Both the position numbers and the translations under genes were made by a program. DNA of 64,000 nucleotides from the NCBI GenBank assembly GCA_033064195.1, contig JARBJD010000028.1, forward strand, positions 362,491 to 426,490. The letters are read 5' to 3'. Of this stretch, positions 1 to 64,000 are shown in pieces. Each line of letters starts with the position of its first letter. Positions within the stretch are counted from its first letter, which is position 1. A model generated the notes under the pieces. It was given only the letters and a program-made list of their open reading frames with translations. It was not told where the DNA came from and did not search any database. Source of the DNA: Blattamonas nauphoetae. Lineage: Eukaryota > Preaxostyla > Oxymonadida.

Positions 1-31
1 TCTCTCTCTCTCCTCTCCCTCAACCCTCAGC

Positions 32-331
32 GGCTGGAACATCATTTCACTTTCATTTGGTTTTCTGACCCTCGTTCTCTTCTGTGCCGTGATGATTATC
101 CTTTCTTTCATCTCTGCTGACACGTACCACCACGTCTTCTTTCATGTTCATTCGTCCCCAACATTCTTTCTGGCCATCCTACTCATCTGTGTCCCTGTCT
201 CCGCTGCTATCCTCATCGGACGATGGTTTGCTCTTTCCTTCTCTCATCGTTTGTCAGGGCACACAGGGAGTTTAATCCTAGTATCCAGGACGCTCTTGAT
301 TCAAAAAGTCATTCCATGTTTCGCAAAATGA
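32..331 (+). CDS. C-terminal exon of a multi-pass membrane protein, probably a P4-type phospholipid-transporting ATPase
   Basis: Partial gene entering from the left edge. A pyrimidine-rich tract ending in CAG at about position 30 looks like a splice acceptor, and the open frame runs from about 32 to the TGA at 329-331. The first 60 residues hold two hydrophobic helices separated by a short loop containing the residues ADTYHHVFFHVHSSPTFF. A helix, a loop with YxVFF and a Ser-Ser-Pro-Thr-Phe-Trp-like motif, then another helix is how the last two membrane segments of P4-ATPase flippases read, so lipid flipping at a membrane is the likely role. The catalytic DKTGT region lies outside the window, so this rests on the C-terminal helices only. 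The last 30 residues are not membrane-like. Another multi-pass transporter is possible. Confidence 0.45.
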   Translation, partial: GWNIISLSFGFLTLVLFCAVMIILSFISADTYHHVFFHVHSSPTFFLAILLICVPVSAAILIGRWFALSFSHRLSGHTGSLILVSRTLLIQKVIPCFAK

Positions 332-485
332 TCCATTAAAAGCTTTCCAATCGTCGTCACCCCCTTATTTGTTTCATTTTTCTTAGCACACACTTCGGAG
401 TGACTGTAGTGATGATTGTTTAAGATTATTCAAACAGATTTTCATCAAAAACGCTGGAAACAGAAGTTTTGATCTAAACGCGAAT

Positions 486-605
486 GTTAGACACTGAGAA
501 TGAACCTAATTTGAAAATGAGAACAGTTTAAGGAAACTGTCAGTAGGAATTTTATTTTGGGCTTGATCTAGCTCAGACCTTGTTTCACTTGCATAAATAA
601 ATATA
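486..605 (+). promoter_or_regulatory. Conserved upstream block of the kinase/SPRY gene
   Basis: A GACACTGAGAATGAACC stretch near 491-507 and a TTTTGGGCTTGATCTA stretch near 555-571 precede the start codon. Both recur upstream of the second kinase gene (reverse strand, about 42420-42520) and, slightly altered, before an exon-1 remnant at 4050-4190. Conservation in three copies marks this as the shared promoter or 5' leader, although recent duplication alone could also explain it. Confidence 0.5.
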
Positions 606-2813
606 ATGAGTGATACTACGAACGCCCCACCAGGATGTATGTTCCATTTTTTGCATCATATGATATGTTTACATCATACTTGTCGTGCAGATGGATTTAT
701 TCGTCACATTAGTGAAGGAGGGTTTGGGACAGTGATTGAAGTTGAAGAAAACTCAACAGGCGAACATTTTGCGGTGAAGATGATGCGATGCATGTCATCG
801 AAAGACAAGGAGCGTATAGACCGCGAAGTTCATCGACTCCGAACTTTTGTTCATCCTCACATTGTGAGACTGAAGGAGGTGATTGCGATGGAGAATGCTC
901 AGGCGATTGTGATGGAACTGGGGGAACAGTCCCTGGCTCAGCTGGTGAAATCTCACTCGGAACGTGGAGTTCTGATTGATCGTCATGTTTGTCGATTTCT
1001 TTGCGATTTTGTTCGTCTTCTCCCCCTTTCTTTCTTCCCTGCCTCTTTCTCGTTGTCATCGTGTTGTTGCATCATTTTTATTTTCATTTTCAATTTCATG
1101 ATTGATTTTCGATTTTGATGCTTGTTTGATTTGGATTTTGTTGTTCAGATTGTTTATCAAGTGATGGTTGATATTTCGTCGGCACTGTGTTTCATGCACA
1201 ACGAAGCTGGTGAACGGACAGCACACGGGGACGTGAAATTGGAGAACATTCTTCTTTTTGGTGATGGCCACGCAAAATTGTGTTTGTTCCCATCTTCTTC
1301 TTCGCTTTCTCATTCTTTTCCATATTTCTTCCTCATTCCAACCAATCCTAATTTATCTATCTTCACCTGCCTGTTCTGTTCTGTGATGATTTGTGTTTTT
1401 TTTGTTTCTCTGTTTCAGGTGATCTTGGGGCAGCAGAATCGGAAGATGTGAGCTCGACGCGTGGAGTGATGTCGATGCAATACGTGTCGCCTGAACGAAT
1501 TGAAGATGGTGACGGTCGGGCGAGTGGATCGTCGGATGTGTGGGCGTTGGGGATTGTTCTTCACTTTCTTCTTTTTGGGAAGTCGCCGTTCCGCTCAGCG
1601 CACGCAGCAGGACTGATTCGTGAGATTGGGTCATTCCAGCCATCGCAGATTGGGACGAGTTGTGGAGAGAAGGAACGAGCACTTCTGATTCGATTGTTGG
1701 ATCCTGTTTGTCCTCCTTTCGTCTTTTCTCATCTCCAATTGTTTCCTCGATTTTCCTTTCCTTCTGTTCTTCTCTTCTCTCACTCATTTTGTGTTTGTGT
1801 GTTTTTAGGATTGTGGGTCTCGCTTGACGAGCAAACAACTTGCGGAATCGTCGATTCTGCGATGCCTGATCAACACGACGTGGGAAGGATGGAAACTTCT
1901 TGAGATAAAGTCAAGAGAGTTCGAAGCTGAAGTGGCAGCACTCACTAAAGACAATCTATTGCTCCAAGATCAACTGAGGAAGGGGCAATCAACATGCCAA
2001 AATAAGCCAGAATCAGGGCAGATGGAAGAAGAGCGAATTGTTCAGCTGCAGAATCAACTGGAGAAAGTGCAGAGGGAAAAGGACGAAGCTGAGAGAGAGC
2101 GAAATGAGCTGAAGAGAAAGATTGAGGAGTTGGAAGCGGCGATGCAAGGAGCGCAACCAACAGTCAAGGATGGGAAAGAGGAAGAAACAAAGGGAGGTGG
2201 TCGGTGGTTCGAGAAACTACTTCCATGGAGGACTGAAGTGCAAGTTGTGGGAAGCAGAAGGGGAGCAGATGCGATCGAATGGTTCACAGCAGATGGGTAC
2301 TCGCTTTCTGGAAACGTCTTTACTCACACAGGAGAATCCGATTCCACTCTCCTCTCGTTCTCGTTTGGGAAAGTGGTTGCCCGATTCACTTTCACATTCA
2401 GACGAATCACAGATTGGACTTACGTTGGCATTGTCGCTTATTCACAGACTGAGAAAGTGAAGGAGGGAGACATCTGGTTCTCAAGTCTGTTGGGAGGAGC
2501 TGGATGGGACGTGTCTGAACAAAACAGATCAGCTCGCCAGAATAACAACAAGTCTTCGCATGGATCAGCGTGTGCAGCTGGGAGGAACAAACAGCGAGTG
2601 GTGTTGGAGGCGGATGGTCGAGATGGGAAGAGGACACTTCGGCTGAGTCAGAACGGACAGACACAACCCACTTTCTTCTCCAACATCCCTGTTCCCTTCC
2701 GATTCGCAATTCTTACCTTCGGAAATCGCGATTCAATCTCAATTGAATCAGTTGACGAGCTTCCAGAACCAACGCTGACAGGAGGAACAACCGAAATCAG
2801 AATGGATGAATGA
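606..2813 (+). CDS. Protein kinase with coiled coil and SPRY-like domain, five exons
   Basis: Exons 606-636, 691-986, 1149-1281, 1419-1705 and 1809-2813 join in frame into 583 residues; introns are 637-690, 987-1148, 1282-1418 and 1706-1808. The kinase domain shows a glycine loop GGFGTV, the ATP lysine in AVK, a helix-C glutamate in DREVHRL, a catalytic loop HGDVKLEN (HGD instead of HRD), DLG instead of DFG, and SPE in place of APE. Key catalytic Asp, Lys and Asn are present, so activity is plausible. A charged coiled coil (about 1905-2160) follows, then a SPRY-like sandwich ending in a typical 'NGxxQPxFFxNIPxPFRFA' strand pair. SPRY domains usually bind proteins, so the tail may choose the substrate. 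Exon sizes and phases match the copies at 39587-42402 and 63319-64000 where both can be read. Confidence 0.85.
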
Positions 2814-3320
2814 TGACACAAAATCCAACTGGCCAGATCGAATCACAGTTGATTGTGTTCAGAATGGAAATAGAGCTCGAAACCGATTGAGCTGTTCTCT
2901 TCTTCGGTGGACAAGACGTGCGAATCGGATGGCAACAAGACCAGAAGTGACCCAATCTTCATCGATCAACCGAGTTGTGTCATCCCCATTCGACTATGAG
3001 TGGCAAACCATCGACACCAGCTGGAATGAAGTGTGAGAGTGCCCTCGATGAGACGAGTCGATGAAAGCAGTGGTTTCCTGGAATCACTTGAAGATGCCTT
3101 CAGCGTGCTGTCCGACAGGCGAGTTGTGTGACATCTCACTCCGCACAAGACATTGCTCAGCCACCCTTCAAGGAAACGCCACTGCCACTGCAGCTTCATC
3201 TGATCAAATCAGATCAGACTTCGAAGCAGATGCCCACTCCAACCAGTCGCGTGAAGTCAGTTGTCGTTGAAGTCATCGTGAGTTCATCTTCGAAGGAGCA
3301 GCACGTGTGGTCCGAACGAT
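2814..3320 (+). repeat. 3' flank shared by kinase/SPRY copies
   Basis: No gene is seen. The first 130 bases after the stop are close to the sequence after the orphan SPRY tail at 61857-61990 and to the reverse complement of about 39440-39586 behind the second kinase copy, so the 3' flank was duplicated with the gene. The rest of the stretch shows nothing I can assign. Confidence 0.6.
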
Positions 3321-3324
3321 GAAG

Positions 3325-3540
3325 TCAACGCTCTGATCATGCAATACATGCGAGCGAATCCAGAACAACGCCCTTCGCTTTCGGAGATTGAGGAGTTGCT
3401 CTGCTCTCATCTGAACCCGCAATCGAATCTCCAAGCCCAGCCAACTGTGATCCTCCCATCGAACACGAAAGTGACAGACATGTCTCATCCGTCATCGTCA
3501 ACTCTTCGGAACAACAGAAGAACTCACAATTCTTGTTGAT
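3325..3540 (+). pseudogene. Orphan kinase C-lobe end
   Basis: A short frame reads ALIMQYMRANPEQRPSLSEI followed by EELL. This is the end of a protein kinase domain (subdomain XI, the conserved Arg of RPS, then helix I). No glycine loop, AVK or catalytic loop precedes it, so it is a relic of another kinase copy rather than part of the gene at 606-2813, whose own subdomain XI is in exons 4-5. The following residues are Ser/Asn/Gln-rich and end at a TGA. Confidence 0.55.
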
Positions 3541-4049
3541 GCATCCGAACCAATGCCACATCGCATTCGCACTCGAAGAGAGAAGCGGAAAGAAGAAATG
3601 AAGCTGAACAAGAAATACTATCACAACACGATGGACATGAAACTGAACATGGCACTGAACTTAAAAAGACGGTTGGCTTTCGGCCTCTCGTTTCCACTGT
3701 GAAGTTCCAACCAGCGCTCGTTCACTCCTCCCACACCTCCACACGCTCTCGTCCAATGATGGTTTCGCTCCGATTCTTCGCCCAGATGAGCAACAATCTC
3801 TGTTCTTCTCTGATGCGCTGCCGTCTCTCAACATCACACAATCTGGTGAATTCTCTCCAAATCCTTCCTTCATTGTTTGACCATTCAGTCTCACCATCAT
3901 CTCAAGGCCGGCCTCAATTGTTTGATGAAGAATCTTCAAATTTGGGGTTCCTTGTTTGAATTTTCAGAATTCGAATTGTTTCACTCTTTCTTCGCTTCTC
4001 AAACACCCACTCTGTCACTGGACAATCTCGATGAAAAAATCAGGGATTG

Positions 4050-4190
4050 GACACTGAGAATATCACTAGCGAGTGAACGGGAAGAGTTGTGAAATAACTG
4101 GGGTCACAAATTTGTTTTGGGAGTGATCTATTCTTGACCGTTTTCACTTAAAACATTTGCACCTTATGAGTGGAATCATGAACGCCCCTC
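4050..4190 (+). pseudogene. Promoter and exon-1 remnant of a kinase/SPRY gene
   Basis: GACACTGAGAAT near 4050, a TTTTGGGAGTGATCTA stretch near 4114, TTTTCACTT near 4141 and an ATG followed by codons for Ser-Gly-Ile-Met-Asn-Ala-Pro match, in order, the upstream block and first exon of the kinase gene at 606. Similarity stops just where the inverted repeat begins at 4191, so the gene was cut there. Confidence 0.55.
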
Positions 4191-4470
4191 GGCATGATAC
4201 GTTTTCTAGCCACCTTCCAAAAACATGTTCAATATACTTGGTTGGATGTATATCGAAGGAATCTTTGCGAATTTCCGGTTGAAAACGTGCGGAAAGTGCC
4301 GAACTTGAAGAAAAATAAAAAAATTATGACCTCGGATCAAGCCCACAAATCGGAAATCAAGAACCGTTGAACATCCTAGACCATCCTGATATTCTCTGTC
4401 CTAGAACTACCTTTCTGCACACTCTTCAACCGTAGACACCGTAAGCACGTCTCACCATGATCCTCATCAA
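4191..4470 (+). repeat. Left arm of a long inverted repeat
   Basis: Roughly 280 bases match the reverse complement of about 15977-16251 at what looks like close to 90 percent identity. The outer end starts GGCATGATACG. Shared landmarks include the CACTTGG/TACTTGG TTGGATGTATATCG stretch, the TATGACCTCGGATCAAGCCCA stretch in either strand and the CTCTTCAACCGTAGACACC stretch near the inner end. No clear target-site duplication flanks the pair. Confidence 0.75.
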
Positions 4471-4541
4471 AACCCGTTTCATTCGTCGTTCTTCGCGTTT
4501 ATCAGCATCAATTGGAGCTGACGTCGTAGTATCCAGTTTCG

Positions 4542-5782
4542 ATGGAGGAACTTCTGCACCATCTTGATCAAGAATATCTTCAGACAGTGTTCGTTCACAC
4601 GTCGCAACAACTTGATTCGTCGATGAGGAAACTGGAAAGTATGGACGCGTTATCTTCCCCTTCCTCTTTCCCTCTTTCTTCTCTGAAACATCTCTCCAAC
4701 ATTGTCATTGTTCTTCATTCTTCTTTCCTCAGATAAGCGCAATGCCGTTGAATCGCTCGTGACTGATACTCTCTCGGGAACTCGGCGTCGATCTTCCGCT
4801 TCACCATCGCCATCCCGTTTCACATCCCCCTCTCCTCTTCGAAACAAGTCGAATGCTGATGGAAAGCTCAGAATCGAGACCGATCATTTGAACACAACCA
4901 AACACACTCATTCGAGGTCGTCTTCGCTGATCTCGTCGAGGACGATTCGTCGGCGAGGAAATGCGGTGTTTTATTCGTCCCCAACAAAAGCCCCGCCATT
5001 CAGCAGCGACTCACCAACTCGCGAATACTTCCGAAATGCGACACTGCTGAAGCAACAGAAGCGAGATGTTATCGACGAAATGTTCTCAACAATGTCATCA
5101 CAAACCAATCGCTCAATTATTGCTTCAAAATCACCAACGAAGACGCCACATCCGCAATCGCTCGTCACACCGAAAGATTGGTCACCGATGCGAAGTCCAA
5201 CGAGGCTGTCGGTCTCCCCTCGCCTCTTTCATGCCCAAGCCCCGCCCAACTTTCCCCACACTCCGAAATATGCAGCCCGTCCTTTCGTGTTCTCTGATCC
5301 GATCATGACGGATGATCTGAATCGAACTTAGGATGAGATTATGCAAAAACAGAAACACACCGTGAACCCGAAGCCAAAGTTCAATAAAAGACCAAAAAAC
5401 CCGCACAAAATGCCCGAAGTTCCGTGGCAATTCGTCGTCGACAAAGATGGTCATCTCTTCGACCAGGCGCACAAAGGAGCTACCGATCCTTCCTCTGAGC
5501 TTCCACAGGTTTGCTCGATTCATCTTCTTTTCATGATATTTTTCTCTTTCTCCGTCCATCATCCGTTCACTCGATCCCTCATTGTTCATACAGGCAACTA
5601 ACTGGAAGACACAATACGACGCGGATCACAAGCCATTCCGACCATTCTCGCCGCCAAAGCTGAATCAGTCGCATGTTTTCAACCATTTCCACCACACTGC
5701 AATCATGGAAAGTGCGTTCGATCTGTCGGAAGAGTTGGAAGGCGAACTCGCTCGAAAGCTGAAGGAAGCGAAGGAAGAGTGA
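4542..5782 (+). pseudogene. Broken three-exon gene of unknown function with an in-frame TAG
   Basis: Exons 4542-4638, 4733-5508 and 5594-5782 have consistent phases with GT-AG introns at 4639-4732 and 5509-5593. The product would start MEELLHHLDQEYLQ, continue with a Ser/Thr/Pro/Arg-rich linker, and end in an acidic/basic helix. A TAG at 5329-5331 interrupts exon 2, and after the TGA at 5780-5782 the same frame carries a TAG at 5789-5791 and then more coiled-coil-like codons to about 6000. Three stops in one otherwise coding-like frame point to a decaying gene. Suppression of TAG, known in some oxymonads with a changed code, is less likely because TAG ends other genes here. No known domain recognised. 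Confidence 0.55.
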
Positions 5783-5929
5783 GAGAAGTAGTTGGACGAG
5801 ACGCGTGCGGAGGGAGAGCGTCGAATGGAGGAGCCCAAAATCGAGTCTAGAGAGAACAGATGGAACGTGAGAATGAAGAAGATGCAGGCAGAAGGACTCA
5901 GTGCCAAAAGGGGGTGGAGGACACCTTCT

Positions 5930-7440
5930 CCGACGATCTCCACAACCAATCTTCACCCTCGCTCTGGATGTCTGGTCAAGACAGTTGGAGCATGTCGTCC
6001 AGCTCTCTGCCAATCTCCACGGGGGCTTCAAACTGAGACCTTGTATGATCGTGATCAGGATCGCATTTTTCTCTGCTTTCTTCCTCGAGTTCGACTTCTG
6101 TCTCTTCTTTCTATCCGTTCCACCATTTTCTTCTCATATTATTCCCTTCTTTGCTCTTATCAGCCACATCCACTTATCCTGTTCCGATGTCGAGTGGAGG
6201 AGATCGGATGAACTGGGAGAGGAGATAGAGACCAACACACGGCTCTCATTCCCAACCGCACACCATCGCTCATCGTCCAATCGGGTTTGATGGAAGACGC
6301 GTTCGTTCTTCTCGACGATGTGGAAGACCTTCCAACTGTTCATCGAAGTGTCCGTCACTGGATGCCATCATCGAAACACGAGTCTGACAACTCCGTCTGA
6401 AATCCACGCTCAGCTGAACGGGATTGCGAATTCGGTGGACGACCTTCGAATGCCGTTCACAACTTCGATTGGACCGCAGCAGGACGAGACACTAAAACTG
6501 GCCAAGTTCATTCAATGTCCACTCTGTTCGCTCTTCCCCTCAAAAGCAGCATCGTTTCTCATCCTGATTTCTCCGCTCATTCCTCGTGCTGCTCCCAAGC
6601 CATCCATCGACCTCAAACTCGATCAACTCTGTTTTGTACAAGACGACAACACCTTTCTCTCTCAATTTCCACTTCAAATCAGTGGTGCTGGGTTCAACAG
6701 TTATCGACGCCGACCCTTCCAACATCTCATTGCTCATCACCGACACACAAATTAAAGCCTGCCAGCTCTCGCGAACGGACATCTCCGAAATCAATTCATC
6801 TGCCACACAACACTCGATGGGCACGCTCTCGTTCACTTTCTTCGGAACGCTCACCACATTATTCGCGGTCTCGCCCCGCAGACTCACAATAACACTTCGC
6901 ATGCTGCACATCTTGACTGTCCTCTTCACCACACGCTCTCCCTTCCTCGTCTCGTTCAGTTCGCCGACACAGACATTCACTTGCATTCGGTGGGATGAAG
7001 AAAACACGACAGAAATGTGGATGAACACGCTGTCTCGATGCTTCATTCCAAGTGCAAGTGAATTCCATCTTCGGATGTGCGAGTGTCGTGTTCAGCTGGA
7101 CGACAACACCAACACGCCGCCTCGTCAAAGCACAGCGAACACGGACCTCACCAAAGATGGCTCTCTCCTTCTGTCTGTGCTGCAGTACAACCAAGATGCC
7201 CACTTCATCCTCAACTTTGTGCTTGTCTCTTCGATCTTGTCAGGCAAGATGTCTCCCTTCCGATCTCTCAGCAATCCCATCCCACCCTTCCTCTCGGTCT
7301 CGCCGCTGTTGCCTCTGGTGCGGCACATTCTCCGAAATCGTTCTTGTCAACATCTGCGATCGTCCCTCGGCGATCCTTGTCGTCCATCTCGTTTCTCCTT
7401 GTCGCTCCATGTCGTCTCTCCGCTCCTCACCAACACCTAG
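5930..7440 (+). pseudogene. Coding-like but frame-switching stretch
   Basis: Protein-like segments occur in different plus-strand frames: FTLALDVWSRQLEHVVQLSA near 5955-6020, a donor GTATGATCG near 6041 with an acceptor near 6161, GLMEDAFVLLDDVEDLPTVH near 6290-6345, and a long open frame 6586-7440 whose middle alternates hydrophobic and polar residues as beta-helix proteins do. No single spliced frame could be built. It may be the continuation of the broken gene at 4542 or a second decayed gene. The minus-strand open frames here look like shadows. Function not recognised. Confidence 0.3.
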
Positions 7441-7559
7441 TCTTTCATCTCTACCCCTCCCAAACCATCCCTCCTCATCTCTTCACTCTTCTTCAAGTCG
7501 CCGACACAAACATTGTTCGTGAAGGGCATACCACACCGAGCCCTTCTCTGAGACAGACT

Positions 7560-8345
7560 GGATGATGTGAAGGAAGGAATTGAGTCATCGTTCGATGACT
7601 GTGACTGGAGTGGGTGACATGCAGTTGATCTTTAGGAAGTGGGGGATCATCTTGTCCTGAATCGATACATTGTCGTTGATAAGTGCTGACCATCGTTCGT
7701 GAATCCATATGCCACATCATTGACATTGTATTTTTGGATTAGACCATGTTAGAAACGGAAGATCATGCTTCCATGTCAGAGGATGTCGGAAATGTTTGCA
7801 CTCGACTACGAGCTGATTTGCAGGAGATATGAGTGAAAGAAATATAGAATAAAACGAACCATGAGAAGGATGGTAGAAAGTGATATGTTTTTGTGCATCA
7901 GATTCACCAAGTACGACGATCACGAGTGCATTTACGAAATGAAGAGTCCAGAGAAGACTAAGGGAGATATCAATGAGAGAAAGAGAGAATGAAACAAACG
8001 GTAAGCGAGAGAGTCACTTTTCAGATGCCATACAAGTGCTTTTTTGACTGTTGGATTAATCACGAAATTCACCATGGGCCATATAAGTTCAAACTCATCC
8101 ACCCTTCACCTCTATCACTTTACTCTTTGAAAGACAGTTACAACTGATAAATGGAGCATAATGAGAAAAGATGGAATATAAAAATAACCAAAGTGGGAAT
8201 TGAAAATTCAGTCATGGGCAAAAAAATCGTCTTCGTCATATAGAGATGATGAACGATAATTTTTCTTTCCTTTTGTCAAAAACACTTTAAAACCAACTTC
8301 GAATACTATTTCCAAAATTGTAGAGCAAAACTCATGTCTTAAAGT
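7560..8345. other. Gene-poor stretch, no feature seen
   Basis: AT-richer sequence without a convincing frame, splice-site pair or repeat. The open frames are short and lack protein-like composition. Confidence 0.4.
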
Positions 8346-8350
8346 GAAAC

Positions 8351-8432
8351 CGGCGATGATTGTTCGACGTGATTCTGAAGGTCAAACTCTGGCGGTCAAA
8401 ACCTCCACTCTTCGCTGGCTGTCGGAGGTGAA
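8351..8432 (+). pseudogene. Kinase N-lobe fragment (ATP-lysine strand)
   Basis: One frame reads MIVRRDSEGQTLAVKTSTLR and then WLSEV. The pattern 'charged residues, Asp-x-Glu-Gly, Leu-Ala-Val-Lys' is the beta-3 strand of a protein kinase with its ATP-binding lysine. It ends at a GTGAGT splice-donor-like site near 8431. No glycine loop or C-lobe is linked to it nearby, so it is read as a kinase relic. A possible partner is a piece reading RLTLREI near 10647-10667, which resembles the end of a kinase domain. Confidence 0.4.
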
Positions 8433-8916
8433 GTGAGTCGAATAGTTGATTTCGACACTCAGAAACGACGAACATCCATTCCTCCTTGAGATATTAAGAA
8501 AGTTTGAAGGAAAACTGAGGATTTTCATCTTTTTCATTCCTCCTCAACTTTGAATTTCGACTCGTAGAACTCTCCGTTTGATCTGAATTTAGCGTTTTGC
8601 ACATGTATCCGATGGTTAACAAGTCCAAGAGAGGATGAGATGACGTGGGAATGTCGTCAAGTCGAATTAACGTGATATGACATGAAAAGTGAAAGAAGGT
8701 CATTCGTTGGATTAGCGAGTACGTGGTATGTCGTTTCGTAGATCGCTGAGATTGAGTGATAGTGAGTGATGAAGAGAAGAAAAACACTTTTTCGTCACAA
8801 TTAGCGATGAAACTCAACGAAGAGTTGATGTGGTTCATTTTGAACTCATGTCACACACTCTCCAGACAACTTCACATCAATTCACAGGGTTGGGAGGCGT
8901 GAGTACATTTAGGCTT

Positions 8917-8942
8917 ATCGTGAGATCTTTTGATCTCACGAT
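8917..8942. repeat. Perfect 11-bp hairpin
   Basis: ATCGTGAGATC, four T, then its exact complement. The words GTGAGATC/GATCTCAC recur at 8956-8965 and near 9316-9340 in both orientations, so the stretch 8.9-9.35 kb may be a small decayed inverted-repeat element. No gene is seen between about 8440 and 10660. Confidence 0.5.
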
Positions 8943-10670
8943 GAGATTTTTGGGTGAGATCAGTCTCCTATTTAAGCGTATCTATTTCTCCAACTTTTCT
9001 TGTTTTCTCACTCTGATTTTAGAATATTTCATGTCCAAAATGATTCCACTTCACCTCTATTGACTTCCCTTCTCTCTTTTTGTCGCAAAAACGGTTTGAT
9101 GACGCATCTTTACCTGTTCAAAACTTGAAACAGTCCGTCACTCACGTTTATCCTCTTTGTTTTTGTGGTTCAAACTCCAATCAAGAGGATCCAACAGCTT
9201 CAATGGGCTTCTTTTGACTTCACTTTATAATTCATCATTTCACTTTTGATAGAGAAATTTGAGATAAAATTGTGTTTTGAAAAGCTTTTAGAGGCGAATT
9301 GAAAGAAATCAGGAGGTGAGATCAAAAAATGGTGAGATCGGTCTGATCGAATCCCATGCCTGTCAATTCACCAGCTGAAATCGGGAAGTGATGCCGCAAT
9401 AATTTGCGTGTCCAAAAACTGAACCATCTTATTTCCTTTTTTTGTCTTCCACAGACTCTCTTGATTCCAGAAGTGAGAAATCACAAAATGAGAGGAAGAT
9501 GAAGTGTATAGGAAAAAATGAAAAAAGTTGCCTGTTGAGAAACGTGATCTGATGGTGAAGAAAACTTTTGTCCATGACTGTTTCGTGCTCCAGTCGTATA
9601 TGTAGCAATTTAGTCGTACATATAGTAAAGCCCAAAAATATTGTCTCATTTGATTCATTCACTCGAATAACATGATCTCCATCAATTCTCAGATTTACAC
9701 AATCAGAGTTCAAAGTGTAAAAACTGAAAAATAAAGAGGCAATCCAACATACTTTTCCTCCGACCAGACATTCATCACCCAAACCCAGAATACTAAGTTC
9801 CCTTTAATCTGATTCAGATCACAGGTATTTTGACAGGTGAAGAGTTTGATTCTGTATTTCCGCGAATAACAAGTCCACCAGGACACACATTATCCACCAT
9901 CATCCATATCCAGCTCGTTGTTTTCATCCTTTCTTCTGCTATTCCACCAAATACACATTTACGAACAGAACAACTTTACAGATTTCAAATTATTTAGTGA
10001 AAGATATAATACTGGGAGCAACTCCTCATCTATTCGACAAACATGACCTGCGAATCTCCTCTCATGACATTGCCAAGACAGTCATTGTCTATTCTCAATG
10101 ATTCGTTGGAGACACCATTCAACATTTTTCTCGTGAAACCAAACCAGAAACCAACGCGAGTGACTCGTCTCGTTTTTCGATTCGAGACCTCACCCTATGC
10201 AACGAAACACACAATTCTGACCCAGTTGTGAAAAAATGATGGGTATTTATGAACTTTCAAAAAGGATGGATCTTTTCAACGAAACAAAGCTTCAGAAAAC
10301 ACCTCGTATTTCTATGTGTGTGACTTTTTGCTGATCTACTGACGCTCACCAGAATGTTTTTTGGTGTCTCCAACGAATCATTGAGATTAGACAATGATCC
10401 GAACAACCCTGCGACGTCTCTTCAGTCAATCTATGGGCAGCTTCGACAACTGCTTTCAACACAGGAATGGTAGTGTATCGTACAATCCGTTCACGATTAA
10501 GTGAAGCCACGCCCACATAAAATGCCTCCCTTAACAATCTCAGGGAAACTCTGTTTGAGGCCGATGGTGGGCAGAGTGGATGGAATGGAAGAGACAATGC
10601 TCGGATGCGGAGAGAAGAGTTCGCTAAGCTTCCTTTTTCTTCAGAACCGGCTGACTCTGCGAGAGATTAA

Positions 10671-11266
10671 TAGTGGCGTCACCAATACGTTCCATGTCAA
10701 CAATTCGTGCTTTTTTCTGGAATGATCACTTTTAGTCAAACTAAGAAAAAAATAAAATTTTAGAATTTTCTTCCCACTGGATCCCAAAAAATCCTCACAA
10801 TAGCTCTTTTCAACCACTTTTTTCATGTGTTCTCGTCATAACTTCACAACCTGTGAACCGATTTTGATGAAATTTTCCACTGAAACGTTTGTTTGGTGAA
10901 ATGAACATTTTGAAAAAAAATTGGAAAAAAAATCATGGGTATCTGGGACGATATGAAAAAAGGCTGTTTTTCGCCCAGAAAAATATCATGGGAAAAAATT
11001 TTTTATTTTTTTGAGTGTCTTTTATCGATATGTTTACGAAAATAATGCTTTTTCTTCGGTCTCAAACGGATGTCTGGATATGGAAAAATGATCGTCGAAA
11101 GTTTGGAAAATGTGTGGCGTTTCGCTGTATAACGTGTTTTGAGGTTTTCTCAGGATCCAGTGGGAAGAAAATTCTAAAATTTTATTTTTTTCTTAGTTTG
11201 ACCAAAAGTGATAATTCCAGAAAAAAGCACGAATTGTTGACATCGAACGTATTGGTGACACCACTA
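10671..11266. mobile_element. 596-bp MITE with 114-bp terminal inverted repeats, PIF/Harbinger-like
   Basis: Left arm 10671-10785 and right arm 11153-11266 are near-identical inverted repeats starting TAGTGGYGTCACCAATACG. The three bases TAA precede the left end (10668-10670) and follow the right end (11267-11269), which fits the 3-bp TWA target duplication of PIF/Harbinger elements. The centre is A/T-rich and has no transposase frame, so the element is non-autonomous. The target appears to lie inside a kinase-like relic (RLTLREI just upstream). Confidence 0.8.
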
Positions 11267-11269
11267 TAA

Positions 11270-11880
11270 TGTCGATTGCATCTTCCTTACTGTTTAATGT
11301 TGTCCTTTTCAAGATTGTTTCGAATGATTGTAGCAACACATCATTGTATTGTTTCATGTTTCAAAAGTCGGCTTGTCTGACCGTCACTGACCGGTCAGTT
11401 TTTATCGAAAAGTACAGACGGTCACCGACCGGAGAAATATCGGAACCCATAATCGGAATTTACCATTTCTCCGAAGTGTTTTCAGGTGAAACAGTGAAAT
11501 GAGTTATTGACATGATGTGTGATAGAAACCAGGAATCAGACACAGAAATGACTCTATTCGTGATACTTAAATCAGATTCAATAAGAAAGAACTTCCAAAT
11601 ATCTGTTCTTGGAGTTCATTGAGAAAAAGTACGATCAATGGGTTCGATCCTACCTGTCCGTCACAGATATGCCCTCTTGTGAAACAGTCGTGTATCCAAC
11701 GGATTTTCAATTCACATGAAGTCAATTTACGAAGTGGAAGAGTCGGAAAATGGTAAAAAGGTTGAATAATGGACACGTAGTTATGATCTCTTCTTCCTTT
11801 GGCTGTTCTGTCTTTTCTGTCTGCTGCACTTCAACAACCTCCTCCGTGGCTGCTTTCTTTATCCCACTTTTTGATGTTGG
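11270..11880. other. Non-coding stretch with a GACCG/CGGTC cluster
   Basis: No gene is supported. At 11380-11440 the words GACCGTCACTGACCGGTC and GACGGTCACCGACCGG cluster as imperfect palindromes. Similar CGGTC/GACCG palindromes sit at 35235-35275, 37770-37830 and 40985-41060, each next to a suspected element end. Confidence 0.35.
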
Positions 11881-11884
11881 GCAC

Positions 11885-14800
11885 CCAGTCGATCCCGCAC
11901 ACGGTCATCTCGTCGTCTGTTTCAGAATCTGCCTCCATCCCCTTTTGCTTCCGGACTTTGTTGAATATGAGGTCGAACACGTCGAGCTTTCTCTTTTTCG
12001 GGGCTTTGTCTGTCGCTGGCTGGGGTTGTTCCTCGCTCTGATAATTGCGGCGACGTCTCCGCTCGACATCAAAGATGATGCAGCCAAATGCATCGACGAA
12101 GGGGAGGGAGACAAAGACTCGAGGAATGCCACAGAATGGAGATGGCGTGTGGAAGAGGAAGAGAGATTGGAATCGATGGGGGTTGAAGATGGAGGTGAGG
12201 GCGAATGGTTTGACGGCGGTGAGTCGGAAGACAGCAGAGTGGTTGGAGAGGTGAACGAACAGTCTCGTCCCGAACAGCTTTGGCTGGCTTGACGTGAGGA
12301 ATGGAGTGTTCCTGTGGTGGGGGTGAGGTGTCGGCGGAACATCGCTGAACGACAGTGTCGATGAGATCGTTCAGGAAGGTCTGGAGGACAACCTGATGGA
12401 CAGTCGACCTTTCGGTTTCGTGTGGCTCTTCGGCAGGTTTTATGTCTTTACTCGGCTACTCTTCCTTTCCTTTCTTTTCCTTCGCGGGTGACTTGGACAG
12501 TTTTGCAGATGCTTTCGATTTCGGCTTCTCATCTTCAGACGGAGCAGTCTCGACCTTTTCGTCCAGCATCTGGCTGTTGTCTCTGCCTGTGAACTCCTCC
12601 TTGTGTTGGTGCCGCGCGAAGACAAGCCAGTGCAGGATGACCACCCAGATGAGGAGTTGGATGTCTTCTTTTTGGATCATTTTTGTGAAGTGACGCAGTA
12701 TCGTTCATCGACTCTGTCTCCTCCGCACTCCTCTTCACAATCGTCTTTGCATTGTGAGGGCCTCGTCTGTTGGGCTTCTCAGATCTGATGCAATCGCGTT
12801 GGATCTGCTGAGAGAGTGTGAGTCGATGTTTGGGGAAGAAGCGAGTGAAGAGCGGGCCGACTCGCGAGAAGAAGAAAGCGGAAGTGGAGCGGCTGGCGTG
12901 TCTGAGTTCTGAAAGGAGTCTGTCGACAGTAAACTGAGGCTTGAATGCGTTGTGCTGGTTGAGGAGATCCTCGGACAGGGCGAGTTGGCTGGAGGGATGG
13001 ACGGAGATTGCGTCGAGTCCCATCACTCTGAGGTTGAGTGGGCTTGGAACGGGCGTTGGTCGATGGCTGGGGTGTTCGCTGGGAAGGTTGTAGTTGAGAA
13101 GCCCGTCGTCGTCCTTCTTCAGAGCAGCGAGCCTCCGCTGTTCCTCTTCCGACGTGGACAGCTCCTCCTCCTCTTTGAAGATCGTGTGCAGCTCGTTTCT
13201 CAGCCGACGCTCTCTCTTCCGTTTCTGGCGCTGGAGGGCAGTCTGGTCGGGTTGAGCCGTTTGCAAATGGAGGATGTTTGAGACGATGTCTTGCAGAACG
13301 ATCGGGATGGGCTCCTTGACCTCATCATCCTTATCAGACTCCCCCTGATCTTGTTGAAGATCTTCTGTTTGTTTTGGTGTTGAATCGGTTGTGTACTTGC
13401 TTTCTTACTCACCAGACTCGTCCAATTCCACCGCGCGGAGCAATTCGTCCAGTTTGCGCTGCCTGATGTCTTCCTCCCTCAACTTCATCGTCTTCGATGG
13501 CAAAGACTGACCGGACGACCGGACAAGCGGGAGGTAAGGATCTGATGCGGGCTCGATCTGTTTGGCGTAGAGCGACTTGAGGCCGGCTTTTGTTGGTTTG
13601 GTGAGTTGTCGTGCTCTCCTCCTCGGCTTTGGTGTCATCTCCTCCAGCGTGGTGGGGGAGAGGAATAAGGAGACGAGCGCGGAGGTATGTCCTTCGGAGT
13701 GTTGGATGTGGTGTCCAGCTCCGGCGAGGCCTCCCTCCCCCTCTTTTCCAGCTCGGAGTCCACAATCGCTTTGAGGAGGAGCCCGTCAAAGCACTTTTGG
13801 ATGGTTCTGGCCGCAACGAGTGACAAGTCCCGTTGTTTCTTGATGGCCACTGTTTGGACAGTTGGCTCCATCAGAATCTCAGTCAGCATCTCCAGAGTGT
13901 CGCTGTTCTCTGTTTTCTGTTTTAGGTCGTTGAATCTCCCCTTCCTTCGCAGCCTCTCTGCCCTCCTCCTCCCCTGCCGCCCCTCCTTTTGCTGTTTGTT
14001 GAAGCGGTTGTTCTCGTCGTCGCTACCTTCCTTCGGCTGAGTCGGTCGTGATTCTGGATTTGTTTCGAGTGCGTCACGAGCTGTGGGAGAGTAGTTGAGG
14101 CAGGGATGGATGCTGCCGTGTCTGCGAGTGTTTTGTCTCTTTTCTTCCCTTTCGTTTCCTTCTATGGTTTTTCGGGTTCGGGTGGAGGAGATGGAGAAGG
14201 TTGCGTTGGATGCGGAGTGGGTGTTCATACTCGCTGGCTTCCTTCCCCTCGTCAGAGTCGTCCTCGCTGGTTTCACGCAGAGTATCGTCGTCATCAGACT
14301 CAGATTTGGCCTGCGCCTCGTCTCCTCCCCCAATCACAATCGCCTCCTTTGCTGTGAGCTCGCCCGGTGTGATGAGGAGATGCTGGTGATGTCTGTCGAA
14401 GAGCGTGCCAAGTTGCTGAAGGTCTGTTTGTTGTGTCGCAAAGTCTTTTCGAGTTCCTTCCGCTCTTTCTCGAGTGCCTGCTGTTTCAGTGTCTCCTCGC
14501 TCAGTTCCGCCACGTCTTCCGTCTTTTCCTCTTCCTCCCCTTTCGCTTTCCTTGTCGAGATGTTTTCTTTGGTGCATTACAATGTTCTTGAAACAGCGTG
14601 CGCATGATGCATCTGATGTCCGCAGCATAGTCGCCAGAGACAGCTGTTCCTTCGCGTCACATCCCTCGAACGAATGGGACGATAATGGCTGGCTCAGCAG
14701 TGTGTACGCGAAGTGGATGGCAGATCCAACAAAAGTCACGCTGTCGCTTCCAAAATCGACTGCGCTGGAGCAGAGCAACCTCAGAAGCGACAGATGGAGG

Positions 14801-15951
14801 GGCGTGAAGCAGATCTCGGCGATTTTAGCCGCTGCGAGGCCGGTCTTGTTGGCGAAGATGAACTCTAATTCAGAAGCTTGATTCGGCTCGGAAAATTTCT
14901 GGAATCGATTTCACCGTCGTGATTGGACGTCAACACGGCAAAATAATGGAGGTTTTCGTCCACAGCTGAGAAAATGAGCAAAGAGGAGGCAGACAAGTGA
15001 CGCCAGTTGTGTATTGGTCACTGGGATGGTCTGACGGTTTGAAATAGAAGCGAATGATGAGAAGCAGGGATGGATTGACATAATTCGCACAAGAAATCCA
15101 TAATTTAGGAAAGGAGATCCATCAAAGAGAGGTCCGTGGGACTCAACGAATTCTTGAATGGTGTCCGAACGCATACTCTTGAACATCGTGTTTTCGAATG
15201 ATCTGTCCGATGAGGTTGGAAAGAAAGTCAGCGAATCTCGGACAACCCGGATGGACGACTCCGAAGTTCGGCGACAGATTGTTCATCCTCAGCATGGGAA
15301 GGATGATTCTCCAATCCAGTTACACATTTTCTGCAGAGATCTGTTGATTATCTGATTCTTCACACTCTTCAGGGGCGGGTTGATTGTCCGCCTCATCATC
15401 CTCATCCGTTTCAGCGGCGGTTTGATTGTCTGATTCGAAGAATCGTTGGTGGATGGGAGTGTTTCAACAGGTGTGGGGAAAGTGTTAACCAGCATAGTGA
15501 GCAATGATTCGGTTTCTATTGTCGTAGTTCATTGGAAAATGGATTCGCGTCCAGATCATGAATATGTTTCGGTTTGATCCTCAACTCTCTTCGATTCAGC
15601 TTCTGTTCGTTCAATGTTTCCAGACTTTTCTTTTCTTCTGCGGTCACCCACTCAAGACGACGATTGTGAAGCAATGATCAATCCGCCTGACACGACTGAA
15701 CAATTGGTAATTGCAGTCTGTTCTTGTTCCAAGGACAAATCAAACAGTCTCATGAGGGATAAAGATTGAGTGTGTGAGTTTCGAACAATTTTGGGACTAT
15801 CCTTATCGTTCTGATAATGGCTGTCTTGAAGCAATTCAACGGATGGTTGAGGTGGGTCATCAGAGATCTTTGCGTGTTGATATTGGCTTGTGGGCGTTAC
15901 TCGCGAGCTGATTGTTGCTTGTGAGCGGGAAGGTGGAGTGGTCATTGGCAA
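11885..15951 (-). pseudogene. Large decayed gene of unknown function, many frameshifts
   Basis: Read from about 15951 downwards, coding-like segments follow each other but switch frame repeatedly. They are: a Ser/Gln-rich start; LEWVTAEEKKSLETLNEQKL near 15600-15650; an alpha-helical stretch 15186-14930; another ending CARCFKNIVM (about 14880-14580); an acidic ESDDDD stretch; a stretch with AARTIQKCFDG (IQ-like); RQRKLDELLRAVELDESGE near 13405-13460; EEEELSTSEEEQRRLAALKK near 13150; and an ATG-less segment 12330-11890 containing RVFVSLPFVDAFGCIIFDVE and then KKRKLDVFDLIF. The long solenoid-like and acidic segments suggest a once large scaffold protein. Some switches may be introns, but several lack splice sites. 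No family recognised. Confidence 0.5.
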
Positions 15952-15976
15952 AACAAGGGTTGGAGCGGAAATTGTT

Positions 15977-16251
15977 GAAGATCAAGGTGAGACGTGTTTA
16001 TGGTGTCTACGGTTGAAGAGTGTGCGGAAAGGTAGTTCTAGGACAGATAATATCAGGATGGATCAGTAGGTTCAACGGTTCTTGATTTCCGAATTATGGG
16101 CTTGATCCGAGGTCATAATTTTTTTATTTCTCATCGAGTTCGGCACTTTCCGCACGATTTCAACCGGAAATTCGAAAAGATTCCGTCGATATACATCCAA
16201 CCAAGTGTATTGAACATGTTTTTGGAAGGTGGCTGGAAAACGTATCATGCC
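15977..16251 (-). repeat. Right arm of the long inverted repeat
   Basis: Reverse-complement partner of 4191-4470, ending CGTATCATGCC at 16251. The pair encloses about 12 kb in which no gene is intact. Similarity ends near AGATCAAGGTGAGACGTG at the inner side. Confidence 0.75.
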
Positions 16252-16468
16252 AGGATATGTCCAACAAAAAAGTCACGATTAAAACCGAAAACAGTGAAAA
16301 CTTTTAATTCATCATATCATCAGACTCACTTTATTTCGAGTATAGTCTGTTTTGAACATTATTTTGTGTTAAAAACAGAATTTCTAAAAAAAAACACATC
16401 CATAAAGTGTTAAAAGAGTGTTTGTTTCAGATCACATTGATCGGCGTGAGAAGGAGAGCATTCCTCGC

Positions 16469-18375
16469 TCAGAGCATCCGAGAGAACATATCCGGAAGAT
16501 TGGCTCCTCCACTGACCAGCGTTGATTCGACGGCATCCCTCACTTCTCCGCCCCACTCCGTCGATTCTGTGTGGCGAACTCGATGTTCAATCACATCTTC
16601 CCATCCTTCGCAAAGCAGAGATCCAAGGATGTCTTTTCCATAAAAAGGAACTGTCTTGTCTTCAAAGTACTTTTCGAAGGATATGGAGGACATCTCGCTG
16701 AGAAACCCCCAAATCATCCACTCGTTCTCGGAGTTCACAATTCGGTCTGTGGCTGTCGCTGTTAACGACAGAGAATCCACAAACGTCATCGTTTTCAGAT
16801 GGACTGTACTTATCTTGAGCAGAGTGGGGATAATATGGATGAAAAAGAACGATTGATGTTTCCCACACGCAGGTGCCTTCTCCAAACTCAGAAAACGAAA
16901 ATACGAATGTGTTGGGAGGATTGCCCTTTCATAAACGAAATCTCGCATCTGGTTTTCTCTTTCGAGGTAGTTTCGAAGACGAGTCGGAAACGGGCCAGGT
17001 TTGCAGGTGGGTGATTCTCTTTGAAAAATCGCAAAACACTAATGTGCGTCACCAAAAATTATTTTTTGCGGAATTACCATTCGTCTGTTCAGTCGACTGA
17101 AAATGAGTGAATTACCGGATTTCAAGGAAGATCGCGTTCGATATCTCCTTTTTTTGTTCAGGACTCTTCTGCACATTTTTTGTAACAAAACAGGTCCAAA
17201 GACAAACTACCGATAATTTACAACAGAAAAAACCAATTCTGTGTGAGAGCACTGGTATAAACTCCTCCATTGAAGAAAAAGACACGAAAAGTGCGGATTG
17301 ACATATTCAATATTCTCGATATATTAGGTCCGTAACATTTGTTGAACGTGTCTAACAGAGATTCTCTGAGGGAAATACTGAAGGACCATGGTGTTTGAGG
17401 CGAGGTAGTACAGATTGATGACGATTGAAAAAAGAGCATTCATTTTTGGGTCTACAAGACCAGAAATGCATGAATAAAGACATACCAGCGAGCGAAAACT
17501 ATCGATAACATCCGATTGAACGATTTATGTGAGAGTTATCTCGTTGTGCTCATTGTTCCGGCGCACCTCAAAAAAATCCCGAGTATCTGAACGTGAGAAA
17601 GAAAGAAACGGTACAAACCATGTTGTGAGTGTGTAATCCACAGTTTGATGTCGGTTTCATCATTGATATATATATCGAACAGAAGTCTGATGGGTGATTA
17701 GTCGCCTGAGCATCGGATCCGCGATAAAGTTCGCCAACATGAAGAAAAGACGAAATTCACACCTTGAACATGGAGAGAGCACCTGTGACGGTGAGTAGAG
17801 GGTATTTGTCGATGAATATCAACGTACAGGCGCTGGAGTGACGGATGCGATTTTTGAAAAAGAATCACCCTGGTCGCGAATGCATGATCCAGAATAAAGA
17901 GGAGAGAGTGATGGATGGGTTCTGAAAAATGTGTTGAGGGCGATTCAGGATGGATTATGTTCAAGATTTCGACAATCCTGTCCGAATCCACGAGTTCTTC
18001 GATGATTTCTGTTAATCCATGCATAATTACAAATTTCAACAATTCGAGCGAAGAGTGGGTGATTCTTTGTGATGGGATATGAAGAAGGAGCATCATATTC
18101 TCAACAAAGGTGGGGATTGTTTGGGATGTTGATGAGATCAACGATTCCACAAATGATGATCGAGCCGCTGCATCCGTCCCATCGTGAACGATTCTATCCA
18201 ACAGGGTTTTAACTTTATCTTCAAGCGATTCATCAAATCTATCGTCCTCTTTCAACAGAATGAGCAGCGATGAGAAAAGTTGGCAGAGATCTGGACATTC
18301 GGAGACTTGAGCATCCCAAAGGAGGAATTCATTCGTATGTATCAATTCCGCGGAACCTGGATCTAATAAGGTCAT
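16469..18375 (-). CDS. Diverged ARM-like solenoid protein, probably with introns or broken
   Basis: The start region (18375 down to about 17830) encodes a helical protein in which a 'FLLWDAQ' opening is followed by repeated amphipathic helices. This mirrors the 'PFLNW...' opening and helical body of the ARM-like family at 24021-25094, 25909-26979, 43915-44988 and 45578-46651. The end region (16948-16469) contains GWEDVIEHRV, equivalent to the family's 'EG-DDV-EQRL' near the C-terminus. The middle (16950-17700) is not open in one frame, and a donor-like GTACGTTGAT occurs near 17827. It may be spliced or a pseudogene. ARM/HEAT solenoids are usually protein-binding scaffolds; no catalytic motif is visible. 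Confidence 0.45.
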
Positions 18376-18407
18376 CTACAGATAGATCTTGATTCCGATC
18401 CTCCCTA

Positions 18408-18762
18408 CAGGGTGGCCCAGAAGTAGTCTAACCGTATGGGTCGATCACTTTTCTTCGATCATGTGCAATTGACGTCAATGGACTTTCTCTTCTTTCCTAT
18501 GCTTCTAAATTTCCCTTCTTTTCATTTCACAAGTGCTTCCTCGACTGTAGTCTCAATGGATCTCATGAAACAGAACTGACTCCGTTTTTTGAACACTCCT
18601 TTCTTGAGCTGACAAGGATTGTTGATCAACGAAACAGTGGTGAAATGAAAAGAAGTTAAATTTAGAAGCATTGTAATGAGGAGAAAGACGATTGGTGTCA
18701 ACGGAATTTGTTCGACGAGAAGTGATCGACCCATAGGGTTAGACTACTTCTGGGCCACCCTG
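18408..18762. mobile_element. 355-bp Tc1/mariner-like MITE
   Basis: Ends are inverted repeats of about 50 bp beginning CAGGGTGGCCCAGAAGTAGT, with three mismatches in the arm (for example CCGTATGGG against CCCTATGGG). TA precedes the left end, as expected for Tc1/mariner; the right flank reads AA, so one copy of the duplication may have mutated. No intact transposase frame. It ends 19 bp before the ATG of the beta-helix gene at 18782 and so occupies that gene's proximal promoter or leader. Confidence 0.75.
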
Positions 18763-18781
18763 AATTTTTTTCTTTTGAGAA

Positions 18782-21700
18782 ATGTCTTGGATTCTGTCAG
18801 CAATTATCCTCCCTTTCCTGATCATTCCACAATATCTTGGTATTCACGACACTTTATCCAACAATCTCCCAGTTCTGGGACGTTTTTCATCGGAAGTCGG
18901 ATATCCACAAAAACAGATATTACACCTTCTGAATGAACACCGATTGATACCTACGATTCGTATTGAATCAAAATCAGTGACAATCATTGGACACAACGCC
19001 ACATTAACACATACCCCATCAGATCGATCTTCGCACCAAGAAATGAATCATTCTTTCTCGAGCTCGGACTTCATGTTTTTGATTTCCAACAGCTCATTTT
19101 CTGTTGAAGGAGTTCAAGCAGTTTGCAGCTTCGACCGAACAGGAATATGTCTCGTTCGTTCAAGCTGTGTCCACTTCTCGACAAGCAGCCTTCTGACGAA
19201 TGAATTCAACTCCCCATTTGTTGTGCAAGCATCAAACATCCTGTTTCCCGAATCTTCTTCAATCATTTTCCGTTCCTGCTCCTTAAAAACCCAAACCGAC
19301 AACATCCCGCCAATCGTGGATGTCTCTTCCACAACATCGATTCCCTCAAATGGGATGAATAATCCCGATTTTGGATCATATCAACCACTTTCTTCTCTTT
19401 CTGTTGTCGGAAGTGACCTCAGAATGGAATCACAGACACTTCATTTTGGGACAGGTCCTCTTCTCTCTTTCGACCTCGCACAACCCCGCCAGCAAGGTCT
19501 CCTCGCCTCCTCCGCTCTTCAGATGAACACTTTCCTCCAATTCTGCTCTCTTGTCAACATGAGCAGCCAAAACAACCAGCAAACACATCTCCCATCGCAC
19601 TCCCGATTCGGGTCAAATCTTGAACAAAAAGTGATTGGATGTGCCATATCGAACTCGACGAACCACCAGCACGGAACAACAATGATGGATCCTAATTTTG
19701 GAGGCTCTTTGGCCTGCCTCAACACATCGTTCGCATTCTGCGTCCGCCACTCCACCCCCAACGAAGAAAAGTCCGAATCGTTCAAAGACTTCGGCCAAGG
19801 CGACAGATTCCAAGTCGATACCGCCTCACCCCTCACGTCTATCTCATTCTTCCTCAGCACCTTCAAAGAAATGACCACGAGCCTTGACGGTGCAGCACTC
19901 CAGATAGGCGCTCCCAACAGTCCTCTGAACGTCACGCAATGCTTCTTCCATCTGTGCACTGTCACCAATCCACAAAAAAGTGGAGGTGCCATTAGTGTCT
20001 CCTACCAATTCACCAACCCATATCCAGTCGACATCACCCGTTCCTCGTTCACAAAATGTTCAACACCAACCTCAACCGGAGAATCTGCTGGTGCCCTTTA
20101 TAACAGAGCAGCCGCACCCCTCACAGTCGAAAACTGCTTCTTCGAAACATGCTCATCAGCTAAAGGTGGAGCAGTGTTCGTATGGAGGTCCGTGGTCAGT
20201 CTCTCCAACTGTGCGTTTGTTTCCTGCACATCGTCGACTGGTGGCGGTGGGCTGATGGTGAACGAAATCACATCAATGACCTTCTCTTCACTTCAGTTCA
20301 GAGATTGCGTGTGTTCGGGTCTCGAAAGTTCGAAGGACATGTACTTCAACAACACGGCAACTGATGTCGCCAACTCCAACACGATTGTATTCTGCGATTC
20401 CACTTCTGGCTCACCAAATGTGTATTTCAAATCAGATGGGACTGCTGACAGCACACTCGTTCCTCAGCTGACACCAAACATGAACAAAAACATCTCTTTG
20501 TTGGATGTGTCGATGGAAGGGAATAAAGCAACAATTACCATCCGAACGACAAGCGCCATTAATGGCACGATGGGAGTGCTTCTGGAAGGATCGAATGTCC
20601 CTCGTCTTGTTCATGTCCCGTTTGGAACCGCAAGCAGCACATCGACAATAGGAACAGTGGAAGTGTCGAAAGGAGATTATGGTGTCCTCCCCATCATCAC
20701 CGACGGACAGACATACAAACTGCGAAGTGTCAGCATTCCTGGATATTCACTCGCCGTCGTTCTCCCAGCGAAGGTCATGTCTGCTGAATCGGAGTGTGCA
20801 AATGGGATGTGCACCACGATTAACATTGTGTTGAGAGGCCAGGACTTTCTCACTGATCTAACCTTCCTTCTCTTTCTGGATGGAATCGACGAGCCAATCC
20901 CTTTCTCGTGTGAGACACAGACATCGGCGACAATCGGCCCACTTCGGATCGGAACAGGATTCGATCTGGCACACTCCACGACGTACACACTGATCTCCAT
21001 CATGGAAGACGCCATCGCATATCCTCTTCATATTCTGTGTGACGGCGTGACGTTCACAACGCCTCCGATTCCTCTTCTCTCCACTGTCCATGTCTGGTCG
21101 AGGAATGGAAACGATGCATTGAATTGTGGAAACGAGTCCGATCCATGCAAAACGATGGAGCATGCCTTCACTCGATTGAGCAATGGGAAATCGTCACTTC
21201 TGCTTCAAGGGACCTTCAACCACGTGTCAGTGTGGGAGATCCCGTTCTCGTCTCTGGTGCTCTCTCACAACAGAGGGTTTGATGAAGTGGGAAGCACAAC
21301 GACTCACTCGACAATTCGAGTTGGGGCAGACGGAGGGTTCATTGTGGATGGAGCGACAGCGACGAGATTTGACAGTCTCTCGTTCATTCTGCCTTCCTTT
21401 TCGACTGTTGAAGTGTACGCTGAAATCAAAACAGGCCTGCTGACAATCATGAATTGTGTGGTGACTGGAGATGTGTCGACATCATCCACGCTCTCGGCCA
21501 GACACCCTTCCTTCATCAGTACTCGGAATGTGATCGATTTGGTGCGTGTGAAGACAACACAACTGGAACATCTATCTGTGGCAACACTGTCGGCTCGACA
21601 GAGTGTCGGCTTGACACAAATCTTGAAATTGGAAGCAGAATCGATCGACACACAATCGACAGCAGGCTCAGCTGCGTTCTTCACACTCTCCAATACATCG

Positions 21701-23614
21701 TCACTGGACTTGTCATCGTCATCGTTCACCTCCTGCTCGTCATCGAACGCGAACTGTTTGGGCGGAGGAGTGTCGTTCTCGCTGTCTGGATCAGCATCTC
21801 TTGTGATCAAGTTCTGCTCGTTTGTGAGCTGCAGTGTCGGCGATGGAGGGAGGGGAGGAGGAATTGGATTGGCATTCTCGTCAGACAGCTCCAACAACTA
21901 TCTTCTGGACACGCTGGCATTTGCACACAACACCGCAACATTTGGGCGAGATCTCTTTCTGGTTGCTGAATCGCTGGAGAAATGTGTGTCGATTAATCAT
22001 TTCTTGTTCAATCTGCATCCACCTGGATTTGATCGCTCGAATGCTCTGTTTGGATCGGATCGTGTAGTTTACGTGGAAGAGACCGACCTGTTCCCGTTTC
22101 TCTTCCCCAACAATCGGTACAAGAACGTGTTCATCGATTCTGTGGATGAAACTGGCCAAGCGTCAACGAGCATGGAGTGTGGGAGAGAGTCACTCCCCTG
22201 CATGTACCTTCACGAAGCGATGGACCATCTGTTGAATGCTGACAGTGAAGAAGAATTGTCGCAGTGCGTGTTGGAGCGCAGTCTTGTTTTGATGGGTGAT
22301 CTCGTGTTTGGAGAGGAGGGTGATGTGGAATTGTGTGGATATGTGTCAGTTGGCCAACAGGCCGGTCTGGTTCTGTCCATCATCCCAATCCGCACTCACA
22401 AAAGAACACAGACAGACCCTGTCCAGTTTGGACGAGTTCGATTTACTCAAAGCGGAAGCATCGGATGCAGATTGTCGTTTGGTCTGAGCGAGATTGTTCC
22501 ACCCCAAACGGTGCTGCTGAAACACCTCGAGTTCGTGCTCCCTCTCTTCTCGACCCATCCTCAGCCGATCATCGCCGTCCAGTCGGTGTGTCTGTCACTC
22601 ATTGATTGTGTTGTGACGTCGATCAGCACAACACAAGCTGTCAGTTCGCTGTTGTCCTTCCACACCTCTCTCACATCGATGTCAGAGAGTGTTCGTCTGA
22701 GAGTGTCCAATCTTGTTGCTCAGAACATCATCCTCTCCCAACCCCTCATCTCCATCCGATCCACGACAGATCTTCCACTCTTGATGGATTCTCTGTCCAC
22801 TGGACATTCAAGCAAGCTCTCCCAAACCCTCCCCTTCTCCCTCCCGCCCTCTCTCTCCATCGAAGACTCCTTCTTTGATTGTGTCTCTCTTCGGATTGAT
22901 GCGACACACAATGACCCCATCGAGACTGGAAGTGTGTTGTTCGCCGATCTTTCTTTTCCGCTGAGCGAGCTGTTGATTCGTGACTGCTCGTTCTCGTCGT
23001 GTTCCACTGTCATCATTTCTCTTCCCGCTGAGTCAGATCTGCTGTCTTCATTGGCTTGCGGTGTCTGCTGTTTCAGTTTGGCCCGCTCGCATCTCACTCT
23101 GATCGACTCGTTTTTCGTGAATTGTTCTTTCCTTCTCGATGCATCTTATATTGTTCCTCCCTCTCCTTCACTCCTCGCTTTGACATCGCACGCTCTCGCT
23201 GTTCGATTCCTCCCCTCCCAAAATATCTCGCAATTAGCCTCTCCTCTCTCAGCTGCGAGCATCGACTCTCCTCTGATGGCCAAGATTCAGTCAGCCAATC
23301 TGGCCAACCCTTCCTTCCTTTTCGACGACACACTGAGGCAATCACCGCTTGCAAGCGGTCTGGAACTCGTTGGGGTAGAGATGGAAGCAGGATCCTCACT
23401 CGATCCAGCTCATCCTCTTCCCCTCGCACTCATCGTTAGCGAGCACTGCACACCTTCACTGACAGCTCACAGCTGTGTGTTCCGATTTGACGCAGCGGAT
23501 CCGGTGAACGTTGGACTTGCAGTGGTGCGTGCGCGTGGCGGAGCATGGCCGACTCCGCGGAACCTGCTGTTTGTGAACTGCACATCGTCTCGAAGAGAAG
23601 AAAACACCACATAG
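18782..23614 (+). CDS. Secreted serine-rich beta-helix (Pmp-like) surface protein, 1610 residues
   Basis: One uninterrupted frame. Residues 1-20 form a hydrophobic signal peptide. Up to about residue 560 the sequence repeats short beta-strand turns with GGAI/GGAV/GGGL words (SGGAISVSYQF, KGGAVFVW, GGGGLMVN) and Cys-Ser-Phe steps. This is the pattern of right-handed parallel beta-helices such as Pmp-type surface proteins. Two modules begin with a Cys-Gly...Pro-Cys motif (NCGNESDPCKTM near 21120; ECGRESLPCMYL near 22175), between which lie beta-sandwich-like and further helix turns. N-glycosylation sequons are frequent. Unlike the protein at 28149-34874 there is no membrane helix or kinase tail; it ends NCTSSRREENTT. 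So it is secreted or truncated. Likely role is cell-surface contact; ligand unknown. Confidence 0.8.
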   Translation: MSWILSAIILPFLIIPQYLGIHDTLSNNLPVLGRFSSEVGYPQKQILHLLNEHRLIPTIRIESKSVTIIGHNATLTHTPSDRSSHQEMNHSFSSSDFMFLISNSSFSVEGVQAVCSFDRTGICLVRSSCVHFSTSSLLTNEFNSPFVVQASNILFPESSSIIFRSCSLKTQTDNIPPIVDVSSTTSIPSNGMNNPDFGSYQPLSSLSVVGSDLRMESQTLHFGTGPLLSFDLAQPRQQGLLASSALQMNTFLQFCSLVNMSSQNNQQTHLPSHSRFGSNLEQKVIGCAISNSTNHQHGTTMMDPNFGGSLACLNTSFAFCVRHSTPNEEKSESFKDFGQGDRFQVDTASPLTSISFFLSTFKEMTTSLDGAALQIGAPNSPLNVTQCFFHLCTVTNPQKSGGAISVSYQFTNPYPVDITRSSFTKCSTPTSTGESAGALYNRAAAPLTVENCFFETCSSAKGGAVFVWRSVVSLSNCAFVSCTSSTGGGGLMVNEITSMTFSSLQFRDCVCSGLESSKDMYFNNTATDVANSNTIVFCDSTSGSPNVYFKSDGTADSTLVPQLTPNMNKNISLLDVSMEGNKATITIRTTSAINGTMGVLLEGSNVPRLVHVPFGTASSTSTIGTVEVSKGDYGVLPIITDGQTYKLRSVSIPGYSLAVVLPAKVMSAESECANGMCTTINIVLRGQDFLTDLTFLLFLDGIDEPIPFSCETQTSATIGPLRIGTGFDLAHSTTYTLISIMEDAIAYPLHILCDGVTFTTPPIPLLSTVHVWSRNGNDALNCGNESDPCKTMEHAFTRLSNGKSSLLLQGTFNHVSVWEIPFSSLVLSHNRGFDEVGSTTTHSTIRVGADGGFIVDGATATRFDSLSFILPSFSTVEVYAEIKTGLLTIMNCVVTGDVSTSSTLSARHPSFISTRNVIDLVRVKTTQLEHLSVATLSARQSVGLTQILKLEAESIDTQSTAGSAAFFTLSNTSSLDLSSSSFTSCSSSNANCLGGGVSFSLSGSASLVIKFCSFVSCSVGDGGRGGGIGLAFSSDSSNNYLLDTLAFAHNTATFGRDLFLVAESLEKCVSINHFLFNLHPPGFDRSNALFGSDRVVYVEETDLFPFLFPNNRYKNVFIDSVDETGQASTSMECGRESLPCMYLHEAMDHLLNADSEEELSQCVLERSLVLMGDLVFGEEGDVELCGYVSVGQQAGLVLSIIPIRTHKRTQTDPVQFGRVRFTQSGSIGCRLSFGLSEIVPPQTVLLKHLEFVLPLFSTHPQPIIAVQSVCLSLIDCVVTSISTTQAVSSLLSFHTSLTSMSESVRLRVSNLVAQNIILSQPLISIRSTTDLPLLMDSLSTGHSSKLSQTLPFSLPPSLSIEDSFFDCVSLRIDATHNDPIETGSVLFADLSFPLSELLIRDCSFSSCSTVIISLPAESDLLSSLACGVCCFSLARSHLTLIDSFFVNCSFLLDASYIVPPSPSLLALTSHALAVRFLPSQNISQLASPLSAASIDSPLMAKIQSANLANPSFLFDDTLRQSPLASGLELVGVEMEAGSSLDPAHPLPLALIVSEHCTPSLTAHSCVFRFDAADPVNVGLAVVRARGGAWPTPRNLLFVNCTSSRREENTT

Positions 23615-24020
23615 TTCATTGGACGCACCGTCCTGTTATCCTTTCCTTAGACTCTTCATTTTGATCCCATCAGCAACAGTGACTTCATAAGCACGTTTTC
23701 TTTCCTTCTTTCGTTTTCTTAAGTTCTCCCCGTCTCTGAGTGAGGTTGTGTCGTAAAGTCGATCAAGTCAACACAATATGGGAATTCTCAAAAGAAAATT
23801 AATAATAATGGATTGGAGTGAAGTGAAAATTCAAGGAATGGCCTCAATCAGACCAAAAACAAGTTGGTACCAGCACGATGCTGTGAACCTGGGAAAGTGA
23901 TGAAAGGGAATAAAAATGCTGAAAATGGGGTGATAATGTGGAAGAAATGTGGGAGATAGTCGAATGTTTATAATTGATAGGTTGGTTAATGTTCGAAGCT
24001 TCGCTGGTCCAAATCTGATT
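23615..24020. other. Intergenic, convergent gene ends
   Basis: Separates the 3' ends of the beta-helix gene and the first ARM-like gene. An AATTAATAATAATGG stretch near 23797 is A/T-rich, as expected for 3' processing. No frame is supported. Confidence 0.4.
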
Positions 24021-25094
24021 CTATTCAAGTTCTGCGATGTTTACTCCAAGTAAGCTGCTCACCAATTTCGAATAGTCCACAATATTGCGTCCATGATCTT
24101 CTGTTTCTTCGTTTCGCAGCCTCTGTTCTGTCACGTCTTCGATCCCCTCCATTCGAAAAGATCGAAACATTTTTGTCCCTGACCGACGAACATCTCCGCC
24201 TTGTTCATTCCATTCTTCCAGCAAACCGATCAGAAAGGCAAAAAACCGCCAGTTTGGCTCATCAACTTCGAAGAAAGTCATGCAACTTGGGATTGTGAGA
24301 ACGACAGCCTTCTGAATAATAAAATTCATTGCTGGTTGATGAGATTGTAGAAACATGGGTAGTTTGGCTAAGATTGCCATAAAACGGGTTGATTGCTCAC
24401 CATTGACGATCGAATAGCGGTTCAGGCATAAATGGTGAATATACTCCTCGGAAGGGGCGAGCACTTGCTGTAAAACCGTCTCGTGAACAGTGTGGCGTTC
24501 ATTCCGATCTTGGATTCCGAGTTCTGCGAGACCATCTGGAGTTGCGAGCCAGACAGACTGGGACATGGTTGCCATGAGGTTGATGTGGATATCGACTGCT
24601 TGTGTAAAGGAAAGAGATGGTGGGTTCAGAGCGAGGATGAGTTTAGGGATCAGATTAGCCCTGACGAGGGTAAGAACGACGTTCGTTGAACAGGATCTGA
24701 TTAGAGTTTTGACCATCTTCATTGCGGCTGTGGTAACGGCACGATTGGGAGAAGATGCGAGCATCACTATTGATTGTACGAAGTCGGTCAGAGATTCATC
24801 AGACAACGATGCAAGGCAGGTGAGAAAAACGTCAGGAGATGCTCGATTCTCCGGAATCAAAGATGACAGAACATTCATGGTTTTAGTCTCCAGATAGGCA
24901 TTAAACTTATTCTGAAACTTCATCGTGGTAACAAGAGATCGAAAGACATCTGCTTTTTCATCGTCAGTTTCTTGTTGATTTTGACTCCAGCCTAGGAAAG
25001 GTGTGGAATCGCCTGAAAGAATTACTTTATTGGAACCCGAACCAGAGCGTGTTGAACTCAAGGTGGGGGCCATTGTATAGACAATTGTGTTCAT
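24021..25094 (-). CDS. ARM-like solenoid family protein, copy 1 (357 residues)
   Basis: Single open frame from MNTIVYTMAPT to the TGA-type end near 24021. The N-terminus is Ser/Thr-rich, then comes the family opening STPFLGW, an acidic stretch, and about ten amphipathic helices (for example SLSDESLTDFVQSIVMLASS and VKTLIRSCSTNVVLTLVRAN). The family core 'QQVLAPSEEYIHHLCLNRYS' lies near residues 205-225, and the C-terminal 'EGIEDVTEQRL' near 330. The regular pattern of small and Leu residues fits ARM/HEAT repeats, which act as binding scaffolds. No signal peptide or membrane helix. Three close paralogues occur in this window, all on the minus strand. No partner can be named from sequence. Confidence 0.75.
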   Translation of the reverse strand: MNTIVYTMAPTLSSTRSGSGSNKVILSGDSTPFLGWSQNQQETDDEKADVFRSLVTTMKFQNKFNAYLETKTMNVLSSLIPENRASPDVFLTCLASLSDESLTDFVQSIVMLASSPNRAVTTAAMKMVKTLIRSCSTNVVLTLVRANLIPKLILALNPPSLSFTQAVDIHINLMATMSQSVWLATPDGLAELGIQDRNERHTVHETVLQQVLAPSEEYIHHLCLNRYSIVNGEQSTRFMAILAKLPMFLQSHQPAMNFIIQKAVVLTIPSCMTFFEVDEPNWRFFAFLIGLLEEWNEQGGDVRRSGTKMFRSFRMEGIEDVTEQRLRNEETEDHGRNIVDYSKLVSSLLGVNIAELE

Positions 25095-25201
25095 TGATTT
25101 TGATTCAATCTGTAGAACCTCGTTATGGGGCTAAAAAAAAAAGTGATGCAATTGACGACGAGATGACAAAATATCTTCCCAGAAGGAGGAAGAAAAATCA
25201 A

Positions 25202-25225
25202 CTAACGAAAATCGAGACGATCCAT
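25202..25225 (-). promoter_or_regulatory. Conserved leader block with a 7-codon upstream ORF
   Basis: ATG, six codons (Asp-Arg-Leu-Asp-Phe-Arg) and TAG lie 107 bp upstream of the ARM copy-1 start. The same block occurs 102 bp upstream of copy 3 (45091-45114) and, with ATG changed to AGG, 102 bp upstream of copy 4 (46754-46777). It may be a regulatory upstream ORF, a first exon with a GTTAGT donor, or a duplicated leader. Confidence 0.45.
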
Positions 25226-25356
25226 TAAGAAAAAAGAAGTGTGTGAGAAGAGGTGTGAGATGTGTGAATATATTGCAATCACATCACAGACGAAACGAGA
25301 CACATGAAATGAAAAGAAGCGGGTGGACGACATCTGGTCAGGGTTATTCATTCCCT

Positions 25357-25780
25357 TCATCTCCCCTGCAGTGGAAGGCTCTGTCCAAGCAAGATGTCCA
25401 AATCCATTGAAAGGCACAACAACTCCGAAGCAACGGAATTCTTCATTGTTTGGCAGCATCGCGTCGAGAGTCCCGACGAGTCCTCCATCTCCACCTTTCC
25501 AAGAAGCAGCGTCGCCGACCGACCAGCATCCTTCGTCATCGCATGTCCCGTCCGAGCAGCATCCTCGTTGTCAGTGTCCACGGCCAAACACCACGATCGA
25601 CACGTTCCATTCTGATTGACCCAAAATGCGAGAAAGGGAGAAAGATGGGCAGGGCACAAACAACAGCGAGGGTTGGGGTGTTGGAGGAAGGGACTGATTC
25701 GGATGAGGTGGGAAAGAAGAAGACAAATCGTTTTGGACCTCCAGTTGAGATGATCAAGAGGCGGGTGTTGTGGAGATAGT
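25357..25780 (-). other. Duplicated module of unclear coding status
   Basis: Over 25390-25620 this is about 90 percent identical to 43400-43628, and the same flank follows both (GTGAACGTGA/GAAGAGTGAGGGTCATTTC). Several frames stay open in both copies. On the minus strand one frame reads WVNQNGTCRSWCLAVDTDNE and another is Gly/Cys-rich with GCCSDGTCDDEGCW then LVGTLDAMLPNNEE and FGVVVPFNGFGHLAW. Substitutions between the copies change residues in both frames, so I cannot choose one. Confidence 0.35.
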
Positions 25781-25908
25781 GAACGTGAGAAGAGTGAGGG
25801 TCATTTCTTTAAAATTGAGTGAAAATGAAGATGAGACGCAAGAGATGGATGAATGTTTGGAATGAAGGGTGTTGTTGGGTTCGGATCTTCGCTGGTTCTT
25901 GTCTGCTT

Positions 25909-26979
25909 CTATTCAAGATTTGGAAGGTTCCTTCCAAGCAACCAGCTCAACCAGATCGAACTGGACTTAATATATCGTCCCATATTTTCTGTTTTATCGT
26001 TTTGCATCCTTTGCTCCATCACATCGTCAAACCCTTCCATTTTCAAAGATCGCATGATTGTTGTCCCTGAACGACGAAAATCTCTGCATTGTTCGAGACA
26101 ATCAGCTTGAAAATTGATCAGATTGGTGAAAAGCCGCTCAATTGACTCATGATTCTCGAAGAAGGTCAGACAACTTGCGATCGCGAGACAGACTGGCATA
26201 CGAAGAACAAAATCCATTGTGGGTTGATAAGATGGACATGTTTGGAGGAGTTGGGCGAGGAGATCCAGAAACCACTCGCATTGATACCCATCGACGATCG
26301 AATATCGGTTCGCGCACAAATGGCGAATATAGGTCTCCGAAGGGGCGAGAACTTGCTTCAACACCGTCTCACAAACAGCTTGTTGTTCATCGTGACTGTC
26401 GCTTTTAAAATCTGTGAGAAAAAGCAGAGTGGCGAGCATGACACCATAGGTGACGTTGGAAATGAGATATGTGTGGATAGATTGGGCGTTGGTAAAGGAA
26501 AGAGACAGTGGACTGAGAATGGTGATCAGTTGAGGGATCATATCAGCATTGACGAGGGCAAGGAGGACTTGAGACGAACAGGATGCGATAAGTAAATTGA
26601 GCATATTTATCGTTGTTGAGACGATGATCTGACTGCGTGAGGAAACGAGTACCACAATGCACTGTATCAATCCGGTTAAAGTTTCATCAGATGGCGATGC
26701 AAGACTGCTGATAAGAGCGTCTGAATCTCCGCCATCCGGTTCCACAGATGCGAGAAATTTCACTGCTTTAGCTTTCAAAGAGTTATTTAATGAAGGCTGG
26801 GACTTAACTGTGGCAACAAGAGACCGAAAGATAATTGGTTGTTCGTTTTCAGGTAGATGTTTTTCCGCATCCCAATTTAGGAAAGGAGAGCAATCCATTG
26901 GAAATGGCAATGGAGCGGAAGCCAAGTCAGTGCGCGTTGTACTTGGTGAGGTGCTTATTGTCTTGATTATCGTGTTCAT
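25909..26979 (-). CDS. ARM-like solenoid family protein, copy 2 (about 356 residues)
   Basis: The open frame extends further upstream, but the start at 26979 (MNTIIKTISTSPSTT) aligns with the other copies; the extra 22 upstream residues are hydrophobic and include what looks like a leader or intron with a GTAAGT donor near 27042. Family landmarks in order are SPFLNW, 'VFRSLVATVKSQPSLN', 'SPSDETLTGLIQCIVVLVSS', 'KQVLAPSETYIRHLCANRYS' and 'EGFDDVMEQRMQND'. The sequence is helical and solenoid-like with no catalytic motif. Together with the downstream module at 25357-25780 it is collinear with 43365-44988, so gene and 3' flank were duplicated together. Confidence 0.75.
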   Translation of the reverse strand: MNTIIKTISTSPSTTRTDLASAPLPFPMDCSPFLNWDAEKHLPENEQPIIFRSLVATVKSQPSLNNSLKAKAVKFLASVEPDGGDSDALISSLASPSDETLTGLIQCIVVLVSSRSQIIVSTTINMLNLLIASCSSQVLLALVNADMIPQLITILSPLSLSFTNAQSIHTYLISNVTYGVMLATLLFLTDFKSDSHDEQQAVCETVLKQVLAPSETYIRHLCANRYSIVDGYQCEWFLDLLAQLLQTCPSYQPTMDFVLRMPVCLAIASCLTFFENHESIERLFTNLINFQADCLEQCRDFRRSGTTIMRSLKMEGFDDVMEQRMQNDKTENMGRYIKSSSIWLSWLLGRNLPNLE

Positions 26980-27117
26980 TACGTCGGATTGAGAGAAGAA
27001 AGCCTCGAAATGGGTCAGAATAAAGAAAAAAAGAACACTTACCAACTCTCCTGTGAAGAGGATAGGCGATATGTGAATATTGTTTCTCTCATATGGCGAG
27101 CTTGCAGATTTAATCCC

Positions 27118-27639
27118 TCAACTGTAGCTGAGACAATGGAATGGTGAAATGACATGAGATGAGCGATGTGGAGACCGACATGCGAAAGTGGGAAGATATG
27201 GGAAATGGGTGAGATGGAATGAAACGGTCGGTTTGATGAGAAAGGAAAGATATTCCGAATTGTGCAGCACAAAGTGTCGACAACAACAAAAGGAGATGAT
27301 TGTGAAGGAAATGGGGAATTGTTGAACAAAAACGAGAAAAAATGGTGGCAAGACGAAGAGAGAGATCATTCTCTGATTCTCTCGACGGTCAATCAAGATT
27401 CTTATGAAGGGTATCATTCCATTCACGTTCCTGTCCACCAAACTACCAAGTTGCCGAGTCCTCCTCCTCTCAGAAGCATCCAAAGAGGGAATGGACGTTC
27501 GCGAGGGGTTCGGACAGGCAAAGAGGAGCAGACGGTCATGATTGGATCGTGAGATGGGTGGAGATGTCTGTTCTGTGTTGATGTTGGATTGTTTCGAAAT
27601 GTGTTGGATCCGTCTCTTAAACTGCTCGGACAACTCCAA
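27118..27639 (-). CDS. Possible hypothetical gene, low support
   Basis: A frame open from about 27845 to 27118 reads Thr/Ser/Pro/Asn-rich, then FNWIRPLGDLELSEQFKRRI and an Arg-rich part with RRTRQLGSLVDRNVNG, then becomes hydrophobic and unlike protein after about 27330. No start codon context, splice pair or family is clear. The rest of 27046-28148 contains nothing else I can support. Confidence 0.25.
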   Translation of the reverse strand: MELSEQFKRRIQHISKQSNINTEQTSPPISRSNHDRLLLFACPNPSRTSIPSLDASERRRTRQLGSLVDRNVNGMIPFIRILIDRRENQRMISLFVLPPFFLVFVQQFPISFTIISFCCCRHFVLHNSEYLSFLIKPTVSFHLTHFPYLPTFACRSPHRSSHVISPFHCLSYS

Positions 27640-28148
27640 ATCTCCGAGTGGACGAATCCAGTTGAAATCAAACAGACATCCCGAGTGGTGAGGTGAGAAG
27701 CAAGTCTTGAAATCGAACCTGACGTGTGATTGGTTCTGCAGAGACTGCTTGCTTCGATTGAGGTGGGTGATGGTTGGAGTTATCGTTGTGATTGTGGAGG
27801 ATGGTGACGTGGGGTTTGGAGAAGTCGAGAGAGTCAGTTGTGAACTGTTCTAACTGACTCCCCTTTCTTCTACAATTTCAAAGTGGTGTGAGTGTGACGT
27901 GGATAATGAAGGAGAAGCGGAGTCGAGTATCGAATCCGAGAATCCTTCACGATCAGACGAGCTGATCAGTTGTGATGGTGAGAATGGGGTGATGAAGTGA
28001 ATAGTTGAGTGTGATGGAGGAATGAAGACGATCGACCGAGTCTCCAACAGCTCGTGTGATTTCATAAGAACGAAAATGGGGCGACCAGAAGGTGTGGGGT
28101 GTTCCAGTGCCCAAAATGCAAAAATAAGAAATGTCTTTTTCTCTCATT

Positions 28149-31100
28149 TTAGCACTCATCCATGTTCTGCTTATCCATCGCTGGTTTCCCCAACTCCGCA
28201 TCCGAATCCAGAAGCGACAAGATCTCATCCAGTGTCGGCCTCTCTTTCGGATCCAAACTCAGACAGCTTCGAACAAGCTCAATCTTCGATTGGTTCGTCC
28301 ACGAGTCCATCAGCGGCAGCGATCCTGTCCCCAGCTGTCGTTGAGCGTTCACAGAATCAATTTCACCGAAAGGCACAAGACCAGTCTCCATTTCCCACAA
28401 GATCAGGCCAAGACTAAAAACTGCTGCTTTGCTTGTGTCAATCTCCACTTTCTTATTCGCCACTTCTGGCGCCACCCATCGCTGTTCTTCGATGTGTCGA
28501 GTGGACGTGTTGGCCGTCGTTGTTTGTGAGAAAAGGGAAGCATTCGCAGTTGAGAGTGTCTGAGGGAGTGGTTCTTGTTGTGTCACAATGGTCGCTTCCA
28601 TCGGCTTGTGTTCTGATCCGGGAAAGAACGAACCTTCACGAATGTTTTGTTGGACACTCACGCTTTCCTCTTTCATTTGGAAGAGAGGAGTGTCTTGTTC
28701 ATCCAGAAACACCCACAGCGGCGATAAACACGTCAGAATCGGCATTTTCGGGTTATGTTTGGCAATCTGAGCGAGTCCTTGTGTGATCATTCGGAAGACA
28801 CGTTGTGACTCGAGTGGTGGGCCTCCCTTGTGCAGTCTGTTGTAAAGTGTGTTGTTCACATTCACAGGCACTTCAACCAGCTCCTCCTCACATCTCACCG
28901 CCATCTTTGTTTTCGCATCACTATGAACTCGGTTCTCACTATACTGACTATCGACTTGCTTCAATGTATCCTTCGCTGGGAGGACACTGGAGCCGATTGT
29001 GGTTGGGAGATTGTGATTAAGCATGTTGTTTGTGTGGGGTTCCCTGATTTGGGCGACTGTCCCGAGCGGTTCTTCCATTTTCTCGACATCGATTGGTGTA
29101 TGCTGATCCATTTCTTGGTTTTTCAACAAAGTTGCTGTGTCATCTTTCTGTTGTCTCTTTCTTCGACAGAGCAACACGATTGTCAGAATAAGGATGAAGG
29201 CTACGACAGCGACGATCACTGGGATCAGCCAGAGAAGTGCTTTTTTGGTTTTTTCGAGTGCCTGTGCTTTCTTTTCTGCTGCATCGCTGATTTTGAGCAC
29301 AATGTGGTTGTTGGTGCTCTGATTGTGGCCAAAGGCGAGTCTGGCACGGATTTCGAGTGTGTGGTCGATGTCTTGGATGGAGGACTGATCCAACAGGAAA
29401 TTGACTGAAGTGTCAGTCCATTCCGACGAATTCAAGCCTGCCAACTCGATCGTTGTCGATCTCTTCTCCACTTTTGCCTTTTCGTCCCACTCCATCACCT
29501 CCAATCCCAACCCACACGGCATCAGAACCGATCCAACAAGCGACACATCATACGATTCATTTGAGTACTTCGATTTAGTCTTGTTTGAGTCCAACGTCGG
29601 GATGAAGAGTGCTTTCGTCCCATCCACACTTGTCGAGTGGAGATGACAGTCATCAAGAGCCATCCACGGAGAAAGATCGTCTTCAGTTCCATCTCCACTT
29701 CGCAGCTTACCAATCCGAACGTCTCCCTCACCTGAACACAGAATGTTTCGTCTGGCTGATGGGAAGAGGTCATGGTTTGGTGTGTTGTCTCTGAAGATCG
29801 AGTCGTCGATGGTGATTCTCCCACCCTTCATGTTCAGTGCTCCTTGTGGGAGTTCATGGAACTTCGTCCAGTCGACTGTGGTTGTACAGTTGTCGAGTTG
29901 AATCACTCCGCTTGTCCACTCGCAGACTGAGAGGGAGTTGGAGTTTGGTGGAGGGATGTTCATTCCATCAATCACACATTCATTCAAAACAATCGTCGAA
30001 TTCACTCCGAGTAGGAACACAAACGATTCTGACATTGTTTCAACAGCAACTTCAACTGCCTGGAGCTTCAACGTGCCTTCGGTCACTGTGATCAGAGCAG
30101 ACTCATCTGGATATGTCGCAGAGGCAGGGATTCGGATGATTCCATTCACGTGCATCCCATTCTCGATCAACACGGAGATATCTTTCGAAATGACAAACGA
30201 TTCTGTTTCTTTCGTCTCTTTCAGAATTTTGAGAGTGACTGCGACGTGTTCGAGACCAGCAACGATGATCCATGCCTTTTGAATCGACGCACAAGGATTG
30301 GTTTGGTCGCCACACATCAGATCATCAGAAGTCGACGAGTGATTAACAAACAAAGTGATTGTGGGTGGCTTTGGCTTTGTGGTGAACTTGTCTGCTTGTT
30401 TCCTGATGGGAGCTTCACTGGATTCTTCTCTCAGTTCATCAATTGTGTATTCCGTCTTGTATTGGAGAGTGTCACCCCAACCAATTGCGTGTGACCCGGT
30501 TTCTCCTTCCTCCGGCGTCGAGAACGTCACAGCGAATGTCTCGCCAGATGTTAATGTCAGAATGTAGTTCTGGTTGACTGTCATATTTTCTGTTTTTAGA
30601 ACAAGTTTGTAGGACGTGCAAGGCGAGTTGGTGAATTCGAATGAGATGGATTTGAAGAGAGCAGCGACGGGGGCAGTGAATCGCTTTGCTTTTGGATTGA
30701 TGACGATTGGATTCGAGTTCTTCGTGATCTGTGCGATCGTGTAAACTTGACCAAGGATGACATGTGGAGTGACCAAGTCGTCAGTTGAAATTGAACATGA
30801 AAGTATTCCATCTCCATCGTAATCGAGAGGAACAACAAAATCAGTGTTCGATGCAGCCGGTTGGAGAGTGAGTTCATACACACCAGAAGCGAAAACTCTT
30901 CCTTCAAATGTCAGAGTGACTTGTTTGGCATCTTCACTCAGTACTGGCGTCACTTTCTCCAATCTGCTCGGTTCGTCGGGGATCTTGAACGTGAGAGGAG
31001 TGTCGATGTAATCAGCTGACGACAGAGACACAATTCGATATGTCTCACCATATGCCAGTGTGAGTGTCGGGTACAGAGAGATCGACACTGTTCCGGTTGA

Positions 31101-34100
31101 ATCATCTCCAGATTGGGTGATGGAGACTGGAAGGGTGATTGTGTTCGCTTCTGTTTCGGAACCAGATGGAACAGACGACAGAACAACTGTCAGCGTCGCA
31201 TCTCCAGCGGGGAGTTGATGGCCAGACAGTGTCAGTGATGTCGTGTTCAGATCGTCACCATTCTCAAGCGATAAAATGGAGAGAAGACGAGTTGGTTCAG
31301 CATTCGTGGTGAACGTGATGCCAGAGTGGACGATCACGGGTGTATCAGATTTGTCTTTCACTTCGGTCACAACATATTTCGTGTTGTATTTCAGAACACT
31401 CGATGGATTTCGGTAGAGTGTTTCAGTTGTCGTCGATGTCGTTCCATCAGAATTGAATGTCAGCGTGAGTATCGTTGTCGACGATCCATTCACTGACAGT
31501 GTCGCTGTGTAGGGTCCATTCGTCATCACTCTTCCCTCCCAACTCAAGCTGATCGCTTTCTTATCATCTAAATGGTCAAATTGTGCAATTTTCACCAATC
31601 TGCTCGGTTCTGTTGACATTTGAATCGTAAAATGTGTCGTAACGAACATTTCATCGTCGATCCCTGTCCGATTCATCGACCACGCGAGATACGAGTGACC
31701 ATAAACGAGTTGTGGAGTGGGATACATCGTGATATCAAGCAAACCATCCGATCCGGATGAGAATGAGACTTCCACGTTCACATACAAAGACTCACTGGTT
31801 TCTATGTAATGTGTGGAATCGAGGAGTTGGAGTGTGGTATTTCCAATTGGCATGTTGTCACCTGTCATTCGAATGGAGACGACAGTAACATCGTCATCGA
31901 CTGTGGTCGTGCCTTTTGAGAGAAGCCGATGGCGAGCAGGAACAACAGTGAAGGTCATTCCACTCGTGAAGAAGATTTGTCCAGTTGACGCAGTCACACC
32001 AATAACCTCGTATGTCGCTCCAAAAGTGAGATTCGTCGTTCCTCCCGTGTTATAAATGTATTCTGTACGGCTTCCTGTTTGCGGAGTGTCGAAGATCACA
32101 TTGAATGTGTGTGTTTTTTGTGTCGCAGTGTTTTTCACGGTCATTGTGTGGCCAGTTGCAACACAGTTGATTCCTGAGAATGAGAGAGTGAGCTGTGTGA
32201 ATAGTGAGTCGTATGTCTCTTCTGTGATTGCTGTGATCCGCGCTGGTTCTGAAGGCGTTGTCATTGCTGTCTCTGACTGTACCACAAAGATTGAAGTGCC
32301 TGCTGCTTTCACCGATGCATCTGTGATCGTGTATTCCGTGTCGAACAGGATCTTCTTGTTCTCGCCATAGATTGGGATGGACAAGGGTTCAGAATCTCGT
32401 TCTTCCATTGTTTCTCCATCCTTCACAGAACCAAACACGACATCGAATGACAGATCTCCAGGAGTCAGTTTGATGGTGTATGTTCCAACTGGCATCTGTC
32501 TTCCTCGAACTCTCACAATCAGATGCTCGCCTGTGGAATCAAAGCCGGCGTGTGTCATTTTGATGAGTCTTGGCGGTTCGTCAGGCGTGTTGAAGTTCAC
32601 AGCAAGGGGAAGAATGAGAGCACGTCCCCACAGATCCTTCACAGAAACAATTTCATAATCCGAGGCATATTTCAGTTCTGCTTCAGAGATCGGATATGCT
32701 CGGCCAGTTGCAGTGAGAGTTTTCCCATCGCTTCCAATGGCAAGTGAGAGGGTTCGGTCTTCGCCTCCAGTTTTGACGAGAATCGAGTATCCAGGTCGGA
32801 CGAGTCCATCGCAATCGAGTGAAATGTCGATCAGTGTCTCCAAATCGTCGTTGAATGAGATTGCGTTGGTCTTCACTCGAAGTGTATGCACAAGCCAGTC
32901 ATTAACTGCTATTCTTCGGATGTTATATTCAGCAGCTGGTGATTGGATCAATTCAGCGTCTCCCACATCAACAGTGCATGACGCTGTTGTTGCTGCTGTT
33001 CCAAAGTCGAATGTGAGCGAGCGAGGGATGGGTGGAGGAGAGGAGGGTGTGGAATCCAAGTTCTCCACCACAACAACCATCTCCCCAGTCACTGCATCTC
33101 CAACTTCGATTGTGAATGTTGCTGTGTCATCCCCGTTCTCAATCCCCGAAAACGATTTCACAAATGTCTTCTTTGTGATAGTTGTGAACAAGTCGTCGTG
33201 CGAAGTTCTCACATTATCTCTGACCGCTTCACAAATGAGCTGCGACCGAGACGACTGGCAGTTCTCCACACAGTCCCCACTGAAGTCGAAATTGGACGCA
33301 TGAACGTAGAAATCCCTCGCTTGATCGTTCTGAGTGTCGACAAATCGGAGGGACGAGATGAACAAGTTGTACGGCGTTCTGAAGCAAAGTGCTGACCCGT
33401 TTGTGGGTGAAGTTGCGAAAGCACTTTCGAAGATCGAGTTGGACACAGACGATGTGGCAGCGGCACGTGCGTTGAGAACTGTCACTGCTGTTCCGAAGCC
33501 ACTGCTTTCGGTTTGGTAGAAAACACAGTTCGATGCAATGAATGGACACGGATCATTGATCGTAACCACCCCATTCGCGCTCGCACACTTGCACCGAACA
33601 ACCACACACGACGAGAATGTGACTGAGTAAGTGGTGGAAACTGGACAGACGTACACAGCACCTGCCGAGCCCCAGGCCGAGGTTCCCTTGCAATTGAAGA
33701 AGGAACACTCGTGGATTCTGGTGTTGCCGACCGTTTTCGAGAAATGGATGGAAGAGGCATTGGTCGACCCGCTCATGTCTTTGAATGTGCAGCGAGTGAT
33801 TTCGAGATCTTGGACCTGTGCGACAGATGCAGCGGTGATGGGATCCGTTCCCGTTCGGTGGGAGAGTGTGTAGGTTGGGTACTCGTCCGATTCAACGAGA
33901 GTCGATGAACATTTCGCGAAGGACGAATTTGTTGCGAGAAATGATCCGCACAGGTTTACATTTGCGACAGCTGTTCCTGAAAAGTGGTTGGTGCTTTCTC
34001 CCACAACACACGAGATCAGAATCTGGTTGGTTTGAGGGAACAGACGTCGTGTTGTTTCGGGAGCGAGGCTGGAGGTATTGGTGAGTGAAGAGTGAGTGAG

Positions 34101-34874
34101 GGAGATTGTTGTCGAGGGAACAGCCGTAAATAGCGGTGAGAGCACTCCAAAGTCGAAAAGAGGGCCAGTTCCGAGGCGGAAGTAAATGTCGTCCAGATGA
34201 AGACCTGACCCATGCACAACAGTCGTGGCAGCGTCAAAACCATCCTCAGCGAAACTGCGAGTGGATGTGTGTTGTTTTGATGGCCGAGCGAGGCTTGTCA
34301 AAGGAGGCAGTGAGATCACATTTCGACTTGTTGGTTCAAACTTTGTGGACAGAATTGAAATCGACGAGCTGCTGGATCCGCCTCCACTTGAAATCACAAA
34401 CGGCGATAGCGAGCCTTCTGTGAGGATCGTGCATTCTGACACCGAAAGCGTTGACGAGTCAACTTCAATCATCGCGTGTTTCGGGGTCATCAGATGGAAA
34501 ATGAATCCTTCCATGGACAGAGATGTATTCAGAATGGAAGCAACGAACGTGGATTCTTCGAGAGAATTCGACAGCGGTTCCTGCATGTCTTTTCCAACTG
34601 ATATTTCTGACAGGCCAAGATGGCTGGAATGGACGAATGGAGTGTTGTTTCCTTCAAAAGACAGCGTTTGAGATGAGATGTGCATTTGAGCTCCGTGCAA
34701 AACCGAATTCAGAGGAAAGCGAACGGTTTGTTTCGATGAAGATGTTTGTCTATTCCTGAGTTGGTCATTCAAGACAGATGACAGAGACACAGGAGAATAA
34801 ACGTCTAATAGTGGCACAAGATTCTGGGCAAGCCCATTGAGAGCAAATACACAAAAAGAAGAGAGCAGAATCAT
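28149..34874 (-). CDS. Receptor-like protein: signal peptide, beta-helix, tandem beta-sandwich repeats, membrane helix, pseudokinase (2241 residues)
   Basis: One frame. Residues 1-17 are a signal peptide. About 20-560 is beta-helix-like, with Ser/Thr/Asn-rich turns and Cys-Ser-Phe-Phe steps. About 600-1420 holds tandem repeats of some 100 residues that open with a Glu-Pro-x-Arg-Leu word (EPPRLIKM, EPARITAI, EPSRLVKI, EPTRLLSI, EPSRLEKV) and contain a 'YG-x-TY-x-I' strand, like Ig-type sandwiches. Near 1523 a Cys-Gly...Pro-Cys motif (MCGDQTNPCASI) opens a second beta-helix. A membrane helix (WLIPVIVAVVAFILILTIVL) lies near 1885-1905, followed by CRRKRQQ. The C-terminus has kinase C-lobe features: WVAPEV, FSLGLILWEMETGLVPFGE and LDPKERPTLDEI. 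The N-lobe lacks a glycine loop and AVK, LSPLWVFLDE replaces HRD...N, and no DFG is seen, so it is a pseudokinase. Likely role: surface sensing with scaffold-type signalling. Confidence 0.85.
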   Translation of the reverse strand: MILLSSFCVFALNGLAQNLVPLLDVYSPVSLSSVLNDQLRNRQTSSSKQTVRFPLNSVLHGAQMHISSQTLSFEGNNTPFVHSSHLGLSEISVGKDMQEPLSNSLEESTFVASILNTSLSMEGFIFHLMTPKHAMIEVDSSTLSVSECTILTEGSLSPFVISSGGGSSSSSISILSTKFEPTSRNVISLPPLTSLARPSKQHTSTRSFAEDGFDAATTVVHGSGLHLDDIYFRLGTGPLFDFGVLSPLFTAVPSTTISLTHSSLTNTSSLAPETTRRLFPQTNQILISCVVGESTNHFSGTAVANVNLCGSFLATNSSFAKCSSTLVESDEYPTYTLSHRTGTDPITAASVAQVQDLEITRCTFKDMSGSTNASSIHFSKTVGNTRIHECSFFNCKGTSAWGSAGAVYVCPVSTTYSVTFSSCVVVRCKCASANGVVTINDPCPFIASNCVFYQTESSGFGTAVTVLNARAAATSSVSNSIFESAFATSPTNGSALCFRTPYNLFISSLRFVDTQNDQARDFYVHASNFDFSGDCVENCQSSRSQLICEAVRDNVRTSHDDLFTTITKKTFVKSFSGIENGDDTATFTIEVGDAVTGEMVVVVENLDSTPSSPPPIPRSLTFDFGTAATTASCTVDVGDAELIQSPAAEYNIRRIAVNDWLVHTLRVKTNAISFNDDLETLIDISLDCDGLVRPGYSILVKTGGEDRTLSLAIGSDGKTLTATGRAYPISEAELKYASDYEIVSVKDLWGRALILPLAVNFNTPDEPPRLIKMTHAGFDSTGEHLIVRVRGRQMPVGTYTIKLTPGDLSFDVVFGSVKDGETMEERDSEPLSIPIYGENKKILFDTEYTITDASVKAAGTSIFVVQSETAMTTPSEPARITAITEETYDSLFTQLTLSFSGINCVATGHTMTVKNTATQKTHTFNVIFDTPQTGSRTEYIYNTGGTTNLTFGATYEVIGVTASTGQIFFTSGMTFTVVPARHRLLSKGTTTVDDDVTVVSIRMTGDNMPIGNTTLQLLDSTHYIETSESLYVNVEVSFSSGSDGLLDITMYPTPQLVYGHSYLAWSMNRTGIDDEMFVTTHFTIQMSTEPSRLVKIAQFDHLDDKKAISLSWEGRVMTNGPYTATLSVNGSSTTILTLTFNSDGTTSTTTETLYRNPSSVLKYNTKYVVTEVKDKSDTPVIVHSGITFTTNAEPTRLLSILSLENGDDLNTTSLTLSGHQLPAGDATLTVVLSSVPSGSETEANTITLPVSITQSGDDSTGTVSISLYPTLTLAYGETYRIVSLSSADYIDTPLTFKIPDEPSRLEKVTPVLSEDAKQVTLTFEGRVFASGVYELTLQPAASNTDFVVPLDYDGDGILSCSISTDDLVTPHVILGQVYTIAQITKNSNPIVINPKAKRFTAPVAALFKSISFEFTNSPCTSYKLVLKTENMTVNQNYILTLTSGETFAVTFSTPEEGETGSHAIGWGDTLQYKTEYTIDELREESSEAPIRKQADKFTTKPKPPTITLFVNHSSTSDDLMCGDQTNPCASIQKAWIIVAGLEHVAVTLKILKETKETESFVISKDISVLIENGMHVNGIIRIPASATYPDESALITVTEGTLKLQAVEVAVETMSESFVFLLGVNSTIVLNECVIDGMNIPPPNSNSLSVCEWTSGVIQLDNCTTTVDWTKFHELPQGALNMKGGRITIDDSIFRDNTPNHDLFPSARRNILCSGEGDVRIGKLRSGDGTEDDLSPWMALDDCHLHSTSVDGTKALFIPTLDSNKTKSKYSNESYDVSLVGSVLMPCGLGLEVMEWDEKAKVEKRSTTIELAGLNSSEWTDTSVNFLLDQSSIQDIDHTLEIRARLAFGHNQSTNNHIVLKISDAAEKKAQALEKTKKALLWLIPVIVAVVAFILILTIVLLCRRKRQQKDDTATLLKNQEMDQHTPIDVEKMEEPLGTVAQIREPHTNNMLNHNLPTTIGSSVLPAKDTLKQVDSQYSENRVHSDAKTKMAVRCEEELVEVPVNVNNTLYNRLHKGGPPLESQRVFRMITQGLAQIAKHNPKMPILTCLSPLWVFLDEQDTPLFQMKEESVSVQQNIREGSFFPGSEHKPMEATIVTQQEPLPQTLSTANASLFSQTTTANTSTRHIEEQRWVAPEVANKKVEIDTSKAAVFSLGLILWEMETGLVPFGEIDSVNAQRQLGTGSLPLMDSWTNQSKIELVRSCLSLDPKERPTLDEILSLLDSDAELGKPAMDKQNMDEC

Positions 34875-35222
34875 TTCGAAACGAAGAATGGATTGATCAG
34901 AACCAGACGAGCCGCAATCAGTCCAGTTCTCACCTGGCTCGTCACATAAGCTACCACTTCATTTCATTCGTCACATTTTGTCCCCTATCTTCGACTGGTT
35001 TCACACCATTTCTTGTTTGTCGGAGATCTTTGTGGATGAAAGAGTATCATCAAGGGGTTCATTTAAACAGTCAATGTGTAGTGATCGAAAAGAGTAGCTT
35101 TAACTTCAGTTTGAATGAGTGAAGGGTCTGATCCTTCATTCTGCTTAAAATGTGGTATTCCCACCGAAGAAGTGGATGAACTTTGCTCCCACGAAAATCA
35201 TGCGGCGTTCTATGTAATCCTT
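34875..35222. other. Upstream region of the receptor gene
   Basis: No open frame of protein character. It separates the receptor start (34874, minus) from the inverted-terminus element at 35223. No promoter motif is recognised. Confidence 0.35.
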
Positions 35223-35586
35223 TAGGCATGGGCAGCGGTCGGTCCGACTGCTCGTCGACCGACCGACTGCTTTTCCTGACGATCGTACCCATTTCTCACA
35301 ATTTGTGTCTCTGATTCCTTGAGATTGATTTGTAAAACTAGATTAAAGAACAGTGAATATGTGCTTGTGTGTGGGAAGAAAAATCAACGGCAAATAGTTG
35401 AGTTTGTCCATGAAAACAGAGAAAAGGTGCTGGACAGTGAATCAAAAAGAAACAACAGCCTACGTCGTTTTGAGAGATTGTGAGGTGGATGAGTGCAGTC
35501 TGTTATGTCGGTGTTTGCGTATCGAGCCGTTTGAAGCAGTGGAAGAAGCGTTGTGCCAACGCTTCGGACTCCGTCAGCTGCCCATG

Positions 35587-36470
35587 TCACATGTTGCTGA
35601 ACGCACACAGCACCAGCTCCTCTGTCGCCAGCTTGTTGGTGTAGTCTTCGATCAGTTCCATTTCCTCATCTTTCAGAGCAGCGAAGTGGGTGATATCCAG
35701 ATGGGCCTGCACGACTGTCGTTTTGGCTGAGGTCTGCCATACGTGCTGTCGATGCACTGTGTGGGCAGCGCAGTGGATGAGATGGGTGGCAGTGTGATGG
35801 CAGGCAAGCTGGTAGCGTCGTTCTTTGTCGATCTGTCCAAACGCGAGAACTCTGAATTGTGGACGTGTTGCTCGGTTAGGGCAGGGACGATCTGGTGTGT
35901 GACACAATGTCCAGCCTTCCCAAGGTCGACCACATCAAACACAGCTGCGGTGCGATCGGCGAGGATTTCAGCGAACGAGCCTTCGGATCGACTTCTTTCA
36001 GGCTTGGGGAAGAATAGGGTGAGCTTTCCGTTGTTGTGGTCTTGGCCACCTGATGTTTGGTAGAAGACGGTCTGGGTGAGCACAACAAGATCGTGGACAT
36101 TGTTTTTTCCGGGTGTTTTCAGCACAATCTGAACGTTTGCCTCGAATTCAAGTGCATTCAAGCGCATGTCAACTTCCACTTCAGGATGTTATTCAATGTG
36201 TTGTGAAGAGGTCAGATCAATTGTTTGAGTAATGTTCTTGCGTTTGACAGTGTATTAGTGCAGTCCTTCGAGGAATGGCGTCGTTGTATTTTCTTTCATC
36301 TCTGTCAGCTCAGCATGTGAATTTCCGGAGTTGAGGTGTTTTGTGACAACTTCAATTTGAAAAGGGATTCCACTGTGTGTTGTGTTCAGTGCGATCCAAT
36401 CATGAACCGTCAGATCATGTTTGATTTATTCGTCTCCCTTCGACTTCTTCTGAGCTTCCTTCTGACGGGC
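35587..36470 (-). pseudogene. Alanyl-tRNA synthetase relic (editing-domain region)
   Basis: Reading down from about 36470, ARQKEAQKKSKG, IALNTTHSGIPFQIEVVTKH, VVLTQTVFYQTSGGQ (36086-36042) and then ACHHTATHLIHCAAHTVH (about 35805-35752) appear in order. In alanyl-tRNA synthetase the 'FYxxSGGQ' word opens the editing domain and 'HTATHLLH' is its zinc-binding HxxxH, which hydrolyses mischarged Ser-/Gly-tRNA(Ala). Stops occur between segments (for example near 36255), and the frame changes between about 35880 and 35840, just before the HxxxH part, so this is not an intact gene. A frame near 37141-37409 may be an eroded upstream part; no catalytic-core motif was found with confidence. The gene could be a degraded duplicate or a captured fragment. 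Confidence 0.6.
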
Positions 36471-37938
36471 TTTTGGAGGTCCTTGGAAATGATTTCTTCT
36501 GCCTGATCGGTTGTAGTCTATCCCTGGTATTGTCGTTCAATTACAGTTGGTAATGAGCGATTGGTTGTGAAGTGTCCATCTAACTTCGTCAATGTTGAGT
36601 AAACAGGCGAAGTATCCAAATATGTTGTTAATAGCACAGTGTTGTTCTGTTTGTTGGAGACCAATTCGATATTGGAGACATTTCAGAGTTTCAGGAAAAC
36701 ATCTTCATTAGAGGCTGGAGAACTGTTCTGCTGCCACTTGTTTCCTCCACCCTATCATGCATCTTCAATGAATGGAAGTTCAATCTGTTTCTCCAATCTT
36801 TCACGTGTGTGTCAGCCAGTTCAGATTGTTGTCAATGAGCTGTTCCTTTTGACACGTTGTGAAGCTTGTTTGAAAGAATGACTGAAAACCGATCAGAACA
36901 AATCCACTATTATGTTGTTCTTAAAGTCCAATCGAATCATGACCGAGGAATCTGAAGCAAAATTGAGGACAGATGAGAGGAATGGCTTGTGGTTCGAGTT
37001 CGCCAGTGACCCAGATTGGTTGTGAGCAGAAAATTAGGGCAAAAACATAGTCCACATTATGATACAGCCTTGCAACTGAGGATGTCGATTAATAGCAGGT
37101 CGAGGATGGACTGTTTGTGTGAACGATCTAATGAGCAATATCAAGAGGAAAATGAAGGAGAAAGAAGATGAAATGGATATAGATACTGATTAATGTAGTT
37201 TGAAGCCTCCTGGTATGTCAATTTGTGTTCATCCGGCTTGAGTTCTTGGCCAGGTTCTCGGATGAACGTGTATGACACTTTACAGCTGCTCTCTCCACAA
37301 ATCTGTCCAGAATAGACGAAAAACAGTGCAATACATGGATTAAAGCGAGGTGAAATGTCACACTGTTCGATCTGTGTCTTTGGTCCGGGATTTGTGCCCA
37401 CATATGCAATGCTTGCGTACCCAGCCTGCTGCTATCAAAGTACCCATTGGAAAGGAGAAATCAGGGTTTTCAGCAAATATCGGCCGGATAATTGTTTTCA
37501 TTCCTCCTCTTCGTCAATTTAACAATTTGTCGCTCGTCTTCGAATACGATCGTGTCGGCTCGTTTCGACACCTTCATTTTCCTTCAAGATGAGAAGGATC
37601 GGATTCTTTGAGATTATATCCAAAATGGTGTCATGATCCGATTCGGTAGTGGGACGACAGACTATCTTGAGCGAGATCACGAGAGAAAGTGATTGGGATG
37701 TCTTGAAAAAAAATAGAATACCATTTTCTCTTCATCTGGAGTCGTAGTAATGTTGTCAAAACAAAGAGGGAGAGTCGGTGTCGGTCGGACAGGCCGATTT
37801 TTTGTCCGATGTTGGGGAAGGACAGACCGACTCAGGGACTCTTGATCCACAAACAATTCCACTTTAATTTCGAGAAATATGAGATGAACTAATTATAGAG
37901 ATGTTGTGAATCAAAAATGAGAAAAAGTGAACAATAAA

Positions 37939-38011
37939 GTGTCCCAGGCAGGATTCGATCCTGGGTCCGGGGAGCAAAAAGCTTCCGTGCTACCACTCGA
38001 CTAAAGGGCAC
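37939..38011 (-). tRNA. tRNA-like sequence, probably a pseudo-tRNA
   Basis: On the minus strand 73 bases show tRNA landmarks: a D-loop-like GAGTGGTAGCAC, an anticodon-loop-like CTTTTTG between GGAAG and CTCCC (anticodon would be UUU, lysine), and a T-loop-like GATCGAATCC inside CCAGG/CCTGC. The ends GTGCCCT and GGGACAC pair with one mismatch, but then the T arm falls out of register, and the anticodon stem has an A-C clash. It is more likely a degenerate or tRNA-derived element than a working tRNA. It lies inside the inverted-terminus segment. Confidence 0.4.
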
Positions 38012-38099
38012 TTCAAAAAAGTCGCCGACTGTTTTATTTTTAGGGACTGGACTCGATGCTTTCAGACCGACCACTGCCCATGCCTAGATGTTCTGAGAT

Positions 38100-38880
38100 G
38101 ATAGAAGAATAACAGTATGACTGTGTAAAAGATAATAATCTTGATTTTAGAAGGAGATTCGATTTGTGAGTCACACAGGAAAGAAATAGAACTACGAAGT
38201 CAAAATATAAAAATAGCTCACATCTTAATGACGAATCAAGGAAGGGAATACCTGACCAAGCGATTGAATCATTGAGAGAAACCAAGATCGACTCACAAGT
38301 TTTTTTGAGAGGAGAAAACCCTATTTGTTGATGTAGCAACACTCTAGATGGTTCACTTGATTTGATTATTCTCAAAATGTTCAATCAGAATGGACAGTGG
38401 TCTGTCCGACGACTCTCCACAAAATAGAGTGAAACCAACATTGATGAAGTCTCCATCAAACTGTTGCAGACGATAGATCGAGAACAGACTGGTGGAAATC
38501 ATTTCTTCGGAAGGTGAAAGGATGATTTAATAAGGTCGGTAATCGTGTAAGAGTGAGGTAGACAACGAAAAGAGAAACGAGAACAAAAAAATCCAACCAA
38601 CAGTGTCGGAGAATCGGAATATCCCAAATGAGGGCACTTTGCTTGCACTTGTCTATTTTGAGACTTTCTTCGAGAGTGGTTCTGTTAAACAATTTCGACC
38701 GCAGACTTGTACAGAAGTGAAGTCTCGGCGGGACAGGGTTGATTGGATGAGACGAGACACAGCTGGGATCATGAACGGAGACGAGAGGATCGGTTTTGTG
38801 GGAATTGGCGGGTGATTTCTGATGGTTGACGGAGAGAGTGGCTGGAGACGGGTGGAGCAGCTGGTTGATCCGAAGTGAGC
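38100..38880. other. No gene seen
   Basis: No convincing frame or repeat, apart from a stray TCTGTCCGACGACTC word near 38400 of the CGGTC/GTCCG type seen at element ends. Confidence 0.4.
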
Positions 38881-39586
38881 TCAGGTTGTACTTGCGATAG
38901 CTCGACCAATGAAGGAGCTGGAGCAGGTCGGAAAGGCATTGACTTCGCAGGCGAGAAAGAGAGATTGGTTGTGGGTTGGTGACCGCCGATCCGATTGTGC
39001 TGAGGGTTTCATCGGTGGGGTTTGGAAAGTTGGGGATTTTGACCTGTTGGGGAGAGCAACGGTGTCGTGGACAGGATCCACCGTCGTGTTGAATGATGTT
39101 TGGGATGATGAAACGAACGTCCGTCTGTCAGCATCGGAACAAAAGGGGTGCAGGTGTCGAGGGAGGATTCAGTGTTGCGATGGAAGGATGTTGAGATTTG
39201 TGAGAGGGGGCTCGCTAAGATGTGCTGTCGATTCTGTGAATGGGAGAGGATTCAAGTGTGTTGACGGGTTTCTGTCGTTTGGCCACATTTCGTCCATCCA
39301 TCTGGAATCGTGGCTGTTCATCGTTGTCTGCGACTCATTCCGACGTCGCTCCTTCGATCAATCACCTTCCCGGTCAGTCTGTCACACGACGGTGTTGGAG
39401 ATGAGAGGCACTGATTTAGGGAATCGTGTTGTCGGAGCGAGCTCCCGTTGAGTTGGTCACGTCCTGAAGCCATCCGATTCGCACGTCCAGTCCAAAAAAG
39501 AAGAGAACAGCTCAATCCGTTTCCAGTTCAATTTCCATTCTGAACACAATCAGTTACGATCGAAGCTGGATGTGCTGCATATGGCG
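38881..39586 (-). repeat. 3' flank of the second kinase/SPRY gene, repeated at 61857-62560
   Basis: Its reverse complement follows the plus strand at 61857-62560 closely, including the GTGGCCAAAC...AGAAACCC, CTCTCCCATTCACAGAATCGAC and CCTCAGCACAATC stretches. The two copies differ by indels, and neither has a stop-free frame conserved in the other, so this is treated as non-coding duplicated flank. Confidence 0.6.
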
Positions 39587-42402
39587 TCATCGTGTATCCA
39601 TTCTGATTTCGGTTGTTCCTCCTTTCAGTGTTGGTTCTGCCAGCTCTTCAACTGATTCAATCGAAACTGAATCATCTCTGCGACTGAGATGGATTGCGAA
39701 TCGGAAGGGGACAGGAATGTTGGAGAAGAAAGTGGGTTGTGTCTGTCCATCCTGACTCAGCCGAAGTGTCCTCTTTCCATCTCGACCATCCGCCTCCAAC
39801 ACCACTCGCTGTCCGTCACTCCCAGCTGCACACGCTGATCCTGATGAATAATACGTCCCATTCTGGCGAGCAGATCTGAACTCTTCAAACACGTCCCATC
39901 CTGCTCCTCCCAACAGACTCGAGAAAGACCTTCCATCCTTCACTTCTTCAGTCTGTGAAGAAGCGACATAGCCAATGTAAGTCCAATCTGTGATTCGTCT
40001 GATTGTAAAAGTGAATCGAGCAATCACTTTCCCAAACGAGAACGAGAGAAGATGGGGATAGTGTCCTCCCGTGCGAGTGAAGACTGAGCCAGAAAGTGAG
40101 TATCCATCTGCTGGGAACCATTCGATTGCTGCTGCTCCTTTTCTGCTTCTTTCAACTTGCACTCCAGTTCTCTCTGCTCGTTGTCGATCGATCCGCTGTT
40201 CTGTTCCCCTCGTTTCTTCATTTTTCCTGTCCTTCGCTTTTGGCTGCGCTCCTTGCATCGCCGCTTCCAACTCCTCAATCTTCCTCTTCAACTCAATGCG
40301 TTCTTTCTCCGATTCTTCCTTTTCCTTCTGCATTTTCTTCAGTTCATTCTGAAGTTCAACATTTCGCTTTTCTTCTTTTTTCAGAGCTGCCTTTTCTTTC
40401 CTCAGTTGGTCTTGGAGTGTTCTCTTGTCTGTCGTCAGTTCAGCCACCGTAGCTTGTGATGATTGGAGAGTGTCTTCCAGATCTCCAACTCTCATTTCCA
40501 GGCTTCTGATAAGGATCCGACTGATCCTACGGTTTTTGATCCGACCGTCCATATAATGCTTATTTCTTATTATTTTGTGGAATTTGAGTCTTTATTCGAA
40601 CAAAAAAGTGATATTGAAGTGAAAATAGAAAATTGTAATTCATAGTTTTGAACATGAGGGTTTGAGTTGATTTGAAGATAATGGTGCTGAAAACAAGAAT
40701 GAAGACAAATAACAACGAGGAGGAGCATTTCGTGATCGAGATTCATGCGAATGAACACCGGATGATCGTCGGAATCGATGATTTCAACATTCATGAAACC
40801 ATGACAAAGGGACAGATCCATCCACTTCACCCAAAGTGGAGTTAATTCGAACACAAACACCTTTCTTTTGTATTCTGAAGACAGCAAAGTGAATTTTAAT
40901 CAATAGAGAGGTGAAATGAACAGATGAAAAGTGTGGAAAATGAGAAAAAGTTAGAAAATTCGAAGCTCCCAAATAGGCGATGATCGGACGCCAAAAAAGT
41001 GACCGTCGGATCAAATGATCCGACGAATGCACTAAAATGTGCTGACCAGTCAGAACCCTGCTCATTTCTGTCTCTCTTGACTTCATTTCAAGAAGTTTCC
41101 ATCCTGCCCATGTCGTGTTGATCAGGCAGCGCAGAATCGACGATTCCACAAGTTGTTTGCTCGTCAAGCGAGACCCACAATCCTAAACTCACAACAAACA
41201 CACACAAACACAAAATGAGGGAGTGAGAAGAGAAGAACAGAAGGAAAGGAGAAACAAGGAAAGAATTGAGAAGAGAAGAGAAAAAAGGAGGACAAACAGG
41301 ATCCAACATTCGAATCAGCAGTTCTCGTTCCTTCTCTCCACAACTCGTCCCAATCTGCGATGGCTGGAATGACCCAATCTCACGAGCCAACTTGATCATC
41401 GTTTGACCCGAAAACAATCCTTTCCCAAAGAGAAGAAAGTGGAGAACAATCCCCAACGCCCACACATCCGACGATCCACTCGCCCGACCCTGAGCATCTT
41501 CCAGTCGTTCCGGCGACACGTATTGCATCGACATCACTCCACGCGTCGAGCTCACATCTTCCGATTCTGCTGCCCCAAGATCACCTGAAACAGAGAAACA
41601 CAAAAACACAACATATCACATTTCAGAACAGAGTGGATGAAGAAAAAGAAAAAAAGGAGTTAAGGAAGGAAAATAAAATATTGAAGAGAGAAGGTTGAGA
41701 AAAGGAAGAGGAAGAAAGAAACAAACAGAGTTTCGCATGGCCATCACCAAAAAGAAGAATGTTCTCCAATTTCACGTCCCCGTGTGCTGTCCGTTCGTTC
41801 GGATGGTTGTGCATGAAACACAGCGCCGACGAAATATCAACCATCACTTGATAAACAATCTGAACAACAACATCAAAATCAAACAATCATCAAAAACAAA
41901 AATCAATCATGAAAATGAAGAAAACAATGAAAATGATGCAATAACACGATGACAACGAGAAAGAGGCAGGGAAGAAAGAAAGGGGGAGGAGACGATCAAA
42001 ATAGCAAAGAAATCGACAAACATGACGATCAATCAGTTCTCCACGTTCCGAGTGAGATTTCACCACCTGAGCAAGCGACTGTCCTCCCAGTTCCATCACA
42101 ATTGCCTGGGCATTCTCCATCTTCACCACTTCCTTCAGTCCCACAATGTGAGGATGAACAAAAGTTCGGAGTCGATGAACTTCACGGTCTATTCGCTCCT
42201 TGTCTTTCGATGACATGCATCGCATCATCTTCACCGCAAAATGCTCTCCTGTTGAGTTTTCCGACACTTCAATCACTGTCCCAAACCCTCCTTCGCTGAT
42301 GTGACGAAGAAAGCAATCTGCGAGAGAAATATAACAATATCACATCAGATTAATCAAGAAATGGAACATACATCCCGGTGGGGCGTTCATCGTATCACTC
42401 AT
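39587..42402 (-). CDS. Protein kinase with coiled coil and SPRY-like domain, copy 2, interrupted
   Basis: Exons read downwards 42402-42372, 42317-42022, 41859-41727, 41584-41298 and from 41182, with the same lengths (31, 296, 133, 287) and phases as the gene at 606. The kinase has GGFGTVIEV, AVK, HGDVKLEN, DLG and SPE, so it should bind ATP. In exon 5, soon after KLLEMKSRE (near 41073), an insertion of about 550 bp replaces the expected coiled-coil start; the family sequence resumes at about 40510 with SLEMRVGDLEDTL and continues through the coiled coil and SPRY-like domain to 39587. Without splicing out the insertion the protein would stop near 40784 and lose the SPRY part. So this is either a two-part gene, a new intron, or a pseudogene. 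Confidence 0.7.
40511..41062. mobile_element. Insertion inside exon 5 of kinase copy 2, with imperfect inverted ends
   Basis: The stretch is absent from the same position of the gene at 606. One end reads AGGATCCGACTGATC...TTTTTGATCCGACCGTC; the other, in reverse complement, AGGGTTCTGACTGGTC...TTTGATCCGACGGTC. These imperfect inverted ends, with an inner palindrome GTCGGATCAAATGATCCGAC near 41007, suggest a small non-autonomous DNA transposon. No transposase is visible. Exact borders and target duplication are uncertain. Confidence 0.5.
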
Positions 42403-42530
42403 TATATTTATTGTTGCAAGTGAAACAATGTCTGTGATAGATCACGCCCAAAACTTAATTCTTTCCCTCCTGACACTGAAATTTATCTCATTTTCTCGTT
42501 TGGTTCATTCTCAGTGTCCAATTCTTAACC
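42403..42530 (-). promoter_or_regulatory. Conserved upstream block of kinase copy 2
   Basis: On the minus strand, GACACTGAGAATGAACC (about 42499-42515), TTTTGGGCGTGATCTA (near 42440-42455), TTGTTTCACTTGCAA and then ATAAATATAATGAGTGATAC follow in the same order and spacing class as before the gene at 606. Confidence 0.5.
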
Positions 42531-42659
42531 TGGGCAAAGAAATAGAAGTGGAAACCAAAAGTCAAAAGAGAGAATCGATGATTCGGCGTCTTTTGTGCCA
42601 TGACTCTTGAAATGGACGGATGGGATGGATGCACGTGTCGATGACGGTTTGGAGGAAGG

Positions 42660-43260
42660 CGACAAACGAGACACTTCTTTGTTGGCTGGTTATTCACGAC
42701 GCCCATCAAATATATAGTGGGTTGAACCAATAATGACATTTGTCGTTCATTGATAGATTGTGAGAGGAGAGCAAAGACTCCTGTTTTGAGGCCATCGAAG
42801 CGGGTTGTCGATGAGCTGAGGCGTCCAGTGCCATTCACAAGTAACAAAGTCGACTTCACAATCTCCTCGTTGGAGGATGTGAGTAAACAATTTGGATGAC
42901 AACCTTGTTGGAGGAGATGAGATGGTCGAAGGAGGGCCTCATCGCGTGCAGAAGAGTGACGCATGTTTTGTGGAAGGACGGCCAAGATTCTTTCCTTCCT
43001 TTCGGAGTCAACGAGCTACATGGAATGCTGAGTTGCTTGTTCGATTGTTTCGATGGTGTGGGGATTGGGAGTGAGAAACAAGAGTTTCGCGTCTTCTTTG
43101 ATGGGCCAGATGGAACGGGGTTTAGCTGAGGTCAACGTGGTTTTCATTCAAACCGAATGCACATCGTTCTCTTTCGAGAAGAGCCGTCCTTCGTCACAAA
43201 TTCTCTCTTCGCTCAGACTCGCCACAAATTGTTCGCTCCGCTTCTGACCAGCTGGATCTT
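42660..43260 (-). pseudogene. Helical (ARM/HEAT-like) fragment
   Basis: Minus-strand pieces read SWPSFHKTCVTLLHAMRPSF and HLISSNKVVIQIV near 42985-42880. In another frame near 42870-42680 they read SNEEIVKSTLLLVNGTG, GLKTGVFALLSQSINERQMS and LLVQPTIYLMGVVNNQPT. They look like solenoid helices of one gene, but the frame changes without an obvious intron and no start or end could be fixed. Probably a relic of a solenoid gene. Confidence 0.3.
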
Positions 43261-43364
43261 CTTTCTGACGATTCTCAACGAGCAGACTCGCATACTCCTT
43301 CGGTCGCTCCTTTCTTTTCAAGTTGGCGTCGAGGACTGTGAGGCATTCGACGATGTCATTCCCA

Positions 43365-43811
43365 TCATCTCTCTCGCTGTGGAATGCTCAGTCCAAGCAA
43401 GATATCCAAATTCATCGAATGGCACAACAACTCCGAAGCAACGATCTTCTTCACAGTTTGGCAGTATCGCGTCGAGAGTCCCGACGAGTCTTCCATCTCC
43501 ACCTTTCCAAGAAGCAGCGTCGCCGACCGACCAACATCCTTCGTCATCGCATGTCCCGTCCGAGCAGCATCCTCGTTGTCAGTGTCCACGTCCAAACACC
43601 ACAATCGACACGTCCCATTCTGATTGACCCAAATGCGAAAAAGGGAGAAAGATGGGCAGGGCACAAATGAAGGCGAGGGTGTGTCTTTTGGAGGAAGGGG
43701 CGGATTCAGATGAGGTGGGAAAGAAGAAGACACCTCGTTTTGGATCTCCAGTTGGGTTGACCGAATGGCGGGTGTTGTGGAGATAGTGAACGTGAAAAGA
43801 GTGAGGGTCAT
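43365..43811 (-). other. Duplicated module, second copy
   Basis: Close copy of 25357-25780, again directly downstream of an ARM-like gene (43915-44988). The minus-strand frame reads WVNQNGTCRLWCLDVDTDNE, then RTGHAMTKDVGRSATLLLGK. The competing frame carries DAILPNCEEDRCFGVVVPFD. Coding status unresolved for the same reasons as the first copy. Confidence 0.35.
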
Positions 43812-43914
43812 TTCTTAAAATTGAGTGAAAATGAAGATGAGACGCAAGAGATGGTTGAATGGGGAGAATGAAGGGTTTTGTTGGGTTCGGATCTTCGCTG
43901 GTCTTTTTCTGGCT

Positions 43915-44988
43915 CTAATGGCGTTTCTGAAGATTCATGCCTGTCACTGCGTTCAAAGAAAGTGTATCAGTCGCAATTCCTTTTCCAAAAAACGTTGTTT
44001 CATCGTTTTGCAGTCGTTGTTCCATCACATCGTCCATCCCCTCTGTGCGCAAAGATCCAATGATTTTTGTCCCTAATCGACGAAAATCACCGCTTTCTTC
44101 GTTCAATTGTCGCTGGGAAGGGGTCAGAATGACCAGAAAGAAATGGAGTGAGCGTTCAGATTCAAAGAAGGTCAGACAACTCGGGATCGTCAGGAAGACA
44201 GGCAGAACCACAACAAATTCCATCGTCAGTTGATCATAAGAAGAGATTCGGAGGAGTTGGGCGAGGAAGACTAGAAAATGCATGGATTGCCATCGATCCA
44301 AAACCGAAAAGCGGTTCACGCACAAATGCCGAATATACTGCTCTGAAGGTGCTAGAACTTGCTTCAAAACCGCCTTGCGAACAGCTTGTTGTTCATCGCC
44401 ATCTTTGATTCCGAGTTGTCCCAGACTAGTCGGACTTGAGAGCCAGAAAGTGTTCCGGATGATGTTCAAGAGAGCGACGTGCATATCGGCAGCTTCGGCA
44501 AAAGAAAGAGACGTTGGATTGAGAGCGACGATGAGGTGAGGGACCAGATCAGCCTTGACGAGCGTACGACGAACTTGAACTGAACAGGAACTGATCAGAT
44601 TATCCAGCATCTTCATCGAGGCTGTGGTGATGACCTGGCTGGGTGAGGAAATGAGTATCACGATGGACTGAATGAGTTCCGTCAAAGATTCATCAGAACG
44701 CGATGCAAGGCTGGTGAGAAGGTCATCGGTTGATTCTTCATCATCTGCATCCACAGATTCGAGAAATTTTACCGCTTTCGCTTCCAAAGAGACATCAAAA
44801 GCAGGCTGGGACTTCACATGGGCAACAAGAGACCGAAAGACAATCGTCTTTTCGTGATCAGATTCAAGATCGTCTTCGCTCCAATTCAGGAAAGGAGTGG
44901 AACCTATTGAGAATGGAAAAAGAAAAAAAGACGAACCACAGCGTGTTGTACTTGATGAGGTGCTTGTTGTCTTGATTATTGTGTTCAT
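43915..44988 (-). CDS. ARM-like solenoid family protein, copy 3 (357 residues)
   Basis: Opens MNTIIKTTSTSSSTTRCG and carries the family landmarks 'STPFLNW', 'VFRSLVAHVKSQPAF', 'SRSDESLTELIQSIVILISS', 'SSCSVQVRRTLVKADLVPHL', 'KQVLAPSEQYIRHLCVNRFS' and 'EGMDDVMEQRLQND'. Its C-terminus (IATDTLSLNAVTGMNLQKRH) differs from the LLG-ending copies, so the last helix may have been altered by an indel. The fold is read as an ARM/HEAT-type binding scaffold; no partner is indicated. The conserved 7-codon leader block lies 102 bp upstream. Confidence 0.75.
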   Translation of the reverse strand: MNTIIKTTSTSSSTTRCGSSFFLFPFSIGSTPFLNWSEDDLESDHEKTIVFRSLVAHVKSQPAFDVSLEAKAVKFLESVDADDEESTDDLLTSLASRSDESLTELIQSIVILISSPSQVITTASMKMLDNLISSCSVQVRRTLVKADLVPHLIVALNPTSLSFAEAADMHVALLNIIRNTFWLSSPTSLGQLGIKDGDEQQAVRKAVLKQVLAPSEQYIRHLCVNRFSVLDRWQSMHFLVFLAQLLRISSYDQLTMEFVVVLPVFLTIPSCLTFFESERSLHFFLVILTPSQRQLNEESGDFRRLGTKIIGSLRTEGMDDVMEQRLQNDETTFFGKGIATDTLSLNAVTGMNLQKRH

Positions 44989-45090
44989 TACGTCGTATTG
45001 AGAAAATGAAGCCTGTTTAAGGGTCAGAAAATTGAAGGAAAGAAAGAGAGTGAGATGAAACAGACATCAAAAACAAACAGTAAAAATCAA

Positions 45091-45114
45091 CTAACGAAGA
45101 CCGAGACGATCCAT
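45091..45114 (-). promoter_or_regulatory. Conserved leader block with 7-codon upstream ORF, copy-3 gene
   Basis: ATG, Asp-Arg-Leu-Gly-Leu-Arg codons and TAG, matching the block at 25202-25225, in the same position relative to the ARM-like start codon. Confidence 0.45.
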
Positions 45115-45577
45115 GATGGAAGAAGGAGCTTGTGGACGATACGAAAAGAAAGAAGTGAGAAACAAGTCAATAAACAACAAATGAACCAATAAGAGAAAGA
45201 ACGAACGCAGAAGAAATGATGTCGGCATCAGTGTTCGTGATTCAGATGATTTTGACCTTCATACTTTCGAATGGCACCCTTCCACATTTTGTCACGAGGG
45301 TTCTTTGTTGAATGACAGGTGAATGGAAAGCGAGCGAGAATGCACAAAAATCTCAGAATTGGACTGTTTCCGTTGAAGTTGGGGATTGTTTGGTTGAGTT
45401 GCTTTGACGTGATGTTGGGATTACCGAAGTGTGGGTCTTACTTAGATGTTTTAAGTAAGCAAAGTGAATTGAATTTGTTAAAATTGTGAGAAAATGAAGA
45501 GGAGACGCGTGGGATGGTGGAATGTGGAGAATGAAGTGGTTTGTTGGTGTCGGATCTTCGCGGGTTCTTGTCTGCTT

Positions 45578-46651
45578 CTATACAACGTCTTCAATGTTCA
45601 TTCCAAGTGAGATGTTCAACATGATCGAATAATCCACAATGGCATCGCCACGAATCTCTGCCCCATCGTTTTGCAGCCGTTGTTCCAACACATCGTCGAT
45701 GCCTTCCAATCGCAAAGATCGAATGATTTTTGTCCCTGATCGATCAATGTCTCCCCCTTTTTCGTTCCATTGTTCGACGGAATACCGCAGAACCTCATAA
45801 AATTGAAAGATTGTGTCATCATTGTCGAAGATTGTCAGACAATTGGGGAGCGAGAGAAAGACAGGCAGAGAACGAACAAAATCCATTGTGGGTTGATAGA
45901 AAGGAGATATTTCGAGGAGCTGAGATATTATATGCACAAATTCACCAGATTGGTCACCATCGACGATCGAATTTCGGTTCACGCACAAATGCCGAATATA
46001 TTGCTCGGAAGGGGCGAGAATTTGCTTAAAAACAGTCTCGTGAACAGCTTGTTGTTCATCGCCTTCTTCAATTTCGAGGTCTGTGAGACCATACGGAGTT
46101 GCGAGCATGACACATGAGGTGAGGCTAGAAAGGAGATATGTGTGGATATTTTCGGCTTCGGTAAAGGAAAGAGACGGTGGATTGAGAGTGATGATGAGTT
46201 GAGGGATCAGATCAGCATTGACGAGGGTACGACGAACTTTAGCTGAACACGAACCAATCATATTCACGAGGATCTTCATTGATGTTGAGACAATGAGCTG
46301 CATGGGTGAGGAAACGAGCACCACAATGCACTGTGTCAAGCCAGTTAAAGATTCATCAGATGGCGATGCAAAGGTGGGGAGAATATCATCCACTGATTCT
46401 AGATTCTCCGGATCCACAGATTCGAGAAATTTCACCGCTTTAGCTTCCAGCGAGGCATCTAGTGCAGGCTGTAACTTCACAGTGGCAACAAGAGACCGAA
46501 AAACAACTGCTGTTTCGTCTTCGGATACTTCTTGATCTTCCCTCCAATTCAGGAAAGGAGAGCTATCCAGTGGAAATGGCAATGGAGCAGAAGCCAAATC
46601 AGGCCGTGTTGTACTTGGTGAAGCGTCTGTTGTGTGGATAATCGGATTCAT
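45578..46651 (-). CDS. ARM-like solenoid family protein, copy 4 (357 residues)
   Basis: The start at 46651 (MNPIIHTTDASPSTTRPDL) aligns with the other copies; an ATG three codons upstream is also in frame. Landmarks are 'SSPFLNW', 'VVFRSLVATVKLQPALDASL', 'SPSDESLTGLTQCIVVLVSS', 'IGSCSAKVRRTLVNADLIPQ', 'KQILAPSEQYIRHLCVNRNS' and 'EGIDDVLEQRLQND', ending SLGMNIEDVV. All helices of the family are kept without gaps, so it looks functional. The upstream block at 46754-46777 has lost its ATG. The CCATAACGAGG(G/T)TT stretch before the start is shared with copy 1. Confidence 0.75.
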   Translation of the reverse strand: MNPIIHTTDASPSTTRPDLASAPLPFPLDSSPFLNWREDQEVSEDETAVVFRSLVATVKLQPALDASLEAKAVKFLESVDPENLESVDDILPTFASPSDESLTGLTQCIVVLVSSPMQLIVSTSMKILVNMIGSCSAKVRRTLVNADLIPQLIITLNPPSLSFTEAENIHTYLLSSLTSCVMLATPYGLTDLEIEEGDEQQAVHETVFKQILAPSEQYIRHLCVNRNSIVDGDQSGEFVHIISQLLEISPFYQPTMDFVRSLPVFLSLPNCLTIFDNDDTIFQFYEVLRYSVEQWNEKGGDIDRSGTKIIRSLRLEGIDDVLEQRLQNDGAEIRGDAIVDYSIMLNISLGMNIEDVV

Positions 46652-46753
46652 TTCGTTCAATTCTGTGATGAAACCCTCGTTATGGGTTTGGACAAAACAT
46701 GAAACATTGATATTGAGATGAAACAGGCGTCAAATACAAACAGTAATTATCAA

Positions 46754-46777
46754 TTAGCGAAGACTGAGGTGATCCCT
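46754..46777 (-). promoter_or_regulatory. Leader block of ARM-like copy 4, upstream-ORF start lost
   Basis: Same block as before copies 1 and 3 and the same 102-bp spacing as copy 3, but the first codon is AGG instead of ATG; the final in-frame stop (TAA) is kept. Confidence 0.4.
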
Positions 46778-46839
46778 GAACGGTAAGGCAACTGGTCTTG
46801 GCTGTACTGACAGAGTCATCCTCCAGTCGAATCCACTTG

Positions 46840-47400
46840 AATCACGATCAACATCGTTCAGACGAAGTGCTCATAGTTGCAGATTCAATGATACTCGAAA
46901 TTCCTGTTGAGGGAGAGAAGCTGGAGGCGTTGGTGAGGGAGACGGTCGAGGAGGGGACATCAGGAAAAAGCGACGAGAGTACCCCAAAGTCAAAAAGAGG
47001 GCCAGTTCCGAGGCGGAAGTGAATCGAATCCAGAAGAAGACCTGAACCATGCGCAACAGTCGTGGCAGCATCAAAACTATCCCCAGCGAAGTCGCGAGTG
47101 GATGTGGGTAGTTTTGACAGCCGGGCGAGGCTTGTCAAAGGCGGCAGTGAGATCACATTTCGACTTGTTGGTTCATACTTTGTGGAGAGAATCAAAATCA
47201 ACGAGCTGCTGTATCCGCCTCAATTCAAAAAAAAGGCGATGGCGAATCTCCTATGAGGATCGTGCATTCTGAGAACGAAAGCATTGACGAGTCAACTTAG
47301 ATCATCGCTTTTTCGGGGTCATGAGATATAAAATGAATCCTTCCATGGTGAGAGATGTATTCACAAGAGAAGCAACGACAGTGAATCGTTTTTCCAACTG
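46840..47400 (-). pseudogene. N-terminal fragment of a beta-helix receptor gene
   Basis: Reading down, VASLVNTSLTMEGFILYLMT (about 47385-47320), then STKYEPTSRNVISLPPLTSL (about 47185) and GLLLDSIHFRLGTGPLFDFG (about 47035) match in order the N-terminal part of the receptor at 28149-34874 (FVASILNTSLSMEGFIFHLM; STKFEPTSRNVISLPPLTSL; GLHLDDIYFRLGTGPLFDFG). Frames shift between pieces, there is no signal peptide, and everything after about residue 280 is missing. A broken partial duplicate. Confidence 0.7.
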
Positions 47401-47539
47401 ACAATTCGGCGGGGCCAAGATGGCTGGCATTTGAATGTAACAGTGAAAGCAACGCAGAAGGAAAAACAGGACTTCTAACTCTGTTCCTCCTTTTCGATCG
47501 AACCTCAACTAAGTTTTCAAGTCATCTTGGATCGTCACC

Positions 47540-50131
47540 ATGTTGTCAAACCCTGATAATTCATCAACCACCATCCCTACGACGGATGGAAGTGCAATTG
47601 TGTGAACTTTGGTTGCTTTTCATTGATTTCAATTGATTGTCCAGCAACCTAACCAGGAAAAGAAGGACATTTTTGCGAAACTGAAAAAGCTTGAAACTGA
47701 ATCGGATGAGATCCGAGTTAGCCTTACGAAAGAGCTTGTTTGTCTGTGCCTGGACGGTCTGTGGAGTGTTTGAGAATGGAAGAGAAGACTCAACTTTTTG
47801 TTCCTGTTCACTTGGATGGAATGCTCACAGACCCACACTGGTGGAGCAATCGTTGTTATGAATGGTCATTGTGAGGACTCTTTCGAGAATTTATTGCTGA
47901 TTGTTTGTTTGGGATCAGATTCAGGAAACGAAAAAGGGATTGGGACGATGCTGATGGAAGGCCGAATTCTTCCAATTTTGGGGAACCAATTGAGTCTTCC
48001 TCTTTCCGTGGAAGTTCGGGTGTGAATTCAATTCTTGACTTTTGCCTCTCAACTTTTTTCTGATTCCTCCTGATTGCTGATCCTTTGATTCGTTCTCAAT
48101 CTCTTGATTCCTTCATTGATTTTCCCTATCTCATCTATGTGTTTCGAAGCTGGGATTTCAAGTGTTGTTTGAGGCTATTCTTGCAGTGATTTCAACTAAC
48201 GAAGGCGTTTCCCTTTCGAAGCATTTCCCATCTCTCCTTGCTCTCTCACAGGTCTGTGCCTTCCAAAAACTCCTCAATGCTCCTTTTTCCTTCCATTCTT
48301 CTTCTCATCTCATTTTTCCACCTTTCTTCCCATTCTTCACTTTTCTGGTTTTCGCGAATCAGGACTCGAACAGCCGAATCTCAGAGCCAGTAATTGCTAC
48401 GATTGGGTGTGTTTCTGGTTGTTTCTCACTGTTCTTCTTTTTCACTCCCTCCTCACCCATCTCGCCCAGTCTGATTACTCATCGATTGTCGTCGTCGTCA
48501 GAAGTGGAGCTGTTCCTTCAGAGTGGGATTCTGGAATCGCTGGTGTCGTCACTTCGGACACATCGTGATGCGAGAGTTCGGAAAGCGATTGTGGTTGCAC
48601 TTGGCGAGATTGGTATTGGATTGAAGTTGGCAGTTGTTCGACACGAAGCAAGGACACACTCGAAATTTGAGGAATCGCCAACGCAAGCTCCACGTGAGAA
48701 GAAACAGGAAGAGCGAGGAGGAGAGTGAGAATGAGATGCCATCGTTTGCGAAGCCAGTGTGGAGTGTGTCGTTGAGTGATTTGGAAGTGGAAGAGCTGGG
48801 GCGAGTGGAGTGGGAGAGAGAGGACGAAGGAGGGACAGATTTTGTGAGTCGATGCCGACGTGGAGTTGGGATTGTTCGGGAAGGGCTGATCGGAGTGATT
48901 CGAGGATGGGGGAAGGAGAAGAGGGGCGAGGAGGAGGGGACAACAAAAGGAAAAGATGAGAACGGGAAGAAGGAAGTGTTTGGAGGAAATGAAGAGTGGA
49001 GAGAGGAGGACGATGTGGGAGTGAAGCGAGTTGCAGGGAGTGTGTGTGGTGTTGTTTTTGGGGAAGTGTTTGGAGTATCGCCGAGTTGGTGTGTGGAGGG
49101 AGGAGTGGTTGGAGTGCGAGGGTCAGACATCGAAACTCTTCGAGATGAGATGGCGAGGAAGTTGGGAGAACAACAAATCGCATTCGAGACCAGACTGCAA
49201 CAAGCGAAGAGCGAAGCACAGAAGAGAGAAGAAGAGATGATGAAGGAAAAAACTGAGATGATGAAAAAGGAGACAGATGAGATGAAAAAAAGAGTAGAAG
49301 AAATGATAAAAGAGAAGAATGAGATGGAAGCACTGATTGCGGAATTGAGAAAGAACCAACAGCACCTCATCACAATCTCAAAAATCCAAGCAAGAAAATC
49401 GAGTGCGTTGAAACTGTCTCGATCAGGCGACAAATTCATACTCTCAAAATACGATGGCTCCCCATCCACTGTGTACCTCGAGCATCCACTCACAAAGGTC
49501 TGCTCTTCGTTACTCTTCTGATCTCTCCATCTTCACAGGGAGTCTGGCGTCTGTTTGTTTTTCTTTGTTTCTCGAATTCTTCAGATCTCTTCGAATCATC
49601 CAGAAATCATCTTGTTTTCGTCTGCCTTCTTTCTTTTTTCTTCATTCATTAGATGTTGGTTTCTTCGACTCGACTGAAGACGCAATACCAGACGGCATAT
49701 ATATCGGTCAATTTAACAGTGTGTCTCTCTTCGTTCCTATCCTCTTTAGCCTCTCTCAGTTTCTGCCCGAATTGGTCTGTTCCTTCTTATCTTTCATCTC
49801 TGATAGCAATAACCTAAGAAAGTGTCACATCGGACAAACCCACACAAGTCATGCTTCAGGATCTGTCGTGTTCAAATCAGGCGACAAGGTTGTGTTGGAG
49901 GTGGACATGGAAGCTCACATGTGCCACTTGTTTGTGAACTCTGTGCAAACCAGAGTGTTCGCTCGAGGCATCCCCGCCTCAGTCAAACTCGCTGTCTGTC
50001 TCTCTTCTTCTCCTCATTCTTTTCAGATCTCCCTCTTCAATCTGAATGATGGATTTGAGGTGAAATCGTTTCGGGAAATTGAGAAAACGAAATCAGTACA
50101 ACTTTCAGACACCATCGCAGTTGATTTTTGA
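47540..50131 (+). CDS. ARM-repeat / coiled-coil / SPRY-like protein, multi-exon
   Basis: Start ATG 47540; exon 1 likely 47540-47599 and exon 2 from 47645 (QPNQEKKDIFAKLKKLETES), with later donors near 47870, 48020, 48250, 49498 and 49720. Helical pieces in order: GTMLMEGRILPILGNQLSL, FEAILAVISTNEGVSLSKHF, then FLQSGILESLVSSLRTHRDA and RVRKAIVVALGEIGI, which is a typical ARM repeat. A long charged coiled coil (about 49125-49380) is followed by a split SPRY-like domain (VGFFDSTEDAIPDGIYIGQF; SGSVVFKSGDKVVLEVDMEA). The frame changes near 48700-48730 without a clear intron, so either an exon boundary was missed or there is a frameshift. Architecture suggests a cytosolic binding scaffold. Confidence 0.6.
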
Positions 50132-50290
50132 TTCATTCATCTCTTGTCATCTCACATGTTGTCCTTCACCACACTTGGTTCTCATTCATTCGTCTTATAT
50201 GACTGTCTGTCCTTCACATTCCCTCCTGTATCAACCAGAATTACGTCACTCTCAATCAAACTGTGTGGTGGCCATGAAACGAGAATAAAA

Positions 50291-51497
50291 TTATAATATA
50301 CGAGCAGAACCTTCGTCTGGACTCTGGATTTCAGCCGATTTGCCTGCGTTGTGAATGGACAAAGCGAATCTGACCTTCTGCGGGATGTTGGCGAGTGAGT
50401 GTGGTTGTCTCTGGCCGTTCACAAACAGAACGAGCGTGCGTCTGTTCATGTCCAACTCAAGTGTCATTTCCGAGAGACCTCTTGCTGCTTGATTTCCTTC
50501 TGCTATTCGCCTCCCATTTTGATGGACAGATCCACAACTCAAAACAAACACTGAAGACCCCGGTTGATGGATAATATCGGAGATCTTACATTGTTCGAAT
50601 TGAGACGAATCGATCACACCAATGCCTGGAAATATGAAAGAAAAAGAAGAAACAGCTATAGCCGATCTGAACGCCTCTATCAGTCGGGCCTCTTCGGTCA
50701 CCGCTTTCTTTGTCAGTTCAGTTATAACAGCAGCTTGTTGTCGAATTGTCTCGTGTGCATGACGGAGGGTTTCGATTGTGTTTCTGAGCTTCACGTCTTT
50801 CTCCTCCAGTTGCAAGGTCATTTTCGCCAGTTCTCCATCTTTCTCTCCAATCTGGATTCGGAGTGCGTCTCGCTGGGCAACAATCTCATCCAAAGGCATC
50901 GACCTCTCATTTGCATCACTATCGAGGAGTGTTAGCGAGTGAAGAGCAGAACCAGAATGGACTTTGACAAGTGGATCAGAATGAGAAGAGAGGGTGGTGA
51001 GAGAAGATGACAGAAGTGTCTTGTTTGGGATTAGAGTGGGTGGGGAAGAAGTCAGACACAGTTGGAGGATGGAATTGATGAAGGCAAGAACAGGACAAAG
51101 TTGAGGTTGCTCTTCAATGTGACGATCGTTGCGTGGTTGTGGTTGTCTTTGGAGAGTTGAAGGGGATTGAGGAGGAGATACGAGAATTGAGGGAAGGGAG
51201 AGCCAGAGAGGAGAGGAGAGGAGGTGTGGGAGAGATGGAGGGTGGCGTTGGAGGATGGTTGTGAAGAGAGGAAGGAGGCGGAAGTTTTGAGAGTTGGGAA
51301 GATACTTGTCGGACGTGGATTGGCGAAAGAGAGACGTGAAAAGATAAAGTGATGTTAGGAGGTGAAAGAAGGAAATGATGAATGAAGAGAGGAACAAACA
51401 GGAAAGAGTGCAGAGTAGAGATGAATGAAAAGAGATGGATTTGATTGTTGTCGAGTGTCGATTGAGATCGATCTTTTAGCAATTCCGAAACGAACAC
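50291..51497 (-). CDS. ARM-like / coiled-coil / SPRY-like protein, convergent relative
   Basis: Read downwards: a first exon with ELLKDRSQSTLDNN (near 51490-51440), a probable intron, then solenoid-like FRLLPLFTTILQRHPPSLPH and VLAFINSILQLCLTS, an acidic linker, a coiled coil (QRDALRIQIGEKDGELAKMT to about 50700), and a SPRY-like domain (GVIDSSQFEQCKISDI; LELDMNRRTLVLFVNGQRQP; IPQKVRFALSIH). The VSSFSFIFPG run near 50640 is probably a short unspliced intron. Same domain order as the gene at 47540-50131, with which it converges at about 160 bp, so the pair may be an old inverted duplication. No catalytic motif; likely a binding scaffold. Confidence 0.6.
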
Positions 51498-51499
51498 AG

Positions 51500-52088
51500 A
51501 TTGTGTGAAGCATCTGAGAAACGATCATCAATGAAATCGGATGAATGAGAAAGAGAGGAGATCCACCGCAAAATGAAATGATGATGATTGGGAATAACGA
51601 GATGGTGGGTGAACGAATCCACAGAGAAGACGTCAAACTGCGAAGTGATCACCAGTTCCATCGACAATCGATTTTCCGAGTGTCATCAGTTCTTCTTCAG
51701 AAATCAGTCCTGTCTGAAAAAGAATATCATGTGAAAAGTGTCACACTTGTTCAGGATCATTGCCGTCCCGATTCTGTCCAAAACTGGGTTCAATATCAGG
51801 CTGAAATCCCGATAAATCAAAGAAATGACAGGAGAAGGTCGTCTATACCTCAAATGAAACTGGAAGCATTTTACCTGAATGTGTAGGTCACGATCAGACC
51901 CAAAATAATATTAATGGAACTAAGGATGAGAAGAAACAAGAAAATCGCCTAAAAAGTGAGGTCGATCAAACTCAGTCGAAGTTAGAGGGGTCTCACCTGA
52001 CTAAACGCTAGTTACGTCATTCCAACATTGGGAAGATTTGAATTAAGGGGTTCTTCATCCGTGGTGATTCAAGGCCTATATCATCAAA
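51500..52088. other. Divergent intergenic region
   Basis: Lies between the start of the minus-strand SPRY-like gene and the plus-strand giant beta-helix gene, so both promoters should lie here. No conserved block was recognised and no frame has protein character. Confidence 0.4.
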
Positions 52089-55000
52089 ATGGGCTTCTTC
52101 TTCATCATACTCTGCGTGCTCCAAGTCATAATTTGTTCTGAAGATGACTCTCCACCCCTTCAGAAGAGATATATCTCCGAAAAGATCACAATGGAAGAAC
52201 ATCAAGCAACCAACAACCGCAACAATGAACAAATCATCCAGTTCCCAATCGGAGAGTTTTGGGGAATCGATCAGACCATTGACTCGCAATCCCTCTCTCT
52301 TCTCGGCTCGAATGGAACAGTCTTTCTCGTTGACACTCCACATTCACATCAACCATCCTACCAGATTTCTCTTTCACCACATCGTTCTTCATTGTTGATG
52401 ATTTCGAACTCGTCATTGTCTCTATCGTTAATTACTTTTGATATTTCCGACCGATCTGAGATTTCCCCAAACACACACAAATCCCGCGTTGGAAACGATA
52501 CGCTCCCGATTTGTGCCCATCTGACCCATTCCACAGTTTCTTTTCGTGAATCAACATTCGTTATATCTTCTTCCACACCCCCATTCACTATTTCCTCGTC
52601 GCCTTTTGGAAGCTCTTCAACATCTTTAACTATGATTGATTGTGCCGTGAAGAATGTCAATTCGATTTTTCCAGCCCTTTCATCGATTGTGAATGAAAAT
52701 GGGAATCCTCTCTCAGTTGAAGTCACGATTTGTGGCTTTTCGCAGCATTCCTCACTTTTCACTGACTTTGAAGGCGTTTGCTGTTCCACTGATCCGATTT
52801 CGGAATCTGTTTCTGTGCACAACACGTTATCTTCGATTCGCCTCTCGAACATCACGTCCCTGACCTCCTCGCGCTCACCCTCTCGTCTCCACTCATCAGA
52901 CCGAATGATTGGGAGTGAATTTGTGGGAGTCGAGAATTGTCTTTTTGGGACAGCGGTTCCTCGACTTGGATCGTCTCTCTCGCTCCTTTCTCTCAACTCG
53001 ACGTTCATCGAATGCTCAAATGTGAACGATCGCCCACAAAATGGAGAATCGTTCGACTTTTCTGTTCAATCGACATTTGACCGCACTCAGTTCTCTTCGC
53101 AGCAAGACGCTCAACACTTCGAGAACTGCCACTTCACATCGACAACACCAACGTCGTCGTTCAACATCATTGAATACTCTGAGTTTGGTGGTTCGTTGAA
53201 ATTTGTGGGAAGCTCATTCGAAGTCGTTGTTGGAACGAAGCACATTGGAGTGATGAAGATCACCACCAAGAAAGAAGTCTTCCCTCTTTTCGTGTTTGAC
53301 AGGAGCAGCGTGACATTCTCTCGCTCGGATGGAGTTGTTTCGTCTGACAGCCAGTTCACCTTCGTCTCCTCACCCAGCACACACTTCGCATCGAGCAACT
53401 TCACTGCTCCTCCAACATCGACATCAACTGGCACCCGAGCACTCTTCTTCTCGTTGTCCATCGCGTTTACCACGATCACCAACTGCGTCTTCGAGAAGCA
53501 GGCCACAACAGGTCCTGGCTCCACTCTGTCCGACAACTCCCTCTCGTCTGTCATTCTGATCACCTCGTCTATCTTCACCCACAACACTGCTGATCGGGAT
53601 GGGGGGTCACTTTACGTAACTGCTTGTTTTATGCGCATGTTCCACTGCCACTTCGAGTGCAACACAGCAGCTCTGCAAGGCGGGGCGGTCTTATTAGCTT
53701 GGCCCCATTTTTTGAATTTAGAGGATGTCCATTTTGTGAGCAACCACGCAAATCAAACATATTCAACTGCCAACCCCTCACTCGCTCATTATCGGGGGAA
53801 TGACATCGGGATGTATGCTGTGTCAGCGAATGGCGTTATCAACTCAATGATCGGCTGCACATCAACATCTGTGAGCCCCAAGATTGGGTTTTATGCCACC
53901 ATCACCACGAATGGGAATGTGACCAACGAGGATGAGTATCTCCCAAATCCCACAAACACTTCTCAGCCAACCGCTGCGGGTGAGTGGTGGATGAGTGAGG
54001 ATGGAAGTGGAGAGACGTGCTCAGAAGCAACACCATGCAAAACGATGTCAGCCGTGATCACAGCAATCTCGTCTTCAGAAACGACGAGAGCAGGATGGAA
54101 CAAAGTGAATGTTGGAGTTGGGCTGTTCTCAGAATCAGTTTCGCCGCAATCGTCGCTGTCGTTGTCAGTTGAGTTTGTTGGGAGTGGATGGGACCGAAAC
54201 AGCTCGACGTTCACAACTGTGGAACTGTCGTTGTCAGTTGATGGGAATGCGAACATCTCGCTCACATCTCTCTCCCTCCTCCCTTACTCCGCGAACTCTC
54301 CGATTCTGAAAATGGAATCAGCAACAGCGAAGGTTCGTTTGGCGAATGTTTGGATTGAAGGAATCTCTTCCCACAGCACTCACCTCTTCTCGTTCTCGTC
54401 TGGCTCAGCGACATTCCATCTTTGTGTTCTGAACACAATCACTCTGACCTCGTCGCCAGCGATCTCTTTGACTGGATCGTGTTCGTTGACGATGACTCGA
54501 TGTTGGGTGATGGAGATTGAGCGAAAAGGAGGAGATGGAGGAAGTGTGATTGACTCGTCGACGAGTGGAACGATTTCGATTTCGGAATCTGATTTTGCTC
54601 GCTGTGTCTCTTCTGGCTGTTCTGGTTGCCTCTCCTTCTCGTCATCGTTGAGTTCGAGTGCTGTGAAGTTGTCGAGTGTTTATTTCTCAGACAATGTTGG
54701 GAACGAGACGGATCAACCAGGAATCACAACTTTCGCGAACGATCTCTCCTTTTCTGGTTTTGGACCGACACAGATCTCGATTTCTGCCGTTCAATCGATC
54801 AGTTTCCAACCGCACTGTCTCACTGACTCCTCTCTCTCCTCCTTCGATTCCATTCCTCTCTCGTTCGATGACTATGGAATTGATTTCCCAGTTTCACCTC
54901 GATTTGACAGAGGAACTCCACTTTCCCGTTTCGCCACTCTCAACGAGTTGTGCATGAGTCTAGAAGCTAAAAATGCAGTAACGATCACAATCAGAACGGC

Positions 55001-58000
55001 TGTTCAGCAATCCCTTCGTGCGATGTTATTCGACGCCAAAAAAATCACGATCAGATATCCTCCGATCCTTCTGGACCTCCAACACGGCGAGACAATCACT
55101 CTCCTCGACTCGTCCTATTTCCGACTGAATGATGTCAAACTCACCATCCCCACTTCACTCACAACAACTCCATTCGTCCTCGAGAGTTCATCCGCTCAAC
55201 TCTTGTTTGTGGGTGGATCAATCGTCTTCTCAGAACTGTCTCATTCAGAAGCCTTCATCCGCAGCAGCGACGGCTCAATCACTTTTTCCGGCGTGGCCAT
55301 CACGAAGAACCTTCGCTTTGAAAGTCATTCATTCGTTGAAAGTGTTGGAGGCAGTTTCACCGCACAATCGACTCTCTTCGATTCATTTACAACGACATCG
55401 GATGGAGCTCTTCTGAATGCGAAAGGAACAACAGTGGCGAGTTCGTTGTCGTCGTATGTGAATTGCACTGCCAGGAATGGAGGAGCACTTGCAGTTGAAC
55501 TGAGCAAAGCAAGTTATCTTCGAGTGGTCCACGAGCCAACTTCGAAATATGATGTGACCTTCAAAGACTGCATGGCAGTTGGAGAGGATGGAGCGAGAAC
55601 AGACCCGAAAGGGAAGGGAGGAGCGATTTTTGTGAACGGCTCGTCGACTTCTGCCAAACCGATCCAACTGTCAACGACGACAACGGACGATGCTCGATTT
55701 GAAGAGAACTTCGCAGGAGAAGGAAATGACATCTTTGTTTCGAGGTCGGTGTTCAACGGGAAGAGTCTGGACTCGATTTCTGGATTTGGAGGAGGATCAC
55801 ACTCTGAAGACTTCCGTGTTGTGGTTGAAGGGCTGGACTCGAGCAAGGAAGAAAAAGATGCAGTCCAAGCGAAACTACTTCCGTCACCAAAAGTATCAGT
55901 GAATGGGAGTGTTGTGGACGATTTTGGAGGAGTGAGTGGGTTGGACACAGAAGCGTGCAAGTGGACATCGTCGTTCTGTGCGACGTTGGGATATGGAGTG
56001 CGATTTCTGACACAGCGATATCTGAATGGATCATCGATTCCTCAAACGATCCAATTTCTGCACAACATGACATACACTGAGGAGAAGATTGAGATTGTTG
56101 GTCAAGACGTGACAGTTTGTGGAACGACATCGAAAGATCTGTCAAAATCGACGATCAGCCGAAGTCTTATCTTGATCGACTCGTCGATTTCGTCAGGATC
56201 GTTCCTTTTCTCGGTTCGAGAGGAAGGGAAGTTGAGAGTGACGAATCTGGACATCAATTGTGATTCATCGAGTGGAGTGTTTGACTTGACATCGACAGGA
56301 TCGTCGCTTTGGATTGAAGAGATTGGATTGGTCTGTTCAGTTGGACCGACACACTCTTGTCCTCTGATTCGAGTCCAGAATGGACAGATCCAGATTTGTG
56401 GAAGTGTGATCAACACAACACACGGATCATCTGGATCGGCGTCGTTCTCGTCTCCGATTCTCTCCTGTCTCTCTCCTTCTGCCTCGATCAGCCTCTCCTC
56501 GACTGTCTTCTCGTCGTTTTGTTCGAGCAGTGTTCTTGTTGAGATGACGACGAATGAAGCGATTTCGATGAAATCAGTGTCATTTGTTGATTGTTCGAGA
56601 TCTGACTCCTGTGACACTCTGGTTCTTGTTTCATCGTCGAATCTGGATCTGGTTGTGACTCCTTCACTTTGGGAAGAATCCTTCACTCCAACCACTTCTC
56701 TCACGCACTTCATGTCCCGCAACACGAATCTGTTGTCTTCGGATGAGTTTTATGAATCGTCTCTTCTCTTCTATCTGCTTGTTCCATCAGAGTCGATTGT
56801 GTGTGGATCGTCGAATGACGAAGCCAGTACTCATCCTGGTTGTGGATCAGATCGCCTTCGATGTTCTTCGATTGACTCTGCAATCCTTTCTGCGATGACG
56901 ACTCTGCTAAAAACGATTTTGGTGAAGACAGATGTGGTTGTGGAGGATGCCGTGTCAGTGACAGCGAGCTTGGAGATCAAACCTGACACAACGACAATGC
57001 GTGAAGTGTCGCAAGATGGATCGTCGTCGTTGGAAGTGGATGGATTGTCTGCCGTCCTCTCCCTCTCATCGCTCGCTTTCTCGTTCTCGTCAACAAACAC
57101 ACTGGTCTCGTTCTTCGTTGTCAAAACAGGAACCCTCTCCCTCTCGTCGTGCCGAATCGGAGAAGCCACCACACCTCAAACCCTCTCAAGCTCAATGACA
57201 TCACTCTTCGCTGTCTCTTCGTCTGGAGTGCTGACATTGGTGTCAACCACGATCACGAATGTTCGTTTCAGCCATCCAACGTCAGGATCGCTGATTGACC
57301 TCTCACTTGGAGCGTCATTGAACATTAATGCTTCTTCTGAGGTGTCTGAGATCTGGTCGAATGGGAAAGGAATGATTGTGTTTGTTGAGAGTGAGAGTTT
57401 GGAATCGACAGCGTCTCTCGACTCATTCCAGACTCTGAAGAAGTCGATCGCAGTTCCAACGACTCGTCCTTTCTCAGAATCAGAAAAGAAAGAGTTTGTT
57501 GGGAAGGAAGGAACGATGGAAGAAAGCCTGCTGTGGCACTGGTTTCCACACACCGCATCGAACTCGACAGTTGTGGTGAGTTTGTCTGGAGAAGACCATT
57601 CGAAGTGTGGTCTGTCTCTGCTTCCCTGCCATTCAGCTGAACATGGATTCGATTCGCTGAAGAACTCGAACAGCTTGCTCGTTTTGGAGAACGATGATTC
57701 TCTCTCTTCGCTGCTGACCACCAAACTGACATCACAAACGATTTCATCTCAAACAAACCGACAGACTTTGACAGTCACCTCGTCTGGGTCGTTCTCAGTC
57801 TCAGCCGACACTTCACTTGGTCTGCTCTCTCTTTCGTTTGTGTCGACAGTCGCATCTTCGTCTGTGTCGTTTGTGGATGTTGCTTCTGGAGCGTCACTCA
57901 TCGTCTCAGATTGTTCGTTCACATCGTTCTCATCGCGTGTCTCTGGATCAGTTGTGTCTGGAAGGATCGTTTCTGGGAAGAAAGTGGAGATTGGAGAGAG

Positions 58001-58190
58001 TGAGAAAGAGACGCAGTTTCAGAGTTGCTCGTCGTTGGTGGATGGAGGAGGGATGAATGTTGAAGTGGCGGGAACAGGATGGCTTGTGATTTCGAAGACT
58101 GAATTTGAAGACTGCTCGGCAGTTCGAGGAGGATCGATTTTTCTGACTCTGGCTCGACAGGACGAGCAGACAAGCTGGTCGTTCGTGTGA
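52089..58190 (+). CDS. Giant serine-rich beta-helix surface protein, 5' part (2033 residues)
   Basis: The signal peptide MGFFFIILCVLQVIICSE is followed by beta-helix turns rich in Ser, Thr, Phe and Val with GG words (DGGSLYVTACF, QGGAVLLAW, NGGALAVEL, KGGAIFVNG). Modules begin with Cys-Gly or Cys...Pro-Cys motifs: ETCSEATPCKTM (about 54015), CGSDRLRCSSIDSA (about 56840) and KCGLSLLPCHSAEHGF (about 57605). Each is followed by 'SLSFSSS...VSDCSFTSFSS' strands. The frame closes at a TGA at 58188-58190, while the neighbouring frame continues the same repeat without a break at 58187, so this and the next entry are almost certainly one gene of about 3200 codons. Likely extracellular adhesion or recognition; ligand unknown. 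Confidence 0.75.
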   Translation: MGFFFIILCVLQVIICSEDDSPPLQKRYISEKITMEEHQATNNRNNEQIIQFPIGEFWGIDQTIDSQSLSLLGSNGTVFLVDTPHSHQPSYQISLSPHRSSLLMISNSSLSLSLITFDISDRSEISPNTHKSRVGNDTLPICAHLTHSTVSFRESTFVISSSTPPFTISSSPFGSSSTSLTMIDCAVKNVNSIFPALSSIVNENGNPLSVEVTICGFSQHSSLFTDFEGVCCSTDPISESVSVHNTLSSIRLSNITSLTSSRSPSRLHSSDRMIGSEFVGVENCLFGTAVPRLGSSLSLLSLNSTFIECSNVNDRPQNGESFDFSVQSTFDRTQFSSQQDAQHFENCHFTSTTPTSSFNIIEYSEFGGSLKFVGSSFEVVVGTKHIGVMKITTKKEVFPLFVFDRSSVTFSRSDGVVSSDSQFTFVSSPSTHFASSNFTAPPTSTSTGTRALFFSLSIAFTTITNCVFEKQATTGPGSTLSDNSLSSVILITSSIFTHNTADRDGGSLYVTACFMRMFHCHFECNTAALQGGAVLLAWPHFLNLEDVHFVSNHANQTYSTANPSLAHYRGNDIGMYAVSANGVINSMIGCTSTSVSPKIGFYATITTNGNVTNEDEYLPNPTNTSQPTAAGEWWMSEDGSGETCSEATPCKTMSAVITAISSSETTRAGWNKVNVGVGLFSESVSPQSSLSLSVEFVGSGWDRNSSTFTTVELSLSVDGNANISLTSLSLLPYSANSPILKMESATAKVRLANVWIEGISSHSTHLFSFSSGSATFHLCVLNTITLTSSPAISLTGSCSLTMTRCWVMEIERKGGDGGSVIDSSTSGTISISESDFARCVSSGCSGCLSFSSSLSSSAVKLSSVYFSDNVGNETDQPGITTFANDLSFSGFGPTQISISAVQSISFQPHCLTDSSLSSFDSIPLSFDDYGIDFPVSPRFDRGTPLSRFATLNELCMSLEAKNAVTITIRTAVQQSLRAMLFDAKKITIRYPPILLDLQHGETITLLDSSYFRLNDVKLTIPTSLTTTPFVLESSSAQLLFVGGSIVFSELSHSEAFIRSSDGSITFSGVAITKNLRFESHSFVESVGGSFTAQSTLFDSFTTTSDGALLNAKGTTVASSLSSYVNCTARNGGALAVELSKASYLRVVHEPTSKYDVTFKDCMAVGEDGARTDPKGKGGAIFVNGSSTSAKPIQLSTTTTDDARFEENFAGEGNDIFVSRSVFNGKSLDSISGFGGGSHSEDFRVVVEGLDSSKEEKDAVQAKLLPSPKVSVNGSVVDDFGGVSGLDTEACKWTSSFCATLGYGVRFLTQRYLNGSSIPQTIQFLHNMTYTEEKIEIVGQDVTVCGTTSKDLSKSTISRSLILIDSSISSGSFLFSVREEGKLRVTNLDINCDSSSGVFDLTSTGSSLWIEEIGLVCSVGPTHSCPLIRVQNGQIQICGSVINTTHGSSGSASFSSPILSCLSPSASISLSSTVFSSFCSSSVLVEMTTNEAISMKSVSFVDCSRSDSCDTLVLVSSSNLDLVVTPSLWEESFTPTTSLTHFMSRNTNLLSSDEFYESSLLFYLLVPSESIVCGSSNDEASTHPGCGSDRLRCSSIDSAILSAMTTLLKTILVKTDVVVEDAVSVTASLEIKPDTTTMREVSQDGSSSLEVDGLSAVLSLSSLAFSFSSTNTLVSFFVVKTGTLSLSSCRIGEATTPQTLSSSMTSLFAVSSSGVLTLVSTTITNVRFSHPTSGSLIDLSLGASLNINASSEVSEIWSNGKGMIVFVESESLESTASLDSFQTLKKSIAVPTTRPFSESEKKEFVGKEGTMEESLLWHWFPHTASNSTVVVSLSGEDHSKCGLSLLPCHSAEHGFDSLKNSNSLLVLENDDSLSSLLTTKLTSQTISSQTNRQTLTVTSSGSFSVSADTSLGLLSLSFVSTVASSSVSFVDVASGASLIVSDCSFTSFSSRVSGSVVSGRIVSGKKVEIGESEKETQFQSCSSLVDGGGMNVEVAGTGWLVISKTEFEDCSAVRGGSIFLTLARQDEQTSWSFV

Positions 58191-61100
58191 GTGGATCGTC
58201 GTTCGTTTCTTCTTCGTCATCCTCGAACACCGACATGGTTGGAGCAAACATTTTCGTTTCTGGCTCGTTCTTCGAGTCATCAATCACTACCAACCGATTT
58301 CCTATCGTTTCAAGAACATCAGATCCAATCGAGTTTTGGGGAGTGGACAGTGAGAGTGGAGTGAACTCGTCTCTTCTTGTTTATCTTGTGCCGATTGAGG
58401 ATGAAGTTGTGGTGGATGGGATTGGTGGATCGGAGATTGGTTGCTGTGGTCATTTTGGAGTGAGTTGTTCGTCGATTGAGAAGGGTCTTGCTCGAGCTGT
58501 TCCTCGAGACTCGAGTGTGACTCTCTTCATTCGAAACACCACCTCACTCACCGCACCTCTCTCGATCAGCGAGTTCAGCCTGACCTTCACTGGAGAGTCT
58601 CCGTCTCAACAAGTGCCTGTCTCTTCGAATGGCTGTTTCCGACTTGAAACTGGACAGCTCACTCTCTCAACGATCGACTTTGTCTCATCCATCCTCTCCT
58701 CGTCGACCTCATTCATTTCTGTGTCGTCTGGTGCTTCGCTTGCCATCTCATCGTGCTCGTTCAACTCGTTCACATCTTCCTGTTCTGGCTCTGTTGTCTC
58801 CGCGACAGTCACTGACTCGTCCTCGCTCTCCATCGATTCTTGCTCATTCACGAACTGCACGAGCACATCGTCGTCTGGTTCTGGAGTTCTTGACATTTCC
58901 CTGTCTCTCGCATCAACATTCACGCTCTCGGGATCGACTGTCATTGATTCGTGTTTCTCACCATCAGTTGACTCGGATTTCATTGTGATTCGCCATCCAT
59001 CTCTCGGGAAAGAGATGATTGACTCTTCGCTCACACTCGCGTGGGAGAAAGATTCGTCGACGATTCGGTCATTTGTTGGGAAAGAAGGAACTCACCCGAA
59101 AGTGGTTCCTCTGTTTCTGTATTTCTGGAATCTGGGCTCGGAAGGTCATGTGAGTGGATTGTGGTGTGATGTGAGTGTTTGTGGATTTGGAGAATATCCA
59201 TGCCAAACTCTGCCCACTCTTTGGACTCGCATGGCTGCTCGTTCTTCATTCAAAGTGATTCTGGATGGAGACATCGTGCATTCGGAAGAAATGGAATTGT
59301 CGAAACCACTGGATATGGTTGGGAACGATCACGTGATGGATATCAGTGGAGTTGTGTGCGATGGAAGAAAGGATGGTCTCTTCACAATCACTGAAGATGT
59401 CTCCTTCACAAAGACCAAACTAAGCATCTCGTCAACATTTGAGCACACCCATCTCTTCGACGTGGTTGACAACTGTCTGAGGATGGATGGATGCTTGGTG
59501 AGCCAAAGAGGAACGAACACACTTGGGGGAAGTGTGATCCATGTTGGAGAAGGAGTGAGTCTGGTGATTGTGAAAACGTTGTTCTCTTCGATCTCATCGT
59601 CGGACGAGTTGGGAGGAGTTGTGGTTGGGAGAGTGGGTGATGGGGCGGAGTTCCGACTGGACAACAACACGTTCAAATGGTGTCGGTGCAGTGGGGAAGC
59701 GAATTGTGTGTGGATGGAACTGAAGAACGAATCATCGACACTGACACTCGACTATTCGATGACGGAATTGATCTTCGAGGAGTGTTCAGCGAATCCGGAC
59801 GAGAAGGAGATGAATGTGTTGGTTGTTGGAACTGGACTGGACACATTGATCACAGAATCGAAATGGGAAGGAAGTGTGGACGAGTCGAATGAATGGTCAG
59901 TTTGGGTGTGGGACAGACAGACAGGAGTGAACTGCTCTCTCCTTCCGTATCTGATTCCGATCTCAGAAAGTGTTGAGGTTGATGGGAGTGGATGGGAGTT
60001 CTCGAAATGTGGTCATTTTCATCTGTTCTGTCGAACAGTGGAGTTTGGCTTGGATCGAATGGAATCGGCGTCGATTGAATGGATGAAGATTGTTGACTCT
60101 GTGTTTGTTGAGAAAGAGATCAAACTGAATGGAACACTCTTATTTTCTGGAATGAAATCGTCCTCTTCAATGATCTTCTCGAATGCTGGTTCGTTCCTTG
60201 TGTCGAAAGTTGGGGAGTCTGCAACAACATTGACTCTCTCATCGCTCTCTTTCTCCACTTCTTCAACAAGTTCGCAAGATCCTCTGATTTCGTCATCAGA
60301 CTCCACTCTGACCGTCACGTCGTGCTCATTCACATCCACTCAGACACTTCACTCTCACTCAAACTCAGCAAACGGAGGAGCAGTCACAACTGAACTCTCC
60401 TCGTCCAACTCCCTCACAATCACATCCTCCACGTTCGAATCATGCTCCTCGCAAGGAAACGGAGGAAGTGTGTCTGTTGTTGTTGCTGGCGGTGAACTTG
60501 CCATCCACTCCTCGAAGTTCGTGTCGTCATCTTCGGCTCAGAATGGAGGCGCTCTCTTCGTTGACCTGTCTTCGCTCGGAGAAGGTTCATACAGCCTGAC
60601 CTCGCTCTCTTTCACGTCGTGCTCCTGTTCTGGTGAAGGGAAATGGGTGTTCATTCAAGGACGAGGTCTGGCGTCTCTGGTGACGAAGGAGAGATGGGAT
60701 GGAACATTCAGCTCACTCGATCTTCGCAAGGACTCTGATAAACTGTGGGGAGTGGATTTGGATGAAGATGAGAGCTCATCCCTTCGCTCAGTCTCGCTCC
60801 TCCGCTTCCTTCTCGCTAATGCCACTCGAACTCCTCTTTCGACAGTTTTTATTGGACAGAGCGGAAAAGATGAATTCGGGTGTGGAAACACAGAGGCGAC
60901 ACTCTGCAGAACAGTCGAATGGAGTTTGACAGAAGCAACTGGCAATCCTTTCGATATCATTGTCGTTTCCAGCGGCCTTCTCTCCTCGCCCATCATCGTT
61001 TTGAACATTGATCTCCTGATTACTGCCAAATCAGACAGATTGTGCCCATTTTGTGTCTCACTCGATAATCCCCCTTCTGCCCCAGCGTCGATGATCAGAG

Positions 61101-61759
61101 TGGAGAGTGACTCAGCCCTTACTCTTTCTTTCTTATCGTTTTCATTTTCGCTCCCTGCGTCCATCAACAGCATCATTATTTCATCATCAGGCATCGTTCA
61201 CATTGATTCGTGTCTTGTTCAGGGGATGACACTCTCCCAACCTTTCTTGATATCCACGCAGTCTTCCCACACAATCTCCAACTCCGCTTTCCTCTCTTCC
61301 ACTTTTCAATCTTCTGCCATCGTCCTCTCCGACTGCCAATCCCTCTCCGTCGAAGACACCATCATCGCCAACAACTCTTTCGAACCATCGTTTCTTGAAT
61401 GCTCGTCTTCCCAAACCTCCTTTGTTTCGTTGACAGTCTCGAACAACTCTCTCAAACAGGACTCATCCCTCTTCGCACTGTCAATCATTCCCATCACCAC
61501 TACAGAAGACACGCCTTTCCTCCACATCTCGTCATCTTCATTCACGCCGTCACAAACAACTCCAGCACCGCTGTTCGTCTCTGTCGCGTCGGAATGCCGC
61601 TCGAATGTGATTCTCGTGAACGCCACGTTTTCCCACTCGACGAGCAGCCAAGCGAAGAAGCCAGCAATTGCTGTGAAGTGGAAAAAGCGACAGCCTCTTC
61701 TTCTCCGTCGAAGGGTTGTTTGTGACAATTCGTTCGTGATGGTATCTCAGTCACAATGA
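58187..61759 (+). CDS. Giant beta-helix surface protein, 3' part in a shifted frame
   Basis: Continues the repeat of the preceding entry: VSGSSFVSSSSSSNTD at once, then modules with CGHFGVSCSSIEKG, GFGEYPCQTL, KCGHFHLFCRTVEFGL and GCGNTEATLCRTVEWSL, each followed by 'TLSSLSFSTSS...TSCSFTS' turns and GGAVTTEL, GGSVSVVV, GGALFVDL words. No signal peptide of its own and no good start codon, as expected for a 3' half. The end is abnormal: after a normal beta-helix turn it closes AVKWKKRQPLLLRRRV...SQSQ without the membrane helix and pseudokinase seen at 28149-34874, and a kinase/SPRY gene tail follows at 61783. The original 3' end seems to have been lost at that junction. Confidence 0.7.
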   Translation: MSGSSFVSSSSSSNTDMVGANIFVSGSFFESSITTNRFPIVSRTSDPIEFWGVDSESGVNSSLLVYLVPIEDEVVVDGIGGSEIGCCGHFGVSCSSIEKGLARAVPRDSSVTLFIRNTTSLTAPLSISEFSLTFTGESPSQQVPVSSNGCFRLETGQLTLSTIDFVSSILSSSTSFISVSSGASLAISSCSFNSFTSSCSGSVVSATVTDSSSLSIDSCSFTNCTSTSSSGSGVLDISLSLASTFTLSGSTVIDSCFSPSVDSDFIVIRHPSLGKEMIDSSLTLAWEKDSSTIRSFVGKEGTHPKVVPLFLYFWNLGSEGHVSGLWCDVSVCGFGEYPCQTLPTLWTRMAARSSFKVILDGDIVHSEEMELSKPLDMVGNDHVMDISGVVCDGRKDGLFTITEDVSFTKTKLSISSTFEHTHLFDVVDNCLRMDGCLVSQRGTNTLGGSVIHVGEGVSLVIVKTLFSSISSSDELGGVVVGRVGDGAEFRLDNNTFKWCRCSGEANCVWMELKNESSTLTLDYSMTELIFEECSANPDEKEMNVLVVGTGLDTLITESKWEGSVDESNEWSVWVWDRQTGVNCSLLPYLIPISESVEVDGSGWEFSKCGHFHLFCRTVEFGLDRMESASIEWMKIVDSVFVEKEIKLNGTLLFSGMKSSSSMIFSNAGSFLVSKVGESATTLTLSSLSFSTSSTSSQDPLISSSDSTLTVTSCSFTSTQTLHSHSNSANGGAVTTELSSSNSLTITSSTFESCSSQGNGGSVSVVVAGGELAIHSSKFVSSSSAQNGGALFVDLSSLGEGSYSLTSLSFTSCSCSGEGKWVFIQGRGLASLVTKERWDGTFSSLDLRKDSDKLWGVDLDEDESSSLRSVSLLRFLLANATRTPLSTVFIGQSGKDEFGCGNTEATLCRTVEWSLTEATGNPFDIIVVSSGLLSSPIIVLNIDLLITAKSDRLCPFCVSLDNPPSAPASMIRVESDSALTLSFLSFSFSLPASINSIIISSSGIVHIDSCLVQGMTLSQPFLISTQSSHTISNSAFLSSTFQSSAIVLSDCQSLSVEDTIIANNSFEPSFLECSSSQTSFVSLTVSNNSLKQDSSLFALSIIPITTTEDTPFLHISSSSFTPSQTTPAPLFVSVASECRSNVILVNATFSHSTSSQAKKPAIAVKWKKRQPLLLRRRVVCDNSFVMVSQSQ

Positions 61760-61782
61760 CACTTGAAGTCTTCGTTCGAACG

Positions 61783-62560
61783 AATTGAATCTGTCGAAGA
61801 GCTAACCGAACCAACACTTTCAGGAGGGACAACCCAAATCAGGATGGACAAATGATGACACCACATGCAACTGGCAAGATCGAATCACAGCTGATTGTGT
61901 TCAGAATTGAAACGAATTGAGCTGTTCTCTCCTTTGATGGACTGGACGTGCGAATCGGATGACTTCAGGACGTGACCTGCTCATAGGGAGCTGACTCTGA
62001 CAACACGATTCCCGAAATGAGTGTCTCTCATCTCCAACACTTTCGTGTGACAGACTGAGCGGGAAGGTGATTGATTGAAGGAGCGACGCCAGAATGAGTC
62101 GCAGTCAACGATGAACAGCAACGATTCCAGATGGATGGACGAAATGTGGCCAAACACCAGAAACCCTTCAACACAATTGAATCCTCTCCCATTCACAGAA
62201 TCGACAGCACGTGACAGCAATCGCCCTCTCCCAATTCTTCCATCTCAACATCCTTCCACCACAACACTGAATCCTCCCAATCATCATTCAACGAGACGGC
62301 GGATCATATCCACGACACCGTTGTTCTCCCCAAACGTCACAATCCCCAACTTTCCAAACCCCAGCGATGAAACCCTCAGCACAATCAGATCGGCGGTTAC
62401 CAACCCACAACCAATCTCTCTTTCTCGCCTGCGACGTCAAGGCCTCTCAACCTGCTCCAACTCCTTCATTGGTCGGGCTTTCACAAATGCAACCTGAGCT
62501 CACTTCGGTTCAACACTCTCCCTCACACAAATCTCATCGCATCGCCATCGTCCCCTGAAT
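61783..62560 (+). pseudogene. Orphan SPRY tail and 3' flank of a kinase/SPRY gene
   Basis: 61783-61856 reads ERIESVEELTEPTLSGGTTQ, then IRMDK and TGA, the last 25 residues of the kinase/SPRY proteins. The following 700 bases match the 3' flank at 38881-39586 (inverted). No kinase or coiled coil precedes, so this is the leftover of a fourth copy joined to the giant gene. Confidence 0.7.
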
Positions 62561-62614
62561 CCTCTCTCGACACCTGCGTGCCCATCGCGAAGAAGTTCTT
62601 ATTTCGACATTTGC

Positions 62615-62860
62615 TTATTCGACATCTCCGAATCTGTATCTTCCTCCAACCCACTGATCACCACTTCCAGTCTCGATTTCGAACGGGACCAGGCCAAGCT
62701 GAAAGCCTCCACTTTCCGTAGATAGAGTGACTTGTGCCTTCCCCTCTTCGGACGCCTGCCATCGCACAACCGCATTCAACTCGCCCTGTCCTCCAATCCC
62801 CATCAAACCACCAACTGTTCCATCGAAGCCACTCTTCCTCTCTGTCACGTCCAAACTCAC
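62615..62860 (-). CDS. Small possible exon, unknown
   Basis: A minus-strand frame starting without ATG encodes about 80 balanced, Gly-rich residues (GFDGTVGGLMGIGGQGELNA; LGLVPFEIETGSGDQWVGG). A GTGAGT at its upstream edge could be a donor rather than coding. The composition is more protein-like than the plus-strand frames, but there is no family match or splice partner. Confidence 0.25.
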   Translation of the reverse strand: MSLDVTERKSGFDGTVGGLMGIGGQGELNAVVRWQASEEGKAQVTLSTESGGFQLGLVPFEIETGSGDQWVGGRYRFGDVE

Positions 62861-63318
62861 ATCCAGCGATCTACTCCATCACCACAATGAAGCCATTGAG
62901 CCATGTCTGCATTCACTATGCACAAACTCGTCGAAAAGTGGCAGACGTGGTTGAAGGAAGAATGTCACGTTTTCTGATAAATCTCCATTTTCCACTGTTC
63001 ATAACGACACTTCCATCTCACTCGCTCTACCTGTTGAGAACGATGACCGCACATATTCCTTCCTCGTCGAACATTCAACCGAAGGTACTTGAGCCGAGGC
63101 GATGAGGGTCTCTCAAGGCTGATTCCTCTCATCGTTCCATGCTCTTTAATTACTTCAGTATTTGATTTGATTCTCAAGTAACAGAGTGCGAAAAATATAA
63201 TAAACAAATATCCTGGTAGATGATACCAATAAGGCACATATTGAATTTTAAAACAGTCAACATTATAGCTATGAGGGTTGATCGTCCGTTGAACCCTTTT
63301 CAAAATCGATTATCGAAT

Positions 63319-64000
63319 ATGGCTGACAAAATCAAGGTTCCCGAAGGATGTATGTCATGTTTTTGTTCGTTACATCTGACTTTCGATTGTGGTTGTTGTT
63401 CAGATTCATGTGTTCGGATCATCAACTCCGGCGGCTTTGGGACGGTTGTGGAATTGATTGAAAAGCAACGGAAACGCACTATGCCGGAAAGATGGTGCAA
63501 TGCTTGACGCAGAAAGACATTGAGCGCTTCGACCGAGAGGTTGGGAGGCTGCAACGATTCTCGCATTCTCGGATCATCAAGCTGAAGGAAGTAGTCGCGA
63601 TGGACAACACGAAAGTGATGGTGATGGAATTGGGAGGAAAGTCACTTGCAGAAATTGTGAAAGATTTAACGGAAAGGAAAGAACTGATGGCACGAGTGGC
63701 GTGTTTCTAAATTGCCGTTTTCATGTTATCCATCATCCTCTGTTTTATTTTTCTCCTTATTGTCCTGATATTGTGGTTGTGTTGATTGTTTCAGGACGTC
63801 TATCGAGTGATGGAGGATGTGGCATCGGCGCTGGAATATATGCATTCGGAGAAAGGCGGGAAGACAACGCATGGCGATATCAAAATGGAGAACATACTGA
63901 TCGACGCAGATGGCCATGCGAAACTCTGTTTGTCTCTTCTTTGTCTCTCACTGTCATCATTCTCTCTATTATCTTCGTTTTCTCGAACAGGTGATTTTGG
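63319..64000 (+). pseudogene. Kinase copy 3, frameshifted in the N-lobe, truncated by the window end
   Basis: Exons 63319-63349 (31 nt), 63404-63695, 63795-63927 (133 nt) and from 63991 reproduce the family gene structure. Exon 2 has GGFGTVVELIEKQ, then after about 63475 the family sequence continues only in the next frame (YAGKMVQCLTQKDIERFDRE). Exon 2 is 292 nt against 296 in the other copies: one codon shorter at its end and one base missing, which accounts for the frame change. Later motifs are intact: HGDIKMEN and DFG (the other copies have DLG). If the base is really missing the gene is dead; an assembly error would restore a kinase with the canonical DFG. The window ends just after this motif. 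Confidence 0.7.

Follow-up and report, generated by a model that had tools for sequence, protein, structure and literature searches.

The open reading frame at 28149–34874 on the minus strand of the window (the 64,000-nucleotide stretch of Blattamonas nauphoetae DNA analysed here) encodes a protein of 2,241 amino acids from its ATG, which we infer to be a type I membrane protein with half a kinase as its tail. Judged by its profile matches, this tail is the C-lobe of a eukaryotic protein kinase, running from alphaD to alphaI, without a detectable N-lobe. The gene belongs to a very large family. Our preferred reading, to which we give a probability of roughly 60%, is that the family consists of single-pass surface receptors or adhesins whose half-kinase tail serves as a non-catalytic docking platform. 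The ectodomain would vary and contact ligands or neighbouring cells, and the conserved alphaF–alphaG face would recruit a shared cytoplasmic partner, such as an active receptor-type kinase or an adaptor of the cytoskeleton or of endocytosis. Once bound or clustered outside, the proteins would bring this partner together on the inside. The anatomy, the homology, the loss of catalytic residues, the size of the family and the constraint on it are shown by the data below; the surface location, the ligand, the partner and the signalling are steps that we infer. Because the tail is dead by sequence yet kept, with a conserved alphaF–alphaG face, the docking of partners is its most likely role.

Layout of the protein and its ectodomain

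The frame is open throughout (2,269 residues from stop to stop), and the motifs WVAPEV, GLILWEMETG and ERPTLDEI, picked out in the initial annotation of this DNA, all lie in it. All features of the gene are on the minus strand. A hydrophobic stretch at approximately residues 1–17 (34824–34874) resembles a signal peptide, with a hydropathy peak at residue 2 (1.64 in 19-residue windows). It is followed by an N-terminal ectodomain (residues 18–567; 33174–34823), around nine tandem repeats of about 100 residues each, probably Ig/FN3-like beta-sandwiches (residues 568–1502; 30369–33173) and a membrane-proximal ectodomain (residues 1503–1881; 29232–30368). The single strong hydropathy peak, with a mean of 3.31 at residue 1884, places a transmembrane segment at residues 1882–1903 (29166–29231), where one had been proposed ahead of the kinase C-lobe. 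This segment is conserved among paralogs. Two weaker peaks are also present in the ectodomain, at residues 1617 (1.69) and 1777 (1.42). On the basis of hydropathy, the protein may have the architecture of a single-pass membrane receptor, with an N-terminal signal, one transmembrane segment and a cytoplasmic domain of the signalling type.

One repeat was modelled with AlphaFold2, with the window's own repeats as the only input; the model has seven strands and a pLDDT of 83.6, and supports the earlier description of the repeats as tandem sandwiches. The regions on either side had been read as two beta-helix parts of a Pmp-like protein. Pfam gave no match in residues 1–567 or 1503–1885 (the latter being the span used for queries) at E ≤ 10, and NCBIfam gave no POMP match at E ≤ 1 in these regions or in residues 1904–2241; the label Pmp-like is therefore without profile support. 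Below the cut-off, NCBIfam matched one DNA polymerase subunit (E 0.18) in the scanned parts and, on the tail, three kinase models. Residues 1503–1885 were matched, at 30–83% identity, in 12 of the 13 paralog stretches tried; two of these stretches (L019 and L040) come from one gene, and the sole miss, L042, has 65 residues upstream.

Residues 18–567 are homologous to the neighbouring ORF at 18782–23614 on the plus strand (BLASTP E 4e-24). This ORF encodes 1,610 amino acids with a signal-like start, a hydrophobic peak at residue 1263 and no kinase match; it may be a relative that is secreted or anchored in another way, or its last exon may have been missed. A neighbour that is related in its ectodomain but lacks a kinase tail, together with the very large, repeat-built and adhesin-like ectodomains of the family, would fit proteins that are mainly structural adhesins, their tail being an anchor or sorting signal for trafficking or cytoskeletal anchorage that passes no signal inwards. 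We consider this unlikely, though credible: conservation peaks on a kinase C-lobe and not on a short motif, a point that is not decisive.

Other ORFs of the window also deserve mention. Those at 52089–58190 and 58187–61759 on the plus strand (2,033 and 1,190 amino acids) look beta-helix-like by eye and share four bases, which they read in different frames; they may be a single gene interrupted by a frameshift or an intron. The first of them has a POMP_repeat match in NCBIfam that lies below the cut-off (11.4 against 15 bits, E 0.22). The ORFs at 24021–25094 and 25909–27045 on the minus strand appear by eye to be paralogs of each other, with similar starts, lengths and ends, and would represent another local gene family.

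The kinase-like tail

From the membrane inwards, the tail begins with a poorly conserved juxtamembrane stretch (residues 1904–1989; 28908–29165) and two predicted strands with a hinge, which may be beta4–beta5-like (residues 1990–2008; 28851–28907). AlphaD, alphaE and a dead catalytic loop come next (residues 2009–2058; 28701–28850), then a low-conservation insert at the position of the activation segment (residues 2070–2127; 28494–28667) and finally the APE motif with alphaF, alphaG, alphaH and alphaI (residues 2131–2232; 28179–28484).

The kinase C-lobe that the initial annotation had placed at the C-terminus was recovered, with scores above the curated thresholds of Pfam. The Pfam model PF07714 scored 39 bits on the tail (cut-off 23.1, E 7e-10; model positions 157–257 of 258) and PF00069 scored 37.6 bits (cut-off 31.7, E 2e-9; model positions 154–259 of 263). 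These matches span residues 2120–2221 and correspond to the second half of each model only. All 22 aligned family members match both models at E ≤ 0.01. When a profile of 22 paralog tails was compared with the PDB, 512 sequences were found at E ≤ 0.001. TAK1 was the best of them (4e-16), followed by MLKL, TNNI3K, ILK, MLK1, DLK, CTR1 and B-Raf. PTK7 is also among the PDB matches. We take the best matches (TAK1, MLKL, ILK, B-Raf and others) to be kinases of the TKL group. The TAK1 alignment falls into two parts: a strong one from the APE motif to alphaI (54.8 bits) and a weak one over alphaD, alphaE and the catalytic loop (5.9 bits, i-E 59), which alone is non-significant.

A second profile (A3; 12 sequences) covers only the juxtamembrane stretch up to the catalytic loop. 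At E ≤ 10 it matched three kinase sequences in the PDB, the best with E 0.0069. Two of them are named GCN2; the third is named only as a Ser/Thr kinase and is aligned over the same residues. All three matches start at the hinge (TLYDLIHSE...HRNLKPMNIFIDES against TLfnrLHk...LtrLsPlwvfLDeq in the profile). Upstream of the hinge, no kinase homology was found with Pfam at E ≤ 10 or with profile A3 against the PDB. Kinase sequence is thus recognisable only from the hinge and alphaD onwards, and no N-lobe is detected.

The juxtamembrane stretch of 85–105 residues could instead be an N-lobe that has diverged beyond recognition, making the tail a full pseudokinase, possibly nucleotide-binding as some pseudokinases are. 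The distance between the membrane and alphaD could just fit a small N-lobe, and MLKL and ILK are among the best PDB matches. Against this stand the profile results above and the alignment itself, in which no column before alphaD has glycine above 40%, the best lysine column reaches 38 of 59 tails, the mean entropy is 2.77 bits and none of the 85 columns reaches 90%. We therefore regard a diverged N-lobe as rather improbable. The structure prediction that had been suggested for the tail adds little: an AlphaFold2 model of residues 1911–2241 from a single sequence has a pLDDT of 34.9. It shows a coil over the juxtamembrane stretch and then strand, strand, alphaD, alphaE, strands and helices, an order that fits a C-lobe, with a confidence too low to count. 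A Foldseek search with this model gave 17 matches up to E 10 and none at 0.001; no kinase stood out from the noise, AMPK being at rank 6 (E 6.0).

An alignment of 59 tails, from which two short sequences of the original 61 were left out, shows which residues are lost and which are kept. The HRD aspartate is found in none of the 59; the triplet reads L-T-R in the family profile and L-T-C in the gene of the window, where HRDLKPxN has become LTCLSPLW. DFG is absent at the aligned place from all 59 tails, with a register uncertain by a residue or two. The catalytic asparagine is kept in five tails and is usually replaced by tryptophan (48/59), and the alphaF aspartate is missing throughout (0/59), with A, S, T, C or P in its place. 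Genome-wide, a degenerate DNA pattern that encodes [AST]VFxLGLxLWE finds 458 sites (its reversed control finds none), and a version led by aspartate finds no site. The control was a set of 14 other kinases of the same genome (L001–L006 and L088–L095), several of them part of very long frames, which in and near the kinase domain look ordinary: all 14 have HRD or HCD, 13 have DFG and one has DLG. With no detectable N-lobe, ATP site or catalytic aspartate, the tail should not phosphorylate; it should be catalytically inactive, with neither the usual ATP binding nor phosphate transfer. The earlier assignment as a pseudokinase thus holds in that the tail is dead by sequence (no HRD, DFG, glycine loop or AVK), but not in the sense of a whole kinase domain, since N-lobe homology is absent. 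At about 63400–64000 on the plus strand, the window also contains ordinary-looking kinase pieces (HGDIKMENILIDADGHAKL), apparently split by introns and cut off by the window end.

Other positions are strongly kept. The APE glutamate is present in 58 of the 59 tails, as is its arginine partner. The most conserved stretch runs from alphaF to alphaG, where the family motif PFxExDxxNAxRQxGxG is near-invariant and E300, D302, A306, R308 and G313 (tail numbering) occur in every tail. AlphaG is usually variable between kinases. The conservation of alphaF–alphaG could reflect folding instead of docking.

Family size, selection and the codon-frozen block

Described at first as an unusual receptor, the protein is no single oddity. 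We searched 88,311,006 bases on 837 contigs, among which the window is C201:362491–426490. The tail of the window gene alone gave at least 125 matches. Four divergent members, added as queries to make five in all, brought the total to at least 390 distinct loci, spread over 188 contigs, with matches within 1.5 kb of each other counted as one (611 of the 655 table rows were used, the others being pieces of listed loci). This count is far from saturated, since 247 of the 390 loci were found by just one of the five queries and it draws on the best 110–130 candidates per query. On contigs C1–C99 there are 95 protein-query loci and 100 listed sites of the 19-mer described below, with 53 in common; scaled to the genome, the union is about 580 and a capture–recapture estimate about 740, both rough. 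The open frames around 121 of the 125 matches from one query (the four left out are pieces of two loci) reach at least 1,000 amino acids in 87 cases and at least 2,000 in 37. On this evidence the tail is not a separate gene, and ectodomain, transmembrane segment and tail share one frame in paralogs too. No member with an intact N-lobe was found among the 59 full-length tails and a few shorter stretches, out of the at least 390 loci.

Selection was estimated as omega by the NG86 method in 11 paralog pairs. It is 0–0.24 from alphaD to the catalytic loop and 0.08–0.57 from the APE motif to alphaI, and the C-lobe stays below 0.6 in all 11 pairs. The values are 0.12–0.63 for the insert (one pair undefined), 0.14–0.46 for the juxtamembrane stretch and 0–1.67 for the transmembrane segment (30–31 codons; above 1 in two of the 11 pairs). 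As the juxtamembrane stretch is also constrained, low omega values are not confined to the C-lobe, and single values are rough because dS is small in some pairs. Gene conversion may distort both dN and dS, and the frozen codons described below lower dS between APE and alphaI. The half-kinase tail is maintained by purifying selection. The word degenerate, used in the initial annotation, is therefore misleading if taken as decay, given also how consistently the APE glutamate and its arginine partner are retained. A decaying relic, with tails drifting after loss of function in a family kept alive by gene conversion, would explain the loss of all catalytic motifs and the in-frame stops at some loci (one of the 39 tails L048–L086, several further loci and L117), but it is very improbable in view of the C-lobe omega, the conserved APE–arginine pair and the 38 of 39 tails that carry no stop.

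Within alphaF, the codons themselves are nearly fixed. This block covers tail codons 279–293 (28383–28427) and includes S283 as AGT in 50 of 51 tails, E292 as GAG in 57 of 57 and L284 as CTT in 52 of 59. At many positions outside the block that are just as invariant, such as L344 and R341, codon use is near the family average; exceptions are E266 (GAA, 58/58) and L176 (CTG, 43/52). For tail pairs that are 20–29%, 30–39% and 40–49% identical, the share of identical residues that also have an identical codon is 0.59, 0.70 and 0.87 inside the block, and in the rest of the C-lobe it is 0.45 in each class. In windows of seven codons and pairs below 45% identity, the observed/expected ratio peaks at 1.9–2.4 over codons 277–289. 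Elsewhere it is about 1.0 in the juxtamembrane stretch, mostly 1.0–1.5 in the rest of the C-lobe and 1.5–1.75 in the catalytic loop. The 19-mer CAGTTTTTAGKCTTGGCCT at 28405–28423 is the window's one copy of a sequence with 391 exact copies in the genome, against none for its reversed control. Twelve listed copies of the 19-mer from outside the 390 loci were fetched; each is in frame within an additional member of the family, one of which, L117, has a stop soon after.

Simple codon bias does not suffice as the cause: under the usage outside the block, the codon choice for AVFSLGL has a chance of 6.7e-5, yet 43 of the 59 tails have the exact 19-mer. That count is inflated by relatedness, and the codon comparison within the alignment is the fairer test. 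RNAfold structures differ among six members and the consensus fold of the 59 tails contains no pairs, so a shared RNA hairpin or other shared RNA structure is not supported. The block could be a shared nucleic-acid element or the product of very short-tract gene conversion; short-tract conversion sustained by conservation of the protein is still a good null. A more speculative and distinctly unlikely extension is that a repertoire of about 580–740 receptors is coordinately controlled, with the frozen codons as a nucleic-acid address and the dead half-kinases sharing one effector. Such an address might be, for instance, a single small-RNA target or a recombination site common to most members, through which the cell would silence or switch the whole receptor repertoire. 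Silencing or switching of whole repertoires has been proposed for surface-antigen families of protists. The block offers a concrete and testable prediction on the regulation or homogenisation of hundreds of paralogs.

Known systems and candidate partners

The KIND domain is described as a free-standing kinase C-lobe that works as a protein-interaction module (PMC3415841, PMC11231147). The present family resembles it, at the sequence level, in having a C-lobe without an N-lobe. Pfam gave no KIND match for the window protein at E ≤ 1 or for 22 members at E ≤ 0.01, and the library scanned presumably contains a KIND model. To our knowledge, the named KIND proteins are not single-pass receptors. 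The KIND domain of Spir is reported to have no G-helix, its place being occupied by the partner peptide (PMC3415841), whereas the alphaG region of the present family is present, hyper-conserved and its hallmark. The portions of the two KIND papers available to us mention no comparable expansion (PMC3415841, PMC11231147). With alphaG present here and absent in Spir KIND, the principle is shared and KIND membership is not shown; as far as profiles can tell, the family is KIND-like in principle and not a detected KIND member.

The PTK7-type receptor pseudokinases and the TKL pseudokinases ILK and MLKL, which are among the PDB matches, are likewise dead kinases. They have both lobes, whereas no N-lobe is detected in the present family. 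In Giardia, Neks are given as 198 of 278 kinases and as mostly inactive (PMC3218828), a similarly massive metamonad expansion of mostly inactive kinases; those are Nek kinases, whereas the present family is TKL-like. In the oxymonad Monocercomonoides exilis, ‘protein tyrosine kinases’ are listed among the largest gene families and overlap with unclassified repeats; their kinase domain is not described, in the portion of that paper available to us, as dead or lacking an N-lobe (PMC8767320). The present family, which matches PF07714, may be their counterpart. Searches on the Monocercomonoides kinome literature found nothing related, and no description of an N-lobe-less receptor family was found in open-access titles and abstracts among the top-ranked matches of broad searches. 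If our reading is true, an oxymonad has made half a kinase into the intracellular plug shared by one of its largest families of surface proteins, and has done so independently of the KIND domain, as a parallel to it on a large scale. The expansion of ‘protein tyrosine kinases’ in M. exilis may then be one of inactive half-kinases and would call for a recount.

At C47:116000–119400 on the minus strand (L099/L104) lies a complete kinase (VAVK, HSD...N, DFG) with an N-lobe and a hydrophobic segment (3.16), and with long inserts that follow beta3 and interrupt the activation segment; it is a possible partner of the half-kinase tails. The closest non-family match of the family profile is at C187:28000–29000 on the plus strand (L100), which scores 100.9 bits, whereas none of the other frames tested exceeds 30.4. 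Its alphaF contains AVFS, HRD is absent, and its open frame lacks a strong hydrophobic segment, the best reaching 1.51.
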